A stretch of DNA of 64,000 nucleotides. Source: Janthinobacterium sp. UMAB-56 (GTDB lineage Bacteria > Pseudomonadota > Gammaproteobacteria > Burkholderiales > Burkholderiaceae_D). The notes beneath the pieces are model-generated. The model was given only the letters and a program-made list of their open reading frames with translations, was not told the DNA's origin and made no database searches. Shown piece by piece: positions 1-64,000 of this stretch. Within the stretch, counting starts at the first letter, position 1. Each line of letters starts with the position of its first letter. Position numbers and translations under genes: made by a program. The stretch spans positions 330,301 through 394,300 of the forward strand of contig NZ_LT607655.1 of assembly GCF_900095265.1 (NCBI RefSeq), written 5' to 3'.

Positions 1-35
1 GTTTTCAGCCCTGTATTGAAAGTAGCACGACAAAT

Positions 36-70
36 ACCGTTCCAAGACTTGCTTCTGGGACGGTTTTTTT
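36..70 (+). terminator. Rho-independent terminator of an upstream gene
   Basis: CCGTTCCA (37-44) pairs with TGGGACGG (56-63), with one G-U pair, and a run of seven T follows. It would end a plus-strand transcript entering from the left edge, just before hyi. Confidence 0.75.
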
Positions 71-134
71 ATGCACGGCAACATTTGCCGATTTGGGCTA
101 GGATAGTGCCCATCATTCTCAACTGCACGCTGCC

Positions 135-917
135 ATGCCAAACTTCGCTGCCAACCTCAGCATGATGTTTACCGAACTGCCCTTCCTGGAGCGTTTTGCC
201 GCCGCCAGGGAAGCGGGCTTCGACGCCGTCGAATTCCTGTTTCCCTATGCCGTCGAGGCGCGGCAGATCGCCTTGCGGCTGGAGCGTCACCAGTTGCAGC
301 TGGCCGTCTTCAACTTCCCGCCCGGCGACTGGGAACATGGCGAACGGGGCATCGCCTGCGATCCGCGCCGGGGCGAGGAATTCCGCAGCAACGTGCAACT
401 GGCGCTCGACTACGCGCGGGTGCTCGGAGCGAAGCAGCTGCACTGCATGGCCGGCATCGTGCCGCCCGGCATGAGTCTGGAGCGGGCGCGGCAAAGCCTG
501 ATCGGCAACCTGCAATTTGCGGCCGACGCCTGCCGTCCGCATGGCATCAACGTGCTGATCGAGCCGATCAACAGCTACGACATGCCCGGTTACTTTCTGA
601 ACCATAGCCAGCAAGCGGCCGACATCATCGCCGACTGCCAGCGCAGCAATATCTTCCTGCAATATGATATGTATCACATGCAGCGCATGGAGGGAGAGCT
701 GAGCAACACCATCCGCGCCCTGCTGCCCCTGATCCGCCACATCCAGATCGCCGACACGCCAGGCCGCCATGAACCGGGCACGGGCGAGATCAACTACCGC
801 CATTTGTTCAAGCTGCTGGACCAGGTCGACTACGCGGGTTGGGTCGGCTGCGAATATCGTCCCGCCAGCGATACCGTGGCAGGACTGGGCTGGCGTGAGC
901 AATTGACGGGCACATAA
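135..917 (+). CDS. hyi: Hydroxypyruvate isomerase
   Basis: A 260-aa TIM-barrel protein of the xylose-isomerase-like (AP endonuclease 2) superfamily. It has the typical Hyi start (MPNFAANLSMMFTE) and the conserved IEPINSYDMPGYF and QYDMYHMQ stretches that supply metal and substrate ligands. Hyi interconverts hydroxypyruvate and tartronate semialdehyde in glyoxylate metabolism in the cytosol. Length is normal for the family. No glyoxylate carboligase or tartronate semialdehyde reductase gene is adjacent, so it is not in the classic gcl-hyi-glxR operon here. The start has no strong ribosome-binding site, but the N-terminus matches the family. A terminator lies just upstream. Confidence 0.9.
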   Translation: MPNFAANLSMMFTELPFLERFAAAREAGFDAVEFLFPYAVEARQIALRLERHQLQLAVFNFPPGDWEHGERGIACDPRRGEEFRSNVQLALDYARVLGAKQLHCMAGIVPPGMSLERARQSLIGNLQFAADACRPHGINVLIEPINSYDMPGYFLNHSQQAADIIADCQRSNIFLQYDMYHMQRMEGELSNTIRALLPLIRHIQIADTPGRHEPGTGEINYRHLFKLLDQVDYAGWVGCEYRPASDTVAGLGWREQLTGT

Positions 918-1032
918 GGCATATAGGGCGCAAAGCACGCCTGATCGCAGCACGCTTGCGCCCGCACAAGGCGGGCCGCACAGGCCGGTACCACAATACC
1001 TTTCCATACAGTATTTCCTGTCGAGAGGTGAC

Positions 1033-1839
1033 GTGTCTACCGTGCCCGCCCGCCTTCGCCGCGCCCTGTGCCTGAATGTCTGCCTGGTGATTGTGCTGGG
1101 CGGCTGCGCCACCGCGCGCCCTGAGCTGGCGCAAGTGCGCGCCCTGGCCGCCGGCACCGCTGCCCTGAACGCTTTCAGCGAGCTGTCGCAGCGCCATGTG
1201 GACAGCTATCAGCGCGCCCGCCCCTATCTGTCAGCCGCCGAAGAGGTGCGCGAACGCCTGCTCGATGCGCAGCGCCGCGCCGCGCAAGCCGATGTCGCCC
1301 GCCTGGCGCAAGCCGTGCGCCTGTACCTGCAGGCGCTGGGCCGGCTGGCGAATGCCGATGCGTATGACGTGCAGCCCGAACTGGCCAGCGCCGGCGCCGC
1401 CATCCGCGCCTGGCCGGGCAGCGGCATCGACGACCGCCATGTCAGCGCCTACACCCTGTTGCTGCAGCAACTGTCGCGCCTGGGCGGGGCGGCCAGTCAA
1501 CACGCGCACCTGGCGCAAGTGCTGCACGACGGCGACGCGCCGCTGCAAGCCCTGCTGGCCGCGCTCGACAGCTTGCTGGCGCTGTACGACAAAAGCGGCG
1601 ACAACGAGCGCGACATGGTGCTCGGCTTGCTCGAAGTGGAAATCGCGTATGCCGACACGCCGCAGCAGCGTCTGCTGGCCGTGCTGGCGAAAAACATGCA
1701 ACAAAGCAAAACCGAGGAATATCGTTTGTATGGCTTGCGCCACACCCTGGCGCGCCGGCAACTGGCGGCACTGGCACGCGACCACGCCCACCTCGCTGCC
1801 GCCCTCAGCACCACGGAGGCAACATGGACGGATCAGTAG
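1033..1839 (+). CDS. Predicted lipoprotein, unknown function
   Basis: A 268-aa protein starting at GTG 1033 behind a GAGAGG ribosome-binding site. Residues 8-25 form a lipoprotein signal with lipobox VLGGC (Cys25), so it is probably attached to a membrane. The rest is Ala/Leu/Gln/Arg-rich and almost certainly alpha-helical; I see no catalytic motif. The next gene starts inside its 3' end (16-base overlap), so the two are translationally linked and probably act together. I do not recognise the family. Confidence 0.75.
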   Translation: MSTVPARLRRALCLNVCLVIVLGGCATARPELAQVRALAAGTAALNAFSELSQRHVDSYQRARPYLSAAEEVRERLLDAQRRAAQADVARLAQAVRLYLQALGRLANADAYDVQPELASAGAAIRAWPGSGIDDRHVSAYTLLLQQLSRLGGAASQHAHLAQVLHDGDAPLQALLAALDSLLALYDKSGDNERDMVLGLLEVEIAYADTPQQRLLAVLAKNMQQSKTEEYRLYGLRHTLARRQLAALARDHAHLAAALSTTEATWTDQ

Positions 1840-2285
1840 ACAGCGAACGCCGCGAAGCGGCTCTCAGCAGCGCCAGGCGCGTCGAGCAACTGGCCGACAG
1901 CCTGTCGCAGGCGGCCGTCACCCTGCATGGCGCCGTCATGCGCGCCATCCGCAAGCGCGCCAGCCAGGGAGCAAACGGCATCAGCCACAGTCAGGCGCAA
2001 GCCGTCTTCGCGCTGGAAGTGGCCTTGCGCCAGCAAGCCAACCAGCTGTATGCCGATGCCGCCGGGCACACGGTGGCCGGCCTGGATACGGCGCAGCGCC
2101 AGCTCAGCGGCCTGCTCGATACGGTGCGCCTGCGCATCGCCCGCAACGACGATGTGCGGCACTGGATCAGCCTGGCAACGAGCTTGTTACATATGGGCAG
2201 TGCCGTCCTCGCCGGCAATCCCGAGCGCATACTCCGCACCTTGGGCAAGGTGCGTGAGCGGCTGCAAGAGATGGCGCCGGACTGA
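1824..2285 (+). CDS. Helical hypothetical protein, partner of the upstream lipoprotein
   Basis: A 153-aa protein whose ATG at 1824 overlaps the end of the preceding lipoprotein gene; a good GGAGG site lies inside that gene. It has no signal peptide and no Cys pairs, and is largely amphipathic helix with a moderately hydrophobic stretch near residues 110-130 (ISLATSLLHMGSAVLAG). The tight overlap suggests a two-gene operon. Function unknown. Confidence 0.7.
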   Translation: MDGSVDSERREAALSSARRVEQLADSLSQAAVTLHGAVMRAIRKRASQGANGISHSQAQAVFALEVALRQQANQLYADAAGHTVAGLDTAQRQLSGLLDTVRLRIARNDDVRHWISLATSLLHMGSAVLAGNPERILRTLGKVRERLQEMAPD

Positions 2286-2368
2286 TTGAAATCGGCCGGC
2301 CAGCGCCTATACTGGGACGTGCCCATCTGCAATCGTGCTTGTGGGGGCGAGGACCAGAGGAGACCAAC

Positions 2369-2788
2369 ATGCGTATCGAAGCGTATGTGCAATTCAATGG
2401 AAATTGCGCGCAAGCGCTGGAATACTACCGCCAGCATCTGCATGGCACAGACCTGTGCCTGATGCCGTATCGGGGTTCGCCGGGCCAGGAGCAAGTCAAG
2501 GCAGACTGGTACGACAAGATCATGCACGGCTCCGTGCAGCTGGGGCCGACCATGCTGATGGGCTCGGACGGTGGCTGCCAGGAAGATGGCGCCAAGGGCA
2601 TGAGCGGCTGCTGCGTCTGCCTGACCCTCGACACGCCGGAGGAAGCGGAACGGGCCTTCGACGCGCTGGCGCGTGACGGCAACATCCAGATGGCGCTGAC
2701 GGAAACGTTCTGGGCCCGGCGCTACGGCATGCTGAAAGACCAGTTCGGCGTGGCCTGGATGATCAACTGCCTGAAAGAACCAGCATAG
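2369..2788 (+). CDS. VOC-family protein (PhnB / 3-demethylubiquinone methyltransferase-like)
   Basis: A 139-aa single-domain vicinal-oxygen-chelate protein. The start MRIEAYVQFNGNCAQALEYY and the later GSDGG and EAERAFDALARDG segments are typical of PhnB-like members, and the end reads FGVAWMINC. The reading frame is open further upstream, but ATG 2369 has an AGAGGAGA ribosome-binding site at the right distance and gives the family N-terminus. The substrate of this subgroup is not known; the fold usually binds a metal and a small ligand. Confidence 0.85.
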   Translation: MRIEAYVQFNGNCAQALEYYRQHLHGTDLCLMPYRGSPGQEQVKADWYDKIMHGSVQLGPTMLMGSDGGCQEDGAKGMSGCCVCLTLDTPEEAERAFDALARDGNIQMALTETFWARRYGMLKDQFGVAWMINCLKEPA

Positions 2789-2866
2789 AATGGCCAGCGC
2801 CAGCCTGCGCCGCGTCAAACGCGGCGCGGGTAATCTCGCAAGCAGAGTTGCCCATACTGGACTACC

Positions 2867-3280
2867 ATGATGGCAGTAAGCTCTTACCGGGTGATGGCCA
2901 TGAATGGATTGCCGCAAGACCAACTGCAGCGCCTGCAAGGCGTGCTGGAGCAACGCAAGCTGGCGTTGCTGGAACAGCTAAAGAATGAAGCGGCCGAGGC
3001 GGACGCGCGCGCCTCGCTGCTCAATGAAATCGAAGCCTCGCCTGCCGACAACGCCAGCGTGCGCACCTTGAACGCCCTCGTCAGCGAAGCTGCCGAGCAC
3101 AACCTGGCGCAGCTGGCCGGCATCCGGCAAGCGCTGGCCAGCTTGGCCGATGGCAGCTACGGCCTGTGCGACAACTGCGGTGAAGCCATCGGCCTGTCGC
3201 GCCTGAACGCGCGCCCCGAAGCGCGCCTGTGCATCGATTGCCAGACGCGGCTGGAAAAAGCCGGGCGCTCCGTCCCATGA
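2867..3280 (+). CDS. DksA/TraR-type zinc-finger protein
   Basis: A 137-aa protein with an N-terminal coiled coil and a C-terminal zinc finger, C-X2-C-X17-C-X2-C (CDNC ... CIDC). This is the layout of DksA/TraR proteins, which enter the RNA polymerase secondary channel and change promoter output with ppGpp. It is shorter than DksA and resembles the small DksA-like paralogues. The tip acidic pair of DksA is not obvious. Starts at 2867, 2870 and 2900 are all possible; no start has a strong ribosome-binding site. Confidence 0.8.
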   Translation: MMAVSSYRVMAMNGLPQDQLQRLQGVLEQRKLALLEQLKNEAAEADARASLLNEIEASPADNASVRTLNALVSEAAEHNLAQLAGIRQALASLADGSYGLCDNCGEAIGLSRLNARPEARLCIDCQTRLEKAGRSVP

Positions 3281-3440
3281 CGGCTGTGCAAGCACAAAGG
3301 GCAAGGCATCGCTGCCCTGCCCCCTGCTTTCCATCTTTGCTGCCATGTTGCCTGTCGTCCCCCGCCCGCCTCTGTGTGCCGGCTGGGTGGACGGGTCTCC
3401 TCTACTGCCATTGCCCTGCTGCAAGCTGCGCGCTTGCATA

Positions 3441-3501
3441 ACTCAGTTTGTTTCACTCAGTTTATTTCACTCAGTTTGCTTCGCTCAGTTTGCTTAACTC
3501 A
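3441..3501. repeat. 14-bp tandem repeat, about 4.4 units
   Basis: Units ACTCAGTTTGTTTC (3441), ACTCAGTTTATTTC (3455), ACTCAGTTTGCTTC (3469) and GCTCAGTTTGCTTA (3483), then ACTCA. The fourth unit contains the stop codon of phbB (minus strand, 3494-3496), so the array is the immediate 3' flank of that gene. Adjacent units differ at one to three bases. Confidence 0.9.
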
Positions 3502-4240
3502 TGTGCTGTCCGCCATTGATGGCGATGTTCGCGCCGGTGACAAACGCCGCCTCGTCGGATGCCAGGTAAGCCACCAGGGCCGCCACCTCGTCCGGCTCGC
3601 CCAGGCGGCCCAGGGGAATTTGCGGCAAGATCTTCGTTGCCAGGATATCGGCCGGCACGGCCGTCACCATCTGCGTGCGCAGGTAGCCGGGCGAGACCGT
3701 GTTGACGGTGATGCCGTGGCGCGCCACTTCCAGCGCCAGCGCCTTGCTGAAGCCATGCACGCCCGCCTTGGCGGCCGCGTAGTTGCACTGACCAAACGCG
3801 CCCTTCTGGCCATTCACGGACGAGATATTGATGATGCGGCCCCAGCGATTGGCCAGCATCGGCTCGAGCACCTGCTTGCTCATGTTGAACAGGCTGTCGA
3901 GATTGGTGCGCATGACCTCGGCCCAGTGCGGCAATGCCATCTTGCGCATGCTCTGGTCGCGCGTGATGCCGGCGTTGTTGACCAGCACGTCGAGCCGCCC
4001 AAACTGCGCCAGCACGCGCGCCACGGCCTCGCTGCAGGCAGCGAAATCGCTTACGTCGATGGCCAGCGGATGAAAATAATACTGCTGCGCCTGCTGCTCG
4101 TCGAGCCAGCTCTCCACCCGCGTGTTACCCGGCGTATGCGCCGCCATGACGGCAAAACCTGCCGCATGCAGGCGCCGGCACAAGGCCGTGCCCAGGCCAC
4201 CCATGCCGCCCGTGACCAGCGCTACCTTTTGTTCCTTCAT
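3494..4240 (-). CDS. phbB: Acetoacetyl-CoA reductase (SDR family)
   Basis: A 248-aa short-chain dehydrogenase. It has the NADPH-binding motif TGGMGGLG (residues 10-17), NNAG, the catalytic Ser in NISSVNG and the YAAAK catalytic pair, and ends GANIAINGGQHMS as PhbB proteins do. It reduces acetoacetyl-CoA to (R)-3-hydroxybutyryl-CoA for polyhydroxybutyrate synthesis. No phaA or phaC is next to it, so this may be a detached or second copy. The start has an upstream GGGGAGAGA site. FabG is the alternative, but the sequence is PhbB-like throughout. Confidence 0.9.
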   Translation of the reverse strand: MKEQKVALVTGGMGGLGTALCRRLHAAGFAVMAAHTPGNTRVESWLDEQQAQQYYFHPLAIDVSDFAACSEAVARVLAQFGRLDVLVNNAGITRDQSMRKMALPHWAEVMRTNLDSLFNMSKQVLEPMLANRWGRIINISSVNGQKGAFGQCNYAAAKAGVHGFSKALALEVARHGITVNTVSPGYLRTQMVTAVPADILATKILPQIPLGRLGEPDEVAALVAYLASDEAAFVTGANIAINGGQHMS

Positions 4241-4407
4241 TGCTGTCTCTCCCCGCTTGTTATGATTGTTCTGCGTGGGATCAAGTGTAGGAGCAGTTTT
4301 TAGCGCCGGCCTTGCGCCAGATCAAGGGCTCAGCGTGATGCAGTCGTGCGCGGCTGGCGCCCCGGTCTGTGCCAGAATGGCCGCTACTGCACAGCGAGAG
4401 GCCAGCC

Positions 4408-5274
4408 ATGACGTATAAGACCGTATTGCTCCACATCGACGACAGCGCAGGGCGCGCCGCCCGCATCGAAGCGGCCGCCAGCATCGCCCAGGCTTGCGGC
4501 GGCCACCTGACGGGCGTGGCGCTGACGGGCGTGTCGCGCCTGCTGTACCAGAACCAGCCCGACCTCGATGCCGACCCGAACCTGAGTCTGCACCTCAATT
4601 TCCTGCGGGAACGGGCGACGCGTGCCCTCGATGGTTTCGAGGCGCAGGTGCGCGCGGCAGGCGTCGCCTCCTTCGAACAGCGCGTGATCGACGACGAGGC
4701 GGCGGGCGGCATCAGCCTGCTGGCCCGTTATGCGGACCTGGTTGTCATCAGCCAATACAATGCCAAGGATAAATCGCCGTCCGTGATGCGCGACTTTCCC
4801 GCCTATGTGCTGTTGCATTCGGGCCGCCCGGTGCTGATCGTGCCGTATGCGCCGCCGCTGCCCCTGCTGGCGCCGCCGGCAGCCGCGCGCAATGTGCTCA
4901 TTTCCTGGAATGCCAGCAAGGAAGCGAGCCGCGCCGTGAGCGCCGCCCTGCCCCTGCTGCAGCGCGCCGGGCAAGTCCACGTGGCCATCTTCGACGCCCA
5001 GGTGCATGCCGCCGAGCATGGCGAACAGCCGGGCGCCGAACTGACGCACTACCTGGCGCGCCACGGCGTGGAAGCGCGGCTGCATTTGCTCGACGGCGGT
5101 GGCGTGCGGCGCGGTGATATCGGCGAAGCACTGCTGTCGCAGGCCTCCGACCTGTCGGCCGACTTGCTGGTGATGGGAGCGTATGGCCATTCGCGCCTGC
5201 GCGAAACCATCCTGGGCGGCGTCACGCGCACGATTCTGCAAAGCATGACGATCCCCGTGCTGATGGCGCACTAA
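4408..5274 (+). CDS. Universal stress protein, two UspA domains
   Basis: A 288-aa cytosolic protein with tandem Usp domains. The N-terminal half starts KTVLLHIDDS and the C-terminal half starts NVLISWNASKEASRA. The second domain keeps the ATP-type signature GAYGHSRLRETILGGVTR (G-2X-G-9X-G-S/T form). Tandem Usp proteins are induced by growth arrest and envelope or oxidative stress. The upstream in-frame ATG at 4369 is rejected because ATG 4408 has a GAGAG site and the conserved beta-strand starts at once. It stands alone. Confidence 0.88.
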   Translation: MTYKTVLLHIDDSAGRAARIEAAASIAQACGGHLTGVALTGVSRLLYQNQPDLDADPNLSLHLNFLRERATRALDGFEAQVRAAGVASFEQRVIDDEAAGGISLLARYADLVVISQYNAKDKSPSVMRDFPAYVLLHSGRPVLIVPYAPPLPLLAPPAAARNVLISWNASKEASRAVSAALPLLQRAGQVHVAIFDAQVHAAEHGEQPGAELTHYLARHGVEARLHLLDGGGVRRGDIGEALLSQASDLSADLLVMGAYGHSRLRETILGGVTRTILQSMTIPVLMAH

Positions 5275-5295
5275 GCCATGAGGAAAACGGCAAGG

Positions 5296-5655
5296 CTAAC
5301 TGCCTTGCCAGGGCTGGCTGCGGATCTTCGCCACCTGGCGCTGCGCCAGCCACTGCCACAACTGCAGTGCATCGTCCTGCGGGAGGGCTGACATGTGGCG
5401 CGGGCTGGCCAGGGCGATTTCGCAATCGCGGTCCGACCATTCCTCGAAAGTGACTTCGCCTCCGCTAGCGACCTCGACCTGATACATCAAGCCGTCGTCG
5501 TAGCCAAAGCGCAACAAGACAGCGGCCGGACTGCCGTCCGGCGTGACGCTGCCGCCGCGATACACCTCGGCCAGCGCATCGGCCAGCTGTGCTGGCGAAG
5601 GCGCGCAAATATCGCGCCCATCGGCCCGTGTCAGAATGAACCATGCCTGTGTCAT
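5296..5655 (-). CDS. Hypothetical acidic protein, about 119 aa
   Basis: The start has an excellent GGAGGG ribosome-binding site, so the gene is probably real. The product begins MTQAWFILTRADG, has a PDGSPAAVLLRFGYDDGLMYQ core and an acidic FEEWSDRD segment, with no signal peptide or membrane segment. I do not recognise the family. It converges with the universal stress protein gene. Confidence 0.65.
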   Translation of the reverse strand: MTQAWFILTRADGRDICAPSPAQLADALAEVYRGGSVTPDGSPAAVLLRFGYDDGLMYQVEVASGGEVTFEEWSDRDCEIALASPRHMSALPQDDALQLWQWLAQRQVAKIRSQPWQGS

Positions 5656-5850
5656 GACGCGCCCTCCTATCCATACTCGTTAGCATGCGAGGCAAGTACT
5701 GCAGGCAGTCACCTTGGTCCAGTGTCACTTCGGGCGCGCGGAAACTATCCCTGTCGGCATTGTGTACCAATAATTACTCATACTAACAAGGATCATACCT
5801 AAATTTCGAGCAGCGCGGCAGATATGCAATAGCACGGCAAATACGCCGAT

Positions 5851-6405
5851 TCACGCCACCAGCACGGGAATGCTGAGCGGATCGAAGTCGTGCCAGTCGC
5901 CATTGGCGATCGTGCCTTCCGCTTCCTCGATATGCTCGGCGCCCAGCCGGTGCAGCGCCTCGAGCGCCCGTTCACGTTCGTCGAGGCCGCCCAGCGCGAC
6001 GGCGATCAGCATGCCAGGCTGGCGTGGCCGGCGGCGGTTTTCGCCGTTGTCCTCGGCCTCGCCGGCATCCTTCATCTTGTTGAAACTGTAGAGTGAACCC
6101 ACGTGGGCGCCCACCAGCGCCCCCACCACCGGGCCCAGCGGCCCCGTCGCCAGCGTAGCGGCTGCGCCGATGCCCGCGCCCACCGCAGCCCCGACGCTCA
6201 CGCCTTCCACCACACCTTCCGGCGTCTCTTTGGCGCCGGGCGACATGTCGCGGTCGCCACCGAGCGCGTGCAAGTCGTGCTGGCCAGGCTGGCTGACAAA
6301 GAAAGCGCTGATGCGGCGGTCGGGAAAACCCGCCTGGTTCAGGGCGGCGCGCGCGGCGTCTATCTGTTGCTGCAACTGAAAATGACCTGCAATGATGCGT
6401 GACAT
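5851..6405 (-). CDS. Glycine-zipper general-stress-type protein
   Basis: A 184-aa protein. The first 50 residues (MSRIIAGHFQLQQQIDAARAAL) resemble the DUF1269/GsiB-like general-stress fold that shuffles residues to handle a paralogue set. Residues about 75-105 form a glycine zipper (GVSVGAAVGAGIGAAATLATGPLG...GALVGAHVG) likely to insert in a membrane. The C-terminal third is soluble and acidic. Start 6405 is chosen for its GGAGGGCC site; the longer frame lacks one. A copy of the CRP-like palindrome lies 76-91 bases upstream, so I place it in the same predicted regulon as the 33-45 kb small genes. Confidence 0.75.
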   Translation of the reverse strand: MSRIIAGHFQLQQQIDAARAALNQAGFPDRRISAFFVSQPGQHDLHALGGDRDMSPGAKETPEGVVEGVSVGAAVGAGIGAAATLATGPLGPVVGALVGAHVGSLYSFNKMKDAGEAEDNGENRRRPRQPGMLIAVALGGLDERERALEALHRLGAEHIEEAEGTIANGDWHDFDPLSIPVLVA

Positions 6406-6453
6406 GATACGGCCCTCCTGATCGGCTGCTGGCGCACCGTGCGCCGCTACGAT

Positions 6454-6496
6454 AGCGTGCGCCGAACAGCACCCGCAGACCGTACGCCTGCGCACA
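6454..6496 (-). promoter_or_regulatory. CRP-like palindrome with -10-like element (gene at 5851-6405)
   Basis: On the minus strand TGTGCG-CAGG-CGTACG (6496-6481) matches TGTNCG-N4-CGNACA at nine of ten fixed bases. Exactly 21 bases further is CACGCT, which keeps A at position 2 and T at position 6 of a -10 box; TATCGT lies 5 bases beyond. Weaker than the other copies. Confidence 0.5.
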
Positions 6497-6580
6497 CAGT
6501 TGCGCAATCATGCGGATACGCCATCTTGCCCAGCCACGTGGAGATGCTGGCGGCCACCGAAATGGAGCCGGCAGCGACGG

Positions 6581-6733
6581 TCATCCGATGAAACTGTTCG
6601 GCTCGTCCATGTCCGGCGTACCACCGTCCGGCTCGCCCTTCGCCTTGGTGGCGGCCCGCTGGTCCGCTTGCGCCGCCTGCGTGAAGGCGATGCGGGTCAA
6701 TGACAGGACGGCGAAGCGAAGACGGGGCGGCAT
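6581..6733 (-). CDS. Doubtful 50-aa frame with signal-like start
   Basis: The frame MPPRLRFAVLSLTRIAFTQAAQA then DQRAATKAKGEPDGG resembles a short signal peptide followed by a small hydrophilic tail. There is no ribosome-binding site and no recognisable family. Treat as possible only. Confidence 0.25.
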   Translation of the reverse strand: MPPRLRFAVLSLTRIAFTQAAQADQRAATKAKGEPDGGTPDMDEPNSFIG

Positions 6734-6828
6734 GGGATTGCTCTGATGGCATGCAGCATGCCCCATTCGACTGTGATGCCATCATTTTCACAAAGAAATC
6801 TTTTTACCCTCGCTTCTACGTAAATCAT

Positions 6829-8937
6829 CTAAGGCGCCAGCGCATTCGGCTTACCGCCCAGACGCAGGATCGCCGCCCTGGCGCCTACGGCGCCCGGATA
6901 GCGGGGATCGAGCTGCAGCGCCTGGCGATACGCTGCCACCGCCTGCGGGCGCAAGTCTTGCTCCACATAAAACTCGGCCAGGCTATCGTGCAGATTCGCG
7001 TCGCGCGGATGCAGACTGACGGCCGCCTGCAGCACAGCCATGCCCTGTGCCACGGCGCCGCTGCCTTTCAAGCGGTAGGCTTCCAGGTTCAGCGCCACCG
7101 GGCTGGCCGCGCCCAGCGGATCGCAGGCCAGCGCCAGGCGCAGGGCGGCGAGGGCCGGCTCCGTCTTGCCGGCGCGCAGCAAGGTCAATCCTTGCAGCGC
7201 ATGCGCGCCATCGCTGAGCGGATACAGCGCCACGGCCAGGCCGCTGGCCGCCAGCGCCGCCTCCGCGTCGCCACGTGCGGCCGACGTTTGCGCCAGCTCA
7301 AGCAATTCGGGCACGAAATCGGGATAGGCGCGCTGGCCGCGGAAGGCCATGTGCAAGCGGCTCTCGAGTGCCGCGAAGGATGGGGAGGCGGCCGGCCAGG
7401 CGATGGCGGCGGTGCGGTCCCAGCTAGCGGCCAGGGCCACGATGGCTTGCTCGAAGGCAGGAGCGAAGCGGGGCAAGCTGCCGTCCGCTGCGCCTTGCGA
7501 CAACAGCACATAGTCGCGCGCAAACGCCAGCGCGCCACCGCGTGAATACGTGTCCAGGTCGATGCCCGAGTGGCGCAGTGCCTCGGCCATGCTGGCGCCG
7601 GCCGCCAGGAAAACTCTTCCGCCTGCGGGATGGCGGGCCGCTTCGATGAAGGCGCGCGCCGCCCTGGCGTCCGGCGCCAGGGCCTGGCGGTTGATCTGCG
7701 TAAATGCCTCGCGCGTGGCGGCCGCATCGGCATACGGTGCATGCGTGCGCTCGGCGTAGGCCCTGCCCTCCTCGAACAGTCCTTGCGCCACCTGGTAATC
7801 GCGCTGCGCGCCCGCATCGGCGATATACGTGTTCAGCTGCCACGGCTCGCCCGTGACGACTTCGAACAGGCGCTGCACGAAGGCCTCGGGATTGACGCGC
7901 TCGAGATTGGCGGCGACGGCAATGGTGAGCTTGCGCGAGGGAAAACTGAACAGATAGGTGACCGTTTCCGGCTGCTGGCCGCTGTGGGCAATGGCGTAGC
8001 GCCCGCCCGTGGGAACGATTTCCCAGCCCATGCCGTAGTTCGTCAAGCGGCCCGCACGCGTGGCCATCGGCTGCACCATGGCGGCCACGCTGGCCGCCGA
8101 CAGGATCTTGCCTTCGTGAACGCCCCTGCCGAATGCCAGCATGTCGGGCACGCTTGAGCGCGTGCCGCCGGCCGAGAAGCGGCTGCTGATATCGACGAAT
8201 TCCGAATTCTTCCATTCCTTGCCGGCCAGCCGGTAGCCGCGCACGCGATGGGCAATCACGGCATCCGGGTCGTCCATCACAGTGGCGTCCATGCGCAGCG
8301 GCCCCCACACATGGCGCCGCATGTAGCCGGCATAGCTTTCACCCGAGGCGCCCTCGATCACGGCGCCCAGCAGATTGTAGCCATAACTGGTGTAGCGGAA
8401 GCGCGTACCCGGTTCGGCGACCAGGTCGAACTGCGCGAAGACGGCGATGGACTGGCGCGTATCCTTGTGCTCCTTGAAATGCTGTTCCAGCTGACTGTTG
8501 CGGTAGGCATCAATGCCGCCCAGGTGGCCCAGCAGTTGGCGCACCGTCACGGGAAACGCTTTGACGGGGAAATACGGCACATAGGCTTGCACGGGTGAGT
8601 CCAGGTCGACCTTGCCTTGTTCGACCAGCTGGAGGATGGCCACCGCCGTCATGGGCTTGGTGACGGACGCCAGCCGGTAGCTGGAGCGGGCCGTGGCCGG
8701 CACGCGGTTTTCCAGGTCCGCATAGCCATAGCCTTTTACCCATTCCACGTCGCCCTGGCTGAAACCGACGGTCACGCCGGGGATGCGCTCCGCGCCCATG
8801 CGCCGGGCCACCCAGCCGTCGAAATCGGCCAGGCGCGCGGCCAGCGCAGGGGAGGGAGCGGAAGTGGCTTGCGCCGCGCCGCAGAACAGCGCCAGTGCGC
8901 CAACGAAAACGTAGTATTTGCAGCTTTGCATAGTCAT
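6829..8937 (-). CDS. Secreted serine hydrolase (beta-lactamase class C fold) with C-terminal TPRs
   Basis: About 702 aa. A signal peptide (MTMQSCKYYVFVGALALFCGAAQA) is followed by a beta-lactamase/AmpH-type domain with the nucleophile motif SVTK, a YTS triad in the usual YxN place (RYTSYGYNLLG) and HSG as the third motif. Roughly residues 380-700 are helical with TPR-like repeats, the last reading LAEFYVEQDLRPQAVAAYRQALQLDP. It probably acts in the periplasm as a peptidase or esterase. The frame extends to 8997, but the signal peptide argues for a start at 8937 or 8931. It stands alone. Confidence 0.85.
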   Translation of the reverse strand: MTMQSCKYYVFVGALALFCGAAQATSAPSPALAARLADFDGWVARRMGAERIPGVTVGFSQGDVEWVKGYGYADLENRVPATARSSYRLASVTKPMTAVAILQLVEQGKVDLDSPVQAYVPYFPVKAFPVTVRQLLGHLGGIDAYRNSQLEQHFKEHKDTRQSIAVFAQFDLVAEPGTRFRYTSYGYNLLGAVIEGASGESYAGYMRRHVWGPLRMDATVMDDPDAVIAHRVRGYRLAGKEWKNSEFVDISSRFSAGGTRSSVPDMLAFGRGVHEGKILSAASVAAMVQPMATRAGRLTNYGMGWEIVPTGGRYAIAHSGQQPETVTYLFSFPSRKLTIAVAANLERVNPEAFVQRLFEVVTGEPWQLNTYIADAGAQRDYQVAQGLFEEGRAYAERTHAPYADAAATREAFTQINRQALAPDARAARAFIEAARHPAGGRVFLAAGASMAEALRHSGIDLDTYSRGGALAFARDYVLLSQGAADGSLPRFAPAFEQAIVALAASWDRTAAIAWPAASPSFAALESRLHMAFRGQRAYPDFVPELLELAQTSAARGDAEAALAASGLAVALYPLSDGAHALQGLTLLRAGKTEPALAALRLALACDPLGAASPVALNLEAYRLKGSGAVAQGMAVLQAAVSLHPRDANLHDSLAEFYVEQDLRPQAVAAYRQALQLDPRYPGAVGARAAILRLGGKPNALAP

Positions 8938-9084
8938 TAATCCATGGTGAGGGCCGTGTGCACAGCACGGCGCTGATACATGGTAAGTATCTTTCACACA
9001 TCATTGGCTGGCTGTGCACGAAATGCACGTGAGGCGCACGAACGGCACCGAAGTTGATGAAAATGTTGCAAAAGAGCAGCTACA

Positions 9085-10743
9085 ATGCCCGCCATGCCCT
9101 CCTTCTTTCGCTACCTGTTACGGTACTGCCTTGCCTGGTGCCTGGCCTTGCCCTCTTTCGCCTGCGCCATGCATCCGCTATCGCTGGACGCAGGCTGGCG
9201 CACCTGCGGCAACACGCCGTCTGCGCCCGCCTCGCTGCAGCAGTTGGTCCAACCGGGCCAGTTGCAGTGCGTGGAGCGCGAGGTCACCTTGACAGCCACG
9301 CCCTCGTCGACGCAATTGCTGGTGCTGTCGGCGCTGGCTTCCAGCGAGCTGTGGCTCGATGGCGTATGGATCGGCAGCAATGGCCAACCGGCCCGTCAAG
9401 CGAGCGGGGAACGCGCGGGCGACATCGATTTCGCCATTCACCTGACGCCACAGCAGTTGAGCATGGGCAAGCACCATCTGCGCCTGCTGCTGTCGACGCA
9501 GCAGGCGCCGGCGCAACTGGCGTCACCATTGTATGCGCTGTACCTGGTCGACCGGCAAGACTACCGCGTGGCGCTGGCCTGGTACCGGCTTCCGCCCCTG
9601 CTGCTGGCCGGGGCGCTGGGCGCCGCCACCCTGCTCTTCCTGGCCTTGACGGTGTTGTACCAGCGGCAGCGGCACTGGGCCATGTTTGCCGCGCTGTGCC
9701 TGGTGGCGACGCTGCTGCTGGTGGTGGAACTCTGGCGCAGCCTGACCGGCTATGCCTATCCCTTGCACATGCCGCGCCTGTATGCCGTCAGCGCCCTGAC
9801 ATGGCTGTTTTCCGCCTTGCTGCCCCTGTATTTTCATACGGCTTACCGCCTGCCACGCTGGCCGCTGGCGGCGGCAGTGCTGCTGGCGGGCATCGCACTA
9901 GCCGGCGCGCTGCCCACGCATTTCGACGCGCGCTGCTGGCTGATGTTCTTGACGGGCCTGGCAGCGAGCCTGGCGCTCAACCTGGGCGCCCTGTGGCGCC
10001 GGCTGCCGGGCAGCCGTGGCGGCACGCTGATCGCGCTGGCCTCGTGCGCCCTGTTCCTGCTGACGGGCAGCCAGTTCGCCGAAGGCGGCTTCGCCCTCGT
10101 CGTGTGCTTTTTGCTACTGCCCCTGTGCGCGCAACTGCTGGCCCAACTGCTGCGCGACCGCAGCAAGGCGGCGCGCGCCCAGCAGCTGGAAAACCAGCTC
10201 TTGCGCAAAAGCATGCAGCCACATTTCCTGATGAATTCTCTCAGCCTGATCAGCGAACTCAACGCGCAATCCCCGCAGGCGGCCGAAACCTTCATCGAGG
10301 CACTGGGCACCGAATTGCGCATGCTCAACGAGTTTGCCCAGCAGCCCAGCATTGCCCTGACGCAGGAACTGGCCCTGTGCGAGAATTACCTGCGCATCAT
10401 GAGCACGCGGCTGCAGCAGCCGTGCCGCCTTCAGCTCGATGGCGAAGCGGCTGGCATCACCGTGCCGCCCGCCATGTTACTAACAGCACTGGAAAATGCG
10501 TTCAGCCACAACCGCTACCGCCACGGCGTATCCTTCCTCCTGCACAGCGCCAGGCTTGCGAAAACGCACATACTTACTTTGATCCTGCCCGAAGGCGTAA
10601 CACGCCCGCATGCGGGCAGCGGCGTGGGCGAACAGTACATCCGCGCCAGCCTGCACGCCGTGTTCGGCGACGCCGCCAACTATGTCAGCGAACAGCAGCC
10701 GGCAGGCTGGCGCCTCAGCTTTACCTTGCCGGTGGCGCCATGA
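9085..10743 (+). CDS. LytS/AlgZ-type membrane histidine kinase
   Basis: A 552-aa kinase. An N-terminal signal or anchor and a periplasmic beta-rich sensor (residues about 25-165, 7TMR-DISM-like) precede about seven hydrophobic segments (about 170-360). The His_kinase domain follows with PHFLMNSLSLI (phospho-acceptor His380) and ALCENYLRIMSTRLQQ. The C-terminal ATPase part is short and its G-box is degenerate (GSGVGEQYIRASL), as is common in this family. It overlaps the next gene by four bases (ATGA), so the pair is co-translated. Two nearby ATGs (9085, 9094) are possible. Confidence 0.88.
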   Translation: MPAMPSFFRYLLRYCLAWCLALPSFACAMHPLSLDAGWRTCGNTPSAPASLQQLVQPGQLQCVEREVTLTATPSSTQLLVLSALASSELWLDGVWIGSNGQPARQASGERAGDIDFAIHLTPQQLSMGKHHLRLLLSTQQAPAQLASPLYALYLVDRQDYRVALAWYRLPPLLLAGALGAATLLFLALTVLYQRQRHWAMFAALCLVATLLLVVELWRSLTGYAYPLHMPRLYAVSALTWLFSALLPLYFHTAYRLPRWPLAAAVLLAGIALAGALPTHFDARCWLMFLTGLAASLALNLGALWRRLPGSRGGTLIALASCALFLLTGSQFAEGGFALVVCFLLLPLCAQLLAQLLRDRSKAARAQQLENQLLRKSMQPHFLMNSLSLISELNAQSPQAAETFIEALGTELRMLNEFAQQPSIALTQELALCENYLRIMSTRLQQPCRLQLDGEAAGITVPPAMLLTALENAFSHNRYRHGVSFLLHSARLAKTHILTLILPEGVTRPHAGSGVGEQYIRASLHAVFGDAANYVSEQQPAGWRLSFTLPVAP

Positions 10744-11429
10744 ATGTGTTGATACTGGAAGATGAACCGCTGATCGCGCAAGGCCTCGAACGCGAGGTGC
10801 GCGCGCATTTCGGCGCGCGCCTCAACAATCTCATGCTGCATGACAATGTACCGCAAGCCCTGGCCGCTCTGACGCAGCACGAGATCGACTTGCTGCTGCT
10901 GGACTTGCACCTGCACGGCGCCGACGGCTACGACTTGCTGCGCCTGGCCGGTGGCGCCCCGTTCCAGACCATCATCGTCTCGGCCCACGCGGAACGCTCG
11001 ATCACGGCGTTCGAGTTTGGCGTGCTCGACTTCGTCGCCAAGCCTTTCAGCCGCGAACGGCTGCACAAAGCGCTACAGCGCTATACGGGACGGCACACGG
11101 AAGCCGCCTCGCTGGCAGTCAGGAAACGGGGAACGCTGGAATGGATCGCCATGGCCGACATCGACCATGTGCAAGCCGATGGCCATTACAGCAATATCGT
11201 GCTGCGCAGCGGCGAACAGTGCTTTCACGACCTGGCGATCGACAAGCTCATGGCCCTGCTGCCGCCCCACTTCCTGCGCGTGCACCGCTCCTATATCGTC
11301 AACAGCCTGGGCTTCAAGCGGCTGCAGATCGCCGCGGGCGGCAAATACGCGCTCGACACGCAAACCAGCACGGGCATACCTGTCTCGCGCAGCAGCTATC
11401 CCGCGCTGAAACAGCGGCTGCTGGGCTGA
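10740..11429 (+). CDS. LytTR response regulator
   Basis: A 229-aa partner of the kinase before it. The receiver domain (1-120) has the acidic pocket EDE, phospho-acceptor Asp55 in LLLLDLHLHG, and Lys in FVAKPFS. The LytTR DNA-binding domain (about 130-229) carries the family landmarks DIDHVQADGHYSNI and FLRVHRSYIVN. These regulators bind paired direct repeats rather than helix-turn-helix sites. A much longer open frame runs through from 9054, but it is the shadow frame of the kinase; the ATG overlapping the kinase stop is the real start. Confidence 0.92.
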   Translation: MNVLILEDEPLIAQGLEREVRAHFGARLNNLMLHDNVPQALAALTQHEIDLLLLDLHLHGADGYDLLRLAGGAPFQTIIVSAHAERSITAFEFGVLDFVAKPFSRERLHKALQRYTGRHTEAASLAVRKRGTLEWIAMADIDHVQADGHYSNIVLRSGEQCFHDLAIDKLMALLPPHFLRVHRSYIVNSLGFKRLQIAAGGKYALDTQTSTGIPVSRSSYPALKQRLLG

Positions 11430-11438
11430 AGTCCCCGC

Positions 11439-12311
11439 TTACCAGTGCTGGGCAAAGTTGGGGAATGGCGAGGCCATGTGTTCGGGCTCCACCGGCGGCG
11501 CCATCCAGTCGCGCGGGTCGACCTTGTAGTACTGCAAGAATTGTGCATACAGTTCTTCGTGGTGCTCGGCCATCTGGTAGGGCTTTTCAAAGAAGGTTTC
11601 CGTGGCCACGGCAAAGAATTCGGCGGGATTGGTGGCGCCGTAATGGTCCATCACGCTTTGCTGCTGAACCATGGCATCGTGGCGCAGCTTGTCGAAGTCG
11701 CGCGATAGCACCGTGGCCCAACTGCGGTAGCTCGACACGCTGGGCAAATACGGCGCGCCATTCGCGGCGCCCGATTCGCTGTCGAGCTGGTGGGCAAATT
11801 CATGCAGCACCACATTCTGGCCATCGGTCCAGTCGGCTGCACCGCGCTGCACGTGGTCCCAGGCCAGCACCACGCGGCCATCGCCCCAGGATTCCCCCAG
11901 CAAGCCGTTGGCCGATGGCGTCACCACGCCGCCCGGCCCGACTTCATCGCGCGTGACGATGAATTCGTTCGGATACACGAGGATGGTGTCGAGTTCCGGA
12001 TAGACCTGGGTCTGGCGATTCAGCAGCAACAAGCAAGCCTGGCCGGCGATGGTGTAGCGCATCTCGTCCGTCATCTCCAGGCCGCCGCAACCGACGAATT
12101 TCTTTTGATACAGGAATTGCACGACGAGGTGGCGCAACTGCTCCTGCAGCGGCGCCGGCATATGCCGGTAGACGGGAATATTGCTTTCCAGCACAGCCAA
12201 GCCTTCGGCCGGCAAGGGTTTGGCCAGGGCCCGCTTCAACCGCCAGCGGGGCAACCACAGCGACAAGGCGATGCCGGCCGTGACGAGAGCGATCCACAGC
12301 AGCGGATTCAT
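11439..12311 (-). CDS. mtfA: MtfA-type zinc peptidase (M90)
   Basis: A 290-aa protein with an N-terminal membrane anchor (NPLLWIALVTAGIALSLWL) and the gluzincin motif HEFAH (in VVLHEFAHQLD), then downstream EFFAVATETFFEKP supplying the third ligand. E. coli MtfA binds the Mlc repressor and tunes glucose uptake; here the anchor and the absence of a visible mlc make the target unclear. Start 12311 is chosen because the upstream extension is Arg-rich and not family-like. It converges with the LytTR gene with a nine-base gap. Confidence 0.88.
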   Translation of the reverse strand: MNPLLWIALVTAGIALSLWLPRWRLKRALAKPLPAEGLAVLESNIPVYRHMPAPLQEQLRHLVVQFLYQKKFVGCGGLEMTDEMRYTIAGQACLLLLNRQTQVYPELDTILVYPNEFIVTRDEVGPGGVVTPSANGLLGESWGDGRVVLAWDHVQRGAADWTDGQNVVLHEFAHQLDSESGAANGAPYLPSVSSYRSWATVLSRDFDKLRHDAMVQQQSVMDHYGATNPAEFFAVATETFFEKPYQMAEHHEELYAQFLQYYKVDPRDWMAPPVEPEHMASPFPNFAQHW

Positions 12312-12489
12312 GCGGCGGCCCGCTTCAGGACGACGAAGGCAAGCGGGCGGGAGAACAACACGGCGGCGTAGGCAGACAAGGACAAGCTCCTTCAAGTGAA
12401 CCCGCGCGTTGCGGGCAGCAGTCCAGCCCACATGGGGATGCTTGCAGTCTTTTCAATCCGACTACGTCCGACGGCCCGCCCGAACGCCA

Positions 12490-12512
12490 AAAGCCGGGTG
12501 TAACCCGGCTTT
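12490..12512 (-). terminator. Terminator of the winged-helix gene
   Basis: AAAGCCGGGT (12490-12499) and ACCCGGCTTT (12503-12512) form a perfect 10-bp stem with a three-base loop. On the minus strand it ends in a short T run, 38 bases after the stop of the winged-helix gene. Confidence 0.8.
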
Positions 12513-12549
12513 CATTGCAACGTCACAATACCTGAAAAACCGCCAGGTA

Positions 12550-13170
12550 TTACTCAGCCGATTTTTGCTGCGGCGCGCCGAACAGCGCAGCGACGAGCGG
12601 ATCGCGCGTCACGGGACCGCGATTGACGCGGATGGCGTAATGCGTGTCATCGGCCAGGATGTGGAAGTGGCGGCCGCTGCCTGCCATGCTTTGCTCGCGC
12701 AGGCCCGGACGGTCTTTGCGCGGTGGCGCACCTTCGCGTTTCGGCTGGACGATGGCGGCCAGGAAGGCGCGCACGCGCTCAGGATCGGGCGTCAGCTGGT
12801 ACACTGCCTTGCCCAGATAGGTGGCGGTGCCTTCGATGTAGCGGGCCAGTTCGATCACGCCCGCTTCGCGCAGGTCGCGGATGTATTTGCGGGCGCCCGA
12901 TGGCGAAAATTTGAGGAACCAGGCGATTTCGTCGGCCAGCATCTCGTGCAGCGACAATTCGCCTATCAGCTTTTGCATGTTTTCGATGCGACGCAGGGTG
13001 GCCGACGTCGAACGCACGCGCTCGATCGGTGCCATGGAAATGGGATTCATGCGCTCCGGGGGGATCGGTGCTGCGCGCTCTACCATTTGCGAGCCTTTTT
13101 CGGGGCTACGAAGTTCCTGGTGCACTGCCTTTAATTCGCTCTTCACGTGAGACTGAGTCATTGCATGCAT
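12550..13170 (-). CDS. Winged-helix transcriptional regulator
   Basis: A 206-aa soluble protein. Residues about 50-125 hold a winged helix (HEMLADEIAWFLKFSPSGARKYIRDLREAGVIEL), followed by VYQLTPDPERVRAFLAAI, typical of ArsR/MarR-like folds. The basic C-terminal tail (PKREGAPPRKDRPG) may add DNA contacts. The start at 13170 is set by AAGGAG at the right distance; the longer frame lacks one. Its target is not evident; a strong terminator follows. Confidence 0.75.
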   Translation of the reverse strand: MHAMTQSHVKSELKAVHQELRSPEKGSQMVERAAPIPPERMNPISMAPIERVRSTSATLRRIENMQKLIGELSLHEMLADEIAWFLKFSPSGARKYIRDLREAGVIELARYIEGTATYLGKAVYQLTPDPERVRAFLAAIVQPKREGAPPRKDRPGLREQSMAGSGRHFHILADDTHYAIRVNRGPVTRDPLVAALFGAPQQKSAE

Positions 13171-13364
13171 TTGAATACTCCTTTTAAACGATTGCCGGTA
13201 GCCCGGATTGTTAAGTTCTTGGCAATTTTTATACCAGAACACCACGAATCCTGAGCGTCTGAGCACAGAATGCCCGTGTCAGCGGCTGCGGTCTGTGCGT
13301 TAACGAACATTAGAAGCAAGAAAGTGAGAAATATTGCCCTACTGAATTCTTTCTCTCGTGACAT
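13158..13364 (-). CDS. Possible small secreted protein or gene remnant
   Basis: A 68-aa frame: a convincing signal peptide (SRAIFLTFLLLMFVNAQTAAA) then a short tail with two close Cys (ILCSDAQDSWC) and a third near the end. It lies in an AT-richer patch, has no ribosome-binding site, and its end overlaps the regulator start. It may be the 5' remnant of a lost secreted-protein gene. Confidence 0.3.
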   Translation of the reverse strand: MSREKEFSRAIFLTFLLLMFVNAQTAAADTGILCSDAQDSWCSGIKIAKNLTIRATGNRLKGVFKCMQ

Positions 13365-13529
13365 CTAACAATGACATCTAAAAAACGCTGTGCCCCACTC
13401 TGCGCTCCCATTCATGGCGCAAAGTGAAATAGCGAACAGAAGCGGAAGCATCATTGCAATAAATTCAAGCTTCGTGCGCGGCGCCCGCCGCCGGCATCGC
13501 GAACCTTCGACTCTTGCAAAGGAAACATC
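13171..13529. other. AT-richer intergenic patch with a 10-bp direct repeat
   Basis: TGACATCTAA occurs twice three bases apart (13359-13368 and 13372-13381). Apart from the doubtful 68-aa frame and the ribosome-binding site of the next gene, nothing else is recognisable. Confidence 0.5.
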
Positions 13530-13766
13530 ATGAAAATACCCGCCCTGTTGACCGCCGCCTTGCTCGTCACCCTGTCCGCCTGTAACAAGCCGGCCGAAGC
13601 GCCCCTGCCCGAAACGGCGCCCAACCCTACTTCCGTCCCACAAGTGATGCCTGCCCCCGTCACGCCAGCCATGCCGGAAACGGGCCCTGGCAGCACCACG
13701 CCGCCTGCGCCGCTGACCGATCCCGCCACCGCGCCCGCCCTGCCGCCCGCCACGGCGCCGAAGTAA
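13530..13766 (+). CDS. Small proline-rich lipoprotein
   Basis: A 78-aa protein with lipobox LSAC (Cys18) and then a tail made almost entirely of Pro, Ala, Thr and Glu (PAPVTPAMPETGPGSTTPPAPL). Such tails are unstructured and may span the periplasm or the peptidoglycan. An AAAGGAAA site precedes the ATG and a strong terminator follows, so it is a single-gene unit. Function unknown. Confidence 0.75.
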   Translation: MKIPALLTAALLVTLSACNKPAEAPLPETAPNPTSVPQVMPAPVTPAMPETGPGSTTPPAPLTDPATAPALPPATAPK

Positions 13767-13841
13767 AGCCTACAGACGAGGCCGTCTGACGGCGATCCAT
13801 CCGGCGCCCGCGCGGCGCCACAGCTACTCCACGGGGGAGTT

Positions 13842-13875
13842 ACGCGTTGCCAGCCTGTTCGCAACGCGTTTTTTT
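13842..13875 (+). terminator. Rho-independent terminator
   Basis: ACGCGTTGC (13842-13850) pairs with GCAACGCGT (13861-13869) and is followed by a T run. It ends the small lipoprotein transcript and insulates the ABC operon. Confidence 0.88.
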
Positions 13876-13952
13876 ACGATTGGAGTCGGCCACGCCATTT
13901 AGGTTCAGCTGCAATGCACCCGCAAGCCACCATCGAAGCCGAGCGCCAAAAA

Positions 13953-13998
13953 TGCGGCATTCCGCACAGGCTTTGCCCTCTTCGTGCGGAAAGGCGGA
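13953..13998 (+). promoter_or_regulatory. Inverted repeat, candidate activator binding site for the ABC operon
   Basis: TGCGG-CATT-CCGCA (13953-13966) is a perfect 5-4-5 palindrome. A second TGCGG (13985-13989), with a poor partner GCGGA, follows. Together they also form TTCCGCAC-N16-GTGCGGAA (13960-13991). The group lies about 110-155 bases upstream of the predicted sigma-54 start, the usual place for enhancer sites of DctD/NtrC-type activators. Confidence 0.55.
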
Positions 13999-14081
13999 AT
14001 ATCGCCATTTCTCATTTTCAACAGATTCAAATTAAACCTTTATAAACAATCACTTGCAATAAACGCCAAAATGCGCTCCAC

Positions 14082-14097
14082 TGGCACGGAAGATGCT
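14082..14097 (+). promoter_or_regulatory. Sigma-54 promoter of the ABC operon
   Basis: TGGCACG-GAAG-ATGCT matches the -24/-12 consensus TGGCACG-N4-TTGCW with one mismatch. The GG and GC dinucleotides are the required 12 bases apart. Transcription would begin near 14108, about 65 bases before the ABC start codon. A DctD-type sigma-54 activator is encoded downstream in the same cluster. Confidence 0.8.
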
Positions 14098-14173
14098 TTT
14101 ATATTTTCATAGTCGCCACCAGAGCGGCAGCCTCACCCAATATAAAAACCATCTACCTTTTGGAGACAACAGC

Positions 14174-15175
14174 ATGGCAAGCACCTTCCGCATCTCGTCC
14201 TTCCTGAACACCAAGGCTCTGGCCGTGGCCGTCGCACTGGCCGCGCAATTCCCGCTGGCCGTCCATGCGGCCGACCTCGTACGCCTGGGCAACCTGAAAT
14301 TCGCCCATTACGGCGCCGTCGCCTATATGAAGGAAATCGCGCCGAAGTACGACTTGAAAATCGAAGAGCGCATCTTCGCCAAGGGCCTCGACATCGTGCC
14401 AGCCATGATCGCCGGCGAAATCGACGTCTCCGCCAGCGCGCTGGAAGCAGCCATCACGGGCCGCGCCACGGGCTTGCCCGTGTACCTGGTGGGCGGCTTC
14501 GCCAAGGGCGGCGTGCAGATCGTCGGGCGTCCCGACCTGAACATCAAGGGCATTGCCGACCTGAAGGGCAAGAAAGTCGGCGTCACGCGCGGTGGCCCAC
14601 AGGAAATCCTGCTGTTTGCCGAACTCACCAAGGCCAAGCTGACCTGGTCCGACAAGCCGGGCAAGGACGTGCAGATCCTGTACATGGGCTACCCAGACCT
14701 GAACCAGGCGCTGCTGACCAAGGATATCGACGTCATGAGCCAGTCCGAGCCCTACTCCACGCAGGCGATCCACAAGAAATACGGCGCGGCCATCATCAAG
14801 CCGTATGACACGCCACTGGGCGAGCCCGTGCGCGCGCTGGTGATGACGGAAAAGATGTACAAGGAAAAGCCGGCCGTGGCCCAGCGTTTCATGGATTGCT
14901 TCGTCGCCGCCACCCGCGCCTTCCTGGCCGACCCGAAACTGGCGGAAAAGTACGTGCGCGAATCGATGTTCAAGAACCAGATCACGTCCGAGGATTACCG
15001 CGATGCCATCGACAACGCCATCTTCACGGAAGACATCACGCAGAGTCACGTACAGCTGACCACCGACTACATGATGAAATTCGGCGTGGGCCGCATGGCC
15101 AAGCCGCCTGCCGCCCAGGATTGGGTCAAGCTGGACCTGCTGGAAAAAGCCAAGAAAACCTACGCACCTCGCTAA
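14174..15175 (+). CDS. ABC transporter substrate-binding protein (nitrate/sulfonate/taurine class)
   Basis: A 333-aa periplasmic protein with a signal peptide ending AVHA before ADLVRLG. The fold is NMT1/SsuA-like (GLDIVPAMIAGEIDVSASALEAAITG, then IKGIADLKGKKVGVTRGGP). Start 14174 has a TTTGGAGA site; the frame further upstream is not coding. It is the first gene of a three-gene importer operon with 15-base and 11-base gaps. The substrate cannot be read from sequence; sulfonates, nitrate, taurine, riboflavin or pyrimidine precursors are used by relatives. Confidence 0.88.
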   Translation: MASTFRISSFLNTKALAVAVALAAQFPLAVHAADLVRLGNLKFAHYGAVAYMKEIAPKYDLKIEERIFAKGLDIVPAMIAGEIDVSASALEAAITGRATGLPVYLVGGFAKGGVQIVGRPDLNIKGIADLKGKKVGVTRGGPQEILLFAELTKAKLTWSDKPGKDVQILYMGYPDLNQALLTKDIDVMSQSEPYSTQAIHKKYGAAIIKPYDTPLGEPVRALVMTEKMYKEKPAVAQRFMDCFVAATRAFLADPKLAEKYVRESMFKNQITSEDYRDAIDNAIFTEDITQSHVQLTTDYMMKFGVGRMAKPPAAQDWVKLDLLEKAKKTYAPR

Positions 15176-15190
15176 TCTGAAAGTGTCACG

Positions 15191-16012
15191 ATGAATATTC
15201 AAATGATGAAACGCTTCGCGCACGGTGCCATCGTGCCCGTGGTCGTGTTGCTGTTCTGGCAAGCGCTGTCCACGTTCGGCTGGATCAACCCGCAAATCCT
15301 GCCCTCGCCCGTGGCCGTGCTGGTGAAATGGTATGAATACCTGATTCCCATGCAAGCGTACACGCCCGAAGCGGGCAATTACCTGGTGTGGATGTTCTCC
15401 GGCGAACTGCCGCACGACGCCTGGGCCAGCCTGTCGCGCGTGCTGGGCGGTTTTGCCATCGGCGCCGGCCTGGCCTTGCCGCTGGGCCTGCTGATGGGCA
15501 CCAACAAGACCATCTATAAACTGTTCGACCCGCTGGTGCAGGTGCTGCGTCCGATTCCGCCCATCGCCTACATTCCGCTGGCGATCCTGTGGTTCGGCCT
15601 GGGCAACCCGCCCGCCTTCTTCCTGATCAGCATCGGTTCCTTCTTCCCCGTGCTGATGAATACCATCGCCGGCGTGCGCCAGGTCGATGGCATCTACATC
15701 CGCGCCGCGCGCAACCTGGGCGCCAGCCAGATGACCATGTTCCGCCGCGTCATCCTGCCGGCCGCCACGCCCTACATCCTGGCCGGCGCGCGCATCGGCA
15801 TGGGCACAGCCTTTATCGTCGTGATCGTGGCCGAAATGATCGCCGTCAACAGCGGCCTGGGTTTCCGCATCCTCGAAGCGCGCGAGTACTTCTGGTCTGA
15901 CAAGATTATCGCCGGCATGTTTACCATCGGCCTGTTCGGCCTGGCCATCGATATGGCCATGAATGCCCTGAATAACCATTTGCTGCAGTGGCACCGCGGC
16001 CTGGAACACTGA
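15191..16012 (+). CDS. ABC transporter permease (SsuC/TauC class)
   Basis: A 273-aa inner-membrane protein with about six hydrophobic segments and the BPD_transp_1 EAA loop region (RAARNLGASQMTMFRRVILPAATPYI). It forms the channel for the importer whose binding protein precedes it and whose ATPase follows. Between the first two segments is a longer loop (residues about 45-75), as in SsuC relatives that carry an extra insert. Length is normal. Confidence 0.9.
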   Translation: MNIQMMKRFAHGAIVPVVVLLFWQALSTFGWINPQILPSPVAVLVKWYEYLIPMQAYTPEAGNYLVWMFSGELPHDAWASLSRVLGGFAIGAGLALPLGLLMGTNKTIYKLFDPLVQVLRPIPPIAYIPLAILWFGLGNPPAFFLISIGSFFPVLMNTIAGVRQVDGIYIRAARNLGASQMTMFRRVILPAATPYILAGARIGMGTAFIVVIVAEMIAVNSGLGFRILEAREYFWSDKIIAGMFTIGLFGLAIDMAMNALNNHLLQWHRGLEH

Positions 16013-16023
16013 GAGGAACGGCC

Positions 16024-16815
16024 ATGACCACGATCAATATCAATGCAGTCAATAAAATCTTCACCACGGGCGGCGCCGACGTCATCGCCCTGAAGGATAT
16101 CAACCTGGAAATCGCCAGCGGCGAGTTCATCTGCCTGCTGGGGCCGTCCGGCTGCGGCAAGTCGACCCTCTTGAACGCCATCGCCGGCTTCTCGCAGCCG
16201 ACGTCCGGCCAGATCCTGGCCGGCGGCAAGCTGATCACCGAGCCTGGTCCCGACCGCGGCATGGTGTTCCAGGAATACGCGTTATTCCCTTGGATGAGCA
16301 TCGAAAGCAATATCGCTTTCGGCCTGGAAATCGCCGGCAAGACACCGGCCGAAATCCGCGAACGGGTCGACATGCTGCTGAGCATGCTGGGATTGACGGA
16401 ATTCCGTGCCCGCTACCCGAAAGACTTGTCGGGCGGCATGCGCCAGCGCGTGGCCATCGCCCGCGTACTGGCCCTCGATTCGCCCATCATGCTGATGGAT
16501 GAACCATTCGGCGCGCTCGATGCCTTGACGCGGCGCAACCTGCAAGATGAATTGCTGAAGATCTGGAAAGTCTTCGGCACTACCATCGTCTTCGTCACGC
16601 ACTCGATCGAGGAATCGGTCTACCTGGCCGACCGCACCATCGTCATGACCTACCGTCCCGGCACCATCAAGCGCGACGTGGCCATCGCCCTGCCCCGCCC
16701 ACGCGACCCGAGCGACCCGGAATTCAACCGCATCAAGCGCATGCTGGGCGAGATGGTGATGGAAGAGCAGCAGCGCCATCACAATGCGGAGACGATGGCA
16801 AGTACGGCAGACTGA
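16024..16815 (+). CDS. ABC transporter ATP-binding protein (SsuB/TauB class)
   Basis: A 263-aa ATPase. Walker A GPSGCGKST, Q-loop VFQEYALFPW, signature LSGGMRQRVAIAR, Walker B IMLMDEPFGALD and the H-loop VTHSIEE are all intact. Start 16024 follows a GAGGAA site 11 bases after the permease stop. With the two previous genes it makes a complete importer. Confidence 0.93.
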   Translation: MTTININAVNKIFTTGGADVIALKDINLEIASGEFICLLGPSGCGKSTLLNAIAGFSQPTSGQILAGGKLITEPGPDRGMVFQEYALFPWMSIESNIAFGLEIAGKTPAEIRERVDMLLSMLGLTEFRARYPKDLSGGMRQRVAIARVLALDSPIMLMDEPFGALDALTRRNLQDELLKIWKVFGTTIVFVTHSIEESVYLADRTIVMTYRPGTIKRDVAIALPRPRDPSDPEFNRIKRMLGEMVMEEQQRHHNAETMASTAD

Positions 16816-16888
16816 TAGTATGTCTGATGAATGAGCAGCGGGGCAGTGCCGTCTGGCCTGCCCCCATCAACCCGACACACGGAGCACC

Positions 16889-18784
16889 ATGGCATTCGGC
16901 AAATGGCCCCTGAGACAAGTGCTCGGCCCCCTGCTGGCCTTGGGGTCGCTGGTCGGGCTGACGTGGGCGTCGTATGCCTGGGTCAAGCAGCGCCAGCTCG
17001 ATGAATTGCACCGCACCCTCGATTCGCGCGCGGAACTCTACGCGGCGTCCATCGGCGGCGCTCTGAACAAGTACGAATTCCTGCCCCTGGCCGTGGCCCA
17101 GAGCGATGCCGTGGCGCAATTGCTGGAACAACCCAGCACCGACAAAGTGGCGCAGATCAACGCCTACCTGGTCGACATGAACCACCGCGCGGGCGCCTTT
17201 GCCGTCTACGTGCTCGATGACAAGGGCACGACACTGGCGTCGAGCAACTGGCAAGACCGCAGCTCCTATGTGGGCGTCAACTATGGTTTCCGGCCCTACT
17301 TCAAGGATGCATTCGCGGGCGGCATCGGGCGCTTCTACGGCATCGGCTTCTCCACCTTCGAGGCCGGCTATTTCATTTCGCAGCCGGTGCTGCGCGACGG
17401 GCGCATCATCGGCATCGTCGCCGCCAAGGTCAACCTGGACTGGATCGAGCAATCGTGGCGCACACCCGGTGCGGGCGAGCAGATCTGGGTCAAGGATGCG
17501 AATGGCGTGATCATCCTGGCCACCACACCAGCCTTCAAGTTCAAGACCCTGGCCCCGCTATCGCCGGAAGCGAAGAGCGATATCAGCGCACAGCGCCAGT
17601 TCCTGCAGGAAAACCTGCCCATTTTGCCGCACAAGCTACTGCGCCAGTTCGCCGATGGCGCCAGCGTGATGACCCTGGAGCGCCCGCAGGCTGGCGACAC
17701 GCCGGCCCTGTCCGGCAGCGCCGAGAAGGTGAACTATCTGGCCGTGAACCGCGCCCTGGGTCCGCTGCAATGGCAGATCACCGTACTGGCCGAGCTCGAT
17801 CAGGTGGACGAGGCGGCGCGCAACGCGGCCATCGCCGCCGCGCTGGGCTGGGCCTTGCTGCTGCTGGCCCTGATGTATGCGCGCCAGCGCCGGCGCCGCA
17901 TCGCCGACAAGCTCAATGCGCAACAAACCCTGGCACGCGCCTATGAACAGCTGGAAATCAAGGTCGAACAGCGCACGGCCGACCTGGTGCACGCGAACGG
18001 CCGCCTGCAGGCGGAAGTGGCCGAGCGCGAGCGGGCCGAACAAACCTTGCGCTATGCGCAGGCGGAACTGGTGCAAAGCGGCAAGCTGGCGGCCATCGGC
18101 CAGATGGCGGCCGGCGTCACGCACGAGCTGAACCAGCCGCTGGCCGCCCTGCAAACCTTTTCCGACAATGCCAAGGTGTTCCTGGCGCGCGGACGCATCG
18201 ATGATGCGCTGGACAACCTGTCCACCATTTCCGACCTCGTCAAGCGTCTCGGCTATGTCACCTCGCAACTGAAAGGCTTTGCGCGGCGCAGCGACGATGC
18301 GCGCAAACCCGTCAGCGTGCGCCAGGCGTTTGCGCAAACCATGCTGCAAATCCGCACGCGCAAGCACTCGCAGCGTTTGACCCTGCATGAAAGCTGGCTG
18401 GAGGACGACATCATCGTGCTGTGCAATGCCATCGGCCTGGAACAGGTGTTTACCAATCTGATCACGAATGCCATGGATGCCGTGCCGGAAAGCGAACCCG
18501 TGCAAATCTGGTTCCAGGTACGCCGGGAAGGCGACCTCGCCGTGCTGCATATCACCGATAATGGTCCCGGCATCCCGCTGGCCTCGCTCGACAAGATCTT
18601 CGACCCCTTCTATACCACCAAGGAACACGGGCTGGGCTTGGGATTGTCGATCAGTGCAGGCATACTGCGCGCGGCCGGCAGCGCACTGGCCGTGCGCAAC
18701 CGCAGCGCGCAGGAAGGGGGCGGCGCACAATTTACCATCACCCTGAGCTGCGACCCGGGGGAGAGAGACGAAGGAAACATCTGA
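16889..18784 (+). CDS. DctB-type sensor histidine kinase
   Basis: A 631-aa inner-membrane kinase. TM1 (about 8-30), a periplasmic double-Cache sensor (about 35-305), TM2 (about 310-330, AAIAAALGWALLLLALMYA), a coiled coil (about 340-390), HisKA with VTHELNQPLAAL (phospho-acceptor His412), and HATPase_c with N (NLITNAMDAV), G1 (DNGPGIP) and G2 (GLGLGLSI) boxes. The layout is that of DctB, which senses C4-dicarboxylates. Here its neighbour is an ABC importer rather than DctA, so the ligand probably differs. It lies 73 bases after the ATPase gene and overlaps the regulator gene by one base. Confidence 0.92.
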   Translation: MAFGKWPLRQVLGPLLALGSLVGLTWASYAWVKQRQLDELHRTLDSRAELYAASIGGALNKYEFLPLAVAQSDAVAQLLEQPSTDKVAQINAYLVDMNHRAGAFAVYVLDDKGTTLASSNWQDRSSYVGVNYGFRPYFKDAFAGGIGRFYGIGFSTFEAGYFISQPVLRDGRIIGIVAAKVNLDWIEQSWRTPGAGEQIWVKDANGVIILATTPAFKFKTLAPLSPEAKSDISAQRQFLQENLPILPHKLLRQFADGASVMTLERPQAGDTPALSGSAEKVNYLAVNRALGPLQWQITVLAELDQVDEAARNAAIAAALGWALLLLALMYARQRRRRIADKLNAQQTLARAYEQLEIKVEQRTADLVHANGRLQAEVAERERAEQTLRYAQAELVQSGKLAAIGQMAAGVTHELNQPLAALQTFSDNAKVFLARGRIDDALDNLSTISDLVKRLGYVTSQLKGFARRSDDARKPVSVRQAFAQTMLQIRTRKHSQRLTLHESWLEDDIIVLCNAIGLEQVFTNLITNAMDAVPESEPVQIWFQVRREGDLAVLHITDNGPGIPLASLDKIFDPFYTTKEHGLGLGLSISAGILRAAGSALAVRNRSAQEGGGAQFTITLSCDPGERDEGNI

Positions 18785-20130
18785 TGCACGAGAATAATTT
18801 TGAAGGCATGCAAGTGCTGCTGGTGGAGGACGATGCCGTCGTACGCAAAGGCGCCCGGCAATCGCTGGAACTGGCGGGCTTGCAAGTGACGGCCGTCGCC
18901 ACGGCCGAAGAAGCGCTGCCCTACCTGGTACCCGAATTTGCCGGCATTTTATTGAGCGATATCAAGCTGCCCGGCATGGATGGATTGAAACTGCTCGATA
19001 TCGCCGTGGCGCAGGATGCCAGCCTGCCCGTCATCCTCGTCACGGGCCACGGCGACGTGTCGATGGCCGTGGGCGCCATGCGCCGTGGCGCCTACGATTT
19101 CATCGAAAAACCGTTTTCCGCCGACTTGCTGGTGGAAGTGTGTCGCCGCGCGCTAGACAAGCGCCATCTGGTGCTGGAAAACATGAACTTGCGCCGCCAG
19201 CTCGAACAGCGGGTCGGCATCGAGGCGCGCATCGTGGGCCGCAGCGCAGCCATGGCCAAGGTACGCCAGCTGGTGCTGAACCTGGCGCCGAAGTCGGCCG
19301 ACATCATCATCCTGGGCGAAACGGGAACCGGCAAGGAACTGATCGCCCGCTGCCTGCACGACTTCAGCGAGCGGCGCGACCACCCTTTCGTGGCCATCAA
19401 TTGCGGCGCCCTGCCCGAATCGATTTTCGAATCGGAACTGTTCGGCCACGAAGAAGGCGCATTTACGGGCGCGCAGCGCCAGCGCATCGGCAAGATCGAA
19501 TACGCCAACGGCGGCACCTTGTTCCTGGACGAAATCGAAAGCATGCCGCTGGCCCTGCAAGTCAAGCTGCTGCGCGTGCTGCAGGAACGGCAAGTGGAAC
19601 GCCTGGGGTCGAACAAATTGATATCCGTGAATTTCCGCGTCATCGCCGCCGCCAAGGAAGACTTGAATGTGCTGGCCGAACAGGGCAAGTTCCGCCCCGA
19701 CCTGTATTACCGCCTGAACGTGGCCAGCCTGACCCTGCCCGCCCTGCGCAACCGGCGCGAGGATATCCCGCTGCTGTTCGAATTCTTCGTGCTGCAGGCC
19801 GCATTGCGCTATGGCCAGCCGGCCGCCCTCGTCAGCGGCGAACTGATCGCATCCCTGATGGCGCAACGCTGGGCCGGCAATGTGCGCGAGCTGCACAATG
19901 TGGCCGACCGCTTCGTGCTGGGTTTGCTTGACGACACCCTGAGCCCGGCCGGTTGCCGCGAAGCCTCGCTGGCCGAGCAAGTCGACACCTTCGAAATTTC
20001 CATCATCGAAGAAGCCTTGCGCCGCCACAACGGCAACGTCATCGATGCCGCTGCCAGCCTGAATATCCCGAAGAAAACCCTGTACGACAAGCTCAAGCGC
20101 TTTGATATCTCGACGGAGCAATTCCGTTAA
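18784..20130 (+). CDS. DctD-type sigma-54-dependent response regulator
   Basis: A 448-aa activator. The receiver has EDD, phospho-acceptor Asp59 (LLSDIKLPGMDG) and Lys in IEKPFS. The AAA+ domain has Walker A GETGTGKE, the sigma-54 contact loop GAFTGA and a Walker B LFLDEIES. A Fis-type helix-turn-helix ends the protein (NVIDAAASLNIPKKTLYDKLKRF). It should drive the sigma-54 promoter at 14082 through sites such as the 13953 inverted repeat. The overlap with the kinase gene shows they form one unit. Confidence 0.93.
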   Translation: MHENNFEGMQVLLVEDDAVVRKGARQSLELAGLQVTAVATAEEALPYLVPEFAGILLSDIKLPGMDGLKLLDIAVAQDASLPVILVTGHGDVSMAVGAMRRGAYDFIEKPFSADLLVEVCRRALDKRHLVLENMNLRRQLEQRVGIEARIVGRSAAMAKVRQLVLNLAPKSADIIILGETGTGKELIARCLHDFSERRDHPFVAINCGALPESIFESELFGHEEGAFTGAQRQRIGKIEYANGGTLFLDEIESMPLALQVKLLRVLQERQVERLGSNKLISVNFRVIAAAKEDLNVLAEQGKFRPDLYYRLNVASLTLPALRNRREDIPLLFEFFVLQAALRYGQPAALVSGELIASLMAQRWAGNVRELHNVADRFVLGLLDDTLSPAGCREASLAEQVDTFEISIIEEALRRHNGNVIDAAASLNIPKKTLYDKLKRFDISTEQFR

Positions 20131-20235
20131 TCAGTAGCAAGTAGCCGACACAAGCATGGGGCGGCGTCCTACCCCCATGGGCGGGTGCGTGTGTGACAAT
20201 GCCAGCTCGAATAATCACTAGCACAGGACACTGCC

Positions 20236-20526
20236 ATGAAAACCGCCGCTCTCTTGCTGGCCGCCACCCTGATGACCGTCGGCGGCGCCTGGGTGCAAGC
20301 CCAGTCGACGACAAATGTCAACCAGACAGGCAACCACACCAACAATCCCAATGATCCGGGCCAGAAATCGGACCAGTCAGACAAACTCGACAACAAAGGC
20401 AAGCTGGTGCACGACGGCAAGCCCGCCAAGACCCGCACGGACAAACGCACGCGGCGAGGAAAGCCAACGGCGCCGCCAGCGTCCACACCCGCTGTGCCCA
20501 GCATCCCCATCGCCCCTACGAAATAG
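20236..20526 (+). CDS. Small secreted hydrophilic protein
   Basis: A 96-aa protein with a signal peptide cleaved after WVQA. The mature part is Asn/Asp-rich (NVNQTGNHTNNPNDPG), then Lys/Arg-rich (KTRTDKRTRRGK) and ends with Pro-rich sequence. It looks disordered. No family recognised. Confidence 0.65.
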   Translation: MKTAALLLAATLMTVGGAWVQAQSTTNVNQTGNHTNNPNDPGQKSDQSDKLDNKGKLVHDGKPAKTRTDKRTRRGKPTAPPASTPAVPSIPIAPTK

Positions 20527-20595
20527 TATCAGCGCTGCGCCACGTTGCTTCCAGGCACGCTATCATCGCCCCTTTACAAGATAGCTAGGATGGCA

Positions 20596-21276
20596 ATGAA
20601 AGCAGCATGGCAAACGATGCTGGCGGCAGGCGTACTGGCCGCCGCCGGTGTACAGGCGGCCCCCACGGTGGGCGAGTGCATGGAGCTGACGACGGGCATC
20701 AAGTTCAGCAAGAACAATGGCGACGCGCAAGTCAACGTCGAGGATAGCTTCGAGGGCAGGAAACTCAAGGGCACGCAGCTGATCCTCGACGGCGGCGTGC
20801 TGCTGGCCACGTCCTACCAGGACATCCGCGACGGCCAGGTATTCCTGACTGGCATGGTGCACTACAACGAAGACGGCAGCGTGCGCAGCAAGAACGTCTA
20901 CGCGCCGCAGTCGGCCATCCCCGCCAAGATGCGCCCCGGCCAGGAAGTGCGCGTGCAATTCACGGACACGCAAACAAGCACCCACTACCCGCTGGCCGGC
21001 CTGTCCGACAAGATCACCACCTCCACGCGCACCGATAAACGCGATTTCTCGATCACCTTCCTGGGCTGGGAACGCCTGGAGCTGGGCGGGCGCCGCTTCC
21101 CCGACGCCTGCAAGTTCGAACTGCGTGACGTCGGTGGCAAAAGCAAAGGCAAGAGCGGCGAATACGTGTGGTACGCGCAAGGCTACGGCGTGATCATGAC
21201 GGACAAGCTGGACCAGGATGGTGACGTGCAGCCGGCGTATCGCATTGCGCTGACGACAATCATCAGCGCCCCTTAA
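20596..21276 (+). CDS. Secreted hypothetical protein
   Basis: A 226-aa protein with a signal peptide ending VQA (before APTVGECME). The mature part is beta-rich with repeated short strands (GTQLILDGGVLLATSYQDI, FSITFLGWERLELGGR). Starts at 20590 and 20596 are possible; the AGGA at 20587-20590 fits 20596 better. No family recognised; it converges with pbpC. Confidence 0.7.
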   Translation: MKAAWQTMLAAGVLAAAGVQAAPTVGECMELTTGIKFSKNNGDAQVNVEDSFEGRKLKGTQLILDGGVLLATSYQDIRDGQVFLTGMVHYNEDGSVRSKNVYAPQSAIPAKMRPGQEVRVQFTDTQTSTHYPLAGLSDKITTSTRTDKRDFSITFLGWERLELGGRRFPDACKFELRDVGGKSKGKSGEYVWYAQGYGVIMTDKLDQDGDVQPAYRIALTTIISAP

Positions 21277-21294
21277 GCCACAATAGCCGAAGAA

Positions 21295-23400
21295 CTAATG
21301 CAGCTGCGCCAGCGCATTCCCCCGCACCTGGAACGCTACCCTTGCCACCGTCTTGCCGGCGCCATCGACGAGCGCCAGCGCATGCTTGCCCGGCACGGGG
21401 CGCCAGCGAATGCTTTCGCTAGCCGCGCCCATATCCTTGCCGTCGAGCACCCAGCGCAAGCCGTGGCTGCCCTGGGCCTGGAAGAAGACGCGCTGAAGGG
21501 CGGGCGGAATGTCGGGGTCGATGGCGAGGATGCTGTCTTCGGCCGGATACACGATGGCGGGCGGCTTGACAGTGTCGCCCAGCACGGCGATGACGGGGCT
21601 TTCCGTGCCGACGATAAACCATTCGCGGCGCGGCGCTTCCAGCGCGGGCTGGTACGCCACCATCTGCTGCAGCACGCCGGGCGGCGCCTTCGGCGCGTGG
21701 CTGGGCACGTTCTTGTGCAGATAGTCCATGACGTCACGCCACACGGGCGCGGCGCCCGACACGCCTGACACATCCCACATGGGCTTGCCGTCGAAGTTGC
21801 CTACCCACACGCCCACCGTGTAGCGCGCCGAGTAACCCATGCACCAGTTGTCGCGCATGTCCTTGCTCGTACCCGTCTTGACGGCGCTCCAGAAATTCGT
21901 CCCCAGTTCGTTGCGCAAACCAAAGGTCATGCTGCGCGCGGCGCGGTCGGCCAGGATGTCGCCGACGATGAAGGCGGCGCCCGCTTCCATCACACGGTGC
22001 CGGTCCTTGCCGGCCTGCCCTGGCTGCAGGCTGGCCGTGCTGTACAGACCGCCATTGGCCAGCGCGCGGTAGGCGTTGGCCAGTTCCAGCAGGGTCACTT
22101 CCGACGAGCCCAGCGCCAGCGAAGGGCCGTAGTACTCGGCCGGTTCCGTCAGGCTGGACAGGCCCACTTCCTTGAGGCGGTTGTAAAAACCGTCCTGCCC
22201 CGTCAGCAGCACCGTGCGCACGGCGGGTATGTTGAGCGAACTGGCCAGGCTGGTGCGGGCGCTGACATGGCCCTTGAAATTGCGGTCGTAGTTTTGCGGC
22301 GCATACATGCCCGACGCCGTGGCGACGTCCAGCGGCGAGTCGTCCATGACGGAGGCGGCCGTCATCAGCCGGCGCTCGATGGCCAGTTCATATAAAAACG
22401 GTTTCAAAGTGGAACCGGCCTGGCGCAGTGCCGCCACGCCGTCGACATGGCTGCCGCCCGCATTGCCGACATAGGCGAGAATGTCGCCGCTACGGTTGTC
22501 CAGCACGATGATGGCGCCATCGTTGACATTGCGCTCGCGCAAGGACGCCAGTTGCTGGCGCAGGTTTTCTTGCGTGAAACGCTGCAAGGGTCCATCGAGG
22601 GTGCTGGCGACCTGCGCGCCCGGCTGTTTCAGCAGTTGCTGCGCCACTTGCGGCGCGGGGGCCAGGTCGGCGTACAGGGCCGTGCGCTGCAAGGCCGTCT
22701 GCACGCGCTGGCCGATCAACTGGCAACTGCTGTCCATGCGCCACTCTTTCGCCAGCCCGCAAGCGCGCCGCGTGACGGTGGCCGGCGGCGCGTTCGGCGC
22801 CCGCACCAGGCTGGCCAAAATGATGGCGTCCGTCTGGTTCAGGCCGGACGGCGCCTTGCCGAACAGGCTGTACGAGGCCGAAGCGATGCCTTGCAGTTCG
22901 CCGCGGAACGACACCAGGTTCAAATAGGCTTCGAGAATCTGCGCCTTGCTCCAGCTCTCTTCGATGGCCTGGGCGGCACGCATCTGCTCCCATTTCTGGC
23001 GCAGGCTGCGCCCGCCCGAAGACGCCTGCAAGTCCGCATCGAGCTGGCCCGCCAACTGCATGGTGATGGTCGAGGCACCGCGGGGCTTTTTCGAAAACAG
23101 ATTGTCCCAGGCGGCCGTGGCCAGCGCGGACACATCCACGCCGCCATGGCGCATGAAGCGCTGGTCTTCCGCCAGCAGCACGGCCTGCTGCACGGCGGGA
23201 GAAATGTCGGCCAGCGCCACCCAGGGCAAACGCCGCACTTTCATGTCCACGCGTAACGATTGCAGGGGCGCGCCGCTGCGGTCCAGCAATTGCGCTTCCG
23301 AACTGCGGTAGGCCGCTTGCACCTGGGCCGGCGTCAGCACCGCTTGCGCGTAGACCGGGCCGGCGAGCAGGCAGCACATCATCAATCCCAGACGTTTCAC
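21295..23400 (-). CDS. pbpC: Penicillin-binding protein 1C
   Basis: A 701-aa bifunctional peptidoglycan synthase with an N-terminal signal or anchor. The glycosyltransferase domain carries LAEDQRFMRHGGVD and GASTITMQLAGQL. The transpeptidase domain carries SxxK as STLK (QAGSTLKPFLYE) and KTGTS, and the BiPBP_C domain follows. It overlaps the upstream alpha-2-macroglobulin gene by four bases, the conserved yfhM-pbpC pairing: the macroglobulin traps attacking proteases and PBP1C is thought to repair the wall. All catalytic motifs are present. Confidence 0.95.
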   Translation of the reverse strand: MKRLGLMMCCLLAGPVYAQAVLTPAQVQAAYRSSEAQLLDRSGAPLQSLRVDMKVRRLPWVALADISPAVQQAVLLAEDQRFMRHGGVDVSALATAAWDNLFSKKPRGASTITMQLAGQLDADLQASSGGRSLRQKWEQMRAAQAIEESWSKAQILEAYLNLVSFRGELQGIASASYSLFGKAPSGLNQTDAIILASLVRAPNAPPATVTRRACGLAKEWRMDSSCQLIGQRVQTALQRTALYADLAPAPQVAQQLLKQPGAQVASTLDGPLQRFTQENLRQQLASLRERNVNDGAIIVLDNRSGDILAYVGNAGGSHVDGVAALRQAGSTLKPFLYELAIERRLMTAASVMDDSPLDVATASGMYAPQNYDRNFKGHVSARTSLASSLNIPAVRTVLLTGQDGFYNRLKEVGLSSLTEPAEYYGPSLALGSSEVTLLELANAYRALANGGLYSTASLQPGQAGKDRHRVMEAGAAFIVGDILADRAARSMTFGLRNELGTNFWSAVKTGTSKDMRDNWCMGYSARYTVGVWVGNFDGKPMWDVSGVSGAAPVWRDVMDYLHKNVPSHAPKAPPGVLQQMVAYQPALEAPRREWFIVGTESPVIAVLGDTVKPPAIVYPAEDSILAIDPDIPPALQRVFFQAQGSHGLRWVLDGKDMGAASESIRWRPVPGKHALALVDGAGKTVARVAFQVRGNALAQLH

Positions 23401-26400
23401 TGCCCCACCTTCACATTCGCATTCGGCGACTCGCCAAACATCTCGGGCGAATACATGGCCTCGATGCGCGTGGCCGGCAGGCTGAAGTCGCCCGCATTGT
23501 TCAGGCGCACCGTGTATTCCACGCTCCAGTTACCCTTCGGCACGAAATCATAATAGGCGCGGAAGGCATCAAACGCCCGTTCCTCGAAGGTGGGCCAGAC
23601 CCAGCCCGTATTCTTTTCGCCCGCCGTCAACAGCTGCGAATCGCGCCCCAGTCCATTGCCCAGCACGCTGGCGCTGGCGGGAATCGGGTCGTCGACCACC
23701 ACCCAGCTCATGTCCGCCTGCGCCGACAAGTCCAGGCGCACGCGGTAGACATCGCCGCGTGACCACTGGCCCGTCGTTTTCTGTTCCACAGGCGTAATGG
23801 TTTTTTTGAGCGTGTAGCCGCTGGAAACGGGCGCCTTGAGCGGGATGGCCGCCAGGCTTTGCACGGTGGCCCAAGGCTTGCCCGTGCCGCTGTGCGCCAG
23901 GCCCAGGGTGTCCGTGCCCTTCGGCCACGCTTGCAGCACGGGGCCCACTTTCGCCGCGCCACTCCACACGAGCGCTTGCGTATCGCTGCCCAGTTTCACG
24001 GCGCTGGCGCCCGTCACGGGTGTGGACTCGAACTTGGCCGAGAACTTGGCGATGGCCAGGGTACCCCAGGCGTTGGCCACCGTGGTATCCCAGCGCCCTT
24101 TCTTCTGGCGCCCCATGCTGCCGCGCACCAGGCGACCGATGTCATCCTTCCACGCCGGGTTGTCCATCACGGCCAGCAGCAGCCGGTTGGCGTTGACGTC
24201 GCCGGAGACCATCAGCCACCACCAGTTATCCTTGCGTTCGGTGGAAAAGCCCATGGTCGTGCCCTGGAAGTTCAGGCGCGAGCGCAAAATCTGCTGCGCT
24301 TCGGCTTGCAGCGCATCGCGGCGCGCCAGGCTTGGCGTACGCTGCAGCAGCAGGCTCCAGTCGATGACGGCGGAAGTGGGCCACAGGTTCGGGCTGATGC
24401 TGATGCTTTCCAGCGCATCGGGCGGCACCTTGTTCGAACGCGACAGCGCTTCCAGCGCAGCGAGCTTGCGCACGGCCAGGTCGGTCGTGGCCAGCGCGGA
24501 ACGGCGCACGATACGGCCCTGCACGAAAGCCGTCAAGGCCTCTTCCATGCGGTTCTTCGTCTGTTCGGGAATCGCATAGCCCGCTTCCCGGCTTGCCGAC
24601 AGCACATACGCCGTCAGGCTGTCGCTGCCCTGCTCCATGATGGGGAAGTATTTCACCATGCCATCGCTGTCCAGATAGGCGGGCAGACTGGCTGCCAGCT
24701 TGTTCCACGCGTCCTGGTCTTGCAGGGCGATGGCTTTCGAGGTGTTTTGCTCGAAGCAGGTGTAGGGGTAGGCCGCCATGTATTCGCGCACGCCGGGCAG
24801 CTCGCCACCCAGTTTCGCGACAAAGCTGGTCTGGATGCCGCCCCGGCCCGGCAAGGCGCCGGCCGGCATTTGCACGGACATATTGATCGGCTTGTCGATC
24901 TGCAGCAAGGTGGCTTGATACGTACGCACGGGCGTGGCCTGACCCACTTTTTGCGTGATTTTGAGTTGATCGGAGGTGTTGCCAAGCCCGCTGCCCGCCT
25001 TGGCGCCAATGTCCCATACGACGGTTTGCGCGCCCAGTGGCACCTGGTAATCCCAGCCCACTTCGCGCGCCTCCCCCGCCGCCAACGTCAAGCTCTGGCG
25101 CGGCAGCGCCTTGCCTGCCGCCGTGGCATTGAGTTCCACGTTCAAGGATGCGGCCGAGGTGTTACGTACCGTAAAACCGGCACGCAACTGGTCGCCTTCG
25201 CGCACCAGGGTGGGCAAGCCCGACATCAGGATCAAGTCTTGCGAGCTGCGGATATCCGTGCTGCCCGTGCCAAACAATTCCTTGCCCGCGCTGGCGATGG
25301 CGACGATGCGGAACGCCGTCAGCGAGTCGTTCAGCGGCACTTGCACCGTGGCTTCCCCCTTGGCATCGAGCTTGACCGTGCCCTTCCAGAACAGCAGGGT
25401 GTCAAACAGCTCGCGGCTGGCGCCCTTGCCACCGCCACCGCCGGCCGGGAAAGCCTTGCGGCCGAAGTGGCGCTTGCCGATCACCTGCATCTGCGCCGTC
25501 GCCGTTTCCACCTGCAGGCTGCGCTGCGCCATCATGGTATCTAACAGCTTCCAGCTATCGTTGGGCATCAGTTCCAGCAGCCCCGTGTCGACGGCCGCCA
25601 GCGCCACTTCCGCACCGGCTGGCAAGGCTTTGCCATCGGCGCGGCGCACGCGCACGGAGACTTCCGCCTTGTCGCGCGTTTTATACACTTCCTTGTCGGA
25701 CACCACCATGACGTTCAATTCATGCGCCTGCCACCCCACATTCAGGGGCGCGATGCCCATCTTGTAGGCCGGCTTGCCCAGGTCCACCAGGGCCGTCGGC
25801 TGCACGCCGTCGACACGCCCACGCACGACAAACACGGACACATATACATTCGGTGCGTAGTTCGGTTTGACCGGAATATTCACCACCGGTTCCCGGCCGT
25901 TGAGCTGGCGCACATAGGTGTCGAGGATGCCTTCGCGCTCGACCGTGATCAGCGCCGTGCCCGAGCGGAAAGGCATGCGTACCTGCAAGCTCGCTTCCTG
26001 GCCCGGTTCATAGCGTTTCTTTTCAGGCAATACATCGATGCGGTCATTGTCGCTGACGTTGAACCACCAGTCGCCGCTGCCGGCCACCCAGGTTTCACGG
26101 TTGGCGACAGCGGCGTTGCCGCCGCCATCCTGCGTGCGGGCGCGCAAAATCAAATTGCCGCTGGCGGGCGCCTTCACGTCGCAGATCAACAGGCCCTTGG
26201 CGTCCGTCTGGCCCGAACAGGCGGGGCCCAGCTTGACGACTTCGCTGCTGTTTTCATACGCATAGAAGCCGCCGATGAGGCGGCGGCGGTGCGAATAACT
26301 GTTGCGCTGGAAAAAATCGACTGCCACAGCGGCGTTCGCCACGGGCTTGCCATTGGTGCCCAGCACGGCTACGGTGAACTTGAAGGCATCCTTGCTCAAG

Positions 26401-29150
26401 GCCCAGGCGTCGGGCTTGATGCCGATCACCACATTCGATGGCCACAGCGGCACGCGCGTGGCGACCGAGGCCGTCTCGCCATTCGCATCCTGGAAAGCCA
26501 TTTCGGCCACCAGGTCGCGCGGCGCGGACAGCTGCGGCAACTGGTCGATGACGATGCGCGCGCCGCCCGCCTTGTCCAACGTCAAACTTTGCGTGCGCGC
26601 GGCCGTCGCGCCGGCTCCGGCACGCCCGCCATTGCCTTCATCCTGCCATTCACCCTCATCGTCGTCGTAGCCCGTGCCCTGCTTGACCAGGCCTTCCTTC
26701 ACGTCGCCATTGCTGAAGCTGAAATCGGGATAATCGGCAAACATCACGCTCTTGTCTTGCAGCACCGTGCGCAGCTTGACGGGCGCGTTGGTGGCAGCGC
26801 CGCCCGCCAGGTAGCTGATTTGCGCATCCAGGGCCACTTGCCTGGCCTGCACGGCGGGCGCTTTCGGGCCCTGCAGCACGGCTTTCATGGTCGGCACGCG
26901 GAATGCTTCCACGCGGAAACTGCCGGACGGGCGGCCAGCCATCGTCACGCTGTATTCGCCCTGCTTGGCGTCGGCGGGGATGAGCCAGTCGCTTTCCGCC
27001 GTGCCGCTGGCCGACCAGCGCAAGGGCAGCTGGTACTTCTGGTCGCTGCCCTGGTGCGTGATGACAACGGAGGTGGCGCTGCCGGGGCCGTTGTTCTTGT
27101 CCACCAGGCTCATGCCTTCGCCCGTGTGCTTGCGGATGAAATGCTTCATGTGCACGGTGTCGCCGGCGCGCAGCAAGGTGCGGTCGAAAACCGTTGCCAG
27201 CAGCGTGTTGTCGGCGCGCGTGTCGTCCGTGGGCAAATTGAAACGCCAGGCTTCGATGCCACCCACCCAGTCCGACAGGGTGAACGTCATGTCGCCGTCG
27301 CTGCGCGCACTGATAAAGTAGCGGCCATTGTTCTTGCAGCTGGAATTGGCCAGCTCGCCGGCGATGTGGGCCACGCCATCCGCCCCCGTGGCGCCTTGCC
27401 ACAGCAGCTTGCCGGTGCAGTCGCGCACGGCCACTTGCGCTTTCGCAACAGGCACGCCCTTGTCCAGCGACGTCACCCACACGAGCGACGATTGCGCGCC
27501 ATGCTTGAAGTGGGCCGCCAGGTTGGTCACCAGCGCGGCCGTGCGGATATACGCCGTCGTCGGTTTGCCCAGCAGCACCTTGCCGAGGATGGGGCTGGCC
27601 AGTTCGACCACATAAAAGCCCGGTTTCTGCAAGGGAATGCCGATCACTTCAAAGGTTTTCTTGCCATCCGGACGGGGCAGGCTGATGGGCCGCGTACCAG
27701 CCGCGTGCGCCAGCACGGATTTGCTCAAGTTGCCCGCATACTGGGCGTATGGCTGCCAGTATTCGCCCCTGTCGCCATTGCCGGCCAGGCGCTGCATCCA
27801 CTCGATGATGAACTTGTCGTCATTGTCGGGCACGCGCAAGGTGGCGCCCGTGGCAGCGGAGGCTTGGGTGATTTCCTTGCCCGATAGCACGGGTTCAATA
27901 TTGCGCACGGTGACCGGCAGCAAGCCATCGCCCTTGGCTTCGATGATGCCAAACGGAGCCGGGAACTTCAGCAGCGGCGGCTGTTCGCCCGTGCGCACCG
28001 TCATGGGGAAGCGCGCGCGGTTGAGCAAGGCGCGGCCAGCGTCATCCGTCAGCTTCGGCGGCAGGGCCAGCACGAAGCTGGCTTGCACGGGGAAGGGGCC
28101 ATTGAAGGTGGCGCCATACAGGAATTCCGCCTTTTCTTCCTCTTTTGAAATCGTCGGCGCATACGACTTGCCGCCGCCCTTCAGGGTCATGGCGCGCACC
28201 AGCGACGCTTTCACGGGCGCGGAAAACTGCACGCGCATGGGCAGGAAGGGGATGCACTGCTCTTTCGGGTTGCTGCGTTCGCAGCTGAACTTGGCCGTAA
28301 AATCGGGGCGCGTCTTGTACTGCAAGGTTTGCGCCTTCTCCGTGGCGATGCCGCTGGCGCTGGCGATGCCCGCACCCCACACCAGCGACACCTTGGCGTT
28401 GGCGGGGAAGCTGCGCTTGCATTGCAGCACGGTGACAGGCAGCGGCGGCGCGCCCTTGCTGGCGACAGGCATGCCGACTTTCCATACGACGCCACGCTTC
28501 TTGAAATACACGCTCAGGTAGCGGTCGAGAAAGCTCTTGCGCAGGGTCAATACCTGCTCCAGCTCCTTGCCCACAAGGCGCCGCACGGGAATTTTTTCAT
28601 TGATGCCATCGGCGCGGCAATACGCATTCGCGTCCACGCTGGCTTCGTCCGGCGCGGCGTCGATGCCCAGCACGAAGATCTGGTTTTCATCGATATACGA
28701 CTGGCCGTCATACGGTATGGCCTCGACGATAGCCGGCCCGCCCGTGGTGAAACGGTAAGACGTCGTTCCCTGCAAGGGCTTGCCCGCAACATCCTTCAGC
28801 CCCGCTTTCAAGGCAAAGGTGCACGCCACGCCGGCCGGCAAATCGCGCTCGAAATCGTAGTTCCAGTTGCGCTCGTCGGCCCAACGCCCCGCGCCCGCCA
28901 CGACGCCAGGTTCGGCCTTGCCGCAATCGATGGCGAAGGGCGCGGGCAAGCCCATATCGCCGAACGGCACCATCGGCGTGGCAAACTGGGCCCGCACCTG
29001 GCGCACGGCCTTGACTGTGCCACTGGGTGAAAACAGGGACACGCCGCTATCGGCCCAGGCCGGCATCGCCAGGCCCAGCGACAGCAGCAGGCATAGCGAT
29101 CCCAGCTTGCCAGACAGCGGGGAAGAAAAAACACGGGGCAGGTCAGGCAC
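23397..29150 (-). CDS. Bacterial alpha-2-macroglobulin (YfhM type)
   Basis: A 1917-aa periplasmic protein, longer than E. coli YfhM (about 1650). After a signal peptide (cleavage AWA before DSG) come MG/A2M_N domains, an acidic and Gly-rich insert near residue 835 (DDDEGEWQDEGNGG), the A2M domain and the thioester motif CFEQ at 1465-1468, so the covalent protease-trapping chemistry should be intact. The C-terminus holds a receptor-binding-like domain. No lipobox Cys follows the signal, so unlike E. coli YfhM it appears soluble. First gene of the pair with pbpC. Confidence 0.93.
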   Translation of the reverse strand: MPDLPRVFSSPLSGKLGSLCLLLSLGLAMPAWADSGVSLFSPSGTVKAVRQVRAQFATPMVPFGDMGLPAPFAIDCGKAEPGVVAGAGRWADERNWNYDFERDLPAGVACTFALKAGLKDVAGKPLQGTTSYRFTTGGPAIVEAIPYDGQSYIDENQIFVLGIDAAPDEASVDANAYCRADGINEKIPVRRLVGKELEQVLTLRKSFLDRYLSVYFKKRGVVWKVGMPVASKGAPPLPVTVLQCKRSFPANAKVSLVWGAGIASASGIATEKAQTLQYKTRPDFTAKFSCERSNPKEQCIPFLPMRVQFSAPVKASLVRAMTLKGGGKSYAPTISKEEEKAEFLYGATFNGPFPVQASFVLALPPKLTDDAGRALLNRARFPMTVRTGEQPPLLKFPAPFGIIEAKGDGLLPVTVRNIEPVLSGKEITQASAATGATLRVPDNDDKFIIEWMQRLAGNGDRGEYWQPYAQYAGNLSKSVLAHAAGTRPISLPRPDGKKTFEVIGIPLQKPGFYVVELASPILGKVLLGKPTTAYIRTAALVTNLAAHFKHGAQSSLVWVTSLDKGVPVAKAQVAVRDCTGKLLWQGATGADGVAHIAGELANSSCKNNGRYFISARSDGDMTFTLSDWVGGIEAWRFNLPTDDTRADNTLLATVFDRTLLRAGDTVHMKHFIRKHTGEGMSLVDKNNGPGSATSVVITHQGSDQKYQLPLRWSASGTAESDWLIPADAKQGEYSVTMAGRPSGSFRVEAFRVPTMKAVLQGPKAPAVQARQVALDAQISYLAGGAATNAPVKLRTVLQDKSVMFADYPDFSFSNGDVKEGLVKQGTGYDDDEGEWQDEGNGGRAGAGATAARTQSLTLDKAGGARIVIDQLPQLSAPRDLVAEMAFQDANGETASVATRVPLWPSNVVIGIKPDAWALSKDAFKFTVAVLGTNGKPVANAAVAVDFFQRNSYSHRRRLIGGFYAYENSSEVVKLGPACSGQTDAKGLLICDVKAPASGNLILRARTQDGGGNAAVANRETWVAGSGDWWFNVSDNDRIDVLPEKKRYEPGQEASLQVRMPFRSGTALITVEREGILDTYVRQLNGREPVVNIPVKPNYAPNVYVSVFVVRGRVDGVQPTALVDLGKPAYKMGIAPLNVGWQAHELNVMVVSDKEVYKTRDKAEVSVRVRRADGKALPAGAEVALAAVDTGLLELMPNDSWKLLDTMMAQRSLQVETATAQMQVIGKRHFGRKAFPAGGGGGKGASRELFDTLLFWKGTVKLDAKGEATVQVPLNDSLTAFRIVAIASAGKELFGTGSTDIRSSQDLILMSGLPTLVREGDQLRAGFTVRNTSAASLNVELNATAAGKALPRQSLTLAAGEAREVGWDYQVPLGAQTVVWDIGAKAGSGLGNTSDQLKITQKVGQATPVRTYQATLLQIDKPINMSVQMPAGALPGRGGIQTSFVAKLGGELPGVREYMAAYPYTCFEQNTSKAIALQDQDAWNKLAASLPAYLDSDGMVKYFPIMEQGSDSLTAYVLSASREAGYAIPEQTKNRMEEALTAFVQGRIVRRSALATTDLAVRKLAALEALSRSNKVPPDALESISISPNLWPTSAVIDWSLLLQRTPSLARRDALQAEAQQILRSRLNFQGTTMGFSTERKDNWWWLMVSGDVNANRLLLAVMDNPAWKDDIGRLVRGSMGRQKKGRWDTTVANAWGTLAIAKFSAKFESTPVTGASAVKLGSDTQALVWSGAAKVGPVLQAWPKGTDTLGLAHSGTGKPWATVQSLAAIPLKAPVSSGYTLKKTITPVEQKTTGQWSRGDVYRVRLDLSAQADMSWVVVDDPIPASASVLGNGLGRDSQLLTAGEKNTGWVWPTFEERAFDAFRAYYDFVPKGNWSVEYTVRLNNAGDFSLPATRIEAMYSPEMFGESPNANVKVGQ

Positions 29151-29324
29151 GGGTGACTCCTTGATGAAAAGTGGCGGAGCTGGCTGCGGCGCACGATATT
29201 TCGCCGAGGCAAGCCCGGAAAGACAACAGAACGCGGCAGGAATACAACATGAATGTAATATTAGTTATCAAGCTCATCATTGTTGCTAATATACAGTGGC
29301 AAGCCGGTAATTAGTCGTACGATT

Positions 29325-29378
29325 GCCTCTCGCGGCAACAGCGGAATACAGGCTGTTGCCGCATTATTTTCGCGAGGC
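29325..29378 (+). terminator. Strong hairpin, possible terminator of an unseen short transcript
   Basis: GCGGCAACAGC (29332-29342) pairs perfectly with GCTGTTGCCGC (29352-29362) and is followed by ATTATTTT. GCCTC (29325-29329) and GAGGC (29374-29378) can close an outer stem, and TTTTTTT follows at 29385. It lies upstream of the predicted OmpA promoter, so it cannot belong to that mRNA. Confidence 0.5.
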
Positions 29379-29448
29379 AGATGAGTTTTTTTCAACACCA
29401 GGGTATTCGTCGTGAATCTACAACACCATTGAGTTACAACAATGCTTT

Positions 29449-29491
29449 GTGCGCTAACGCACCGACCGCTTGAACCTGCAACCGTATTCTC
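29449..29491 (+). promoter_or_regulatory. CRP-like palindrome and -10 of the OmpA-type gene
   Basis: TGTGCG-CTAA-CGCACC (29449-29464), nine of ten fixed bases, then 21 bases, then TATTCT (29486-29491). Predicted start of transcription is near 29498, giving a 126-base leader. Confidence 0.6.
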
Positions 29492-29623
29492 TAGTCCAAC
29501 AGCAGTGCATTAATCGCAAGAAAATCGCACCTGGAATTGTTGTTTATCTCAAGCAATAGCATGTCTGGCAGTTGTCGCATTGATGCAATAGAAAAAATCT
29601 CATATCAACGTTGGGAGTTACTT

Positions 29624-30649
29624 GTGAATAATCTAAAAAAAATCGCCGTTGCCGCCGCAGTCCTGTGCTCCGCCCTCGGCGCACAGGCCCAGGAAATCAA
29701 TCCATCCTGGTATATTCAACCCAGCCTCAACGCACTCAAGCCAGATTCCGACTTCGCCACGGATAAAACCGGCTATGGCGCAGGCTTGCGTTTCGGTAAG
29801 CCTGTTTCCCAGGACTGGGATATCCAGTTGGGCACCACGTATGCCCGCTCCAAGGATGGCCAACAGCGCTACCAGCAAAATACGCTGGGCGTAGACGGCT
29901 TGTACATGTTCTCGCGCAAAGCCTTCCGCCCCTTCCTGCTGGTAGGCGCGGGCATGCAGCGCGACAAGGACACCAGCTTGGCCTTCGGCGAACGCAGCAA
30001 GAGCTCGCCATACGCCAGCGTGGGCCTGGGCTTCCAGTCCATGATCAATGATCAATTGTCGTTCCAGGCAGACGTGCGCAATGTACACGGCTTCCTGCGT
30101 GGCAACACCTTCGATCCGAGCAGCAAGGCCAACAACTATTACGTCACCGTGGGCCTGAACTTCGCATTCGACAAACCGCCTGCACCGCCGCCACCACCGC
30201 CACCGCCGCCAGTGCGCGAGGAAGTCGTCGTGGTCGTGCCGCCACCGCCACCACCGCCGCCGCCACGCTTTGAAAAAGTGACGATGTCGGCAACCGAACT
30301 GTTCGCCTTCGACAGTGCGAAACTGGGCCCGACACAGACCAAACTCGACGAGATCGCCCGCGTACTGAACGCCGCGCCGGACGTCAACAATGTCGTCATC
30401 AGTGGTTATGCCGACCGCATCGGTTCGGCCAAGTACAACCTGAAACTGTCGCAGCAGCGCGCTGACGCAGTCAAGGAATACCTGGTCGGCCATGGTGTCG
30501 CCGCCAACCGCCTGGCGGCCGAAGGCAAGGGTTCCACCAATCCTGTCGTCACCTGCGATAACAAGAAGCGGGCCGACCTGATCAAGTGCCTGGAACCAAA
30601 CCGCCGCGTCGAAGTGGAACAGATCACCATCGAACGCCGCGTACAGTAA
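29624..30649 (+). CDS. OmpA-family outer-membrane protein
   Basis: A 341-aa protein. The start is GTG 29624, set by GGGAG six bases upstream and by the signal peptide (VNNLKKIAVAAAVLCSALGAQAQ). Residues about 20-185 form an OmpA-like 8-stranded barrel. Then comes a remarkable linker: a run of nine prolines, REEVVVVV and a second run of nine prolines. The OmpA C-terminal peptidoglycan-binding domain follows (ELFAFDSAKL; SGYADRIGSAKYNLKLSQQRADAVKEYL) with a Cys pair (TCDN/IKCLEPN) near the end. It links outer membrane and wall. Confidence 0.92.
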   Translation: MNNLKKIAVAAAVLCSALGAQAQEINPSWYIQPSLNALKPDSDFATDKTGYGAGLRFGKPVSQDWDIQLGTTYARSKDGQQRYQQNTLGVDGLYMFSRKAFRPFLLVGAGMQRDKDTSLAFGERSKSSPYASVGLGFQSMINDQLSFQADVRNVHGFLRGNTFDPSSKANNYYVTVGLNFAFDKPPAPPPPPPPPPVREEVVVVVPPPPPPPPPRFEKVTMSATELFAFDSAKLGPTQTKLDEIARVLNAAPDVNNVVISGYADRIGSAKYNLKLSQQRADAVKEYLVGHGVAANRLAAEGKGSTNPVVTCDNKKRADLIKCLEPNRRVEVEQITIERRVQ

Positions 30650-30678
30650 GCTGAACAGTGGTACGCCACTTGTGAATA

Positions 30679-30704
30679 AAAAAAGGGGCTCGCGCCCCTT
30701 TTTT
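30679..30704. terminator. Terminator after the OmpA-type gene
   Basis: A6-GGGGC, loop TCGC, GCCCC-T6. It works for the plus-strand OmpA transcript and lies 16 bases before the next start codon. Confidence 0.85.
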
Positions 30705-30719
30705 GCATTGAAAGCCACC

Positions 30720-31667
30720 ATGAATTTGTCTACCCGCTACCCAAAACTGGCCGGCATCGTGCCGTTCGCCAAGCAAATGCGCAGCGTCATCGTCTGTTCC
30801 GTCACCGAATGGCTGGAACACCGCGCCTCAAGCAAGGGCGCCGCCCTCGCCTATTACACCCTGTTTTCCATCGCTCCCATCCTCGTACTGGTGATCGCCA
30901 TCGCCGGTTTCTTCTATGGCCCGGCCGCCGCGCGCGGCGAGCTGATGGACCAATTGCAAGGCTTGCTGGGCACGCAGGGCGCCGAAGCCATCCAGCTGGT
31001 GCTGGCCGGCGCCAGGAATCATGAGCAGGGCCGCATCGCCACCCTCATCGCCAGCGCCCTGCTGCTGTTTGGCGCCACGAGCGTGTTTGCCGAACTGAAA
31101 GCCAGTCTCGATGAAATCTGGCAAGTGCCGCCCCTGAAGGAAGCGGGCGCCTGGGACATGCTGCGCACGCGCCTGCTCTCTTTCGGCCTGGTGCTGGTGC
31201 TGGCTTTCCTGCTGATGGTGTCGCTGGTGGTCAACGCGGCCATGGCCATCCTCGCCAACTTCTGGGAAGGCGTCTGGAAGGACACGGCCGTCCTGTTTAC
31301 CTTGCTGTCGAACCTGATCGGCTTTGCCGTCATCGCCTGCCTGTTCGCCGTCATCTATAAAATGCTGCCGCGCGTGCGCCTGTCCTGGCGCGACGTGCTG
31401 ATCGGCGCCCTGGGTACGGCCTTCATGTTTTCACTGGGGAAATATGCGATTGGCGTGTATATCGGCAATAGCGGCGTGGCCAACAGCTATGGCGCGGCCG
31501 GGTCCCTGGTAGCCCTGCTGCTGTGGGTGTATTACTCGGCGCAAATCTTCTTCCTGGGCGCCGAGTTCACGCGCCAGTTCGCCCTTCAGCTGGGCAGCAT
31601 GAAGGATATGCCGAAGACGGACGATGGAGATCTGCAGGTAAAAATCCTCAAGCGCCATCAGTCCTGA
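30720..31667 (+). CDS. YihY/BrkB-family membrane protein
   Basis: A 315-aa inner-membrane protein with about six hydrophobic segments and the family start GAALAYYTLFSIAPILVLVIAIAGF, then PRVRLSWRDVLIGALGTAFMFSLGKY and NSYGAAGSLVALLLWVYYSAQIFFLGAEF. It was once called ribonuclease BN in error; the real role is unknown, perhaps transport. Start 30720 is after the terminator; the longer frame would begin inside it. Confidence 0.9.
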   Translation: MNLSTRYPKLAGIVPFAKQMRSVIVCSVTEWLEHRASSKGAALAYYTLFSIAPILVLVIAIAGFFYGPAAARGELMDQLQGLLGTQGAEAIQLVLAGARNHEQGRIATLIASALLLFGATSVFAELKASLDEIWQVPPLKEAGAWDMLRTRLLSFGLVLVLAFLLMVSLVVNAAMAILANFWEGVWKDTAVLFTLLSNLIGFAVIACLFAVIYKMLPRVRLSWRDVLIGALGTAFMFSLGKYAIGVYIGNSGVANSYGAAGSLVALLLWVYYSAQIFFLGAEFTRQFALQLGSMKDMPKTDDGDLQVKILKRHQS

Positions 31668-31686
31668 AGCAGCGCTCCACACGCAA

Positions 31687-31710
31687 CAACGGCGCCTGCG
31701 GGCGCCGTTG
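31687..31710. terminator. Bidirectional hairpin between convergent genes
   Basis: CAACGGCGCC (31687-31696) pairs perfectly with GGCGCCGTTG (31701-31710) around a four-base loop. There is no T run on either side, so its efficiency is uncertain. Confidence 0.5.
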
Positions 31711-31723
31711 GCATTGCTGGAAG

Positions 31724-32920
31724 CTATTCGCCCAGCAGTTCCGCCACCACTTCCATGCCCTGCACGCGCTCGGCCACCACCTTCAGCATGACGATGATCG
31801 GCACGCCCAGCAGCAAGCCCCAGACGCCCCACAGCCAGCCCCAGAACAGCAAGCTGATGAACACAGCCGTGGGATTCATGCGGGCGATACGCCCGGTCAT
31901 CCAGGTGGTGACAAAGGTGCCCACCAGGGTGGCGATGGCCATCGACGTGCCCGTCACCAGCAAGACCATTTCCAGCGACTCGAACTGCAAAAAGGCCACC
32001 AGCCCCGTGGCGATGGTGATGAGCAAGGGACCGAAATACGGCATGATGTGCAACAAGCCAGCCACGATGGCCCAGGCGCCCGCATTTTCCAGGCCGATCA
32101 TGCGCAGGGCGACCCACATCAGGATCGCCAGCAAGGCATTCGTGACGAGCAACATGAACATATAGTTCTGGATCGAGGTATTGATGTCTTCCAGGATGTG
32201 CACGGTGACCTTCTTGCGGCTCAGCGACGGTCCCGTCAGCTTGACGAGCTTGCGCTTGAAGGTGTCGCCCGACAGCAGCAGGAAAAACACCAGGAAGATG
32301 ACCATGGTCGCCTGGCTGAGAAAGCCGACCAGGCCCAGCGACCCCGCCCATACCCAGTCCATGATCTTGAAATTGGGCGCCTCGGCGGCGGCGGCGCGGC
32401 GGTTGTTGCGGCGCGCTTCGGCGCCGGCGGCCACTTGCTCGATTTCATTGGCCACGGCCTGCATTTTCTGGAAGGTGCTGTTCTTGCCGCCCGTATTGGC
32501 GGCGATCAGGCGCGACAACTTGTGCGTGGCGGCCGGCAACTCTTCAACGATGGATTCGAATTCGCCCTGCACGCGCTCGATCACGACGACAGAGCCGAAC
32601 AGGATCAGGGCCGTGACGGCCGTGGCGCCGATGGCGCGCGGCAGGCGCAGCTTTTCCAGCCAGGCGACGACGGGATTGAGGGTGTAGGCAATGAAAATGC
32701 CGAAGATGACGGGAATGAGGAATTTCTGCGCCCATTGCAGCGCATAGATGAAGCTGACGGTAGCGATGATGCCCAGGGCCAGGCCGCGCGCATTGACATG
32801 CAGCGGCAGGCGCAAGGATGCATCGGGGTGCTCCACGGACGTGCCGGGAGGTGGTCCGGCAGGCTCGGTGGAGGCAGCCGCCACCGGTTCGGGCGGGGCA
32901 TCTGTAGGCTGAATATGCAT
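31724..32920 (-). CDS. AI-2E/PerM-family transporter
   Basis: A 398-aa inner-membrane protein with about eight hydrophobic segments. The N-terminus is a disordered Pro-rich tail (about 1-40). The family features are FIAYTLNPVVAWLEKLRLPRAIG, the extramembrane loop, and YFGPLLITIATGLVAF. Members export autoinducer-2, or sodium in the TqsA/PerM group; the substrate cannot be told. A second family member lies at 59257-60381. Confidence 0.88.
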   Translation of the reverse strand: MHIQPTDAPPEPVAAASTEPAGPPPGTSVEHPDASLRLPLHVNARGLALGIIATVSFIYALQWAQKFLIPVIFGIFIAYTLNPVVAWLEKLRLPRAIGATAVTALILFGSVVVIERVQGEFESIVEELPAATHKLSRLIAANTGGKNSTFQKMQAVANEIEQVAAGAEARRNNRRAAAAEAPNFKIMDWVWAGSLGLVGFLSQATMVIFLVFFLLLSGDTFKRKLVKLTGPSLSRKKVTVHILEDINTSIQNYMFMLLVTNALLAILMWVALRMIGLENAGAWAIVAGLLHIMPYFGPLLITIATGLVAFLQFESLEMVLLVTGTSMAIATLVGTFVTTWMTGRIARMNPTAVFISLLFWGWLWGVWGLLLGVPIIVMLKVVAERVQGMEVVAELLGE

Positions 32921-32991
32921 GCGATTCCCGCAACGGTCGGTGGTGGGCCGCAGCGCCAGCCATCGGGCTGGCGCTGCGGCAAGTCATGCCC

Positions 32992-33303
32992 TTACTTGAC
33001 GCGGATGTCGTTTTTCACCGACTTCACGCCCTTGACGCCACGGGTGATTTCGCCCGCTTTGGCGGCGTCAGCTGCCTGAGCAACGAAGCCGCTCAGCTGA
33101 ACCACGCCCTTGAAGGTTTCAACGTTGATTTCCGTCGATTTCAGGGTAGGCTCATTGAAGATGCTGGCTTTGACCTTGGTGGTGATGGCCGCGTCGTCGA
33201 TGTACTCGCCCGTGCCTTCTTTGGTTGGCGTGGAAGCGCAGCCTGCAACGGCAAACAGGGAAGCGACGAAAAGGCCAGTAGCGATAGATTTAGTGAATTT
33301 CAT
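32992..33303 (-). CDS. BON-domain lipoprotein
   Basis: A 103-aa lipoprotein (lipobox AVAGC, Cys22) with one BON domain (YIDDAAITTKVKASIFNEPTLKS...GVVQLSGFV). BON domains bind membranes and are found in OsmY-type stress proteins. Start 33303 has an AAGGAA site; the ATG 24 bases upstream does not. It follows 33386-33940 by 82 bases and may be read from the same promoter. Confidence 0.88.
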   Translation of the reverse strand: MKFTKSIATGLFVASLFAVAGCASTPTKEGTGEYIDDAAITTKVKASIFNEPTLKSTEINVETFKGVVQLSGFVAQAADAAKAGEITRGVKGVKSVKNDIRVK

Positions 33304-33385
33304 GGTTTTTTCCTTAGGAGTGGTCAATCAATGTGCTCACAATGAGCTTCTTATACCAGTTTGGTCACTGCGCGCCCGAAGGAGC

Positions 33386-33940
33386 TCAGTAGCCAAACTG
33401 GGTTTTTGCAGCCTTGATACAGTCATCCTTGGCTGCGCCGGCTAATGCATCGCATTTTTCTGTCGCGACCTTGTACTCGGCTTTTCTTTTTGCTTCACGC
33501 GCATCGCTGCGCGCTTCGATGACCTTCTTGTCCGCCTTGGCATCGGCCAGGGCCGCCACCTTGGTGGACTTGGCCAGCTTGACGCAGACATCTTTGTCGT
33601 TGCCTGTCAGCGCATTGCAGCGCGCCAGGTCAACGTCGTAGTTGGCATCGGCAATCTTGTTGCGCGCCTTGGTGTAGGCACGCAGGGTATTCGTATATTG
33701 CGCCTGGGCCACTGCTTCATCGTAGGCGCGCACGGCCTTTGCTTCGGCAATGCAGACATCCTTCGGGTTGCCCGTGATTTTTTCGCATTCGGCATGTGCC
33801 AGCTTGTAGTTCAGGCCCGCCTGTTCATTGGCTGCCTTGTAAGCGGCTTTCGCTTCCGGCGTGGCAGCCACTGCCTGGCCGCCCCAGGCGGCGCACGCCA
33901 GGCTGACGACGATGGCGGTGAAAAGCTTTTTCTTGTTCAT
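33386..33940 (-). CDS. Secreted protein with three Cys-pair repeats
   Basis: A 184-aa protein with a signal peptide (INKKKLFTAIVV-type start, cleaved after AVA) and a helical mature part. The motif C-x4-(T/A)G-x4-(V/D)C recurs three times (CEKITGNPKDVC, CNALTGNDKDVC, CDALAGAAKDDC), separated by Lys/Ala-rich helix. Probably a periplasmic helical bundle with three small disulfide loops. No named family. Start 33940 has an AGGGAGAA site. Its promoter carries a perfect copy of the CRP-like palindrome. Confidence 0.8.
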   Translation of the reverse strand: MNKKKLFTAIVVSLACAAWGGQAVAATPEAKAAYKAANEQAGLNYKLAHAECEKITGNPKDVCIAEAKAVRAYDEAVAQAQYTNTLRAYTKARNKIADANYDVDLARCNALTGNDKDVCVKLAKSTKVAALADAKADKKVIEARSDAREAKRKAEYKVATEKCDALAGAAKDDCIKAAKTQFGY

Positions 33941-33987
33941 GAATTTCTCCCTGGTAGTGACAAGCATGTCTGCTTGGCATGACTACC

Positions 33988-34030
33988 GTTTTACGTGGAT
34001 AGGCGCCACTCTTCTGTACGCTGCCGTACA
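33988..34030 (-). promoter_or_regulatory. CRP-like palindrome and -10 (33386-33940 gene)
   Basis: On the minus strand TGTACG-GCAG-CGTACA (34030-34015), all ten fixed bases, then 21 bases, then TAAAAC (33993-33988). Predicted 41-base leader. Confidence 0.7.
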
Positions 34031-34129
34031 CAAGTAATTTATTTTGAAAGTCAGAGGCAGAATGGGAGAAATAACAACGTTTTACGGCATCGCGCCAGAA
34101 AAAAGTGTCATTTCCACACCAAATAAGTA

Positions 34130-34172
34130 CGTGCGGCAGCGTACAGACCGGGGACAGGGGCGTGACTAAGAT
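34130..34172 (+). promoter_or_regulatory. CRP-like palindrome and -10 (34206 operon)
   Basis: CGTGCG-GCAG-CGTACA (34130-34145), nine of ten fixed bases, then 21 bases, then TAAGAT (34167-34172). It is 100 bases from the divergent site at 34015. Predicted 27-base leader. Confidence 0.7.
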
Positions 34173-34205
34173 GGCACCACACCCTCACCTCGTCAGGAGA
34201 ATAAA

Positions 34206-34652
34206 ATGAAAACCAATGCCACCTTGGCAGCACTGATGCTCGCCGCCACCGCCGTACTGAGCGGTTGTGCCACAGGTCCTTCACAGTCACAGCAGTATTA
34301 CCCGGCTAACCAGCCTGAGTCCGCCATGTACGGCACCGTCGACTCCATCCAGATCGTGCAGGGTGGCGGACAAACGAGCGGCGCCGGCGCCGTGGTCGGC
34401 GGCATCGCAGGCGCGCTGCTGGGCAATACCATCGGCTCGGGCGGCGGACGCACGGCCGCCACCGTGGCGGGCGCCGTCGCCGGCGGCGTCGTGGGCAACC
34501 AGGTGGAAGGCCGCAGGCAGCAGGCGCAGGCTTACCAGATCAGCGTGCGTCTCGATAACGGCGAATACCGCACCGTGGTGCAAGACACCGCGAACGACTT
34601 GCGCCCTGGCAACCGCGTGCGCGTCGTTGACGGCCGCGTCTACCGCTATTAA
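34206..34652 (+). CDS. Glycine-zipper lipoprotein (SlyB/17-kDa type)
   Basis: A 148-aa lipoprotein (lipobox VLSGC, Cys21). A glycine zipper (GAGAVVGGIAGALLGNTIG...AGAVAGGVVGNQVEG) spans a membrane as a hairpin, followed by a small beta domain (YQISVRLDNGEYRTVVQD, RPGNRVRVVDGRVYRY). SlyB-type proteins stabilise the outer membrane under stress. The start has AGGAGA. First gene of a unit with the 34719 gene. Confidence 0.85.
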   Translation: MKTNATLAALMLAATAVLSGCATGPSQSQQYYPANQPESAMYGTVDSIQIVQGGGQTSGAGAVVGGIAGALLGNTIGSGGGRTAATVAGAVAGGVVGNQVEGRRQQAQAYQISVRLDNGEYRTVVQDTANDLRPGNRVRVVDGRVYRY

Positions 34653-34718
34653 TTCTCGGCGCAGCTTGCCAGCAGGCATCCGCCATCCGCATGAGTCGTA
34701 CGATAACAAGGAGTTGCC

Positions 34719-34871
34719 ATGGGCACCATCATTCTGATCATCTTGATCCTGGCCCTGGTCGGCGTCCTGCCCACCTGGCCGCATAGCCGCAACTGGGGCT
34801 ACGGCCCCAGCGGCATTGCCGGCCTGGTCGTAGTGATACTGATCCTGCTGTTACTGACGGGCAGGTTGTAA
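34719..34871 (+). CDS. DUF3309-type small membrane protein
   Basis: A 50-aa protein with two hydrophobic segments (MGTIILIILILALVGVLP and GIAGLVVVILILLLLTG) joined by a TWPHSRNWGYGPSG turn, the DUF3309 signature. It has an AAGGAG site, lies 66 bases after the glycine-zipper gene and ends right before a terminator, so it belongs to that operon. Confidence 0.85.
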   Translation: MGTIILIILILALVGVLPTWPHSRNWGYGPSGIAGLVVVILILLLLTGRL

Positions 34872-34872
34872 T

Positions 34873-34895
34873 AAAAGGCGCCTTCGGCGCCTTTT
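34873..34895 (+). terminator. Terminator of the 34206-34871 operon
   Basis: AAAA-GGCGCC, loop TTC, GGCGCC-TTTT; perfect six-base GC stem with flanking A/T pairs. Confidence 0.85.
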
Positions 34896-34916
34896 CTATT
34901 TCAAAGAGGAAATATC

Positions 34917-35222
34917 ATGACTATCCACAACACACTTTTGGCGGCACTGTTCGCCTGCAGCCTGGCGCCACTGGCGCAGGCCCAGACGGCCACGCCGCAG
35001 CCGGGCGACCCGCAGCGCTGGTACCAGGCAGACAGCACGCCGCAAGCCCAGTTGCGCACCTTGCACAAGGAAATCGCCGCCGCCCTGGCCGAGGCCAAGA
35101 AAGCCTGCCGCCTGCAAGCGTCCGCCGCGCGCGCGGCCTGCCTGAAAGATGCGCAAGATATTTACCGGCAAGACATGGCGAACGCGGAAAAACTGCGCCT
35201 AGCGGCTCATCCGCGGCAGTGA
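34917..35222 (+). CDS. Small secreted helical protein
   Basis: A 101-aa protein with a signal peptide (cleaved after AQA) and a long Ala/Lys/Glu helix holding Cys twice (KKACRLQ, RAACLKDA). An AGAGGAAA site precedes the ATG. Similar in style to the Cys-repeat protein at 33386 but with no clear homology. Function unknown. Confidence 0.68.
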   Translation: MTIHNTLLAALFACSLAPLAQAQTATPQPGDPQRWYQADSTPQAQLRTLHKEIAAALAEAKKACRLQASAARAACLKDAQDIYRQDMANAEKLRLAAHPRQ

Positions 35223-35241
35223 TCCATGCACCGCCCCCGGA

Positions 35242-36396
35242 TCAGGCGGCGTCGCGCTCGTAGGGGGGCAATTCATGCACCACGAGTGGCGTGTCTTCCG
35301 TAACAAAAGCCAGCCAGCCGGCCGCCTTGATCGCGCGCAAGCCATCCTGGTAGCCCTGCTCCCAGCGCCATTCGATGGAGCCCTTGGAAAAATTGATGTC
35401 CTTGGCCGCCATGTGCCAGTCGCGCCCAGCATACGGCAGGCGCACGATGTGCATGGTGCTGTCGCAGCCCAGCGCTACCAACTCTTCCGTCTGCCGGCGG
35501 TTGTGCGCGGTATCGGGCAGACCGGCGTACAGTTCGCGCAATTTGCGCTGCAAAGTATGCGTATTGACATAATCGGCGATATGCCGCTTCGAGCGCGACG
35601 CGAAGGTAACGTCCTTTTGCCGCGTCTGCACTTCATCCAGGGTGCTCGGCTCCGGCCCTTCCGAGCTCCACAGGTCGACCATGAAGACCAGGGTATCGAC
35701 GTGGGGGGTGTCGTCGAGCACGGTTTCCAGCGGGGTGTTCGAGTACAGGCCGCCATCCCAATATAAATCGCCATCGACGCGCACGCCGGCAAAGCCGGGC
35801 GGCAAGGCGCCGCTGGCGCGGATATGCTCCGCCGTCAGCGGCTGCTGCTGGCTGTCGAAACTGGTGAGGCTGCCGCATTTGACACGCAGGGCGTTGACCG
35901 TCAGGCGCATGCCGCCCGGCTGGTTCAGGTAATCGAAATCAACCAATTCCTCGAGGGTGCTGGCCAGCTCGCTGGTGTCATAAAAACTGGCCTCTTCCGG
36001 CTTGACGGCGATGCCGGTGGGAAATAGGCTGAAGGCGCGCGGCTTGAAGAAGCCGGGCACGCCGCGCAGCAGCGTATCGAGCGTGGCCAGCCAGATGTTT
36101 GAACGGCGCTGCTGGTCGGAAATCATATTCATGTCAACGCTGTCGCGGTGCGCCACGCGTTGCCAGAACTGCTTTAAGCGCACCAGCCGGTCTTCATGCT
36201 TGTTGCCGGCCAAAATGGCGGCATTGATGGCGCCGATCGAGGTGCCCACCACCCAGTCGGGCGCCAGGCCATGTTCGTGCAGCGCGTGGTAGACCCCGGC
36301 CTGGTAGGCGCCCAGTGCGCCGCCGCCTTGCAGCACCAGCACGACGCGCAGGCGCGAGGGATTTAACTGATTGATCGGTGTCGTCGACTGCGTCAT
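35242..36396 (-). CDS. Patatin-like phospholipase
   Basis: A 384-aa protein. The oxyanion loop GGGALGAYQAG, nucleophile elbow GTSIGA and dyad Asp in DGGLYSN are intact; a DUF3734-type C-terminal domain follows. It should hydrolyse acyl esters of membrane lipids; some relatives act on stored polyhydroxybutyrate, which is worth noting given phbB. Start 36396 is preferred for its AAAGGGG site over 36441, which has none. No signal peptide, so cytosolic or membrane-associated. Confidence 0.88.
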   Translation of the reverse strand: MTQSTTPINQLNPSRLRVVLVLQGGGALGAYQAGVYHALHEHGLAPDWVVGTSIGAINAAILAGNKHEDRLVRLKQFWQRVAHRDSVDMNMISDQQRRSNIWLATLDTLLRGVPGFFKPRAFSLFPTGIAVKPEEASFYDTSELASTLEELVDFDYLNQPGGMRLTVNALRVKCGSLTSFDSQQQPLTAEHIRASGALPPGFAGVRVDGDLYWDGGLYSNTPLETVLDDTPHVDTLVFMVDLWSSEGPEPSTLDEVQTRQKDVTFASRSKRHIADYVNTHTLQRKLRELYAGLPDTAHNRRQTEELVALGCDSTMHIVRLPYAGRDWHMAAKDINFSKGSIEWRWEQGYQDGLRAIKAAGWLAFVTEDTPLVVHELPPYERDAA

Positions 36397-36508
36397 CAAG
36401 ATGGCCCCTTTGTCCGCCGCGCGAAATACGGCGTGATTCATTGTAAGGGATTGTGTCCACGCTTGCGTGCGCGCACGTCGGACCTTGAATGGGGGCATGA
36501 ATGGGGGC

Positions 36509-36536
36509 AAAAAAAAACGCCGTCGATGACGGCGTT
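36509..36536 (-). terminator. Terminator of the yqjD-yqjE operon
   Basis: On the minus strand AACGCCGTC, loop ATC, GACGGCGTT then seven more T. Perfect nine-base stem, 22 bases after the last gene of the operon. Confidence 0.92.
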
Positions 36537-36557
36537 CCTGTGCAATATGGCTGGCGT

Positions 36558-36896
36558 TCAGCGCTTGCGGCGCAGCCAGCTGGCGGCGGCTGCGGCGACA
36601 GCCACGAGGACCAGGGCCGGTTTGACCAGCTTCTTGCGTCCTATAAACGATAGCGCCGTCAGCACGTAGGGCATGGCGCCCTGCAAACGCATGCCGCCCG
36701 GCGCCAGCAGGGATTCGACGCGGTGGCCGGCAAAGCCGACCGCCGTTTCCACGACGCCCTGCAGCATCGATTCGGGGCGCAATGCATAGCCCACGTTGGC
36801 GCGCGCATGCACGATGCCCACGCGGTACATCTCGCCCTGGGCGATCAACAGGCGCTTGCGGGCGGCTTGCACCGCCAGTTTGTCGTTATCCGACAT
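36558..36896 (-). CDS. YqjK-like hypothetical protein, third gene of yqjDE operon
   Basis: A 112-aa protein beginning SDNDKLAVQAARKRLLIAQGEMYRVGI, with a hydrophobic segment near the end (PALVLVAVAAAAASWL) and a basic tail RRKR. Its place after YqjD- and YqjE-like genes matches E. coli yqjDEK, though sequence similarity to YqjK is only positional. Probably an inner-membrane-anchored stress protein. Confidence 0.7.
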   Translation of the reverse strand: MSDNDKLAVQAARKRLLIAQGEMYRVGIVHARANVGYALRPESMLQGVVETAVGFAGHRVESLLAPGGMRLQGAMPYVLTALSFIGRKKLVKPALVLVAVAAAAASWLRRKR

Positions 36897-36917
36897 GAAT
36901 TCTCCTCGTATCGCAGC

Positions 36918-37304
36918 TTACATCAGCATGTCGCGGTCGGCCTTCAATTCCGCCATGGTGGCGGGCATGGACAGCTTTCCTTGACGCAGCATGGCGCGCG
37001 CATACATGACCAGGGCGATGGCCAGCAGTACGAACACGACCGTCATGATTGCCAGTATCTTCCAGCCCAGGCTATCCCAGGCCAGGAAAACGATCAGCAC
37101 GCTGCCGTAAGCGATGGCAAACAAGCCCGCCACCATCGCCAGCGCGAAAATGACAATCAGCTGCAACATGTGATTGCGCACTTCCGACAGTTCGATGGTG
37201 GCCAGTTCCAGCCGCGACAACATCAGTCCGACGGCGTTCTTGGCCAGGCCGGCGACCGAGCCGATCAATCCCGGCCCCTGGTGAGACGAAGCAGACTTGT
37301 CCAT
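36918..37304 (-). CDS. YqjE-like (phage holin superfamily III) membrane protein
   Basis: A 128-aa protein with a polar N-terminus, two strong membrane segments (LQLIVIFALAMVAGLFAIAYGSVLIVFLAW and ILAIMTVVFVLLAIALVMYA) and a charged C-terminus. The start ELATIELSEVRNHMLQL is typical of the YqjE/holin-3 family. Its neighbours are YqjD- and YqjK-like, as in E. coli. Not evidence of a prophage. Confidence 0.85.
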   Translation of the reverse strand: MDKSASSHQGPGLIGSVAGLAKNAVGLMLSRLELATIELSEVRNHMLQLIVIFALAMVAGLFAIAYGSVLIVFLAWDSLGWKILAIMTVVFVLLAIALVMYARAMLRQGKLSMPATMAELKADRDMLM

Positions 37305-37322
37305 ATCGCTCCTGACGGTGGA

Positions 37323-37625
37323 TTACTTGCGGCCCAGGATGAAGCCGACCAGCACGCCAACGCCAGCGGCGACGGCCACCGTGCGCCATGGGTTTTCCTT
37401 GACATAACCGTCTGCCTGGGCAGCCATCTGCTTGGTGGCAACGATGGCCGACGCTTGCGCTTCGTGCGCCTTGGCCAGGGCGGCGTCCAGGGTCTTCATG
37501 CCCTTGACGCGCACTTCATCGGCTTTTTCGCCGGTCAGGGCGGCAGCGGCGCTGAACAGGGCTTGCGCATCCTTGACCAAGGTTTTGACATCGTTATTGA
37601 CGGTGGTGATATTGTTTTCCAACAT
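37323..37625 (-). CDS. YqjD/ElaB-family (DUF883) membrane-anchored protein
   Basis: A 100-aa protein: long amphipathic helix (residues 1-75) and a C-terminal membrane anchor with the family ending ENPWRTVAVAAGVGVLVGFILGRK. E. coli YqjD and ElaB bind ribosomes at the inner membrane in stationary phase and protect under stress. First gene of the three-gene operon; an AAGGAGCT site precedes it. Confidence 0.92.
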   Translation of the reverse strand: MLENNITTVNNDVKTLVKDAQALFSAAAALTGEKADEVRVKGMKTLDAALAKAHEAQASAIVATKQMAAQADGYVKENPWRTVAVAAGVGVLVGFILGRK

Positions 37626-37683
37626 GGTTTAGCTCCTTAGCTGTGGATGAATGTAGTTACTATACCTACTTTACTCAAAAACA

Positions 37684-38220
37684 CTATTCCATTAGATCGC
37701 GCATATCATCGGCGTGCTCTTCCTCGACAGCCATGATCTTGATCAACAAATGGCGTGTAGTCGGGTCTTTGTCGCCAATTTTCACGATCATCTGGCGATA
37801 CGACTCGATCGCCACGCGTTCCGCGATCAGATTGGCACGCACCATGCTTTGCACGTCTTCGGAGTCATCATACTCGGCATGACTGCGCGCAAGCAATGTT
37901 GCAGGATTAAAATCTGGCTTGCCATTCAATTGCACGATGCGTTCCGCCAGCCAGTCGGCGTGTTCCTGCTCCTGCTGCGCATGCTCAAGGAACTCGGCCT
38001 TGATGCTGCCGTTATCGCGCCCGCTCACGGTGTAGTAATGGCGCTTGTAGCGCGCAATACACACCAGTTCGGTGGCCAGCGCCCCATTCAAGAGGGTGAT
38101 CAACTCCTGGCGGTCGCCCTGATAGCCGGCCGTCACGGCGCCGTCGTCCAGGTTTTTGGCGGCCGCGCGGATGGCGGCCGTGTCGATGCCAGCTGGAATC
38201 TCAACTGAATTTTGCGTCAT
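37684..38220 (-). CDS. Ferritin-like (bacterioferritin/Dps-class) protein
   Basis: A 178-aa four-helix protein with di-iron type motifs: E in LATELVCIARYKRHY, EHAQQEQEHADW, ERVAIESYRQM and EEEHADDM. It resembles bacterioferritin-like proteins of the DPS/ferritin superfamily, so probably iron storage or peroxide defence; no haem Met is evident. Start 38220 has AAGGAAAC. It lies 88 bases after the OmpA/DUF4398 pair and may share their promoter. Confidence 0.85.
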   Translation of the reverse strand: MTQNSVEIPAGIDTAAIRAAAKNLDDGAVTAGYQGDRQELITLLNGALATELVCIARYKRHYYTVSGRDNGSIKAEFLEHAQQEQEHADWLAERIVQLNGKPDFNPATLLARSHAEYDDSEDVQSMVRANLIAERVAIESYRQMIVKIGDKDPTTRHLLIKIMAVEEEHADDMRDLME

Positions 38221-38308
38221 GATGTTTCCTTTCAAGTTGTGCATGGGTATCCACCGGCCAACATGCGGCCGGTGCTGCCTTTTTTACTGCCGCGCCAAAC
38301 GGTGCGGC

Positions 38309-39208
38309 TTAACGGCGGGCGGGAATGGCCGTGTTATCTTCCGACAAGACGATTTCCACCCGGCGATTCAGCTGGCGATTCGCCGCGCTGTCATTGCCTG
38401 CGGCCGGATAGGCGGCGCCATAGCCTTTGGTGGCGATGCGATCACGGCTGATGCCTTGCTCCAGCAGCGCATTGCGCACGGATTCGGCGCGGCGCTGCGA
38501 CAATTGCAGGTTGTGCGCCGAACCGCCCGTGCTATCCGTGAAGCCTTCGATCAGCACGGTGCGCTGCGGGTTGTTTTTCAGCACATCGGCCAGCTTGCGC
38601 GCCGTATTCGCGCCATCGGCCGTCAAGTTCGCCTTGTCCGTGCCAAACAGCACATCGCCCAGCGTAATGACCATGCCGCGTTCGGTTTTCTTGGCGGCCA
38701 GGTCGGCCAGCTGCACTTCCAGCGCGGCGGCGCGGGCCGTGGCGTCACGGGCCGACGCTTCGGCCGCCTGCGCTTGGGCCTTGGCCGCTTCCGCATCCGC
38801 CTGCGCCGCCTGGGCGCGGGCCGTGGCCTGGTCCGCCTGCTGCGTGCGCGCATCGAGGCGCAACTGGTCGCGTTGCTTGCCGGCGTTGGCGATATCGGCC
38901 TCGGCTGCCTTTTGCTTGGCGACTTCTTGCGCCGTGGCGATCTTTTGCTTGGCCAGGTAGGCCAGCTTGTCGACTTTTTCGCTATCTTCCTGGCGCGTGG
39001 CGGCCGCGTTCGCCGCTTCCAGCGCAGCGCTCGCTTCACGGAATTCGCGTGGCGCATAGGTCGACACGATCGGGTTCGATTGCGCCGCCATGTAGTCGCC
39101 GCGCGTCTGGTCGAGCAGGCTGGTGGTGGTCGGTGCGGAACTGCAGGCGGCGACAAAAGCGGCCATGGCCAGCAGGCCTGGAAGCGTGGTGTAAGTAGCT
39201 TTTTTCAT
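38309..39208 (-). CDS. OmpA-domain lipoprotein with DUF4398 and coiled coil
   Basis: A 299-aa lipoprotein (lipobox VAAC, Cys22). DUF4398 helices (about 35-100), a long Ala/Gln/Glu coiled coil (about 100-175), then an OmpA peptidoglycan-binding domain (GDVLFGTDKANLT; EGFTDSTGGSAHNLQLSQRRAESVRNALL; NRRVEIVLSED). It tethers the outer membrane to the wall at a distance set by the coiled coil. It lies 25 bases after another DUF4398 gene. Confidence 0.92.
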   Translation of the reverse strand: MKKATYTTLPGLLAMAAFVAACSSAPTTTSLLDQTRGDYMAAQSNPIVSTYAPREFREASAALEAANAAATRQEDSEKVDKLAYLAKQKIATAQEVAKQKAAEADIANAGKQRDQLRLDARTQQADQATARAQAAQADAEAAKAQAQAAEASARDATARAAALEVQLADLAAKKTERGMVITLGDVLFGTDKANLTADGANTARKLADVLKNNPQRTVLIEGFTDSTGGSAHNLQLSQRRAESVRNALLEQGISRDRIATKGYGAAYPAAGNDSAANRQLNRRVEIVLSEDNTAIPARR

Positions 39209-39233
39209 GATGGAATCCTGTTCTTCTTGTTGG

Positions 39234-39638
39234 TTATTGTTTCGGGGCTTGCTGGTTGGCACGCTCGAGTTCTACGCGCATGACGCGGATGCTCTCGTTA
39301 ATTTCATCGGCGGCGCTGGTGGCCTTGGCCGAGTTGGCCTTGCTTTGCGCCAGCTTGGCATCGGCTTGCGCCTGGTCTGCCAGGTCGCGCGCCATCTTGT
39401 AATCGTGGTCTTTCAGGGCCTGGTTGGCCATGCGCATTTTTTCGCGGGCCGAACGCATTTCATCGGGAGCCAGGTCGGCGGCGCCGGCGCTGGCGGCGTT
39501 ATCGACGGCGGCGCGCGAGACGGCAACATCGGCCGTGGCTGGCGTTTTCAGGCTGGAACAGCCGGTCATGAAGACAACGGCGGTGGCGCAGGCGGCCAAG
39601 GCGGCCAGCGGGGACATCTTGAAATCTCGGTTTGTCAT
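39234..39638 (-). CDS. DUF4398 lipoprotein
   Basis: A 134-aa lipoprotein (lipobox MTGC, Cys27) with a DUF4398 helical domain (VSRAAVDNAASAGAADLAPDEMRSAREKM...ALKDHDYKMARDLADQA). First gene of the likely operon 39638 to 37684. It has a CCAGGAG site. A perfect copy of the CRP-like palindrome lies 108-123 bases upstream. Confidence 0.88.
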   Translation of the reverse strand: MTNRDFKMSPLAALAACATAVVFMTGCSSLKTPATADVAVSRAAVDNAASAGAADLAPDEMRSAREKMRMANQALKDHDYKMARDLADQAQADAKLAQSKANSAKATSAADEINESIRVMRVELERANQQAPKQ

Positions 39639-39718
39639 TTTTTTTCTCCTGGAGAAGGTTAAGCGACAGATGTAAACGTGAGTACATCTGGAATCTGGAA
39701 CGGCGTTTGATGTATGAC

Positions 39719-39761
39719 GTTATAGGCTCCGGCTCCCTGCATATCTGTTCGGTGCCGCACA
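39719..39761 (-). promoter_or_regulatory. CRP-like palindrome and -10 (DUF4398/OmpA operon)
   Basis: On the minus strand TGTGCG-GCAC-CGAACA (39761-39746), all ten fixed bases, then 21 bases, then TATAAC (39724-39719). Predicted 74-base leader. A weaker repeat (TGTAAA-CGTG-AGTACA, 39671-39686) lies in that leader. Confidence 0.72.
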
Positions 39762-39898
39762 TAGGGTAGGAAATCGACAATACTTGCGGCCGCAAGGTGC
39801 GCCAGCGCACGCGCCGGAGCATAAAAGCGAGAATCGAACCCGGCTTTGGAACGATTCCTGTAGCATCGTGAATACTTGCCCAGAAAGAATCGTCCCCC

Positions 39899-41935
39899 AT
39901 GCAACTGTCACGCCGCCAGAAAATCACCCTCGCCAGCGCCGCCGTCCTCATCGCCGTGCCCGTCACGGCCGCCGTCGTCCTGCTCAATATGGACTGGAAC
40001 CACACCAAGCCCTGGCTCAACGCCCGCGCCAGCGAAGCCCTGGGCCGGCCGTTCGCCATCGCGGGCGACCTGTCGCTGACGTGGCAGCAGCCAAGGACTG
40101 CGGGACCGCGAGGCTGGCGCGACTACCTGCCCTGGCCGCACCTGCAGGCAAATGACGTGCGCCTGGGCAACCCGAGCGCCATGGCGGTAGTAGGTGAGCA
40201 AGCGCCGCTGGCCAACGTGGGCCAGCTGGCGTTTTCGCTCAATCCCCTGGCTTTGCTGGAGAAGAAAATCATCATCCCGCAATTGCGCTTCGACACGCCG
40301 CAGGTGCGCTTGCTGCGCAACCAGGACGGCAAGAACAACTGGACCTTCGAGCACCAAGACCAGTCATCGCCGTGGCAGCTGGAACTGCAAAGCGTGGTCT
40401 TCAGCAAGGGCACCGTGACGCTGGACGATGGCGTCACCAAAACGGCGATGCGCGCCGATATCGACACCATCGCGGACGATGCGCGCTACGGCATCGCGTG
40501 GAAACTGTCTGGCACTTACCGCGGCGAACCCGTCAAAGGAGGCGGCAAGGCCGGTGGCGTGCTGTCGCTGCAGCGGCAAGGCACGCCCTTCCCCATCCAG
40601 GCCGAGATGCGCGCGAGCGGCAGCAGCGTGGCCATCGAAGGCACGCTGACGCGCCCGGCGGACCTGGCCGCACTCGACGTGCGCCTGAAAATCTCGGGCC
40701 CCAGCATGGCGCGCCTGTATCCATTGACGGGCGTGCTGCTGCCGGAAACGCCGCACTTCAGCACGGAAGGCCATTTGACGGGCACCCTGGCGCCGCGCGG
40801 CGGCGAATGGGTCTACGACCAGTTCAGCGGCAAGGTAGGCTCCAGCGATGTCGCAGGCAAGCTGGCCTTTTCAGCCAGCACGCCGCGCAAGCGCCTGACG
40901 GGCGAAGTGCACTCGCGCCTGCTGCAATTTTCCGACCTGGGTCCGCTGGTGGGCGCCGATTCCAGCGCCAGCAAGAAGGAACGGGGCGTGCCATCGACGC
41001 AGCCGGTCGGCCGCGTGCTGCCGGTGGAAACGTTCAAGACGGAGCGCTGGGCCAGCCTGGACGCCGATGTGCGCTACACGGCCGATAAAATCACGCGCGA
41101 CGCCGAGTTACCGATCAGCAAACTCGACACGCATGTGGTGCTGACGGACGGCGTGCTGTCGCTGACGCCGCTCAACTTCAATGTGGCGGGTGGCACCCTG
41201 ACGTCGCAGATCAGGCTCGACGGCAGCGGCAAGGTCATCGCCAACGGCATCGCCGCCGAACTCAAGGCCAGCGCCCGCCATCTGCACATCAAGCAATTGT
41301 TTCCCCGCCTGCCGGCCCTGCAAGCGAGCGTGGGGGAAATCAATGGCGACGCTTCGCTGTCTGCCACGGGAAACTCCGTCGCCAGTCTGCTGGGCAGTTC
41401 CAACGGCGAAGTGCGCGCACTGATCAACCGGGGCAGCATCAGCAAGCTGTTGCTGGAAGAAATGGGCTTGAATATCGGCAGCATCGTGCTGACCAAGCTG
41501 GTGGGCGACAAGCAGGTCAAGCTGAACTGCATGGCCGCCGATTTCGTCGTCACCAAGGGATTGATGCGCACGCGCCAGTTCCTCGTCGACACGGATGATG
41601 CCGTGCTGCATGTCGACGGCACGGTAAACCTGGGCAATGAGCAACTGGACCTGACCCTGCGGCCGGACAGCAAGGGCTTGCGCATCTTTTCGCTGCGCTC
41701 CCCCTTGTACGTGCAGGGTACTTTCAGCAAGCCCGACGTGAGCGTCGACAAGGGCGTGCTGGCCCTGCGCGCCGGCGGCGCCGCGGCGCTGGCCGTGGTG
41801 GCGCCCGTGGCCGCCCTGCTGCCGCTGGTGAATACCGGCCCCGGCGAGGACAGCGCATGCGCAGCCCTGCTGGCCCAGGCGCGCGTGAAGCCGGTGGCGC
41901 CGAAACCGGGCAAGACACCGCGCAAAAGCCGCTGA
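39899..41935 (+). CDS. AsmA-family protein
   Basis: A 678-aa protein with an N-terminal membrane anchor (ITLASAAVLIAVPVTAAVVLL) followed by the AsmA start NWNHTKPWLNARASEALGRPFAIAGDLSL. The rest is a long beta-groove repeat, ending with the AsmA_2 domain (INRGSISKLLLEEMGLNIGS). AsmA-like proteins bridge the periplasm and carry phospholipids to the outer membrane. Divergent from the DUF4398 operon. The frame ends with a basic tail. Confidence 0.88.
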   Translation: MQLSRRQKITLASAAVLIAVPVTAAVVLLNMDWNHTKPWLNARASEALGRPFAIAGDLSLTWQQPRTAGPRGWRDYLPWPHLQANDVRLGNPSAMAVVGEQAPLANVGQLAFSLNPLALLEKKIIIPQLRFDTPQVRLLRNQDGKNNWTFEHQDQSSPWQLELQSVVFSKGTVTLDDGVTKTAMRADIDTIADDARYGIAWKLSGTYRGEPVKGGGKAGGVLSLQRQGTPFPIQAEMRASGSSVAIEGTLTRPADLAALDVRLKISGPSMARLYPLTGVLLPETPHFSTEGHLTGTLAPRGGEWVYDQFSGKVGSSDVAGKLAFSASTPRKRLTGEVHSRLLQFSDLGPLVGADSSASKKERGVPSTQPVGRVLPVETFKTERWASLDADVRYTADKITRDAELPISKLDTHVVLTDGVLSLTPLNFNVAGGTLTSQIRLDGSGKVIANGIAAELKASARHLHIKQLFPRLPALQASVGEINGDASLSATGNSVASLLGSSNGEVRALINRGSISKLLLEEMGLNIGSIVLTKLVGDKQVKLNCMAADFVVTKGLMRTRQFLVDTDDAVLHVDGTVNLGNEQLDLTLRPDSKGLRIFSLRSPLYVQGTFSKPDVSVDKGVLALRAGGAAALAVVAPVAALLPLVNTGPGEDSACAALLAQARVKPVAPKPGKTPRKSR

Positions 41936-41977
41936 ACGGCATGCAAGCTGTGCACGATTACAATTGTTACACCCCTA

Positions 41978-42020
41978 TGTGCGTTGCCGAACAGACCCTG
42001 CCTTGTCACAATCCTATTCT
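41978..42020 (+). promoter_or_regulatory. CRP-like palindrome and -10 (42111 gene)
   Basis: TGTGCG-TTGC-CGAACA (41978-41993), all ten fixed bases, then 21 bases, then TATTCT (42015-42020). Predicted 84-base leader. Confidence 0.75.
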
Positions 42021-42110
42021 GTGATCGTGCCTGAAACACGTGGCGACACGAAGTCCCACCGGCCCCTACCACGCCGGCGCCACGAGGTCCGAATTCATAG
42101 GAGAACTATT

Positions 42111-42329
42111 ATGCAAATCATTAAAAAAATCGCCGCTACCACTTCCGTTGCCGCCCTGCTGCTGAGCTTGACGGCTTGCGCCAATATGTCCGGCCAGGAT
42201 AAAAACACGGCCATCGGCGCAGGTGTCGGCGCCGTTGCCGGCTCCGTGCTGACGGGCGGCAGCGCCATCGGCGCAGTCGGCGGCGCCGCCGTCGGCGGCG
42301 TGATCGGCAACCAGGTCAAGCCTAAGTAA
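42111..42329 (+). CDS. Small glycine-zipper lipoprotein
   Basis: A 72-aa lipoprotein (lipobox LTAC, Cys23) with a glycine-zipper hairpin (AIGAGVGAVAGSVLTGGSAIGAVGGAAVGGVIGNQV), the OsmB-like pattern of osmotically induced outer-membrane lipoproteins. An ATAGGAGA site sets the start. Flanked by a strong promoter palindrome and terminator, so monocistronic. Confidence 0.85.
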   Translation: MQIIKKIAATTSVAALLLSLTACANMSGQDKNTAIGAGVGAVAGSVLTGGSAIGAVGGAAVGGVIGNQVKPK

Positions 42330-42341
42330 GCTTCGATCGAG

Positions 42342-42380
42342 AAAGCGGGGTGGGTGCTCAGGCGCCCACCCCGCTTTTTT
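42342..42380 (+). terminator. Terminator of the small glycine-zipper gene
   Basis: A stem of about 14 bp (GCGGGGTGGGTGC with GCGCCCACCCCGC) around a four-base loop, followed by T6. Very strong; it also faces the convergent Crp/Fnr gene. Confidence 0.92.
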
Positions 42381-42409
42381 ACGTCCGGCCTGCGCTGACG
42401 AATGTAGAA

Positions 42410-43186
42410 TCAGACGAAGACGTTGGCCATGCCGATGGCGCCGCTGTCCTTGACCAGCGCATAACAGCGGCAGGAAACGGCTTCCAGCCCCGCCGAATCG
42501 AGGATCTCGATATTGCCGCGGCTGTAGGTGATGAGTTTTTGCTGTTGCAGCGCGCTGGCCGCCTTGGTCACGCCGACCCGCCGCACACCGAGGGTGTGGG
42601 CGAGGAATTCATGCGTCAGGTGAAATTTTTCGGACTGCAGACGGTCGCGCGTGATCAGCAGCGAACGGGCCAGACGCGCCTCGAGCACGTGGAAGCGGCT
42701 GCATACGGCAATCTGGATGGCTTGCGCCAGCAAGGTGTCCGTGTAGCGGTACAGCAATCGCTGCAGGGACTCAAGCTGGGCAAACTCGGCGCAGAAATCG
42801 GCCCGCGCGATGCGGCTGGCAGTACCGGAACGCTGCACCACGGCACGCACTTGCGCCAGATCATGGCCCAGCGCGACGGAAGCGCCCAGGACGCCTTCGC
42901 GGCCGACGGAGCCCACTTCCAGGGTCATCCGGCCTTCCGCCACGGCCAGCAGCGAGATCAGGCAATCGCCGGGGAAATAGATGTGGCCGATAGGCTGACC
43001 CGGTTCGTACAGTACCTCGCCCACCTCGACCGTGACGCTGTCGAACAGCGCGGTCAGGTGCCGCAAGTCGTGTTCGGGCAGGCTGGCCAGCAAGCGGTTG
43101 CCGGCGTGCAGCGCGCCCACGGGCGGCCCCAGGCCAGATCGGCCTGCGTCGCGGGACAGGGTCATGCTGGCGTTCGTTGGTGGCAT
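42410..43186 (-). CDS. Crp/Fnr-family transcriptional regulator
   Basis: A 258-aa regulator. The cyclic-nucleotide-type beta-roll spans about 30-140 (EVLYEPGQPIGHIYFPGDCLISLLAVAEGR; GSVGREGVLG). The DNA-binding domain spans about 170-230, with recognition helix near 202-213 in GVRRVGVTKAASALQQ and a C-terminal SCRCYALVKD motif. There is no FNR N-terminal Cys cluster. This is the uncharacterised RRVGVT-type group common in Burkholderiales and rhizobia. At the positions where CRP contacts DNA (Arg180, Glu181, Arg185) it has Arg, Val and Lys, so its site should differ from TGTGA. I infer that it binds TGTNCG-N4-CGNACA and activates nearby envelope genes. A copy of that site lies before its own gene. 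Confidence 0.9.
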   Translation of the reverse strand: MPPTNASMTLSRDAGRSGLGPPVGALHAGNRLLASLPEHDLRHLTALFDSVTVEVGEVLYEPGQPIGHIYFPGDCLISLLAVAEGRMTLEVGSVGREGVLGASVALGHDLAQVRAVVQRSGTASRIARADFCAEFAQLESLQRLLYRYTDTLLAQAIQIAVCSRFHVLEARLARSLLITRDRLQSEKFHLTHEFLAHTLGVRRVGVTKAASALQQQKLITYSRGNIEILDSAGLEAVSCRCYALVKDSGAIGMANVFV

Positions 43187-43229
43187 TGCTTTTCCTTGGT
43201 GTCGTTACAACTCGACATAATTTTTACTT

Positions 43230-43272
43230 AGCCTACGGTGCAGTACCGGCCCTGTATGTACGGTGACGCACG
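43230..43272 (-). promoter_or_regulatory. CRP-like palindrome in front of the Crp/Fnr gene (shared, divergent)
   Basis: TGTACG-GTGA-CGCACG (43257-43272), nine of ten fixed bases. Reading left, 21 bases from the palindrome lies TAGGCT (43235-43230), giving a 36-base leader for the regulator. Reading right, 21 bases away lies CACACT (43294-43299) for the gene at 43362, a weaker -10. Confidence 0.65.
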
Positions 43273-43361
43273 GAAGCGGAGCAAGCGGCACAGCACACTG
43301 GCAACACACACGCAGAACACGCATTACCCTTTTCACTATTTAAAAAAACAAGGAGCCTTCC

Positions 43362-44003
43362 ATGACCACCACCAAATCCCTCCATCCGCTGGTGCTTGCC
43401 GCCGCCGTCGCCGTCTTGCTGTTTTGCGGCGTCGGCACGGCTGCCCTGATGGGCTGGCTGCCTTCGTCCCATGGCGATAGCCAGCCACTGGCGGCCAGCG
43501 CCTCGGCCGAACAAATGGCCAGCCTGCAGGCGAACCAGCCGCCGGCCGGCGCCCAGCCGCTGGCCGCCCTGCCACCGCAGCCACAGCAACAAGCACAGCA
43601 GCAGCCCGTACGACAGCCGCAACCGCAACCACAGCAACAATATGCGGCAGCCCCGGCGCCGCAGGTGTGCGGCAATTGCGGCGTGATCGAAGCCATCCAT
43701 GAAGTCAATACGCGCGCCGAAGGCAGCGGCGTGGGCGCGGCCGGCGGCGCCGTCGTCGGCGGCTTGCTGGGCAACCAGGTCGGTGGCGGCCACGGCAAGC
43801 AACTGGCCACCGTGCTGGGCGCCGTCGGCGGCGCCGTGGCCGGCAACCAGATCGAAGGCAACGTGCGCGCCACGCGCAGCTACAACATCGTCGTGCGCCT
43901 CGATAACGGCAAGACGCGCACCGTGCACCAGAGCGCCGCGCCGAACTGGCGCCAGGGCGACCGCGTGCGCGTCGTCAACGGCGTCTTGCGCGCCATGGGA
44001 TAG
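43362..44003 (+). CDS. Glycine-zipper 2TM-domain membrane protein
   Basis: A 213-aa protein. An N-terminal anchor (PLVLAAAVAVLLFCGVGTAALMGWL) is followed by a Gln/Pro-rich linker (about 55-90, PQPQQQAQQQPVRQPQPQPQQQ), a CGNCG pair, a glycine zipper (GVGAAGGAVVGGLLGNQVGGGHG...GAVGGAVAGNQ) and the same beta domain as the 34206 lipoprotein (YNIVVRLDNGKTRTVHQ; GDRVRVVNGVL). Paralogous to 34206 but inner-membrane anchored. Divergent from the Crp/Fnr gene. Confidence 0.85.
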   Translation: MTTTKSLHPLVLAAAVAVLLFCGVGTAALMGWLPSSHGDSQPLAASASAEQMASLQANQPPAGAQPLAALPPQPQQQAQQQPVRQPQPQPQQQYAAAPAPQVCGNCGVIEAIHEVNTRAEGSGVGAAGGAVVGGLLGNQVGGGHGKQLATVLGAVGGAVAGNQIEGNVRATRSYNIVVRLDNGKTRTVHQSAAPNWRQGDRVRVVNGVLRAMG

Positions 44004-44050
44004 GCGAAGCGCGGCGGCGCCGCTGCCGTGATTAGTTGCAAATAAAATAC

Positions 44051-44080
44051 ACGCCCGGCCTGTCCGGGCGTTTTCTTTTT
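44051..44080 (+). terminator. Terminator of the 43362 gene
   Basis: ACGCCCGG (44051-44058) pairs with CCGGGCGT (44064-44071), then TTTCTTTTT. Confidence 0.85.
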
Positions 44081-44085
44081 GATCA

Positions 44086-44128
44086 TGTTCGTTGGCGTAC
44101 AGATGCGCTGAACATGAAGCGAGATGAT
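44086..44128 (+). promoter_or_regulatory. CRP-like palindrome (44169 gene)
   Basis: TGTTCG-TTGG-CGTACA (44086-44101), all ten fixed bases. At 21 bases lies GATGAT and at 23 bases TGATAT; either could be the -10. Predicted leader about 34 bases. Confidence 0.65.
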
Positions 44129-44168
44129 ATCTCCAGGAAGTTTCAACGGATGTCTTCAAGGAGATGTG

Positions 44169-44411
44169 ATGGAAAGCGACATGGCAGGCGGCAACAGGAT
44201 CTGGCTGGGCTTTATTGGTGGCGGCATCCTGGCCACCGCGCTGGGCTTTTGCGCGCTGGACCTGGCGCCTGAAACAAGCGCGCCCGTTTTCGGCGTCATG
44301 CTGCTGCTGACGGGCGGCATGGTCAGTTGCCTGGCGGGCGCCGTTGGCATGGCCGGCATGCTGGCGTGGTTACCGGGCATGGCTGATGAACACGCCGACC
44401 GCCCCCAATAG
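44169..44411 (+). CDS. Small two-segment membrane protein
   Basis: An 80-aa protein with two Gly-rich hydrophobic segments (IWLGFIGGGILATALGFCALDL and VFGVMLLLTGGMVSCLAGAVGMAGMLAWL). The start is fixed by AAGGAG six bases upstream; the longer frame has none. No named family. Behind a perfect CRP-like palindrome. Confidence 0.75.
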   Translation: MESDMAGGNRIWLGFIGGGILATALGFCALDLAPETSAPVFGVMLLLTGGMVSCLAGAVGMAGMLAWLPGMADEHADRPQ

Positions 44412-44421
44412 TTGAGCCTTG

Positions 44422-44464
44422 TGTACGACAGCGTACAGAACGCAAGGGAAACAAAGTAGACACT
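44422..44464 (+). promoter_or_regulatory. CRP-like palindrome (44591 gene)
   Basis: TGTACG-ACAG-CGTACA (44422-44437), all ten fixed bases and fully symmetric in the half-sites. GACACT lies 21 bases further and TAGACA 19 bases further; neither is a strong -10. Predicted leader about 120 bases. Confidence 0.6.
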
Positions 44465-44590
44465 AAGTCATGGCATCGGCGTTCAGCGACACAGTCGCCG
44501 CGCAATGACAAAAACCGATGACGGCGCCGGCAGCGAGCAACTTGCCAGCCAGGCAACCGTCATCCACCCACTACTCTAGGAGGACTCATC

Positions 44591-44737
44591 ATGCTGTATA
44601 CAATCGCCGTCGTACTCATTATTCTTTGGCTGCTGGGCCTGGTAACTTCCTATACCATCGGCGGCTTCATCCATATCCTGCTGGTGGTGGCTGTCATCAT
44701 GATCCTGTTGCGCCTGATCAGCGGGCGCGGCTTATAG
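44591..44737 (+). CDS. lmo0937-type small membrane protein
   Basis: A 48-aa protein, two hydrophobic segments (YTIAVVLIILWLLGLVTSYTIGGF and HILLVVAVIMILLRLI), closely fitting the lmo0937 family. AGGAGGA precedes the ATG. Too short for most gene finders. Such proteins are stress-induced in many bacteria, role unknown. Confidence 0.88.
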   Translation: MLYTIAVVLIILWLLGLVTSYTIGGFIHILLVVAVIMILLRLISGRGL

Positions 44738-44761
44738 CCTAGGCCGTTAGCGCAGGGTAAC

Positions 44762-44797
44762 AGGGCGGCGCACGTGCAAACGGGCGCCGCCCTTTTT
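44762..44797 (+). terminator. Terminator of the lmo0937-type gene
   Basis: AGGGCGGCGC (44762-44771) pairs with GCGCCGCCCT (44784-44793), then T4. Confidence 0.88.
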
Positions 44798-44905
44798 GCC
44801 GCCTTTTGTGTACAGTGTGCGCGCACTGGCACGCTGCGGCATTTTGCAGTAACGTGTGCAGGTAATTCCTGGGTATGTCCCAATAACAAAACAAGGAGAA
44901 AATCC

Positions 44906-45586
44906 ATGAAAGCATTGAAAAACGGCCCTGGCGCCAAATCCCTGATCGGCATGCTGGTCATCGCATTGGCCGCTAGCGGCTGCGCGGATATGTCCGCCAC
45001 ACAACGTGGCACGGCCACGGGCGCCGGCGTCGGCGCAGGCCTGGGCGCCTTGATCGGCGGCACCACCGGTGGTGGCAGCAGCGGCCGCACGGCCGGCGGC
45101 GCCCTGATAGGCGCGGCAGCGGGCGCCGTCATCGGCAATATCTGGTCGAACCGCATGGAAAACCAGAAGCGCGCCATGGAACAAGCGACACAGGGTACTG
45201 GTGTGCAAGTGACGCAGACGGCCGATAACCGCCTGAAAATGGAAATCCCCAGCGATATTTCCTTCGACACCAACCGCGCCGACATCAAGGGCAATTTCCG
45301 CCCGATTCTCGACCGCTTTGCCGCCACGCTGAATGAAAACCCGAACACCACGGTCAGCATCATCGGCCACACGGACAGCACGGGCAGCGCTTCGATCAAC
45401 GAACCGCTGTCGGTGGAACGCGCGGCCCACACGCGCGACTACCTGTCCATGCGCGGCGTCTCGCCGACGCGCGTCGTCACGGAAGGCCGCGGCGCCCGCG
45501 AGCCGATCGCCTCGAACGCCGATGCCTCGGGACGCGCACGCAATCGCCGCGTGGAAATCTACGTAGCCGAAATGGCGCCACGCTAA
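44906..45586 (+). CDS. OmpA-family lipoprotein with glycine zipper
   Basis: A 226-aa lipoprotein (lipobox AASGC, Cys26), a glycine zipper (GTATGAGVGAGLGALIGGTTGGG...ALIGAAAGAVIGN) and an OmpA domain (SDISFDTNRADIKGNF; GHTDSTGSASINEPLSVERAAHTRDYL; GRARNRRVEIYV). This is the YiaD-type layout. AAGGAG sets the start. Unlike its neighbours I find no good copy of the palindrome before it. Confidence 0.92.
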   Translation: MKALKNGPGAKSLIGMLVIALAASGCADMSATQRGTATGAGVGAGLGALIGGTTGGGSSGRTAGGALIGAAAGAVIGNIWSNRMENQKRAMEQATQGTGVQVTQTADNRLKMEIPSDISFDTNRADIKGNFRPILDRFAATLNENPNTTVSIIGHTDSTGSASINEPLSVERAAHTRDYLSMRGVSPTRVVTEGRGAREPIASNADASGRARNRRVEIYVAEMAPR

Positions 45587-45602
45587 GTTGACACGCATCA
45601 AT

Positions 45603-45643
45603 AAAAAAACCCGCTGGCAATGTCATTGCCAGCGGGTTTTTTT
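45603..45643. terminator. Strong bidirectional terminator
   Basis: Eighteen-base perfect stem (A7-CCCGCTGGCAA with TTGCCAGCGGG-T7) around TGTCA. It serves both the OmpA lipoprotein and the convergent M16 protease. Confidence 0.95.
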
Positions 45644-45656
45644 CATCTAAAACGGC

Positions 45657-48503
45657 TTATTTCGACGTCGTCGCCTTGGCACCGCTGTCACCTTCCTTCG
45701 CCACCTTGGCGAAGTCGCCAGCCGTCACGATCGAGACGGCCGCAGGCTTCAGGTAGTCGCGCAGGCTCTGGTTCACTTGCGCCAGGGTCAGGGCCGCCAC
45801 TTTGGCTTCCAGGTCCTTGTCGTAAGCCATGCTGCGGTCTTCGGCAAGGTAAGTGGCCAGTTCGCGCGCCAGGCCGCTGTCTTGCGTGCGGCCTACTTCC
45901 TGCGATTGCAACCAGCCTTTCTTCGCTTCGACCAGTTCCTCTTGCGTGAAGCCGTCGGCCAGCACCTTGGCGATTTCCTCGCGCAGGGCCGCTTCCACCT
46001 TGACGGTGTTTTGCGGCGCGCTGATGGCATACGCCATCCAGTAGCCGGCCGGTTCGCGCGACGGGATGCTCACTTGCGAGCCAACGCCGTACGACAGGCC
46101 TTCCTTCTGGCGGATGCGGTCGGCAAGGCGGCTGCGCAAGGCGCCGCCACCGAGCATGTGATTGGCGATCAGCAAGGCGGGATAGGTGGCGGCGTCATCC
46201 TTGAGGGGAATCGGCTGGATGGCGAACAGTACACTGTTGGCCTTGTCCGGCGTTTCCAGGGTGACTTTTTCGCCGCTGACAGGCTTGACGGCATCATGAA
46301 TGCGCACGTAAGGCTGCTGCGCCTTCCAGCCGCCGTACAGGCTGGCCACTTGCGCCTTCAGCGCGGCCGGGTCGAAGTCGCCCACGGCAGCGAAAGTCGC
46401 GTTGGCAGCGCCATAGTAGGCGCCATGGAAGGCTTTCACATCAGTCACCTTGATGGCTTTCCATTGCGCCAGTTCAGACGGCAAGGTGGCCACGTGGCGC
46501 ACATGGCCTTCCGGCGTGGCGTCGAGCAGGCGGCGGAAGGCGTTCACGGCCTGCGGCTGCGGTTCAGGCAATTCCTGCTCGGCGCGGCCGACGCGCTCGC
46601 GCTGCAATTCCAGGAATTGCGTTTCGTTCAAGGCGGGCTGTTGCAGCACTTGCGCCAGCAGCTCCATGGCGGCAGGCAAGTTCTCGCGCTTGCCCATCAG
46701 CATGGCGGTGACGCCCTCGGCGCCGCCGGAGATAGCCACTTGCGTGCCCAGCTGGTCGAACTTGTCCTTCACTTCCTGGCGCGACAGTTTGTCAGTGCCA
46801 CGCGACAGCAGATTAGCCGTATAGCTGCCCACTTGCGCCTTGCCGCGCAAGCTCTCTTCACTGCCGAGCTGCAATTTCAGCACGACGCTGACAGTGTTGC
46901 CCTTGGTTTTCTTCGGCAGCAAAGCCCCTTTCAAGCCGTTCGGCAAGGTGAAGCGCTGGGTGCGCGCTTCGATATTGTCGGGGCTGGGGTCGAACGCTTC
47001 GCCCTGCGCCACCACGGCGCGGCCCGTGTAGCCGGCCAGTTGCGGCGCCACGTCGGCATAGGCCGGCACGACGGTGCGGTCCGGTGCATCGGTGGGGATG
47101 AAGCGGCCCAGGGTGCGGTTAGAACTCTTCAGGTATTTCTCGGCGGCCGCCTGCACCTGCGCCGTCGTCAGCTTGTCGAGCTGGTCGCGCTGCAGGAAGA
47201 ACAGACGCCAGTCGCCGGCCGCCAGGGACTCCGTCAGGGCTATCGTCAGGCGCGCCGTGTTCGAGGTGGCCAGTTCGATCTGCTTGTTCAATTGCTGCTT
47301 GACGCGCGCCACTTCCGCGTCCGTGATCGGTTGCGATTTCAGCCCTTCCAGCACTGTCAGCATGGCCGCTTGCGCCGCGTCAAGGTTGCCATCGACAGGC
47401 ACCAGCGCGCCGAACAGGTTGTAGCCCGGCTCCAGGTTGCTCACCGAGTTGTATTCGATCTTGCTAGCCAGCTTGGTTTCCACCAGCGCCTTGTGCAAAC
47501 GGCCAGCCGGGGCGTCCGTCAGCACGTGACCGAGCACCTCGATGGCGACGGCGTCCGGGTTGCCGGACGGCGCCACGTGATAGCCGGCGCCAACGAATTG
47601 CGTGCCGCCGCTGCGGCGCACCGTCACGGCGCGCTCGCCATCCTGCACCGGTTCGGCCGTGTAAGTCGGTTCGATCACGCGCGTGGGCTTCGGGATCTTG
47701 CCAAACAGCTCATTGATCTGCTGCAAGACCTTGGCTTCATCGAAGCGGCCCGCCACCATCAGCACGGCGTTGTCCGGCTGATAATATTTATGATAAAACG
47801 CGCGCAAACGGGGAATGTTCACCTGCTCGATGTCGGAGCGGGCGCCGATGGTCGATTTGCCATAGTTGTGCCAATCGTAGGCGATCGCCTGGATACGTTC
47901 GCTGGTCACGCCGATCGGGTCGCTCTCGCCCATCTCGAATTCATTGCGCACGACCGTCATTTCACCCTTCTGCGTCTTCGGGTTCCACAGGTCGTTCTGG
48001 TCGATGGCCGCATTGACCATGCGGTCCGCTTCCATGGCCAGCATCTGGCGCAGGTTGTCGTCGTTGGCGGGGAAGGTGGCGTAGTAATTGGTGCGGTCGT
48101 ACCAGGTGGTGCCGTTGAACTGCGCACCCGTCGAGTTCAGGATCTCGACCGGGGTTTTCGTGCCCTTCTTGACGCCGAAGTTGGCGCTGGGCTTGAACAG
48201 CAAGTGTTCGAGCAAATGGGCCATGCCCGTTTCGCCATAGTTTTCATGGCGCGAACCGACCAGGTAGACGATATTCGTGGTCAGGGTCGGCTTGCTGGCG
48301 TCCGGGAACAGCAGCACGCGCAAGCCATTGGCCAGGCGGTATTCGGTAATGCCTTCGACCGACGTGACTTTGACGGCGGCGGCGCGGCTGGCGGCAAGCT
48401 TGCCGGCTTTCTGGCTCGGTGCCGCCTCCACAGGAGTGGCGGCGAGAATGAACGAAGGCGAGAGGATGCCGGCGGCAAGCAGGAGGGCGGTAATAGGTTT
48501 CAA
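45657..48503 (-). CDS. M16-family zinc protease (pitrilysin class), two-domain
   Basis: A 948-aa secreted protein with a signal peptide. The first M16 unit has the inverted zinc motif HLLEH with the distal Glu in VRNEFEMGE; the second unit (about 510-930) lacks a zinc motif, as usual for the non-catalytic half. It degrades small peptides in the periplasm. Such proteases often occur as pairs of single units; here both are fused. The next gene is divergent at 226 bases. Confidence 0.92.
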   Translation of the reverse strand: MKPITALLLAAGILSPSFILAATPVEAAPSQKAGKLAASRAAAVKVTSVEGITEYRLANGLRVLLFPDASKPTLTTNIVYLVGSRHENYGETGMAHLLEHLLFKPSANFGVKKGTKTPVEILNSTGAQFNGTTWYDRTNYYATFPANDDNLRQMLAMEADRMVNAAIDQNDLWNPKTQKGEMTVVRNEFEMGESDPIGVTSERIQAIAYDWHNYGKSTIGARSDIEQVNIPRLRAFYHKYYQPDNAVLMVAGRFDEAKVLQQINELFGKIPKPTRVIEPTYTAEPVQDGERAVTVRRSGGTQFVGAGYHVAPSGNPDAVAIEVLGHVLTDAPAGRLHKALVETKLASKIEYNSVSNLEPGYNLFGALVPVDGNLDAAQAAMLTVLEGLKSQPITDAEVARVKQQLNKQIELATSNTARLTIALTESLAAGDWRLFFLQRDQLDKLTTAQVQAAAEKYLKSSNRTLGRFIPTDAPDRTVVPAYADVAPQLAGYTGRAVVAQGEAFDPSPDNIEARTQRFTLPNGLKGALLPKKTKGNTVSVVLKLQLGSEESLRGKAQVGSYTANLLSRGTDKLSRQEVKDKFDQLGTQVAISGGAEGVTAMLMGKRENLPAAMELLAQVLQQPALNETQFLELQRERVGRAEQELPEPQPQAVNAFRRLLDATPEGHVRHVATLPSELAQWKAIKVTDVKAFHGAYYGAANATFAAVGDFDPAALKAQVASLYGGWKAQQPYVRIHDAVKPVSGEKVTLETPDKANSVLFAIQPIPLKDDAATYPALLIANHMLGGGALRSRLADRIRQKEGLSYGVGSQVSIPSREPAGYWMAYAISAPQNTVKVEAALREEIAKVLADGFTQEELVEAKKGWLQSQEVGRTQDSGLARELATYLAEDRSMAYDKDLEAKVAALTLAQVNQSLRDYLKPAAVSIVTAGDFAKVAKEGDSGAKATTSK

Positions 48504-48729
48504 GTCGGAGTCCTGGTAACACTACGTTTAAAGATGCACAGGCGAAAGAGGCGCAAGCGCAATGCGATACAAACGCAAGAATTGCCATGGGCCCGCGCTG
48601 CGTCTTCGCCGCCCAGGGAAATTATTGCTCTCACAATTTACGGCATACTTATCAGTTACGCAAGTCCCTGTCATCAAGCTGTTATCTGCCCGTGTTATAC
48701 TCCTCGGTTCCAGAACTATCTGCCTGTAT

Positions 48730-49071
48730 ATGAGACGAGCTCTCGTCCTGCTCTGCCTTTTTGTTTTCATCGCCTTACCCCAGGCGTTCGCCAGCATGGC
48801 CTACGCCAGCCCTTCCCCATTCCAGCATGCAATAGCGGCCGGCTCTGCCGCCACGCCCGCCTTCAGCATCGATTGTGCCGACGCCAGCGTCCATGCGGAT
48901 CTGCCTGGCGACAGCTGCGATACCGAAGAATGCGACAACGACCCCATCACGCTGTACCCGAGCTCGCGCCAGGGGCCGCCGTTTTACGCCATCATTTGGC
49001 AAGCGGGACCGGGCGCACTTGCCGAAGCGGACGTGCGGCAGGCCAGCCGGCCACCGCGCGTCCGCCTCTGA
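48730..49071 (+). CDS. Small secreted hypothetical protein
   Basis: A 113-aa protein with a signal peptide (MRRALVLLCLFVFIALPQAFAS). The mature part has four Cys (IDCADASV, DSCDTEECDNDP) and an acidic middle, ending in a basic tail. TATACT at 48696-48701 is a plausible -10. No family recognised. The longer frame upstream crosses the promoter and is rejected. Confidence 0.6.
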   Translation: MRRALVLLCLFVFIALPQAFASMAYASPSPFQHAIAAGSAATPAFSIDCADASVHADLPGDSCDTEECDNDPITLYPSSRQGPPFYAIIWQAGPGALAEADVRQASRPPRVRL

Positions 49072-49153
49072 ACAGATGCATGCAGCACCCACGCGCCCGG
49101 GGCTTTAGCCGCCAGGTACGCTTTACACTGATCGACTTTACAAGGTAATACAC

Positions 49154-50701
49154 ATGGAATGGTTATTTGACCCGACAATCTGGGTCGGCCTGCTGACGCT
49201 GGTCGTACTGGAAATCGTACTGGGTATCGACAACCTGATTTTCATCGCCATCCTGGCCGAGAAACTGCCGCCGCATCAGCGCGACAGGGCGCGCGTGCTG
49301 GGCCTGACCCTGGCCCTCGTCATGCGCCTGGGCCTGCTTTCCCTGATTTCCTGGCTGGTCACCCTGACCACGCCCTTGTTTTCCCTCGGGATATTTTCGT
49401 TTTCGGGGCGCGACCTGATCCTGCTCCTCGGCGGCCTGTTCCTGCTGTTCAAGGCGACCAGCGAACTGCACGAACGCCTCGAAGGCGTCACGCATGCCCA
49501 GACAGGCCCGAAAGTCTACGCCGGCTTCGGCCTGGTGGTGGCGCAGATCGTCGTGCTCGACGCCGTCTTTTCGCTCGACGCCGTCATCACGGCCGTCGGC
49601 ATGGTCGACAATCTGTATGTGATGATGGCTGCCGTCGTCATTTCCATCGTCGTCATGATGCTGGCATCGAAGGTGCTGACGCGCTTCGTCAACGCCCACC
49701 CCACCGTTGTCGTGCTGTGCCTGAGCTTCTTGCTGATGATCGGCCTGTCGCTGGTGGCCGAGGGCCTGGGCTTCCACATTCCGAAAGGCTATTTGTACGC
49801 CGCTATCGGTTTCTCGATCGTCATCGAATTCTTTAATCAGCTGGCGCGCCGTAACTTCCTCAAGCTGCAGTCGAACGCTCCGCTGCGCGACCGCACGGCG
49901 CAGGCAGTGCTGAGCCTACTCGGCGGACGCAAGGGCCGCGAAGCCGTGGAAGAGCACGAAGTCAAGGAAATGCCCGATGTCTCCGCCTTCGGCGTGGAAG
50001 AACGCAATATGGTCAGCGGCGTGCTGACCCTGGCCGAACGGTCGATACGCTCCGTCATGACGCCGCGCGGCGACGTCTCGTGGGTCAACCTGAACGACAG
50101 CAGCGAGAAGATGCTGCAACTGCTGCGCGACACACCGCACAGCATGATTCCTGTCTGTAATGATGACCTGGACAATGTGCTCGGCATCGCGCGCAGCAAG
50201 GACCTGATCGAGGATCTGGTGTCGCGCGGCAAGATCGACCCGGACAGCATGCGCGAAGCCGTCGTCGTGCCGGAAGCGGCCGGCGTGCTGAAAGCCATGG
50301 AAACCCTGAAGCGCTCGCGCGGCCAGCTGGTGCTGGTGGTCGACGAGTTCGGCACCGTGCAAGGCGTGCTCACGCCCATCGACATCCTGGAAGCCATCGC
50401 CGGCGAGTTCCCCGACGAGGACGAGCAGCCCGACGTGGAAGTGCTGGGCCCCGGCCACTGGCGTATCGATGGCGCAACGGACCTGCATTACCTGGAGCAA
50501 GTGTTCGAGACGGAAACCCTGGTCAGCGAAGACGGCGAATACAACTCGCTGGCCGGCTTCCTGCTGGCGCATTTTGAAAACATGCCGGCCGTGGGCGAAG
50601 TGCTTGAACTCGATGATTTACGTTATGAAATCGTCGCCGCCGACGAGCGCCGCATCGCCTGCGTGGACGTGCGCCGCATCGAGCCCGATCACAGTTTGTA
50701 A
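49154..50701 (+). CDS. TerC/YoaE-family membrane protein with CBS and CorC domains
   Basis: A 515-aa protein. The N-terminal TerC domain (about 1-235) has seven hydrophobic segments and the acidic signatures [14 protein letters not shown] and [19 protein letters not shown]. Two CBS domains follow (about 300-430) and a CorC_HlyC domain at the end. Such proteins are linked to metal (Mn, Ca or Mg) homeostasis and loading of exported enzymes. AAGGTAAT precedes the ATG. I looked for and did not find an Mn riboswitch upstream. Confidence 0.92.
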
Positions 50702-50768
50702 CACAATGGCAAGCGTGCCCCGCTTGCCATGCCGTATGCTGGGGTCTGCCCATACCGGAGACCCTACG

Positions 50769-51335
50769 ATGAAACGATCCCTGCTACGCCTGACCCTGCT
50801 CGCTGGCGCCGCCCTCGGCGCCCAGGCCAGCGCCCAGACGGCCAACATCAAGCCGGGCCTGTGGCAAGTCGACAGCACGATGGCGTCGCCGGACGCCGCC
50901 ACCGACAACGCCATGTCCATGGTGTTGCAGCAACTGGGCAACCTTCCTCCCGATCAACGCAAGCAGCTCGAAAGCATGGCCGCCAGCCGCGGCATGGCCA
51001 TGCCCACCGTGGGCGCCGATGGCGCCGTGCGGGTGACGGCGTGCGTGACGCCGGAAATGGCGGCGCGCAAGCAGATACCCACGGGCCAGCCCGGCGATTG
51101 CAAATCGAAAAACACCGACATCGCCGGCGGCATGCAGGTCTCGTTCACCTGCGCCAACCCGAAATCGAGCGGCGAAGGCCAGGTGCGCTTCAGTGGCGAC
51201 CAGGCTTTCAGCATGCAACTGGCGGTGACGACCAGCGCGCGCGGCACGCCGGAACAGGTGAATGTGACGAGCAAGGGCAAGTGGCTGGGTGCCAGCTGCC
51301 CTGCCCCTGCCACGACGGCAGTTCAAAAGCCGTGA
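50769..51335 (+). CDS. DUF3617 periplasmic protein
   Basis: A 188-aa protein with a signal peptide (cleaved after ASA or AQT) and the DUF3617 start IKPGLWQVDSTM, then a Cys-bearing beta domain (VTACVTPEMAARKQIPTG, GDCKSKNTD, VSFTCANPKSSGEG). Length and motifs are usual. Function unknown. It overlaps the convergent porin gene by 13 bases. Confidence 0.9.
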   Translation: MKRSLLRLTLLAGAALGAQASAQTANIKPGLWQVDSTMASPDAATDNAMSMVLQQLGNLPPDQRKQLESMAASRGMAMPTVGADGAVRVTACVTPEMAARKQIPTGQPGDCKSKNTDIAGGMQVSFTCANPKSSGEGQVRFSGDQAFSMQLAVTTSARGTPEQVNVTSKGKWLGASCPAPATTAVQKP

Positions 51336-52432
51336 CGGAAGCCCATATTGAAGGCCGCGTCGCCGCGCCCCGCGTCGCTGGCATTGCCCACCGTGTAGCG
51401 GGCGCCGTTCTTGTTGTGGATTTTCGCGTAGGACGCGTAGAAATCGCTGCGTTTTGACAGGGAATACGTGAGGCCGACGGCCACCTGCGTGGCGTCGCGG
51501 TTGGCCAGGTCGCGGTCATCCTTGCGCACGTACGATGCCAGCAGCTTGAAGCCGCCCACGGGCACGGACACGCCCAGCAAGGTGTCGCGGCTGTCCGACG
51601 ACGATTGCGACAGGGCCAGCGAGCTGTACGCATTGCTGGGGTCCCACGGCGAACTGCCATAGCCCTTGTTTACGCCCACGGCGGCAAAGGCCGTGGCCAC
51701 CTTCAGGTCGAAATTCGCCGCGATCAGGGTGTTGCGCGACGACATGTCGATGGCGGGCAAGGTGCCGGAGGCGAGGATGAAGTTGTTTTTTCGCTGGTGC
51801 GACACGCTGACATTCACGGCGCCGGCCGAATAGCCGAGGGTGGCGCCATACGCGCGGTTGTTGGCGCTGCTGTACGGCGACTCGCCAAAGCTGTAGATGG
51901 CGCTGGCGGTCACGCCGCGCAAGGCAGGCGTCACGTATTTGACGGTATTGTCGTAGCGTTTCACGCTGTAGCCGGCCAGGTTGCCGGCACTGCCGGCCAT
52001 GCCGCCCTTGAACGGGTCGGCCACGTCGGTGAGCGCCAGGTATTGCAGATTGTACTGGCGTCCCAGGGTCAGCGCGCCCAGGCGGCTATCCACGCCCACG
52101 TAGGCCTGGCGGCCGAACAACCGCCCGTCTTCCGACTGCCCCGTGTCGTTCTGCACGCCCGCTTCGAGGGTAAACACGGCGCTGACATCATTGCCGAGCG
52201 CTTCGCGGCCCTGGACGCCCAGGCGCGAGCCGGACGCGACGCCGCCGGACACCTTGGCGCCGGCGCAACTGGCGGCACAGCCCCGTTCGGCAACGATGCC
52301 CGCGTCGAGCACGCCGTACACGGCAACGTTACTGGATGCGGCACTGCCCGCGCCATCGGCAGCCTGGGCCGTCGCGCCCAGCGCGAATGGCCCCATCCCT
52401 ATCACAGCAAGCGCAAAATACGAGGTCTTCAT
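51323..52432 (-). CDS. Gram-negative porin (betaproteobacterial type)
   Basis: A 369-aa outer-membrane porin. Signal peptide, then NVAVYGVLDAGIV (first strand), the GSRLGVQGREALGNDVSAVFTLEAGV segment and AYVGVDSRLGALTLGRQYN, and a C-terminal Phe (GFRHGF) used by the BAM machinery. A Cys pair in the first loop (RGCAASCAGAK) is unusual but seen in Oxalobacteraceae porins. General diffusion of small solutes. Confidence 0.92.
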   Translation of the reverse strand: MKTSYFALAVIGMGPFALGATAQAADGAGSAASSNVAVYGVLDAGIVAERGCAASCAGAKVSGGVASGSRLGVQGREALGNDVSAVFTLEAGVQNDTGQSEDGRLFGRQAYVGVDSRLGALTLGRQYNLQYLALTDVADPFKGGMAGSAGNLAGYSVKRYDNTVKYVTPALRGVTASAIYSFGESPYSSANNRAYGATLGYSAGAVNVSVSHQRKNNFILASGTLPAIDMSSRNTLIAANFDLKVATAFAAVGVNKGYGSSPWDPSNAYSSLALSQSSSDSRDTLLGVSVPVGGFKLLASYVRKDDRDLANRDATQVAVGLTYSLSKRSDFYASYAKIHNKNGARYTVGNASDAGRGDAAFNMGFRHGF

Positions 52433-52749
52433 GATAAATATCTCGGTGACGTGAATGAAACTTCCCGGTATTGATCAGGACATGCGCTGTGTGTCTGATC
52501 TTAGTGTTACCTTATCCTCGCTTTTTGTCCAGCCATCCGTGCGTTGTACAACAGAAACATCAGCTTAGCCCCAGGAAAAGAGTCGCACACTGACAACACG
52601 CAAGAGTGGTGAGGATTGCGGCACTTGCGGCAAAATGGCGTTCATTGCAACTTATGCCGTGAAGCAATGTTCGGTGCCGAACGTTGCGCGATTTGACACA
52701 GGCGGTACACTACTGGTTTTACCGACAGCGGCTCGCCCGTTTTTTCTGC
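52433..52749. other. Divergent intergenic region, porin / recombinase-like gene
   Basis: About 320 bases. It contains GTTGTACAAC (a 10-bp palindrome near 52548) on the porin side and the CRP-like promoter on the other side. Nothing else recognised. Confidence 0.5.
52668..52711 (+). promoter_or_regulatory. CRP-like palindrome and -10 (recombinase-like/PLD operon)
   Basis: TGTTCG-GTGC-CGAACG (52668-52683), nine of ten fixed bases, then 22 bases, then TACACT (52706-52711). Predicted start near 52718, which places the TTG at 52684 outside the transcript and supports ATG 52750. Confidence 0.55.
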
Positions 52750-54861
52750 ATGCTAGCTATCCTCGAACGCATTGACCCCAACTCCAGCAATATCGACTTG
52801 CTGGTGGAATTATTCAACTCACTGCGTCCCAAGCGCTCCCACGACAGCGCCACAGCGATCGCCAACGTGCGCACCCTGCGCCAGCTTCTCAAAGGTAACC
52901 CCGCGCAAGCGCGCGCCCTGCACGAATACGTGCTGCGCGTGCTGGCCGCGCGCCGCCACGCCAGCCTCTACACGGACATCGGCGTGCTGTCGAACAATGG
53001 CTTTTTCACGGAATTGAAACGCCGCATCGCCTACCGCATGCTGCCGCCCGCGCTGGGCGACGAGTACCTGAACGACGCGCTCGACCAGGTGCTGTACCTG
53101 AAGACCGATTATGTGTGGATCAGCAATGTGCCCGCCACGGAATGGCTGGAACTGTTCGACGTGCTCACCAGCGACGACATCGAACTGGCCGTCGGCGATG
53201 GCAATATCATGCTGCCGGGCATGCTCGACGCCATCCGCACCCTGTCCTACCGCGTCTGCGCCATGGGCCTGGAACCGGAATTGACGCGTTTCCACAATGA
53301 AATCGAAGTGTTCCAGTCGCCGTTCATGGTGCAGAACACGGAAGTGAATGCCTACCTGGACGCCTACACGAATTTACTGCACGGCAATATCGAGCACATC
53401 GAGGACGCACGCCATTTGCTGGTGATGCTGGACCAGTGCGACGCCGTCATCGCCAAGATCCGCAAGAAGGCGCTGTACCAGGGCACCAGCATTCCCCTCA
53501 CGTATTTACTGGTGGCACTGGCGCAAAGCATCGACCGCCTGCGCAAGCTGCTGTTCCTCGTCGACACGAGCGGCGAGCTGCCTGCATCAAGCACGGTGGA
53601 CATCGCCGCCATCACGGTCGACGCCACGCAAGACTTGCTGCACCCGCGGCCCGTCAGCCGCCGCCGCGCAGGCGCCGTGGGCCTGGCGCTGGAACTGATA
53701 CGCGCGCATAACCACAAGTACAAGGTCAGCGACCTGTTTTCCGACAATATCAACTTGCTGGCGCGCAATGTGACGGAAAACGCCAGCCGCACGGGCGAAC
53801 ACTACATCGCGGAAAGCCGGCGCGAGATGGGTGCCATGTTCCTCTCGTCCGCAGGCGCGGGCGTGATCATCGGCTTCATGGCGCTGTTCAAGATATTGAT
53901 GTCGTATTTGCGCTCGGCACCGCTGGTCGAAGCCTTCATGTTCAGCATGAATTACTCGATCGGTTTCATGTTCATCCACTTGCTGCATTTCACGGTGGCC
54001 ACCAAGCAGCCTGCCATGACGGCGTCGCGCATCGCCGCCGGCCTGCACAGCAAGGATGGACGGAATATCGACCTCGACAGCATGGCTGAACTGATCAACA
54101 AGGTCTTCCGCACGCAAAACATGGCCGTGCTGGGCAACCTGGCGACAGCCATTCCCACGGCCTGGCTGATCGCGCTGGGCTACAAGGCGATTACCGGGCA
54201 CAACCTGGTGACGCCGGAAAAGGCCATGCACTTGCTGCACGATATAGACCCCATCGGCAGCCCCGCCATCTTCTATGCCATGATCGCCGGCGTGTGCCTG
54301 TTCGTGGCCGGCCTGATTTCGGGCTACTATGACAACCAGGCCCTGTACACGCGCTGGGCGCAGCGCATCGCGCAAATGCGCGGCCTGGGCCGAGTGATCG
54401 GCCAGGAGCGGCTGCAGCGGCTGGGGCTGTATTTGGAAAATAACCTGGGCGGTCTGATGGGTAACTTCTATTTCGGTATCCTGCTCGGTTCCATCGGCAC
54501 CCTGGGTTTCCTGATCGGCTTGCCCATCGATATCCGCCACATCACCTTCTCGGCCGCCAACTTCGCGACCGCCCTGGTGGGTCTCGACCACAATATGAGC
54601 TGGCAACTGGCCGTCAAATCGCTGTCGGGCATCTTCGCCATCGGCACGGCCAACCTGCTGGTCAGTTTTGGTTTGGCCCTGTGGGTGGCCCTGCGTTCGC
54701 GCCAGGTGCGCTTCAAGCACGGCATGCAATTGTTAAAGATTCTGGGCAAGCGCTTCCTGAAGTCGCCCATCGTCTTCTTCTTCGGCTCGAAAAACCCGCC
54801 CCCTCTGGCACTGGTAGACGAGTCGGCAAACCTGTCACTGACGACCAAGGCTCAAAAATGA
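52750..54861 (+). CDS. pfam10136 'site-specific recombinase' family, probably a membrane protein
   Basis: A 703-aa protein. The family is often labelled site-specific recombinase, but no tyrosine- or serine-recombinase catalytic motif is visible. The first half (1-380) is soluble and helical. The second half has about six hydrophobic segments (SAGAGVIIGFMALFKILMSYL, AFMFSMNYSIGFMFIHLLHF, ATAIPTAWLIALGY, FYAMIAGVCLFVAGLISGYY, GNFYFGILLGSIGTLGFLIGLP, GIFAIGTANLLVSFGLALWVAL), so it is an inner-membrane protein. It overlaps the PLD-type gene by four bases, which suggests a membrane-lipid role. Confidence 0.85.
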   Translation: MLAILERIDPNSSNIDLLVELFNSLRPKRSHDSATAIANVRTLRQLLKGNPAQARALHEYVLRVLAARRHASLYTDIGVLSNNGFFTELKRRIAYRMLPPALGDEYLNDALDQVLYLKTDYVWISNVPATEWLELFDVLTSDDIELAVGDGNIMLPGMLDAIRTLSYRVCAMGLEPELTRFHNEIEVFQSPFMVQNTEVNAYLDAYTNLLHGNIEHIEDARHLLVMLDQCDAVIAKIRKKALYQGTSIPLTYLLVALAQSIDRLRKLLFLVDTSGELPASSTVDIAAITVDATQDLLHPRPVSRRRAGAVGLALELIRAHNHKYKVSDLFSDNINLLARNVTENASRTGEHYIAESRREMGAMFLSSAGAGVIIGFMALFKILMSYLRSAPLVEAFMFSMNYSIGFMFIHLLHFTVATKQPAMTASRIAAGLHSKDGRNIDLDSMAELINKVFRTQNMAVLGNLATAIPTAWLIALGYKAITGHNLVTPEKAMHLLHDIDPIGSPAIFYAMIAGVCLFVAGLISGYYDNQALYTRWAQRIAQMRGLGRVIGQERLQRLGLYLENNLGGLMGNFYFGILLGSIGTLGFLIGLPIDIRHITFSAANFATALVGLDHNMSWQLAVKSLSGIFAIGTANLLVSFGLALWVALRSRQVRFKHGMQLLKILGKRFLKSPIVFFFGSKNPPPLALVDESANLSLTTKAQK

Positions 54862-56249
54862 CCAACCGGCGCATGCAATCCTGCCTCACCGCCCTACTGC
54901 TGTGCTGGACCCTGGCTGCATGCGCCTCGCTGCCCAATGTCAAGAACCTCAACACCACATTGGCCCCCGTAGCCAGGCCCAAGGTCATCACAGGCAAGGG
55001 CGCCGTGCTGAACGTCAACAGCCGCGCCGCCCTGCTCAACAAGCGCTGGGCCAAGTCCGGCATGGATTTGAAAACCCAGGCAGCCCTGGAAGAAGCGGCC
55101 ACAGGCGTGCCTTTGATCAAGGGGAACAAGGTGACCCTGCTGTTTGACGGCCCGCAAACCATGGCCGCCATGTTCCAGGCCATCAGCGAAGCGAAGAACA
55201 GCATCAACCTGGAAACGTATATCTTCGACCAGGACCCGCTGGGCCTGAAGTTCGCCGACATGCTCATCGAAAAGCAGCAATCGGGCGTGACGGTCAACGT
55301 CATCTACGACAGCGTGGGCACCATCGGCGTGCCGCAAGCGTTCTTCGAGCGCATGCGCGCGGCAGGCGTGCACCTGGTCGCGTTCAACCCCGTCAATCCG
55401 GCCAAGCTCAAGGGCGACGACTGGAAGATCAACAACCGCGATCACCGCAAGGTGCTGATTGTCGACGGCAAGACGGCGTTTACGGGTGGCGTCAATATCA
55501 GCGATACCTATGCCAAGAGCTCGCTGTTCCGCTCCAAGAACAAGTCCGCCGACAAGAGCGACGTGGGCTGGCGCGATACGCACGTGAAAGTGGAAGGCCC
55601 GGCCGTGGCCGCCTTCCAGTGGCTGTTCATCCGCACCTGGGCACAGCAAGACCAGGCGGACTTGCCCGACGCCAATTATTTTCCTATCCTGTCGGAAGTG
55701 GGCGACAAGCTGGTGCGCGTGGTGGCAAGCGAGCCGGATGGCGGCTTTGAAATCTACAAGGCGTATATTTTAGCCATTCAGGAAGCGAAGAAATCCATCC
55801 ACATCACCTCCGCCTATTTCGTGCCCGACCAGCAAACGGTGGACGCCCTGGTGGCGGCCGCCAAGCGGGGCGTGGACGTGACCGTGGTGCTGCCCGGCGT
55901 GTCCGACAGCGGCCTGGTGTTCCATGCCGGGCACGCGCTGTACGACCAGTTGCTGGCCGGCGGCATCCGCATTTTTCATTTAAAACTGGCCGTGCTGCAC
56001 GCCAAGACGGCCGTCATCGACGGTGCCTGGTCGACCGTGGGCTCGACCAACATCGACATGCGCAGCTTCCTGCATAACAGCGAACTGAATGTGATCGTGC
56101 TGGGCGACAGTTTCGGCCGTGAAATGGAAAACGCCTTCCAGGAAGACTTGCGCGACTCGGAAGAGATCACCAAGGCGAAATGGGAGACGCGGCCCATCTC
56201 GGACCGCATGAAGGAGTGGGCCGCGCGCTTCATGAATTACTGGTTATAA
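54858..56249 (+). CDS. Phospholipase-D-family lipoprotein (cardiolipin-synthase-like)
   Basis: A 463-aa lipoprotein (lipobox TLAAC, Cys22) with two HKD motifs: HRKVLIVDG...GGVN and HAKTAVIDG...GSTN. Both keep H, K and D, so phosphatidyl transfer or hydrolysis is likely. It resembles ClsC/YmdC more than ClsA, which has membrane segments. ATGA overlap with the previous gene. Confidence 0.92.
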   Translation: MTNRRMQSCLTALLLCWTLAACASLPNVKNLNTTLAPVARPKVITGKGAVLNVNSRAALLNKRWAKSGMDLKTQAALEEAATGVPLIKGNKVTLLFDGPQTMAAMFQAISEAKNSINLETYIFDQDPLGLKFADMLIEKQQSGVTVNVIYDSVGTIGVPQAFFERMRAAGVHLVAFNPVNPAKLKGDDWKINNRDHRKVLIVDGKTAFTGGVNISDTYAKSSLFRSKNKSADKSDVGWRDTHVKVEGPAVAAFQWLFIRTWAQQDQADLPDANYFPILSEVGDKLVRVVASEPDGGFEIYKAYILAIQEAKKSIHITSAYFVPDQQTVDALVAAAKRGVDVTVVLPGVSDSGLVFHAGHALYDQLLAGGIRIFHLKLAVLHAKTAVIDGAWSTVGSTNIDMRSFLHNSELNVIVLGDSFGREMENAFQEDLRDSEEITKAKWETRPISDRMKEWAARFMNYWL

Positions 56250-56298
56250 GACACAGGCAGACACAGGCGCGTGCGCCGGCAGATCGGAGCAGGTCGGC

Positions 56299-57117
56299 TT
56301 ACAGTGGCCGCAAGCTGGCCCACACCCCGCCCTGGCGCTCAAACGCCTCCGTGCTGACCTTTTCAAAGTCGGCACTGTCTTCATTCCAGCTGTAGCGTTC
56401 GACGCGGATGCAGCTGTCGTCGATGCGGATGACATTGAACGAATTCGACTCGCCCCTGCCCCGCGTGGACGTGGCCGTGCCCGCCTGCACCATCAGGGCG
56501 GCGTAGCCGTCGATCTTGTAGCGTGCCGAGGTGTCGCCTGCATGGCTGGCGTGCAAATGGCCGGCCAGCAACAGGTCGACGCCACATTCGGAAAACATGT
56601 GCAACGCCAGCGGCGCGCGCTCGACCAGCTCATTCTTGTCGAAATGCTCGGGCAAGTCAAAGGGATGGTGCGTGACGATGATGCGCGTCAAGCCGGGCGG
56701 CAAACGACCCAGGCGTTCACGCAGGAAAGCAATCTGTTCGTGACTGATGCGGCCATCCTTGAACGTCAGCGAGCGGGCCGTGTTGATGCCCAGCACGGCG
56801 ATTTCCTCGTCCACATATTCGGGCGACAAATCGTCCGTCACATGGCGCCGGTACTTCACCAGCGGCGTTACAAAGCGGGAAAAAACGTTGTACAGGGGCA
56901 CGTCATGGTTGCCCGGCACGATGATCTGCGGCCCCGGCAAGCTGTCGAGAAAGTGCCGCGCCTGCTGGAATTGCGCGCTGCGGGCGCGCTGGGTCAGGTC
57001 GCCCGACACCACCACCACATCGGGTTCCAGGCGCTCGACCAGCGCACGCAAGGGCGCCAGCAGGGCAGGATCGACCCGGCCAAAATGCAAGTCGGACAAA
57101 TGCACGAGGGTACGCAT
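56299..57117 (-). CDS. Metallophosphoesterase
   Basis: A 272-aa calcineurin-type phosphoesterase with all metal motifs: HLSDLHFG, VSGDLTQRA, PGNHD, THHPFDLP and LAGHLHASH. Such enzymes cleave phosphomonoesters or diesters, including lipid head groups. It starts three bases after the lipid kinase stop and is the last gene of the PAP2-kinase-phosphoesterase operon. Confidence 0.92.
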   Translation of the reverse strand: MRTLVHLSDLHFGRVDPALLAPLRALVERLEPDVVVVSGDLTQRARSAQFQQARHFLDSLPGPQIIVPGNHDVPLYNVFSRFVTPLVKYRRHVTDDLSPEYVDEEIAVLGINTARSLTFKDGRISHEQIAFLRERLGRLPPGLTRIIVTHHPFDLPEHFDKNELVERAPLALHMFSECGVDLLLAGHLHASHAGDTSARYKIDGYAALMVQAGTATSTRGRGESNSFNVIRIDDSCIRVERYSWNEDSADFEKVSTEAFERQGGVWASLRPL

Positions 57118-57120
57118 GAG

Positions 57121-58023
57121 CTACTCCTTGACTGGCGCTGGCACGATCACGTCCAGCGCGGCGGGACGGATGCGGTACTGCAGCGGCGTATTCATGACGC
57201 TCACTTCGCCATCGGTGGCCACGCGCAGGCGGCGGTGGTGCGTGGCGATTTCCAGGTCATTGGCCATCAGCATGTCGAAATCCTTGGCTTGCGACAGCTT
57301 GCCGAACAGCGCGTGCAGTGCCAGCTTCAGCAAGCCCAGGCGGCCCGGACGCTGCGCCACGTATAGGCTCAGCTGGCCGCCATTGAGCCGCTCGCGCTCG
57401 CCGATATTCAAGCCTTCCATCAGATATTCATTATTGCCGATGAAGACGAAAGGCGTGCGTCGCGCATGCACGGTGCCCTTGAGTTTCAGCTGTACGCTGA
57501 GAAAGGGATAGCGGCGCAGCGCGGCCAGCAGCGCCCAGCTGAAGGCCAGCCACTTGCCCCGTCCCAGCCGGCGCTGCTGCTTTTCGCGGTCGCGCACGAT
57601 GTCCGGATACAGGCCCAGGCTGGAATTGTTCAGGAAGATGCGGCCATTGACTTCGCCCACGTCCACCTGGTGGCGCACGCCCTGCGCCACGTTGGCAATC
57701 GCCGCATCGAGGTCGAGCGGGATATTCAAATCCTTGGCGAAATGATTCAACGTGCCCAGTGGCAAGACGCCAAACGGCGTGCCGCTGCCGACAACGACGG
57801 ATGCCACGGCATTGATGGTGCCGTCGCCGCCACCGGCCACGACAATGGGCGCGCCATCGCGCAGGGCTTGCTCGGCCGTGGCGATCATCTCGGCGCCGCT
57901 CTGCGCCAGCGTGATGGCGGCGTCGAGTCCCACGGCGGCAAAAGTCGCTTCAAGCTGCTGCGCCCAGTCGGGCGCATAGCCGCAACCGGCGCCCGCATTG
58001 ATGATGACTGCTATCTTGCTCAG
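57121..58023 (-). CDS. Diacylglycerol-kinase-family lipid kinase, apparently CTG start
   Basis: A 300-aa protein with the DAGK catalytic signature VVAGGGDGTINAV and later GTLNHFAKDLNIP. The family N-terminus (SKIAVIINAGAGCG) is encoded upstream of the first ordinary start (GTG 57933), so the true start lies further up. Between the upstream stop and that N-terminus there is no ATG, GTG or TTG; CTG at 58023-58021 has AAGGGG eight bases upstream and fits best. The kinase phosphorylates diacylglycerol or a related lipid. It sits 12 bases after the PAP2 gene and 3 bases before the phosphoesterase, so one operon. Confidence 0.85.
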   Translation of the reverse strand: MSKIAVIINAGAGCGYAPDWAQQLEATFAAVGLDAAITLAQSGAEMIATAEQALRDGAPIVVAGGGDGTINAVASVVVGSGTPFGVLPLGTLNHFAKDLNIPLDLDAAIANVAQGVRHQVDVGEVNGRIFLNNSSLGLYPDIVRDREKQQRRLGRGKWLAFSWALLAALRRYPFLSVQLKLKGTVHARRTPFVFIGNNEYLMEGLNIGERERLNGGQLSLYVAQRPGRLGLLKLALHALFGKLSQAKDFDMLMANDLEIATHHRRLRVATDGEVSVMNTPLQYRIRPAALDVIVPAPVKE

Positions 58024-58035
58024 GATCGTTTCCCC

Positions 58036-58794
58036 TTATTTGGTTTGCCGGATATGCCGGCGGCGGCGCAGGGTCGACACGCCGGCGATACAGATGGCCA
58101 GCCAGCCATAGCTTTCCGCCATCGCCGCCAGCACATCGCTCAGGTAATGCGCGCCCAGGTAGATGCGGCTGAAGCCCACCAGCGCCGCCATCAGGAAGGC
58201 GCCCAGCGCGATGGCGATGCGCTTGCCCCAGGCGCCGGGCGCCGTCTGGCAAATCAGGTAGGCGGCCAGCAAGCCGTACAGGGCTGTCGAGGTGGCCGTG
58301 TGGCCACTGGGAAAGCTGTACGTGCTCAAGGCCGTCTGCAGGATGGGCTCGTCAAAACTGGGCCGCGCGCGGACAAAAATGTACTTTAGCAGCAGGTTCA
58401 AAAACATGACGCCCGGCATGGTGATGAGCAGGGTAAACAGCCAATAGGTGGCGCCCTTGCGGTGCAGATACCAGCCCAGCAAGGTCGCCAGGGTGATGGC
58501 GCCGATCACGCCGTGCATATGCGTGACGACCAGCAGGCAGCTGGTGATCCACGGCACGGCATGCTGGTTGAACCAGTGCGCCACCTGCAGGTCGATCACC
58601 GTGATCCGGGCCATGCCCATGACGGCTTCGGCGATCTCGTGAAACACCACGATGGCGGCCAGCATCAAGGCCAAGCCGACCGTCATATGCAGGCCCAGCT
58701 CGCCCTCGGGCGACAGGCGCGCCTCGACGAAGCGCTGCAGTTTTGCGGTCCAGCCCGTGGTCATGCCCATGTCATTTTTTTCTTGCAAACTCAT
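58036..58794 (-). CDS. PAP2-family lipid phosphatase
   Basis: A 252-aa inner-membrane protein with about six hydrophobic segments and the three PAP2 motifs: KYIFVRARP, PSGHT and SRIYLGAHYLSDV. It dephosphorylates phosphatidate, phosphatidylglycerol phosphate or undecaprenyl pyrophosphate. First gene of the operon with the lipid kinase and phosphoesterase: PAP2 and kinase catalyse opposite steps on diacylglycerol/phosphatidate. The tandem LexA boxes lie 54-88 bases before its start too. Confidence 0.93.
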   Translation of the reverse strand: MSLQEKNDMGMTTGWTAKLQRFVEARLSPEGELGLHMTVGLALMLAAIVVFHEIAEAVMGMARITVIDLQVAHWFNQHAVPWITSCLLVVTHMHGVIGAITLATLLGWYLHRKGATYWLFTLLITMPGVMFLNLLLKYIFVRARPSFDEPILQTALSTYSFPSGHTATSTALYGLLAAYLICQTAPGAWGKRIAIALGAFLMAALVGFSRIYLGAHYLSDVLAAMAESYGWLAICIAGVSTLRRRRHIRQTK

Positions 58795-58847
58795 CTCTCT
58801 TTCATGTTCCTGCTGATGGTCAAAAAAACCACAGCAGCAAAAAAATA

Positions 58848-58882
58848 CTGTTTATTCATACAGTAGCTGTGTTTTCATACAG
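58848..58882. promoter_or_regulatory. lexA box: Tandem LexA boxes
   Basis: CTGTTTATTCATACAG (58848-58863) and CTGTGTTTTCATACAG (58867-58882) both match CTGT-N8-ACAG exactly and share ten of the sixteen bases beyond that core pattern's four ends. They are 19 bases apart, on nearly the same helix face (two turns), in the divergent region of the small gene 58936 and the PAP2 gene. Confidence 0.85.
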
Positions 58883-58935
58883 TAGTTATGCTATTCTGAT
58901 GACTCGTTCAACACATCTCCCTCAAAGGAATTGTC

Positions 58936-59160
58936 ATGGCAACATTGAATAGCGGTTTTGGCTCACGGTTCGGCCTGGAATACGCCCCAAGCTCTTTCCT
59001 CGTCCGCATGGGCAAGCGCGAAATCCTCGTTTGCCGCGACTTCCGCAAGCGCTACTACACCGTCAATCCCTTGATCGAGTGCGGTACGGGCATCGAGCCG
59101 GGCTATGTTGAAGTGCTGCTGATGCGCCGTTGGCTGTTGATCTTATCTAAAGCGCATTAA
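58936..59160 (+). CDS. Small basic protein, predicted SOS gene
   Basis: A 74-aa protein with AAAGGAA six bases before the ATG. It begins MATLNSGFGSRFGLEYAPSS, is basic with Arg/Lys and Tyr (CRDFRKRYYTVNPL), and has no signal peptide or membrane segment except a weak C-terminal hydrophobic end (RRWLLILSK). I do not recognise the family. Two perfect LexA boxes precede it, so it should be induced by DNA damage. Confidence 0.78.
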   Translation: MATLNSGFGSRFGLEYAPSSFLVRMGKREILVCRDFRKRYYTVNPLIECGTGIEPGYVEVLLMRRWLLILSKAH

Positions 59161-59163
59161 GGT

Positions 59164-59190
59164 CACCTTAACCGCGTAGCGGTCTAGGTG
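59164..59190. terminator. Hairpin after the SOS small gene
   Basis: CACCT-TA-ACCGC-GTA-GCGGT-CT-AGGTG; no T run on either strand, so termination is uncertain. Confidence 0.4.
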
Positions 59191-59256
59191 CTCCGTCCGG
59201 CCCCGCCGGGAACGCCTCAGTACCGGCCAGCGGCAACAGCGCTGGCCGACCCTTCA

Positions 59257-60381
59257 CTACTGTGTGCGTTCCGGCGCGGCCGGGCTGGCAGGTGTCTCAG
59301 CAGCTGCGTCGGCAAGTTCGTTGGCAGGCGGTACGCGGTCAGACACATTGGCTTCGTACCACAGCGTTACGAACAGCACCATCACGACGGGGCCGATGAA
59401 CAGACCGACGAGGCCCAGGGTTTCCACGCCGCCCAGAATACCGAACAGCACGGCCAGGAAGGGCAAGCGGGTGGCGTTGCCGATCATGCCGGGGCGCACG
59501 AAGTGGTCAGCCACGAACAGCACCACGGTGCCCCACACGGCAACGCCGATGGCGGCGCCCACATTGCCCTGAAAGACCAGCAAGGCGGCCGCGCACAGGT
59601 AAGCGAGCGGCGCGCCAAACGGGATGATGGCCAAAATGCCGGTGGCGAACGCCCACAGGGCCGGCGACGGCAAGCCGGCGATAGCGTAGGCGAAGCCGAT
59701 CAGCACACCTTCGGCCAGGCCCACCAGCACGAGCCCATTGACGGTGGCGCGTATGGCCATGGGAATCTTTTGCGCATAGCGCCCCCAGCGTTCGGGGCGC
59801 AAGAAATGGCTGCCGACAGCCGTGATCTGGCGCGTCAGCGCTTCGCCATCCTTGTAAAAGAAAAACAGGCATAAAAACGCCAGGCCGAAATCGACCAGGC
59901 GGTGGAAGACATCCGCGCCCAGCACCTTGAGCATGTCGCGCGCGGAATGAAAGCCCCCCACGGCACTGCCCGCAAAGAAGTGGCCGATGCCGTGGGGCTG
60001 GCTCAGGGTGGCTAGCCACCAGTCGCCGACGGTGCTGCCCGCCAGCGGAATATGCGCCACCCAGTCCGGCACGGGCAAGCCATCGGTATTCGCATGCACG
60101 ATGAAATTGGCCAGCACCGGCACTTCGCGCGCCGCCTGCGCCACGCCGAACAGCACGGGAATGATGAAGATGCAGGCAAACGCCAGGGTCAGCACGGCCG
60201 CCGCGATGATGGTGCGCTGGCCCAGTGCCGCGCGCACGCGCCGGTACAAGGGCCAGGTGGCCACGCACAGGATGCCGGCCCACACGAGCGGCAAAAAGAA
60301 ACGCTGCATGACGAAGGCCGTCACGGCGATCAAGGCCAGGGAAAAGCCTGCGCTGACAATGTCGCGCTGGGTATCGCTCAT
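59257..60381 (-). CDS. AI-2E/PerM-family transporter, second copy
   Basis: A 374-aa inner-membrane protein with about eight hydrophobic segments and the family stretches FLPLVWAGILCVATWPLYRRVR, LVGLAEGVLIGFAYAIAGLP and GVETLGLVGLFIGPVVMVLFVTLWYE. It differs clearly from the copy at 31724-32920. Substrate unknown (autoinducer-2 or sodium in relatives). Confidence 0.88.
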   Translation of the reverse strand: MSDTQRDIVSAGFSLALIAVTAFVMQRFFLPLVWAGILCVATWPLYRRVRAALGQRTIIAAAVLTLAFACIFIIPVLFGVAQAAREVPVLANFIVHANTDGLPVPDWVAHIPLAGSTVGDWWLATLSQPHGIGHFFAGSAVGGFHSARDMLKVLGADVFHRLVDFGLAFLCLFFFYKDGEALTRQITAVGSHFLRPERWGRYAQKIPMAIRATVNGLVLVGLAEGVLIGFAYAIAGLPSPALWAFATGILAIIPFGAPLAYLCAAALLVFQGNVGAAIGVAVWGTVVLFVADHFVRPGMIGNATRLPFLAVLFGILGGVETLGLVGLFIGPVVMVLFVTLWYEANVSDRVPPANELADAAAETPASPAAPERTQ

Positions 60382-60473
60382 ACCACTCCATTCGTGCCCC
60401 GCACCGGGGACAGGGACGGGGCTTGGTTACGCGCCAGTTGCGCAGGCGTAGCGTAACACGGCGGCATGGCAAT

Positions 60474-61658
60474 TTATACGAGGCCCAGCTCCACCGGCTT
60501 GACGCCGGCAAACACGTGATCGAGTTGCGCCGGCGTCAAGCCGAACGTGCGGCGCAGCAAACCACCGAGCACGGCGCGATATTCATTGAGCACCGGCATG
60601 TCGCGGTTCTGGAACAAATTCGCCTGCGAAATCGCCACTTGCTCACCCGCCACCTGCTTGCCCTTGAGCCCGCCGCCCAGTACCCAGAACACGCTGCCGT
60701 GGCCGTGATCCGTGCCACGGTTGCCGTTTTCGCGGAAGGTGCGGCCAAACTCGCTGACCACCACCACAACGGTATTGCGCCAGGCACTGCCCATTTCCTG
60801 CGAAAACGCCGCCAGGCCCCGCCCGAGCTCATCGAAGCGCCCCGCCAGGTAGCCGTTGGCGCCACCCTGCCCCACGTGCGTATCCCAGCCACCCACATCG
60901 ACGAAACCGAGATTGTATTTATCCTTCATCAAGCGGGCGATGCGCTGCGCTTCCAGTTCAAAACCCTTGGTACTGATGGCGTTGCGGTTGGCCGCCTGCA
61001 TTTCTCCCGTCAATTCCCGGCTCACATCCTCGCGCACGGCAAAGCCCGCGCTGACGGGTTGCTGCAAGGGCGTGCCTTTGTACATGGCGGCGATGAGCTG
61101 GCTTTGACGCGCATCGATGCCCGACTTGCCCACGGAGCGCAGCCCCATGTTCGGCACTTGCACGCCGCCCTGGAAGATCAGGGGCAACTGGTCCGTGAAC
61201 GAAATGGCGTGATTGCTGCTATTGAGGCTTTGCGCCAGCCGGTTCAAAAAGCCCGAGCGGAAATCGCGGCGCCCGCCCAGTTCCTGTCCCAGTTCGATGC
61301 TGTCCTGCGTCTCGAAATGGCTGCGCGTCAAATCGGTCGTGCCCGCAAATGGAATGAAGGCCGCCTCGCCACCGGTGAACATGGGGTAGACGGTCTCGCG
61401 CAAGGAAGGATGCAGGGCCCAGTCGCTATTCAGGGGCAGTGCGCCGTTTTCCGCGCCCGGCCTGGCAATGGCGATATTCGGCCGCGATGCATAGTAAAAA
61501 TCACTGCCGACCGGCACCAGCAAGTTGTTCGCGTCATAGCCGCCCCGCAAGAAGACGAACAGCAACTTCGCATCCGTGGCCGGTGCGGCCAGCAGACTGC
61601 CCGCATGGGACAACAAGGGCGCGGCGGCCATGGCTTTCAGCAAGTCACGACGATTCAT
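60474..61658 (-). CDS. DUF1501 protein, twin-arginine-type signal
   Basis: A 394-aa protein with an RR signal (MNRRDLLKAMAAAPLLSHAGSLLAAP), suggesting Tat export of a folded protein. DUF1501 core: LLFVFLRGGYDANNLLVP, VDVGGWDTHVGQGG, VVVVSEFGRTFRENGNRGTDHGHGS, which places it in the alkaline-phosphatase-like fold with possible metal ligands (Asp/His). It is encoded 11 bases after the DUF1800 gene, its invariant partner. AAAGGA sets the start. Role unknown. Confidence 0.92.
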   Translation of the reverse strand: MNRRDLLKAMAAAPLLSHAGSLLAAPATDAKLLFVFLRGGYDANNLLVPVGSDFYYASRPNIAIARPGAENGALPLNSDWALHPSLRETVYPMFTGGEAAFIPFAGTTDLTRSHFETQDSIELGQELGGRRDFRSGFLNRLAQSLNSSNHAISFTDQLPLIFQGGVQVPNMGLRSVGKSGIDARQSQLIAAMYKGTPLQQPVSAGFAVREDVSRELTGEMQAANRNAISTKGFELEAQRIARLMKDKYNLGFVDVGGWDTHVGQGGANGYLAGRFDELGRGLAAFSQEMGSAWRNTVVVVVSEFGRTFRENGNRGTDHGHGSVFWVLGGGLKGKQVAGEQVAISQANLFQNRDMPVLNEYRAVLGGLLRRTFGLTPAQLDHVFAGVKPVELGLV

Positions 61659-61669
61659 GGTGATTCCTT

Positions 61670-63214
61670 TCAGCGGTGCATCATTTCGGGGGAAGAAAGA
61701 AGAAATGTATTCCACTCCTGCGGTGAGGCGGCCTGCTCCAGGGCCTGGCGCGTGGCGGGGCTCAAGCCTGGCTGCAGCGACTGGAAATACAAGGCGCTGG
61801 CCAGCTGGGGAAAGGCCATTTTTTCCTGCGGCTGCGGGCCCTCCGTCTTGAACAGGCCGGCGCTGCCCGAACCGATGGTGCGGGCGATATCGAAGCGCGT
61901 CGTCATCTGCCCTGGGCTGGCCCAGGAGGCGTCCGTCAGTGGATAGCCGTCCGGCGTCTGGCGTCCGTACAGTGGCTGGCCCATGCGCGAGAGCCAGTTC
62001 AGCATGGGGCCGGCATTCAGGATGGGCTTATCGTCATAGCTGAGGCGCACGGCCGACACCACGTAATGCATGGGATCCTTGAATTTCTTGCCCAGCGATT
62101 GCCTGAACTCGTTGCTGCTGAACAGGGTCTGCAATACATCGGCGATCATGCCATCGCTCTGCTGGAAAGTGGCCGCCATGCGCGCCACCAGCGGCGCGGG
62201 CGGATTATCGCCGACGAAATACTGGGCCAGCTTGCCGCTGATAAAGTGCGCCGTGGCGGGACTGCGGCTGAGGCGATCCAGCGCTTCGTCGAGCTCGGCC
62301 AGCCCCCTGCCCTTGACCGTTTTCCCAAGGAATTGCTTATCGCCGTAATCGTGACGGTTCGGATTAAATTCGAACAAGCCCTGGCGCACGTACTGCGACT
62401 GCAAGGCGGGCTTGACCTTCGGCGTGTCCGCTCCCAGATTCACCCCGACGCCCGTCAGGATGCGCGCCAGCTCCTGCACATCCATCTGGCTATAGCCGCC
62501 ATTCACGCCCAGCGTATGCAGCTCCATCAGCTCGCGCGCATAGTTTTCATTGATGCGTTTGGCGGCGTTGGCTTCATTGTCCAGGTAGCGCAGCATGGCA
62601 GGATGGTGGACGGTAGCGCCCAACAAGTCGCGGAATTTCCCCAGGACATGAGGCGCGATGGCATTCGCCTCGTAATCGCCCACCATGGCGCGCAAGTTGT
62701 GCTTGCCCTGATGCACGCTGAAATGGTTGAGCCAAAACCAGCTCAGTTGCTGCTGCAACTGGTTTGGTGAATACACATCGAGCAACAGCGAGCGCGTGGC
62801 CGCCTCGCGCGCCAAGCGGTTGAGTTCCTGCTGATAGTCCTTTTGCGCCTGCCGCTTCGCCATGTCGTCCATGACAGCGCTCGCCTCCTTGCGCTTTTGC
62901 TCGACGGACATGACGAGTTGATCGAGCGGCACCTGGCTGATGGTCATGGCATCGATTTGCGCGGCGATGGCCGGCGGCAAGACCGCTTTTCCTGGATGCA
63001 ACTGCGCCTGCAAGTATGCGTTCCAACCTTGCGCCTGTACCTGGCGCACGCTGCCCCCGTTCACGCCCCAGCTGACCCGTTCCAGCATGGCGACGGCTTG
63101 CGCCGGACTGGTCTGCGGGCGATGGTCGGCCTGGACCGCAGGTTCGGTTGCCGCACAGCCGGCCAGCAAGAGCAGGGAAATCAAGGTCGTCGGCAATAAT
63201 CGGTTCGGTGTCAT
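61670..63214 (-). CDS. DUF1800 lipoprotein
   Basis: A 514-aa helical protein with lipobox LLAGC (Cys20) and DUF1800 landmarks: LERVSWGVNGG, WFWLNHFSVHQGKHNLRAMVGDYE, NENYARELMELHTLGVNGGYSQMDV. Probably periplasmic and membrane-bound. Paired with DUF1501 in many bacteria, function unknown. Confidence 0.92.
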   Translation of the reverse strand: MTPNRLLPTTLISLLLLAGCAATEPAVQADHRPQTSPAQAVAMLERVSWGVNGGSVRQVQAQGWNAYLQAQLHPGKAVLPPAIAAQIDAMTISQVPLDQLVMSVEQKRKEASAVMDDMAKRQAQKDYQQELNRLAREAATRSLLLDVYSPNQLQQQLSWFWLNHFSVHQGKHNLRAMVGDYEANAIAPHVLGKFRDLLGATVHHPAMLRYLDNEANAAKRINENYARELMELHTLGVNGGYSQMDVQELARILTGVGVNLGADTPKVKPALQSQYVRQGLFEFNPNRHDYGDKQFLGKTVKGRGLAELDEALDRLSRSPATAHFISGKLAQYFVGDNPPAPLVARMAATFQQSDGMIADVLQTLFSSNEFRQSLGKKFKDPMHYVVSAVRLSYDDKPILNAGPMLNWLSRMGQPLYGRQTPDGYPLTDASWASPGQMTTRFDIARTIGSGSAGLFKTEGPQPQEKMAFPQLASALYFQSLQPGLSPATRQALEQAASPQEWNTFLLSSPEMMHR

Positions 63215-63465
63215 GGCGGTCCTTCAAGCGGTTTCATGCAGAATGCTTGAGGGTACGCCCAGCTTGAACTGCGCATGATTGCCATTTGCAACGAGTTGTA
63301 ATCAAGTGCGAAGGTTCGCCAGCCGAGCTCGCGCGGGCGCGGGGACATTACTAATGAACAATCCCGGATAAAATATGAGCGTGAGTATGGCGTCTTGCCA
63401 TAGCAGCTGCGAATGACCTCTCGACTCAGCCATTATTCATACCATCCATCCACATTCAACATGAA

Positions 63466-63843
63466 ATGAAAATATTATTCATCGTCACACTTGGCATGTT
63501 ATCGCTCGTTCAAACGCCCGCATCCTTGGCGGATAATCTCAATGGAAAGACTCTCTACGTACAGAGATGTGCCATATGCCACGGAACAAATATCAAAGGC
63601 ACAGGAGCATTGGCGAATAAAAGCAATCCGCCCACGCCGGATCTGACAACAGCCGCTTTCAAAAAGCGCCTCAAGGACTATCCGGGCGTGATTGTATCCT
63701 CGGTCATACTGCGTCCGAATGGCGATTTGATTCCAAGGACCTTGAAAGAGAATGGCGTCAAGATCGCGCCATATGCCTGGCGGGTGCAGGATTTTCGCGA
63801 TTTGAATCAATACATGAGCAGCGTGATTTTAAAAAAATCCTGA
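63466..63843 (+). CDS. Single-haem c-type cytochrome
   Basis: A 125-aa periplasmic protein with a signal peptide (cleaved after SLA), haem motif CAICH and GTGALANKSNPPTPDLT typical of small class I cytochromes; a distal Met is not obvious (the only late Met is in YMSSVILKKS). Its codon use is AT-richer than its neighbours. No redox partner gene is adjacent, so it may have been acquired. Confidence 0.85.
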   Translation: MKILFIVTLGMLSLVQTPASLADNLNGKTLYVQRCAICHGTNIKGTGALANKSNPPTPDLTTAAFKKRLKDYPGVIVSSVILRPNGDLIPRTLKENGVKIAPYAWRVQDFRDLNQYMSSVILKKS

Positions 63844-63928
63844 CTGTTCAGCCCCTATGCCGGCAAAAGCTTGATTCGCCAGCCATCCTGTCGCGCTAAC
63901 TGCTGAGATCTGCCCTACGGCTAAAGAA

Positions 63929-64000
63929 TCAGCCTTTGTTTTGGTATAGGTCCCAGCGATTTCCGTAGAGATCCTCAAAGACCACGACGGTCCCGTACTC
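63929..64000 (-). CDS. Glyoxalase/VOC-family protein, C-terminal fragment (window edge)
   Basis: The last 23 codons read VVVFEDLYGNRWDLYQNKG before the stop, the common C-terminal strand of VOC proteins (FxDPxGNxWxL). The rest lies beyond the window. Confidence 0.7.
   Translation of the reverse strand, partial: EYGTVVVFEDLYGNRWDLYQNKG

Follow-up and report, generated by a model that had tools for sequence, protein, structure and literature searches.

The CRP consensus has a TGT...ACA geometry, and GlxR reads CRP-type sites, while FNR acts as a class II activator and carries an N-terminal cysteine cluster for 4Fe-4S. The cyanobacterial Crp-family activator NtcA has the site GTAN8TAC centred approximately 41.5 nt upstream (PMC3898017). 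The Crp/Fnr family is one of the most common kinds of regulator in bacteria, and many of its subgroups are uncharacterised (PMC9603854); RedB of Rhodobacter capsulatus is presented there as a member of another previously uncharacterised CRP/FNR subgroup, with a motif reported as a non-palindromic AT-rich 12-mer (PMC9603854). The Crp/Fnr survey set of PMC12531629 required both PF00027 and PF13545.

Here we consider a Crp/Fnr-family regulator of 258 aa, encoded on the minus strand at 42410..43186 of a 64,000-nucleotide stretch of Janthinobacterium sp. UMAB-56 (hereafter the window), with relatives in 68 loci. Comparative evidence makes it very probable that this protein is a Crp/Fnr-superfamily class II activator that reads a 20-bp palindrome and drives a mostly local regulon and itself. 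It would belong to a widespread subfamily with a recognition helix that is typically GVRR[VE]G[VI]T; its dimer would read T-N-TGTDCG-N4-CGHACA-N-A and, bound with its centre at -41.5, would recruit RNA polymerase as class II activators do. The mostly local regulon thus activated, between approximately 29.4 and 52.7 kb, would include DUF4398/OmpA, OsmB-like, glycine-zipper, BON, lmo0937-type and other genes, and a single operator, flanked on either side by promoter-like elements, would allow activation of the regulator itself and of its divergent neighbour, in response to a signal that may be a thiol or metal perceived via C162, C239 and C241. The motif, its conservation, its co-occurrence with the regulator, the promoter geometry and the retention of the site in the regulator's own promoter are observations; binding, activation, a stress role and the signal are inferred.

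The regulator carries the helix GVRRVGVTKAAS and a C-terminal CxCY, and Pfam recognises a Crp-type helix-turn-helix (HTH_Crp_2, PF13545; E 1.4e-13, 51 bits against a cut-off of 27), with no cNMP-binding domain listed at E 1e-3 and no cAMP-pocket signature seen by eye. Because Pfam lists no PF00027 here, proteins of this type may be absent from the PMC12531629 set. The best Foldseek matches of the structure model (mean pLDDT 69, pTM 0.54) are Crp/Fnr proteins (E 3e-13), in keeping with the superfamily layout of an N-terminal beta-roll, a dimer helix and a C-terminal HTH. We found no description of the motif or the regulator in the literature, which is weak evidence given partial coverage and weak retrieval of Crp/Fnr phrases. 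With CRP and GlxR the protein shares the fold, the class II spacing and, by the GlxR alignment, an Arg where CRP has Arg180, but the Glu181-equivalent is Val. The preliminary description had pointed to differences from CRP at both Glu181 and Arg185; the replacement of Glu181 by Val says more, and the point about Arg185 carries little weight, since in the alignment Lys stands there in GlxR as well. NtcA resembles the regulator in being of the Crp family, in a site at about -41.5 and in Val at the Glu181-equivalent (alignment), and the TGTA-type sites found here fit GTAN8TAC. Unlike the NtcA site, however, the present motif has CG fixed at positions 5-6 and a variable position 4 (A in 62% of half-sites); organisms and targets also differ, and the similarity is remote (profile E 4.5e-10). 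FNR belongs to the same superfamily, but the regulator lacks N-terminal cysteines, the first being residue 75 in a total set of 75, 132, 162, 239 and 241, of which 162, 239 and 241 are conserved. RedB, compared by description only, is alike in belonging to a previously uncharacterised subgroup and differs in motif. The CRP consensus TGTGA-N6-TCACA and the FNR consensus were rejected as candidate operators: in three sets, each of 20 homologue loci with their flanks, the counts were 0, 0 and 1 for the former and 2, 3 and 2 for the latter, and neither stood out.

The preliminary description had named ten copies of the palindrome TGTNCG-N4-CGNACA in the window, five of them exact. All ten are there, the copy placed at 29449 beginning in fact at 29448, and two had been overlooked: an exact copy at 13294, which raises the exact copies to six (13294, 34015, 39746, 41978, 44086 and 44422), and a one-mismatch copy at 19439. 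If up to one mismatch is allowed, the window thus holds 12 copies (shuffled mean 2.99, maximum 8 in 100 shuffles), while 300 dinucleotide shuffles yield 0.09 exact copies on average and never more than 2. By the gene calls of a home-made gene caller, 11/12 lie between genes, against a non-coding fraction of 12.5% (binomial P 1e-9); 19439 is the sole copy inside a called gene. The core of the motif as first proposed is confirmed, but its true length is 20 bp, T-N-TGTDCG-N4-CGHACA-N-A, the outer T, absent from the search pattern, being present at 87% and 84%.

Immediately around the regulator, the operator predicted between it and the divergent glycine-zipper gene (43257..43272, unstranded) has one fixed mismatch and promoter-like hexamers on both sides: TAGGCT (3/6; 43230..43235, minus strand) for the regulator, and CACACT (3/6; 43294..43299, plus strand) for the gene at 43362..44003 (plus), a probable target that encodes a glycine-zipper 2TM protein (Pfam PF05433). 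The exact predicted operator at 44086..44101 (plus), with GATGAT at 44123-44128, has counterparts before the same gene in 19 loci; gene calls and the orthologue-locus sites predict as its target the small protein of 44169..44411 (plus), and the longer frame 44124-44411 has no Pfam match. A further exact predicted operator (44422..44437, plus; 24 loci), with GACACT (3/6) at 44459-44464, precedes the predicted target at 44591..44737 (plus), an lmo0937-family membrane protein (DUF5670; NF033488 above cut-off). A YiaD-type glycine-zipper/OmpA lipoprotein at 44906..45586 (plus; NF053611 above cut-off) may be an operon member or a target in its own right; across the orthologue loci 8 sites were assigned to this gene, 2 of these inside the called gene. 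On the other side of the regulator, the exact predicted operator at 41978..41993 (plus; 20 loci) is followed by TATTCT at 42015-42020 and by the predicted target at 42111..42329 (plus), an OsmB-like glycine-zipper lipoprotein (NF007830, E 4.5e-24, 84.2 bits, below the cut-off of 98).

Farther out, the exact predicted operator at 39746..39761 (minus) lies between a DUF4398 gene and an AsmA-like gene, with the hexamer TATAAC (5/6, no T at position 6) at 39724-39719 directed toward the minus-strand genes. These are a probable target, the DUF4398 protein of 39234..39638, and a probable operon member, the DUF4398/OmpA protein of 38309..39208, which is LptF-like (below the cut-off of the LptF model; the family search took the frame 38309-39262); the divergent AsmA-family gene at 39899..41935 (plus) is a possible target. 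Two predicted operators face outward between 33940 and 34326: an exact one at 34015..34030 (minus), with TAAAAC (4/6, no T at position 6) at 33993-33988 toward 33386..33940 (minus; a 184-aa protein without a Pfam match, predicted target), and a one-mismatch copy at 34130..34145 (plus), with TAAGAT at 34167-34172 toward 34326..34652 (plus; a glycine-zipper 2TM protein, predicted target, followed by DUF3309). Sites recur between orthologues of 33386 and 34326 in 22 cases and of 32992 and 34326 in 26, the gene at 32992..33303 (minus) encoding a BON-domain protein that adjoins the site in other genera. One-mismatch operators are also predicted at 29448..29463 (plus), with TATTCT at 29485-29490, upstream of an OmpA/beta-barrel gene (29624-30649), and at 52668..52683 (plus), upstream of 52750-54861 (PF10136); at the latter the outer bases are not T/A and TACACT stands at offset 22 instead of 21, and orthologues of the gene elsewhere are preceded by exact sites, 27 sites being assigned to them. 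The exact copy at 13294..13309 (minus) is a possible site, with CATTCT (3/6) at 13272-13267 toward 12550-13170 (no Pfam match). The copy reported at 6481 is present (6481..6496, one mismatch) but is the weakest, with one outer base and a best hexamer of CACGCT (2/6), and is probably due to chance.

In the 68 regulator-orthologue loci the motif occurs 158 times, 155 of these outside called genes, whereas 29 letter-permuted palindromes average 2.4 with a maximum of 15. In 67/68 loci the regulator's own promoter retains a copy with no more than one mismatch, and of 66 such own-promoter operators 65 have an A2/T6 hexamer at offset 21 on the regulator's side and 65 on that of the divergent gene, the regulator-side hexamer being TAnnCT in 65/66 orthologues. 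Within the family, the extended 20-bp motif is found in 114/114 regulator-positive genomes versus 72/180 regulator-negative ones; the genomes compared are related, and P values overstate their independence. Of the 72 motif-positive genomes that lack a close orthologue, 16 were examined, and every one of them encodes a relative that scores E 1e-30 or better; the motif thus has readers besides the orthologue. The original proposal, in which the protein of 42410-43186 recognises the motif and has its targets clustered nearby, is strongly supported along four comparative lines: orthologous loci, co-occurrence, distant-relative promoters and the fixed -41.5 geometry.

The label 'orphan', which the regulator had been given, is misleading, as the genome encodes three paralogues with related helices, two of the three GVRRES-type, and one has a related operator. 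This raises a rival reading, possible yet on balance improbable, in which several paralogues in one cell use the motif as a common operator, the regulator being one reader and C6-type paralogues binding some of the sites. Besides the related helices, it draws on the sequence that precedes the C6 paralogue, TCCGTTCGCTGGCGAACAGA, with TATAGT at offset 21, and on the 20/30 loci where C6 is preceded by a copy with two mismatches or fewer, 16 of these CGTTCG-N4-CGAACG. However, the three paralogues (L208, L209, L228) have no exact copy within about 9 kb in either direction, and GVRRES helices in other genomes have upstream sites in 0/7 cases.

A second rival, that the regulator represses rather than activates the motif promoters, would be reasonable in so far as RNA polymerase could be blocked by a Crp-type site that covers the -35 region. 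Repressor sites are usually more widely scattered relative to the promoter, whereas here the spacing is fixed: a strict -10-like hexamer stands at offset 21 past the site in 87/304 flanks (the next commonest offset accounting for 24 flanks) and, in a second set drawn mainly from other genera and classes, in 18/136 flanks, with no other offset above 7. In four genomes the A2/T6 hexamer is at offset 21 for 11/16 sites, or 11/32 flanks, no other offset being represented by more than 7. Offset 21 places the site centres at -41.5, the class II activator position, and since this spacing occurs in more than one set we regard repression as unlikely; the fixed geometry argues that the protein most likely activates these promoters, its own included. 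Only 4/12 window sites have the strict hexamer, 44422 and 43257 matching 3/6 and 34015 and 39746 being without the final T, and a generic promoter scan gave 1 promoter-like site versus 1.2 in shuffles.

Far less probable is that an unrelated factor binds the palindrome and that the Crp/Fnr gene is merely a target or bystander, as a site before the regulator is expected for any target. The palindrome has CRP geometry, and sites recur before subfamily members in other classes. Of the 43 extended sites outside the family, 9 fall no more than 350 bp before an aligned start among the 81 relatives, where 0.001 would be expected. In the subfamily that we define by GVRR[VE]G, to which the regulator conforms in its helix, its CxCY tail and the TGTNCG motif in its own promoter, 18/41 relatives (helix residues taken from the alignment; one of the 18, L141, is an orthologue, 68% identical) carry a site with no more than one mismatch upstream, compared with 0-2/41 for five control palindromes; 23/41 have none. 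Upstream sites are absent from GVRRES (0/7) and HRP/QRP (0/5) relatives (together 0/12; Fisher P 0.004). The helix rule is not clean, since sites also stand upstream of 9/27 relatives whose helices are of other types (GVRR[APS] 3/11, the rest 6/16, one of the latter a wrong-frame row). No enrichment of the motif is seen in the 20 farthest loci (2 copies, against 3 for the best permutation); in the most favourable class/phylum set, where it has 7 copies, it comes only eighth among 1024 half-sites, with GC-rich ones ahead. Half-site base 4 shifts from A in orthologues (62%) to G near distant relatives (41%), residue 204 being Glu in most of these, a correlation that also argues against an unrelated factor and is confounded by phylogeny. 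The same DNA address appears to be used in several bacterial classes.

Genome-wide there are 18 exact copies, versus 7 for the backwards pattern, and 6/18 fall in the window, which is 1% of the genome. Of the 12 exact copies elsewhere, 8 fall inside called genes, and only C7:94521 combines both outer T/A bases with an A2/T6 hexamer (TAGTCT, 3/6) at promoter spacing; the outside copies are therefore mostly background. That the motif is an artefact of chance or composition has a negligible probability: it was picked after the fact, is CG-rich in a GC-rich genome and has mostly background-like exact copies outside the window, but orthologue conservation stands against this, and the shuffles and permuted palindromes rule out a chance origin.

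For the class II activator that we favour, the types of target (OsmB-like, glycine-zipper, BON, DUF4398/OmpA and lmo0937-type) suggest an envelope or general-stress regulon, and the three conserved cysteines of the sequence hint at a thiol or metal signal. More tentatively, and with some doubt on our part, this widespread and previously uncharacterised subfamily may be a master activator of general or envelope stress (e.g. in Oxalobacteraceae), with C162/C239/C241 as a thiol, redox or metal sensor that would link the C-terminal tail to the hinge helix, at a position unlike that of the FNR sensor. The AlphaFold model falls under a confidence of 50 at residues 157-164 and 242-258, which limits the reading of the cysteine geometry.

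With these results one Crp/Fnr subgroup gains a candidate operator, promoter geometry and regulon together, and these may be checked by sequence search in other genomes that bear a GVRR[VE]G protein. The shift at base 4 between Val and Glu members would provide a clean test of specificity. Lastly, the poorly understood lmo0937-type, glycine-zipper, DUF4398 and DUF3309 genes gain a candidate controller in the betaproteobacteria.

The palindrome TGTNCG-N4-CGNACA is concentrated around the gene of the Crp/Fnr-family regulator (42410-43186, minus strand). The window corresponds to positions 330301-394300 of contig C5 within the 6.1-Mb assembly, and a search allowing up to one mismatch yields 12 copies in it (mean of 2.99 and maximum of 8 in 100 shuffles), 11 of which lie outside genes predicted by a simple caller based on codon usage. 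Six copies are exact (shuffled mean 0.09); the preliminary description was right that perfect copies are present, and its count of five was one short. Genome-wide there are 18 exact copies versus 7 of a backwards control, and the window, 1.05% of the genome, holds six of the 18 (P 2e-8). Beyond the window, 8 of the 12 exact copies are inside called genes; just one of these 12, C7:94521, combines the two outer T/A bases with a hexamer that has A at position 2 and T at position 6 (A2/T6) at promoter spacing (TAGTCT, 3/6). The extended 20-bp motif, T-N-TGTDCG-N4-CGHACA-N-A, is found exactly five times in the genome, four of them in the window, and with at most one mismatch 23 times versus 6 for the control, nine of the 23 in the window. 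The exact copy at 13294-13309 sits between 12550-13170 (minus strand) and 13530, and CATTCT at class II spacing faces a 206-aa gene with no Pfam match.

The regulator is 93-98% identical in ten Janthinobacterium loci (L016-L025). The 68 loci found with the regulator protein span 1.32 Mb and contain 158 exact motif copies, relative to a mean of 2.4 and a maximum of 15 for 29 same-letter permutations; the motif ranks second among all 1024 half-sites of its shape, behind a GC-rich one. Nearly all copies (155 of 158) lie outside called genes, and most precede orthologues of a few recurring window genes: 33386 or 32992 paired with 34326, and 44591, 42111, 44169 and 52750. A site with at most one mismatch is present near the regulator's own start in 67 of the 68 loci, the exception being L076, and in 58 of the 67 it is exactly TCCGTGCGTCA(C/G)CGTACATA; the fixed mismatch suggests a tuned, weaker site.

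In 87 of 304 flanks from orthologue loci, a strict -10-like hexamer (A2/T6, at least 4/6 of TATAAT) starts 21 nt past the 16-bp core; offset 9 comes next with 24, and all others have at most 12. Offset 21 also leads among a further 68 sites, most of them belonging to other genera and classes, with one genome (G018) carrying a close orthologue (18 of 136 flanks; other offsets at most 7), and in four genomes (G021, G107, G154 and G212, the last being that of locus L045) an A2/T6 hexamer stands there for 11 of 16 sites, never on both sides, with other offsets at most 7 across 32 flanks. By arithmetic, sites with this spacing are predicted to be centred at -41.5, where class II activators classically bind. 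Within the window the strict hexamer accompanies 4 of the 12 sites; the offset-21 hexamers are TATTCT for 29624, TAAAAC for 33386 (site 34015) and TATAAC for 39638 (site 39746), both without the final T, TAAGAT for 34326, TATTCT for 42111, GATGAT for 44169, GACACT for 44591 (site 44422; 3/6) and possibly CATTCT for 13170 (site 13294; 3/6), and at site 52668 TACACT lies one base beyond. Site 43257 has TAGGCT toward the regulator and CACACT toward 43362 (3/6), so that in 43230-43299 a single operator is flanked on each side by an equally spaced -10-like hexamer, giving a symmetric class II layout for divergent genes. Of 66 orthologue loci, 65 keep TAnnCT (matching 3 or 4 of 6 positions) on the regulator side, and 65 have an A2/T6 hexamer, mostly GAAAAT, CACACT or GACAAT, on the divergent-gene side; because hexamers are kept on both sides, one dimer could serve the promoters of both the regulator and the divergent gene.

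Co-occurrence bears on which protein reads the motif. In a set of 294 family genomes, all 114 that carry a close regulator (E 1e-60 or better) contain the extended motif, versus 72 of the 180 without one (Fisher 6e-32, ignoring kinship; genus-level Mann-Whitney P 0.004). Twenty family genomes lacking a close orthologue were inspected for relatives: all 16 motif-positive genomes carry a relative of 34-47% identity (E 1e-30 or better), and 2 of the 4 motif-negative ones have one at that threshold. In a phylum set of 299 genomes, copies outside the family number 43 for the extended motif versus 15 for the control; 26 of the 43 fall in the 42 genomes with a listed relative and 17 in the other 254. 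Scoring covered the best 8 candidates per genome, so some relatives may be missed. For nine of the 43, the aligned start of a relative follows within 350 bp downstream (0.001 expected).

Distant relatives were also sorted by recognition helix. An upstream site with at most one mismatch accompanies 18 of 41 GVRR[VE]G proteins (8 exact; one of the 18, L141, is a 68% identical orthologue), 0 of 7 GVRRES, 0 of 5 HRP/QRP, 3 of 11 GVRR[APS] and 6 of 16 remaining helices, one of these six being a wrong-frame row; five control palindromes give 0-2 upstream sites in any class, and GVRR[VE]G versus GVRRES plus HRP/QRP (0 of 12) gives Fisher P 0.004. In wider flanks, 20 family-level loci (two own paralogues) hold 23 copies, the next permutation having 6 (first of 1024 half-sites), and the 20 best class/phylum loci hold 7, the next having 3 (eighth of 1024); the 20 farthest loci (one own paralogue) hold 2 versus 3 for the best permutation. 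At 35 sites near distant relatives the outer T has a frequency of 84%, versus 87% in orthologue loci; the commonest base at position 4 is G (41%) near distant relatives and A (62%) in orthologue loci. Helix residue 204 is Glu in 44 and Val in 6 of 80 distant rows, and Val in the window protein. It would be chemically sensible for Glu to pair with G, the CRP combination, and for Val to pair with A, the NtcA combination, although phylogeny is a confounder here.

The regulator had been called an orphan, a label that should be dropped: its own genome encodes three paralogues, on C6 (41%), C1 (42%) and C18 (38%), among nine HTH_Crp_2 proteins above the cut-off. Upstream of the C6 paralogue, a motif copy with at most two mismatches is present in 20 of 30 loci, and the palindrome TCCGTTCG-N4-CGAACGGA (CGTTCG-N4-CGAACG), one base per half from the main motif, in 16 of the 30 (L259-L288, about position 1478); given this related palindrome, paralogue specificities are likely overlapping or diverged. 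A literature search, with most subscription journals outside it, found no description of the operator, and the words motif, consensus and palindrom are absent from PMC9603517. The literature covered includes PMC3898017 for the site of NtcA and its position, PMC9603854 for RedB, PMC12531629 and PMC8510549.

Conserved cysteines of the regulator lie away from the FNR cluster positions, and their losses are partly coupled. C162, C239 and C241 are all present in 142 of 150 aligned rows (149 distinct homologues, with many orthologues among them, plus the window protein); the eight exceptions are one wrong-frame row and seven without C239, six of which also lack C162 or C241. H166 is invariant among 20 aligned members, and the AlphaFold model is too uncertain around these residues for distances. 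We hypothesize thiol or metal sensing.

Candidate targets in the window are OsmB-like, glycine-zipper, BON, DUF3309, DUF4398/OmpA, lmo0937-type and PF10136 genes, some candidates having no Pfam match; beside this block lies a bacterial alpha-2-macroglobulin of 1917 aa (23397-29150). Elsewhere in the genome, one-mismatch sites adjoin CsbD (C14:36007), PRC-barrel (C2:431148) and hemerythrin (C22:9797) genes, and a one-mismatch 20-bp site at C4:246405 (L107), with a perfect TATAAT at offset 21, precedes an RsbRD-STAS gene and may connect the regulon to a partner switch of the stressosome type. Several outlying one-mismatch sites must be chance, because the control gives 6 matches versus 23. In other genomes, ten genes lie downstream of a site with an offset-21 hexamer, four without a Pfam match and six matching DUF5670 (as in lmo0937), TonB_C, Ysc84, SpoIIAA-like, Big_5 and Collagen. 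This mix of genes is similar to general and envelope stress regulons, and from gene names alone we infer an envelope or general stress role for the candidate regulon.
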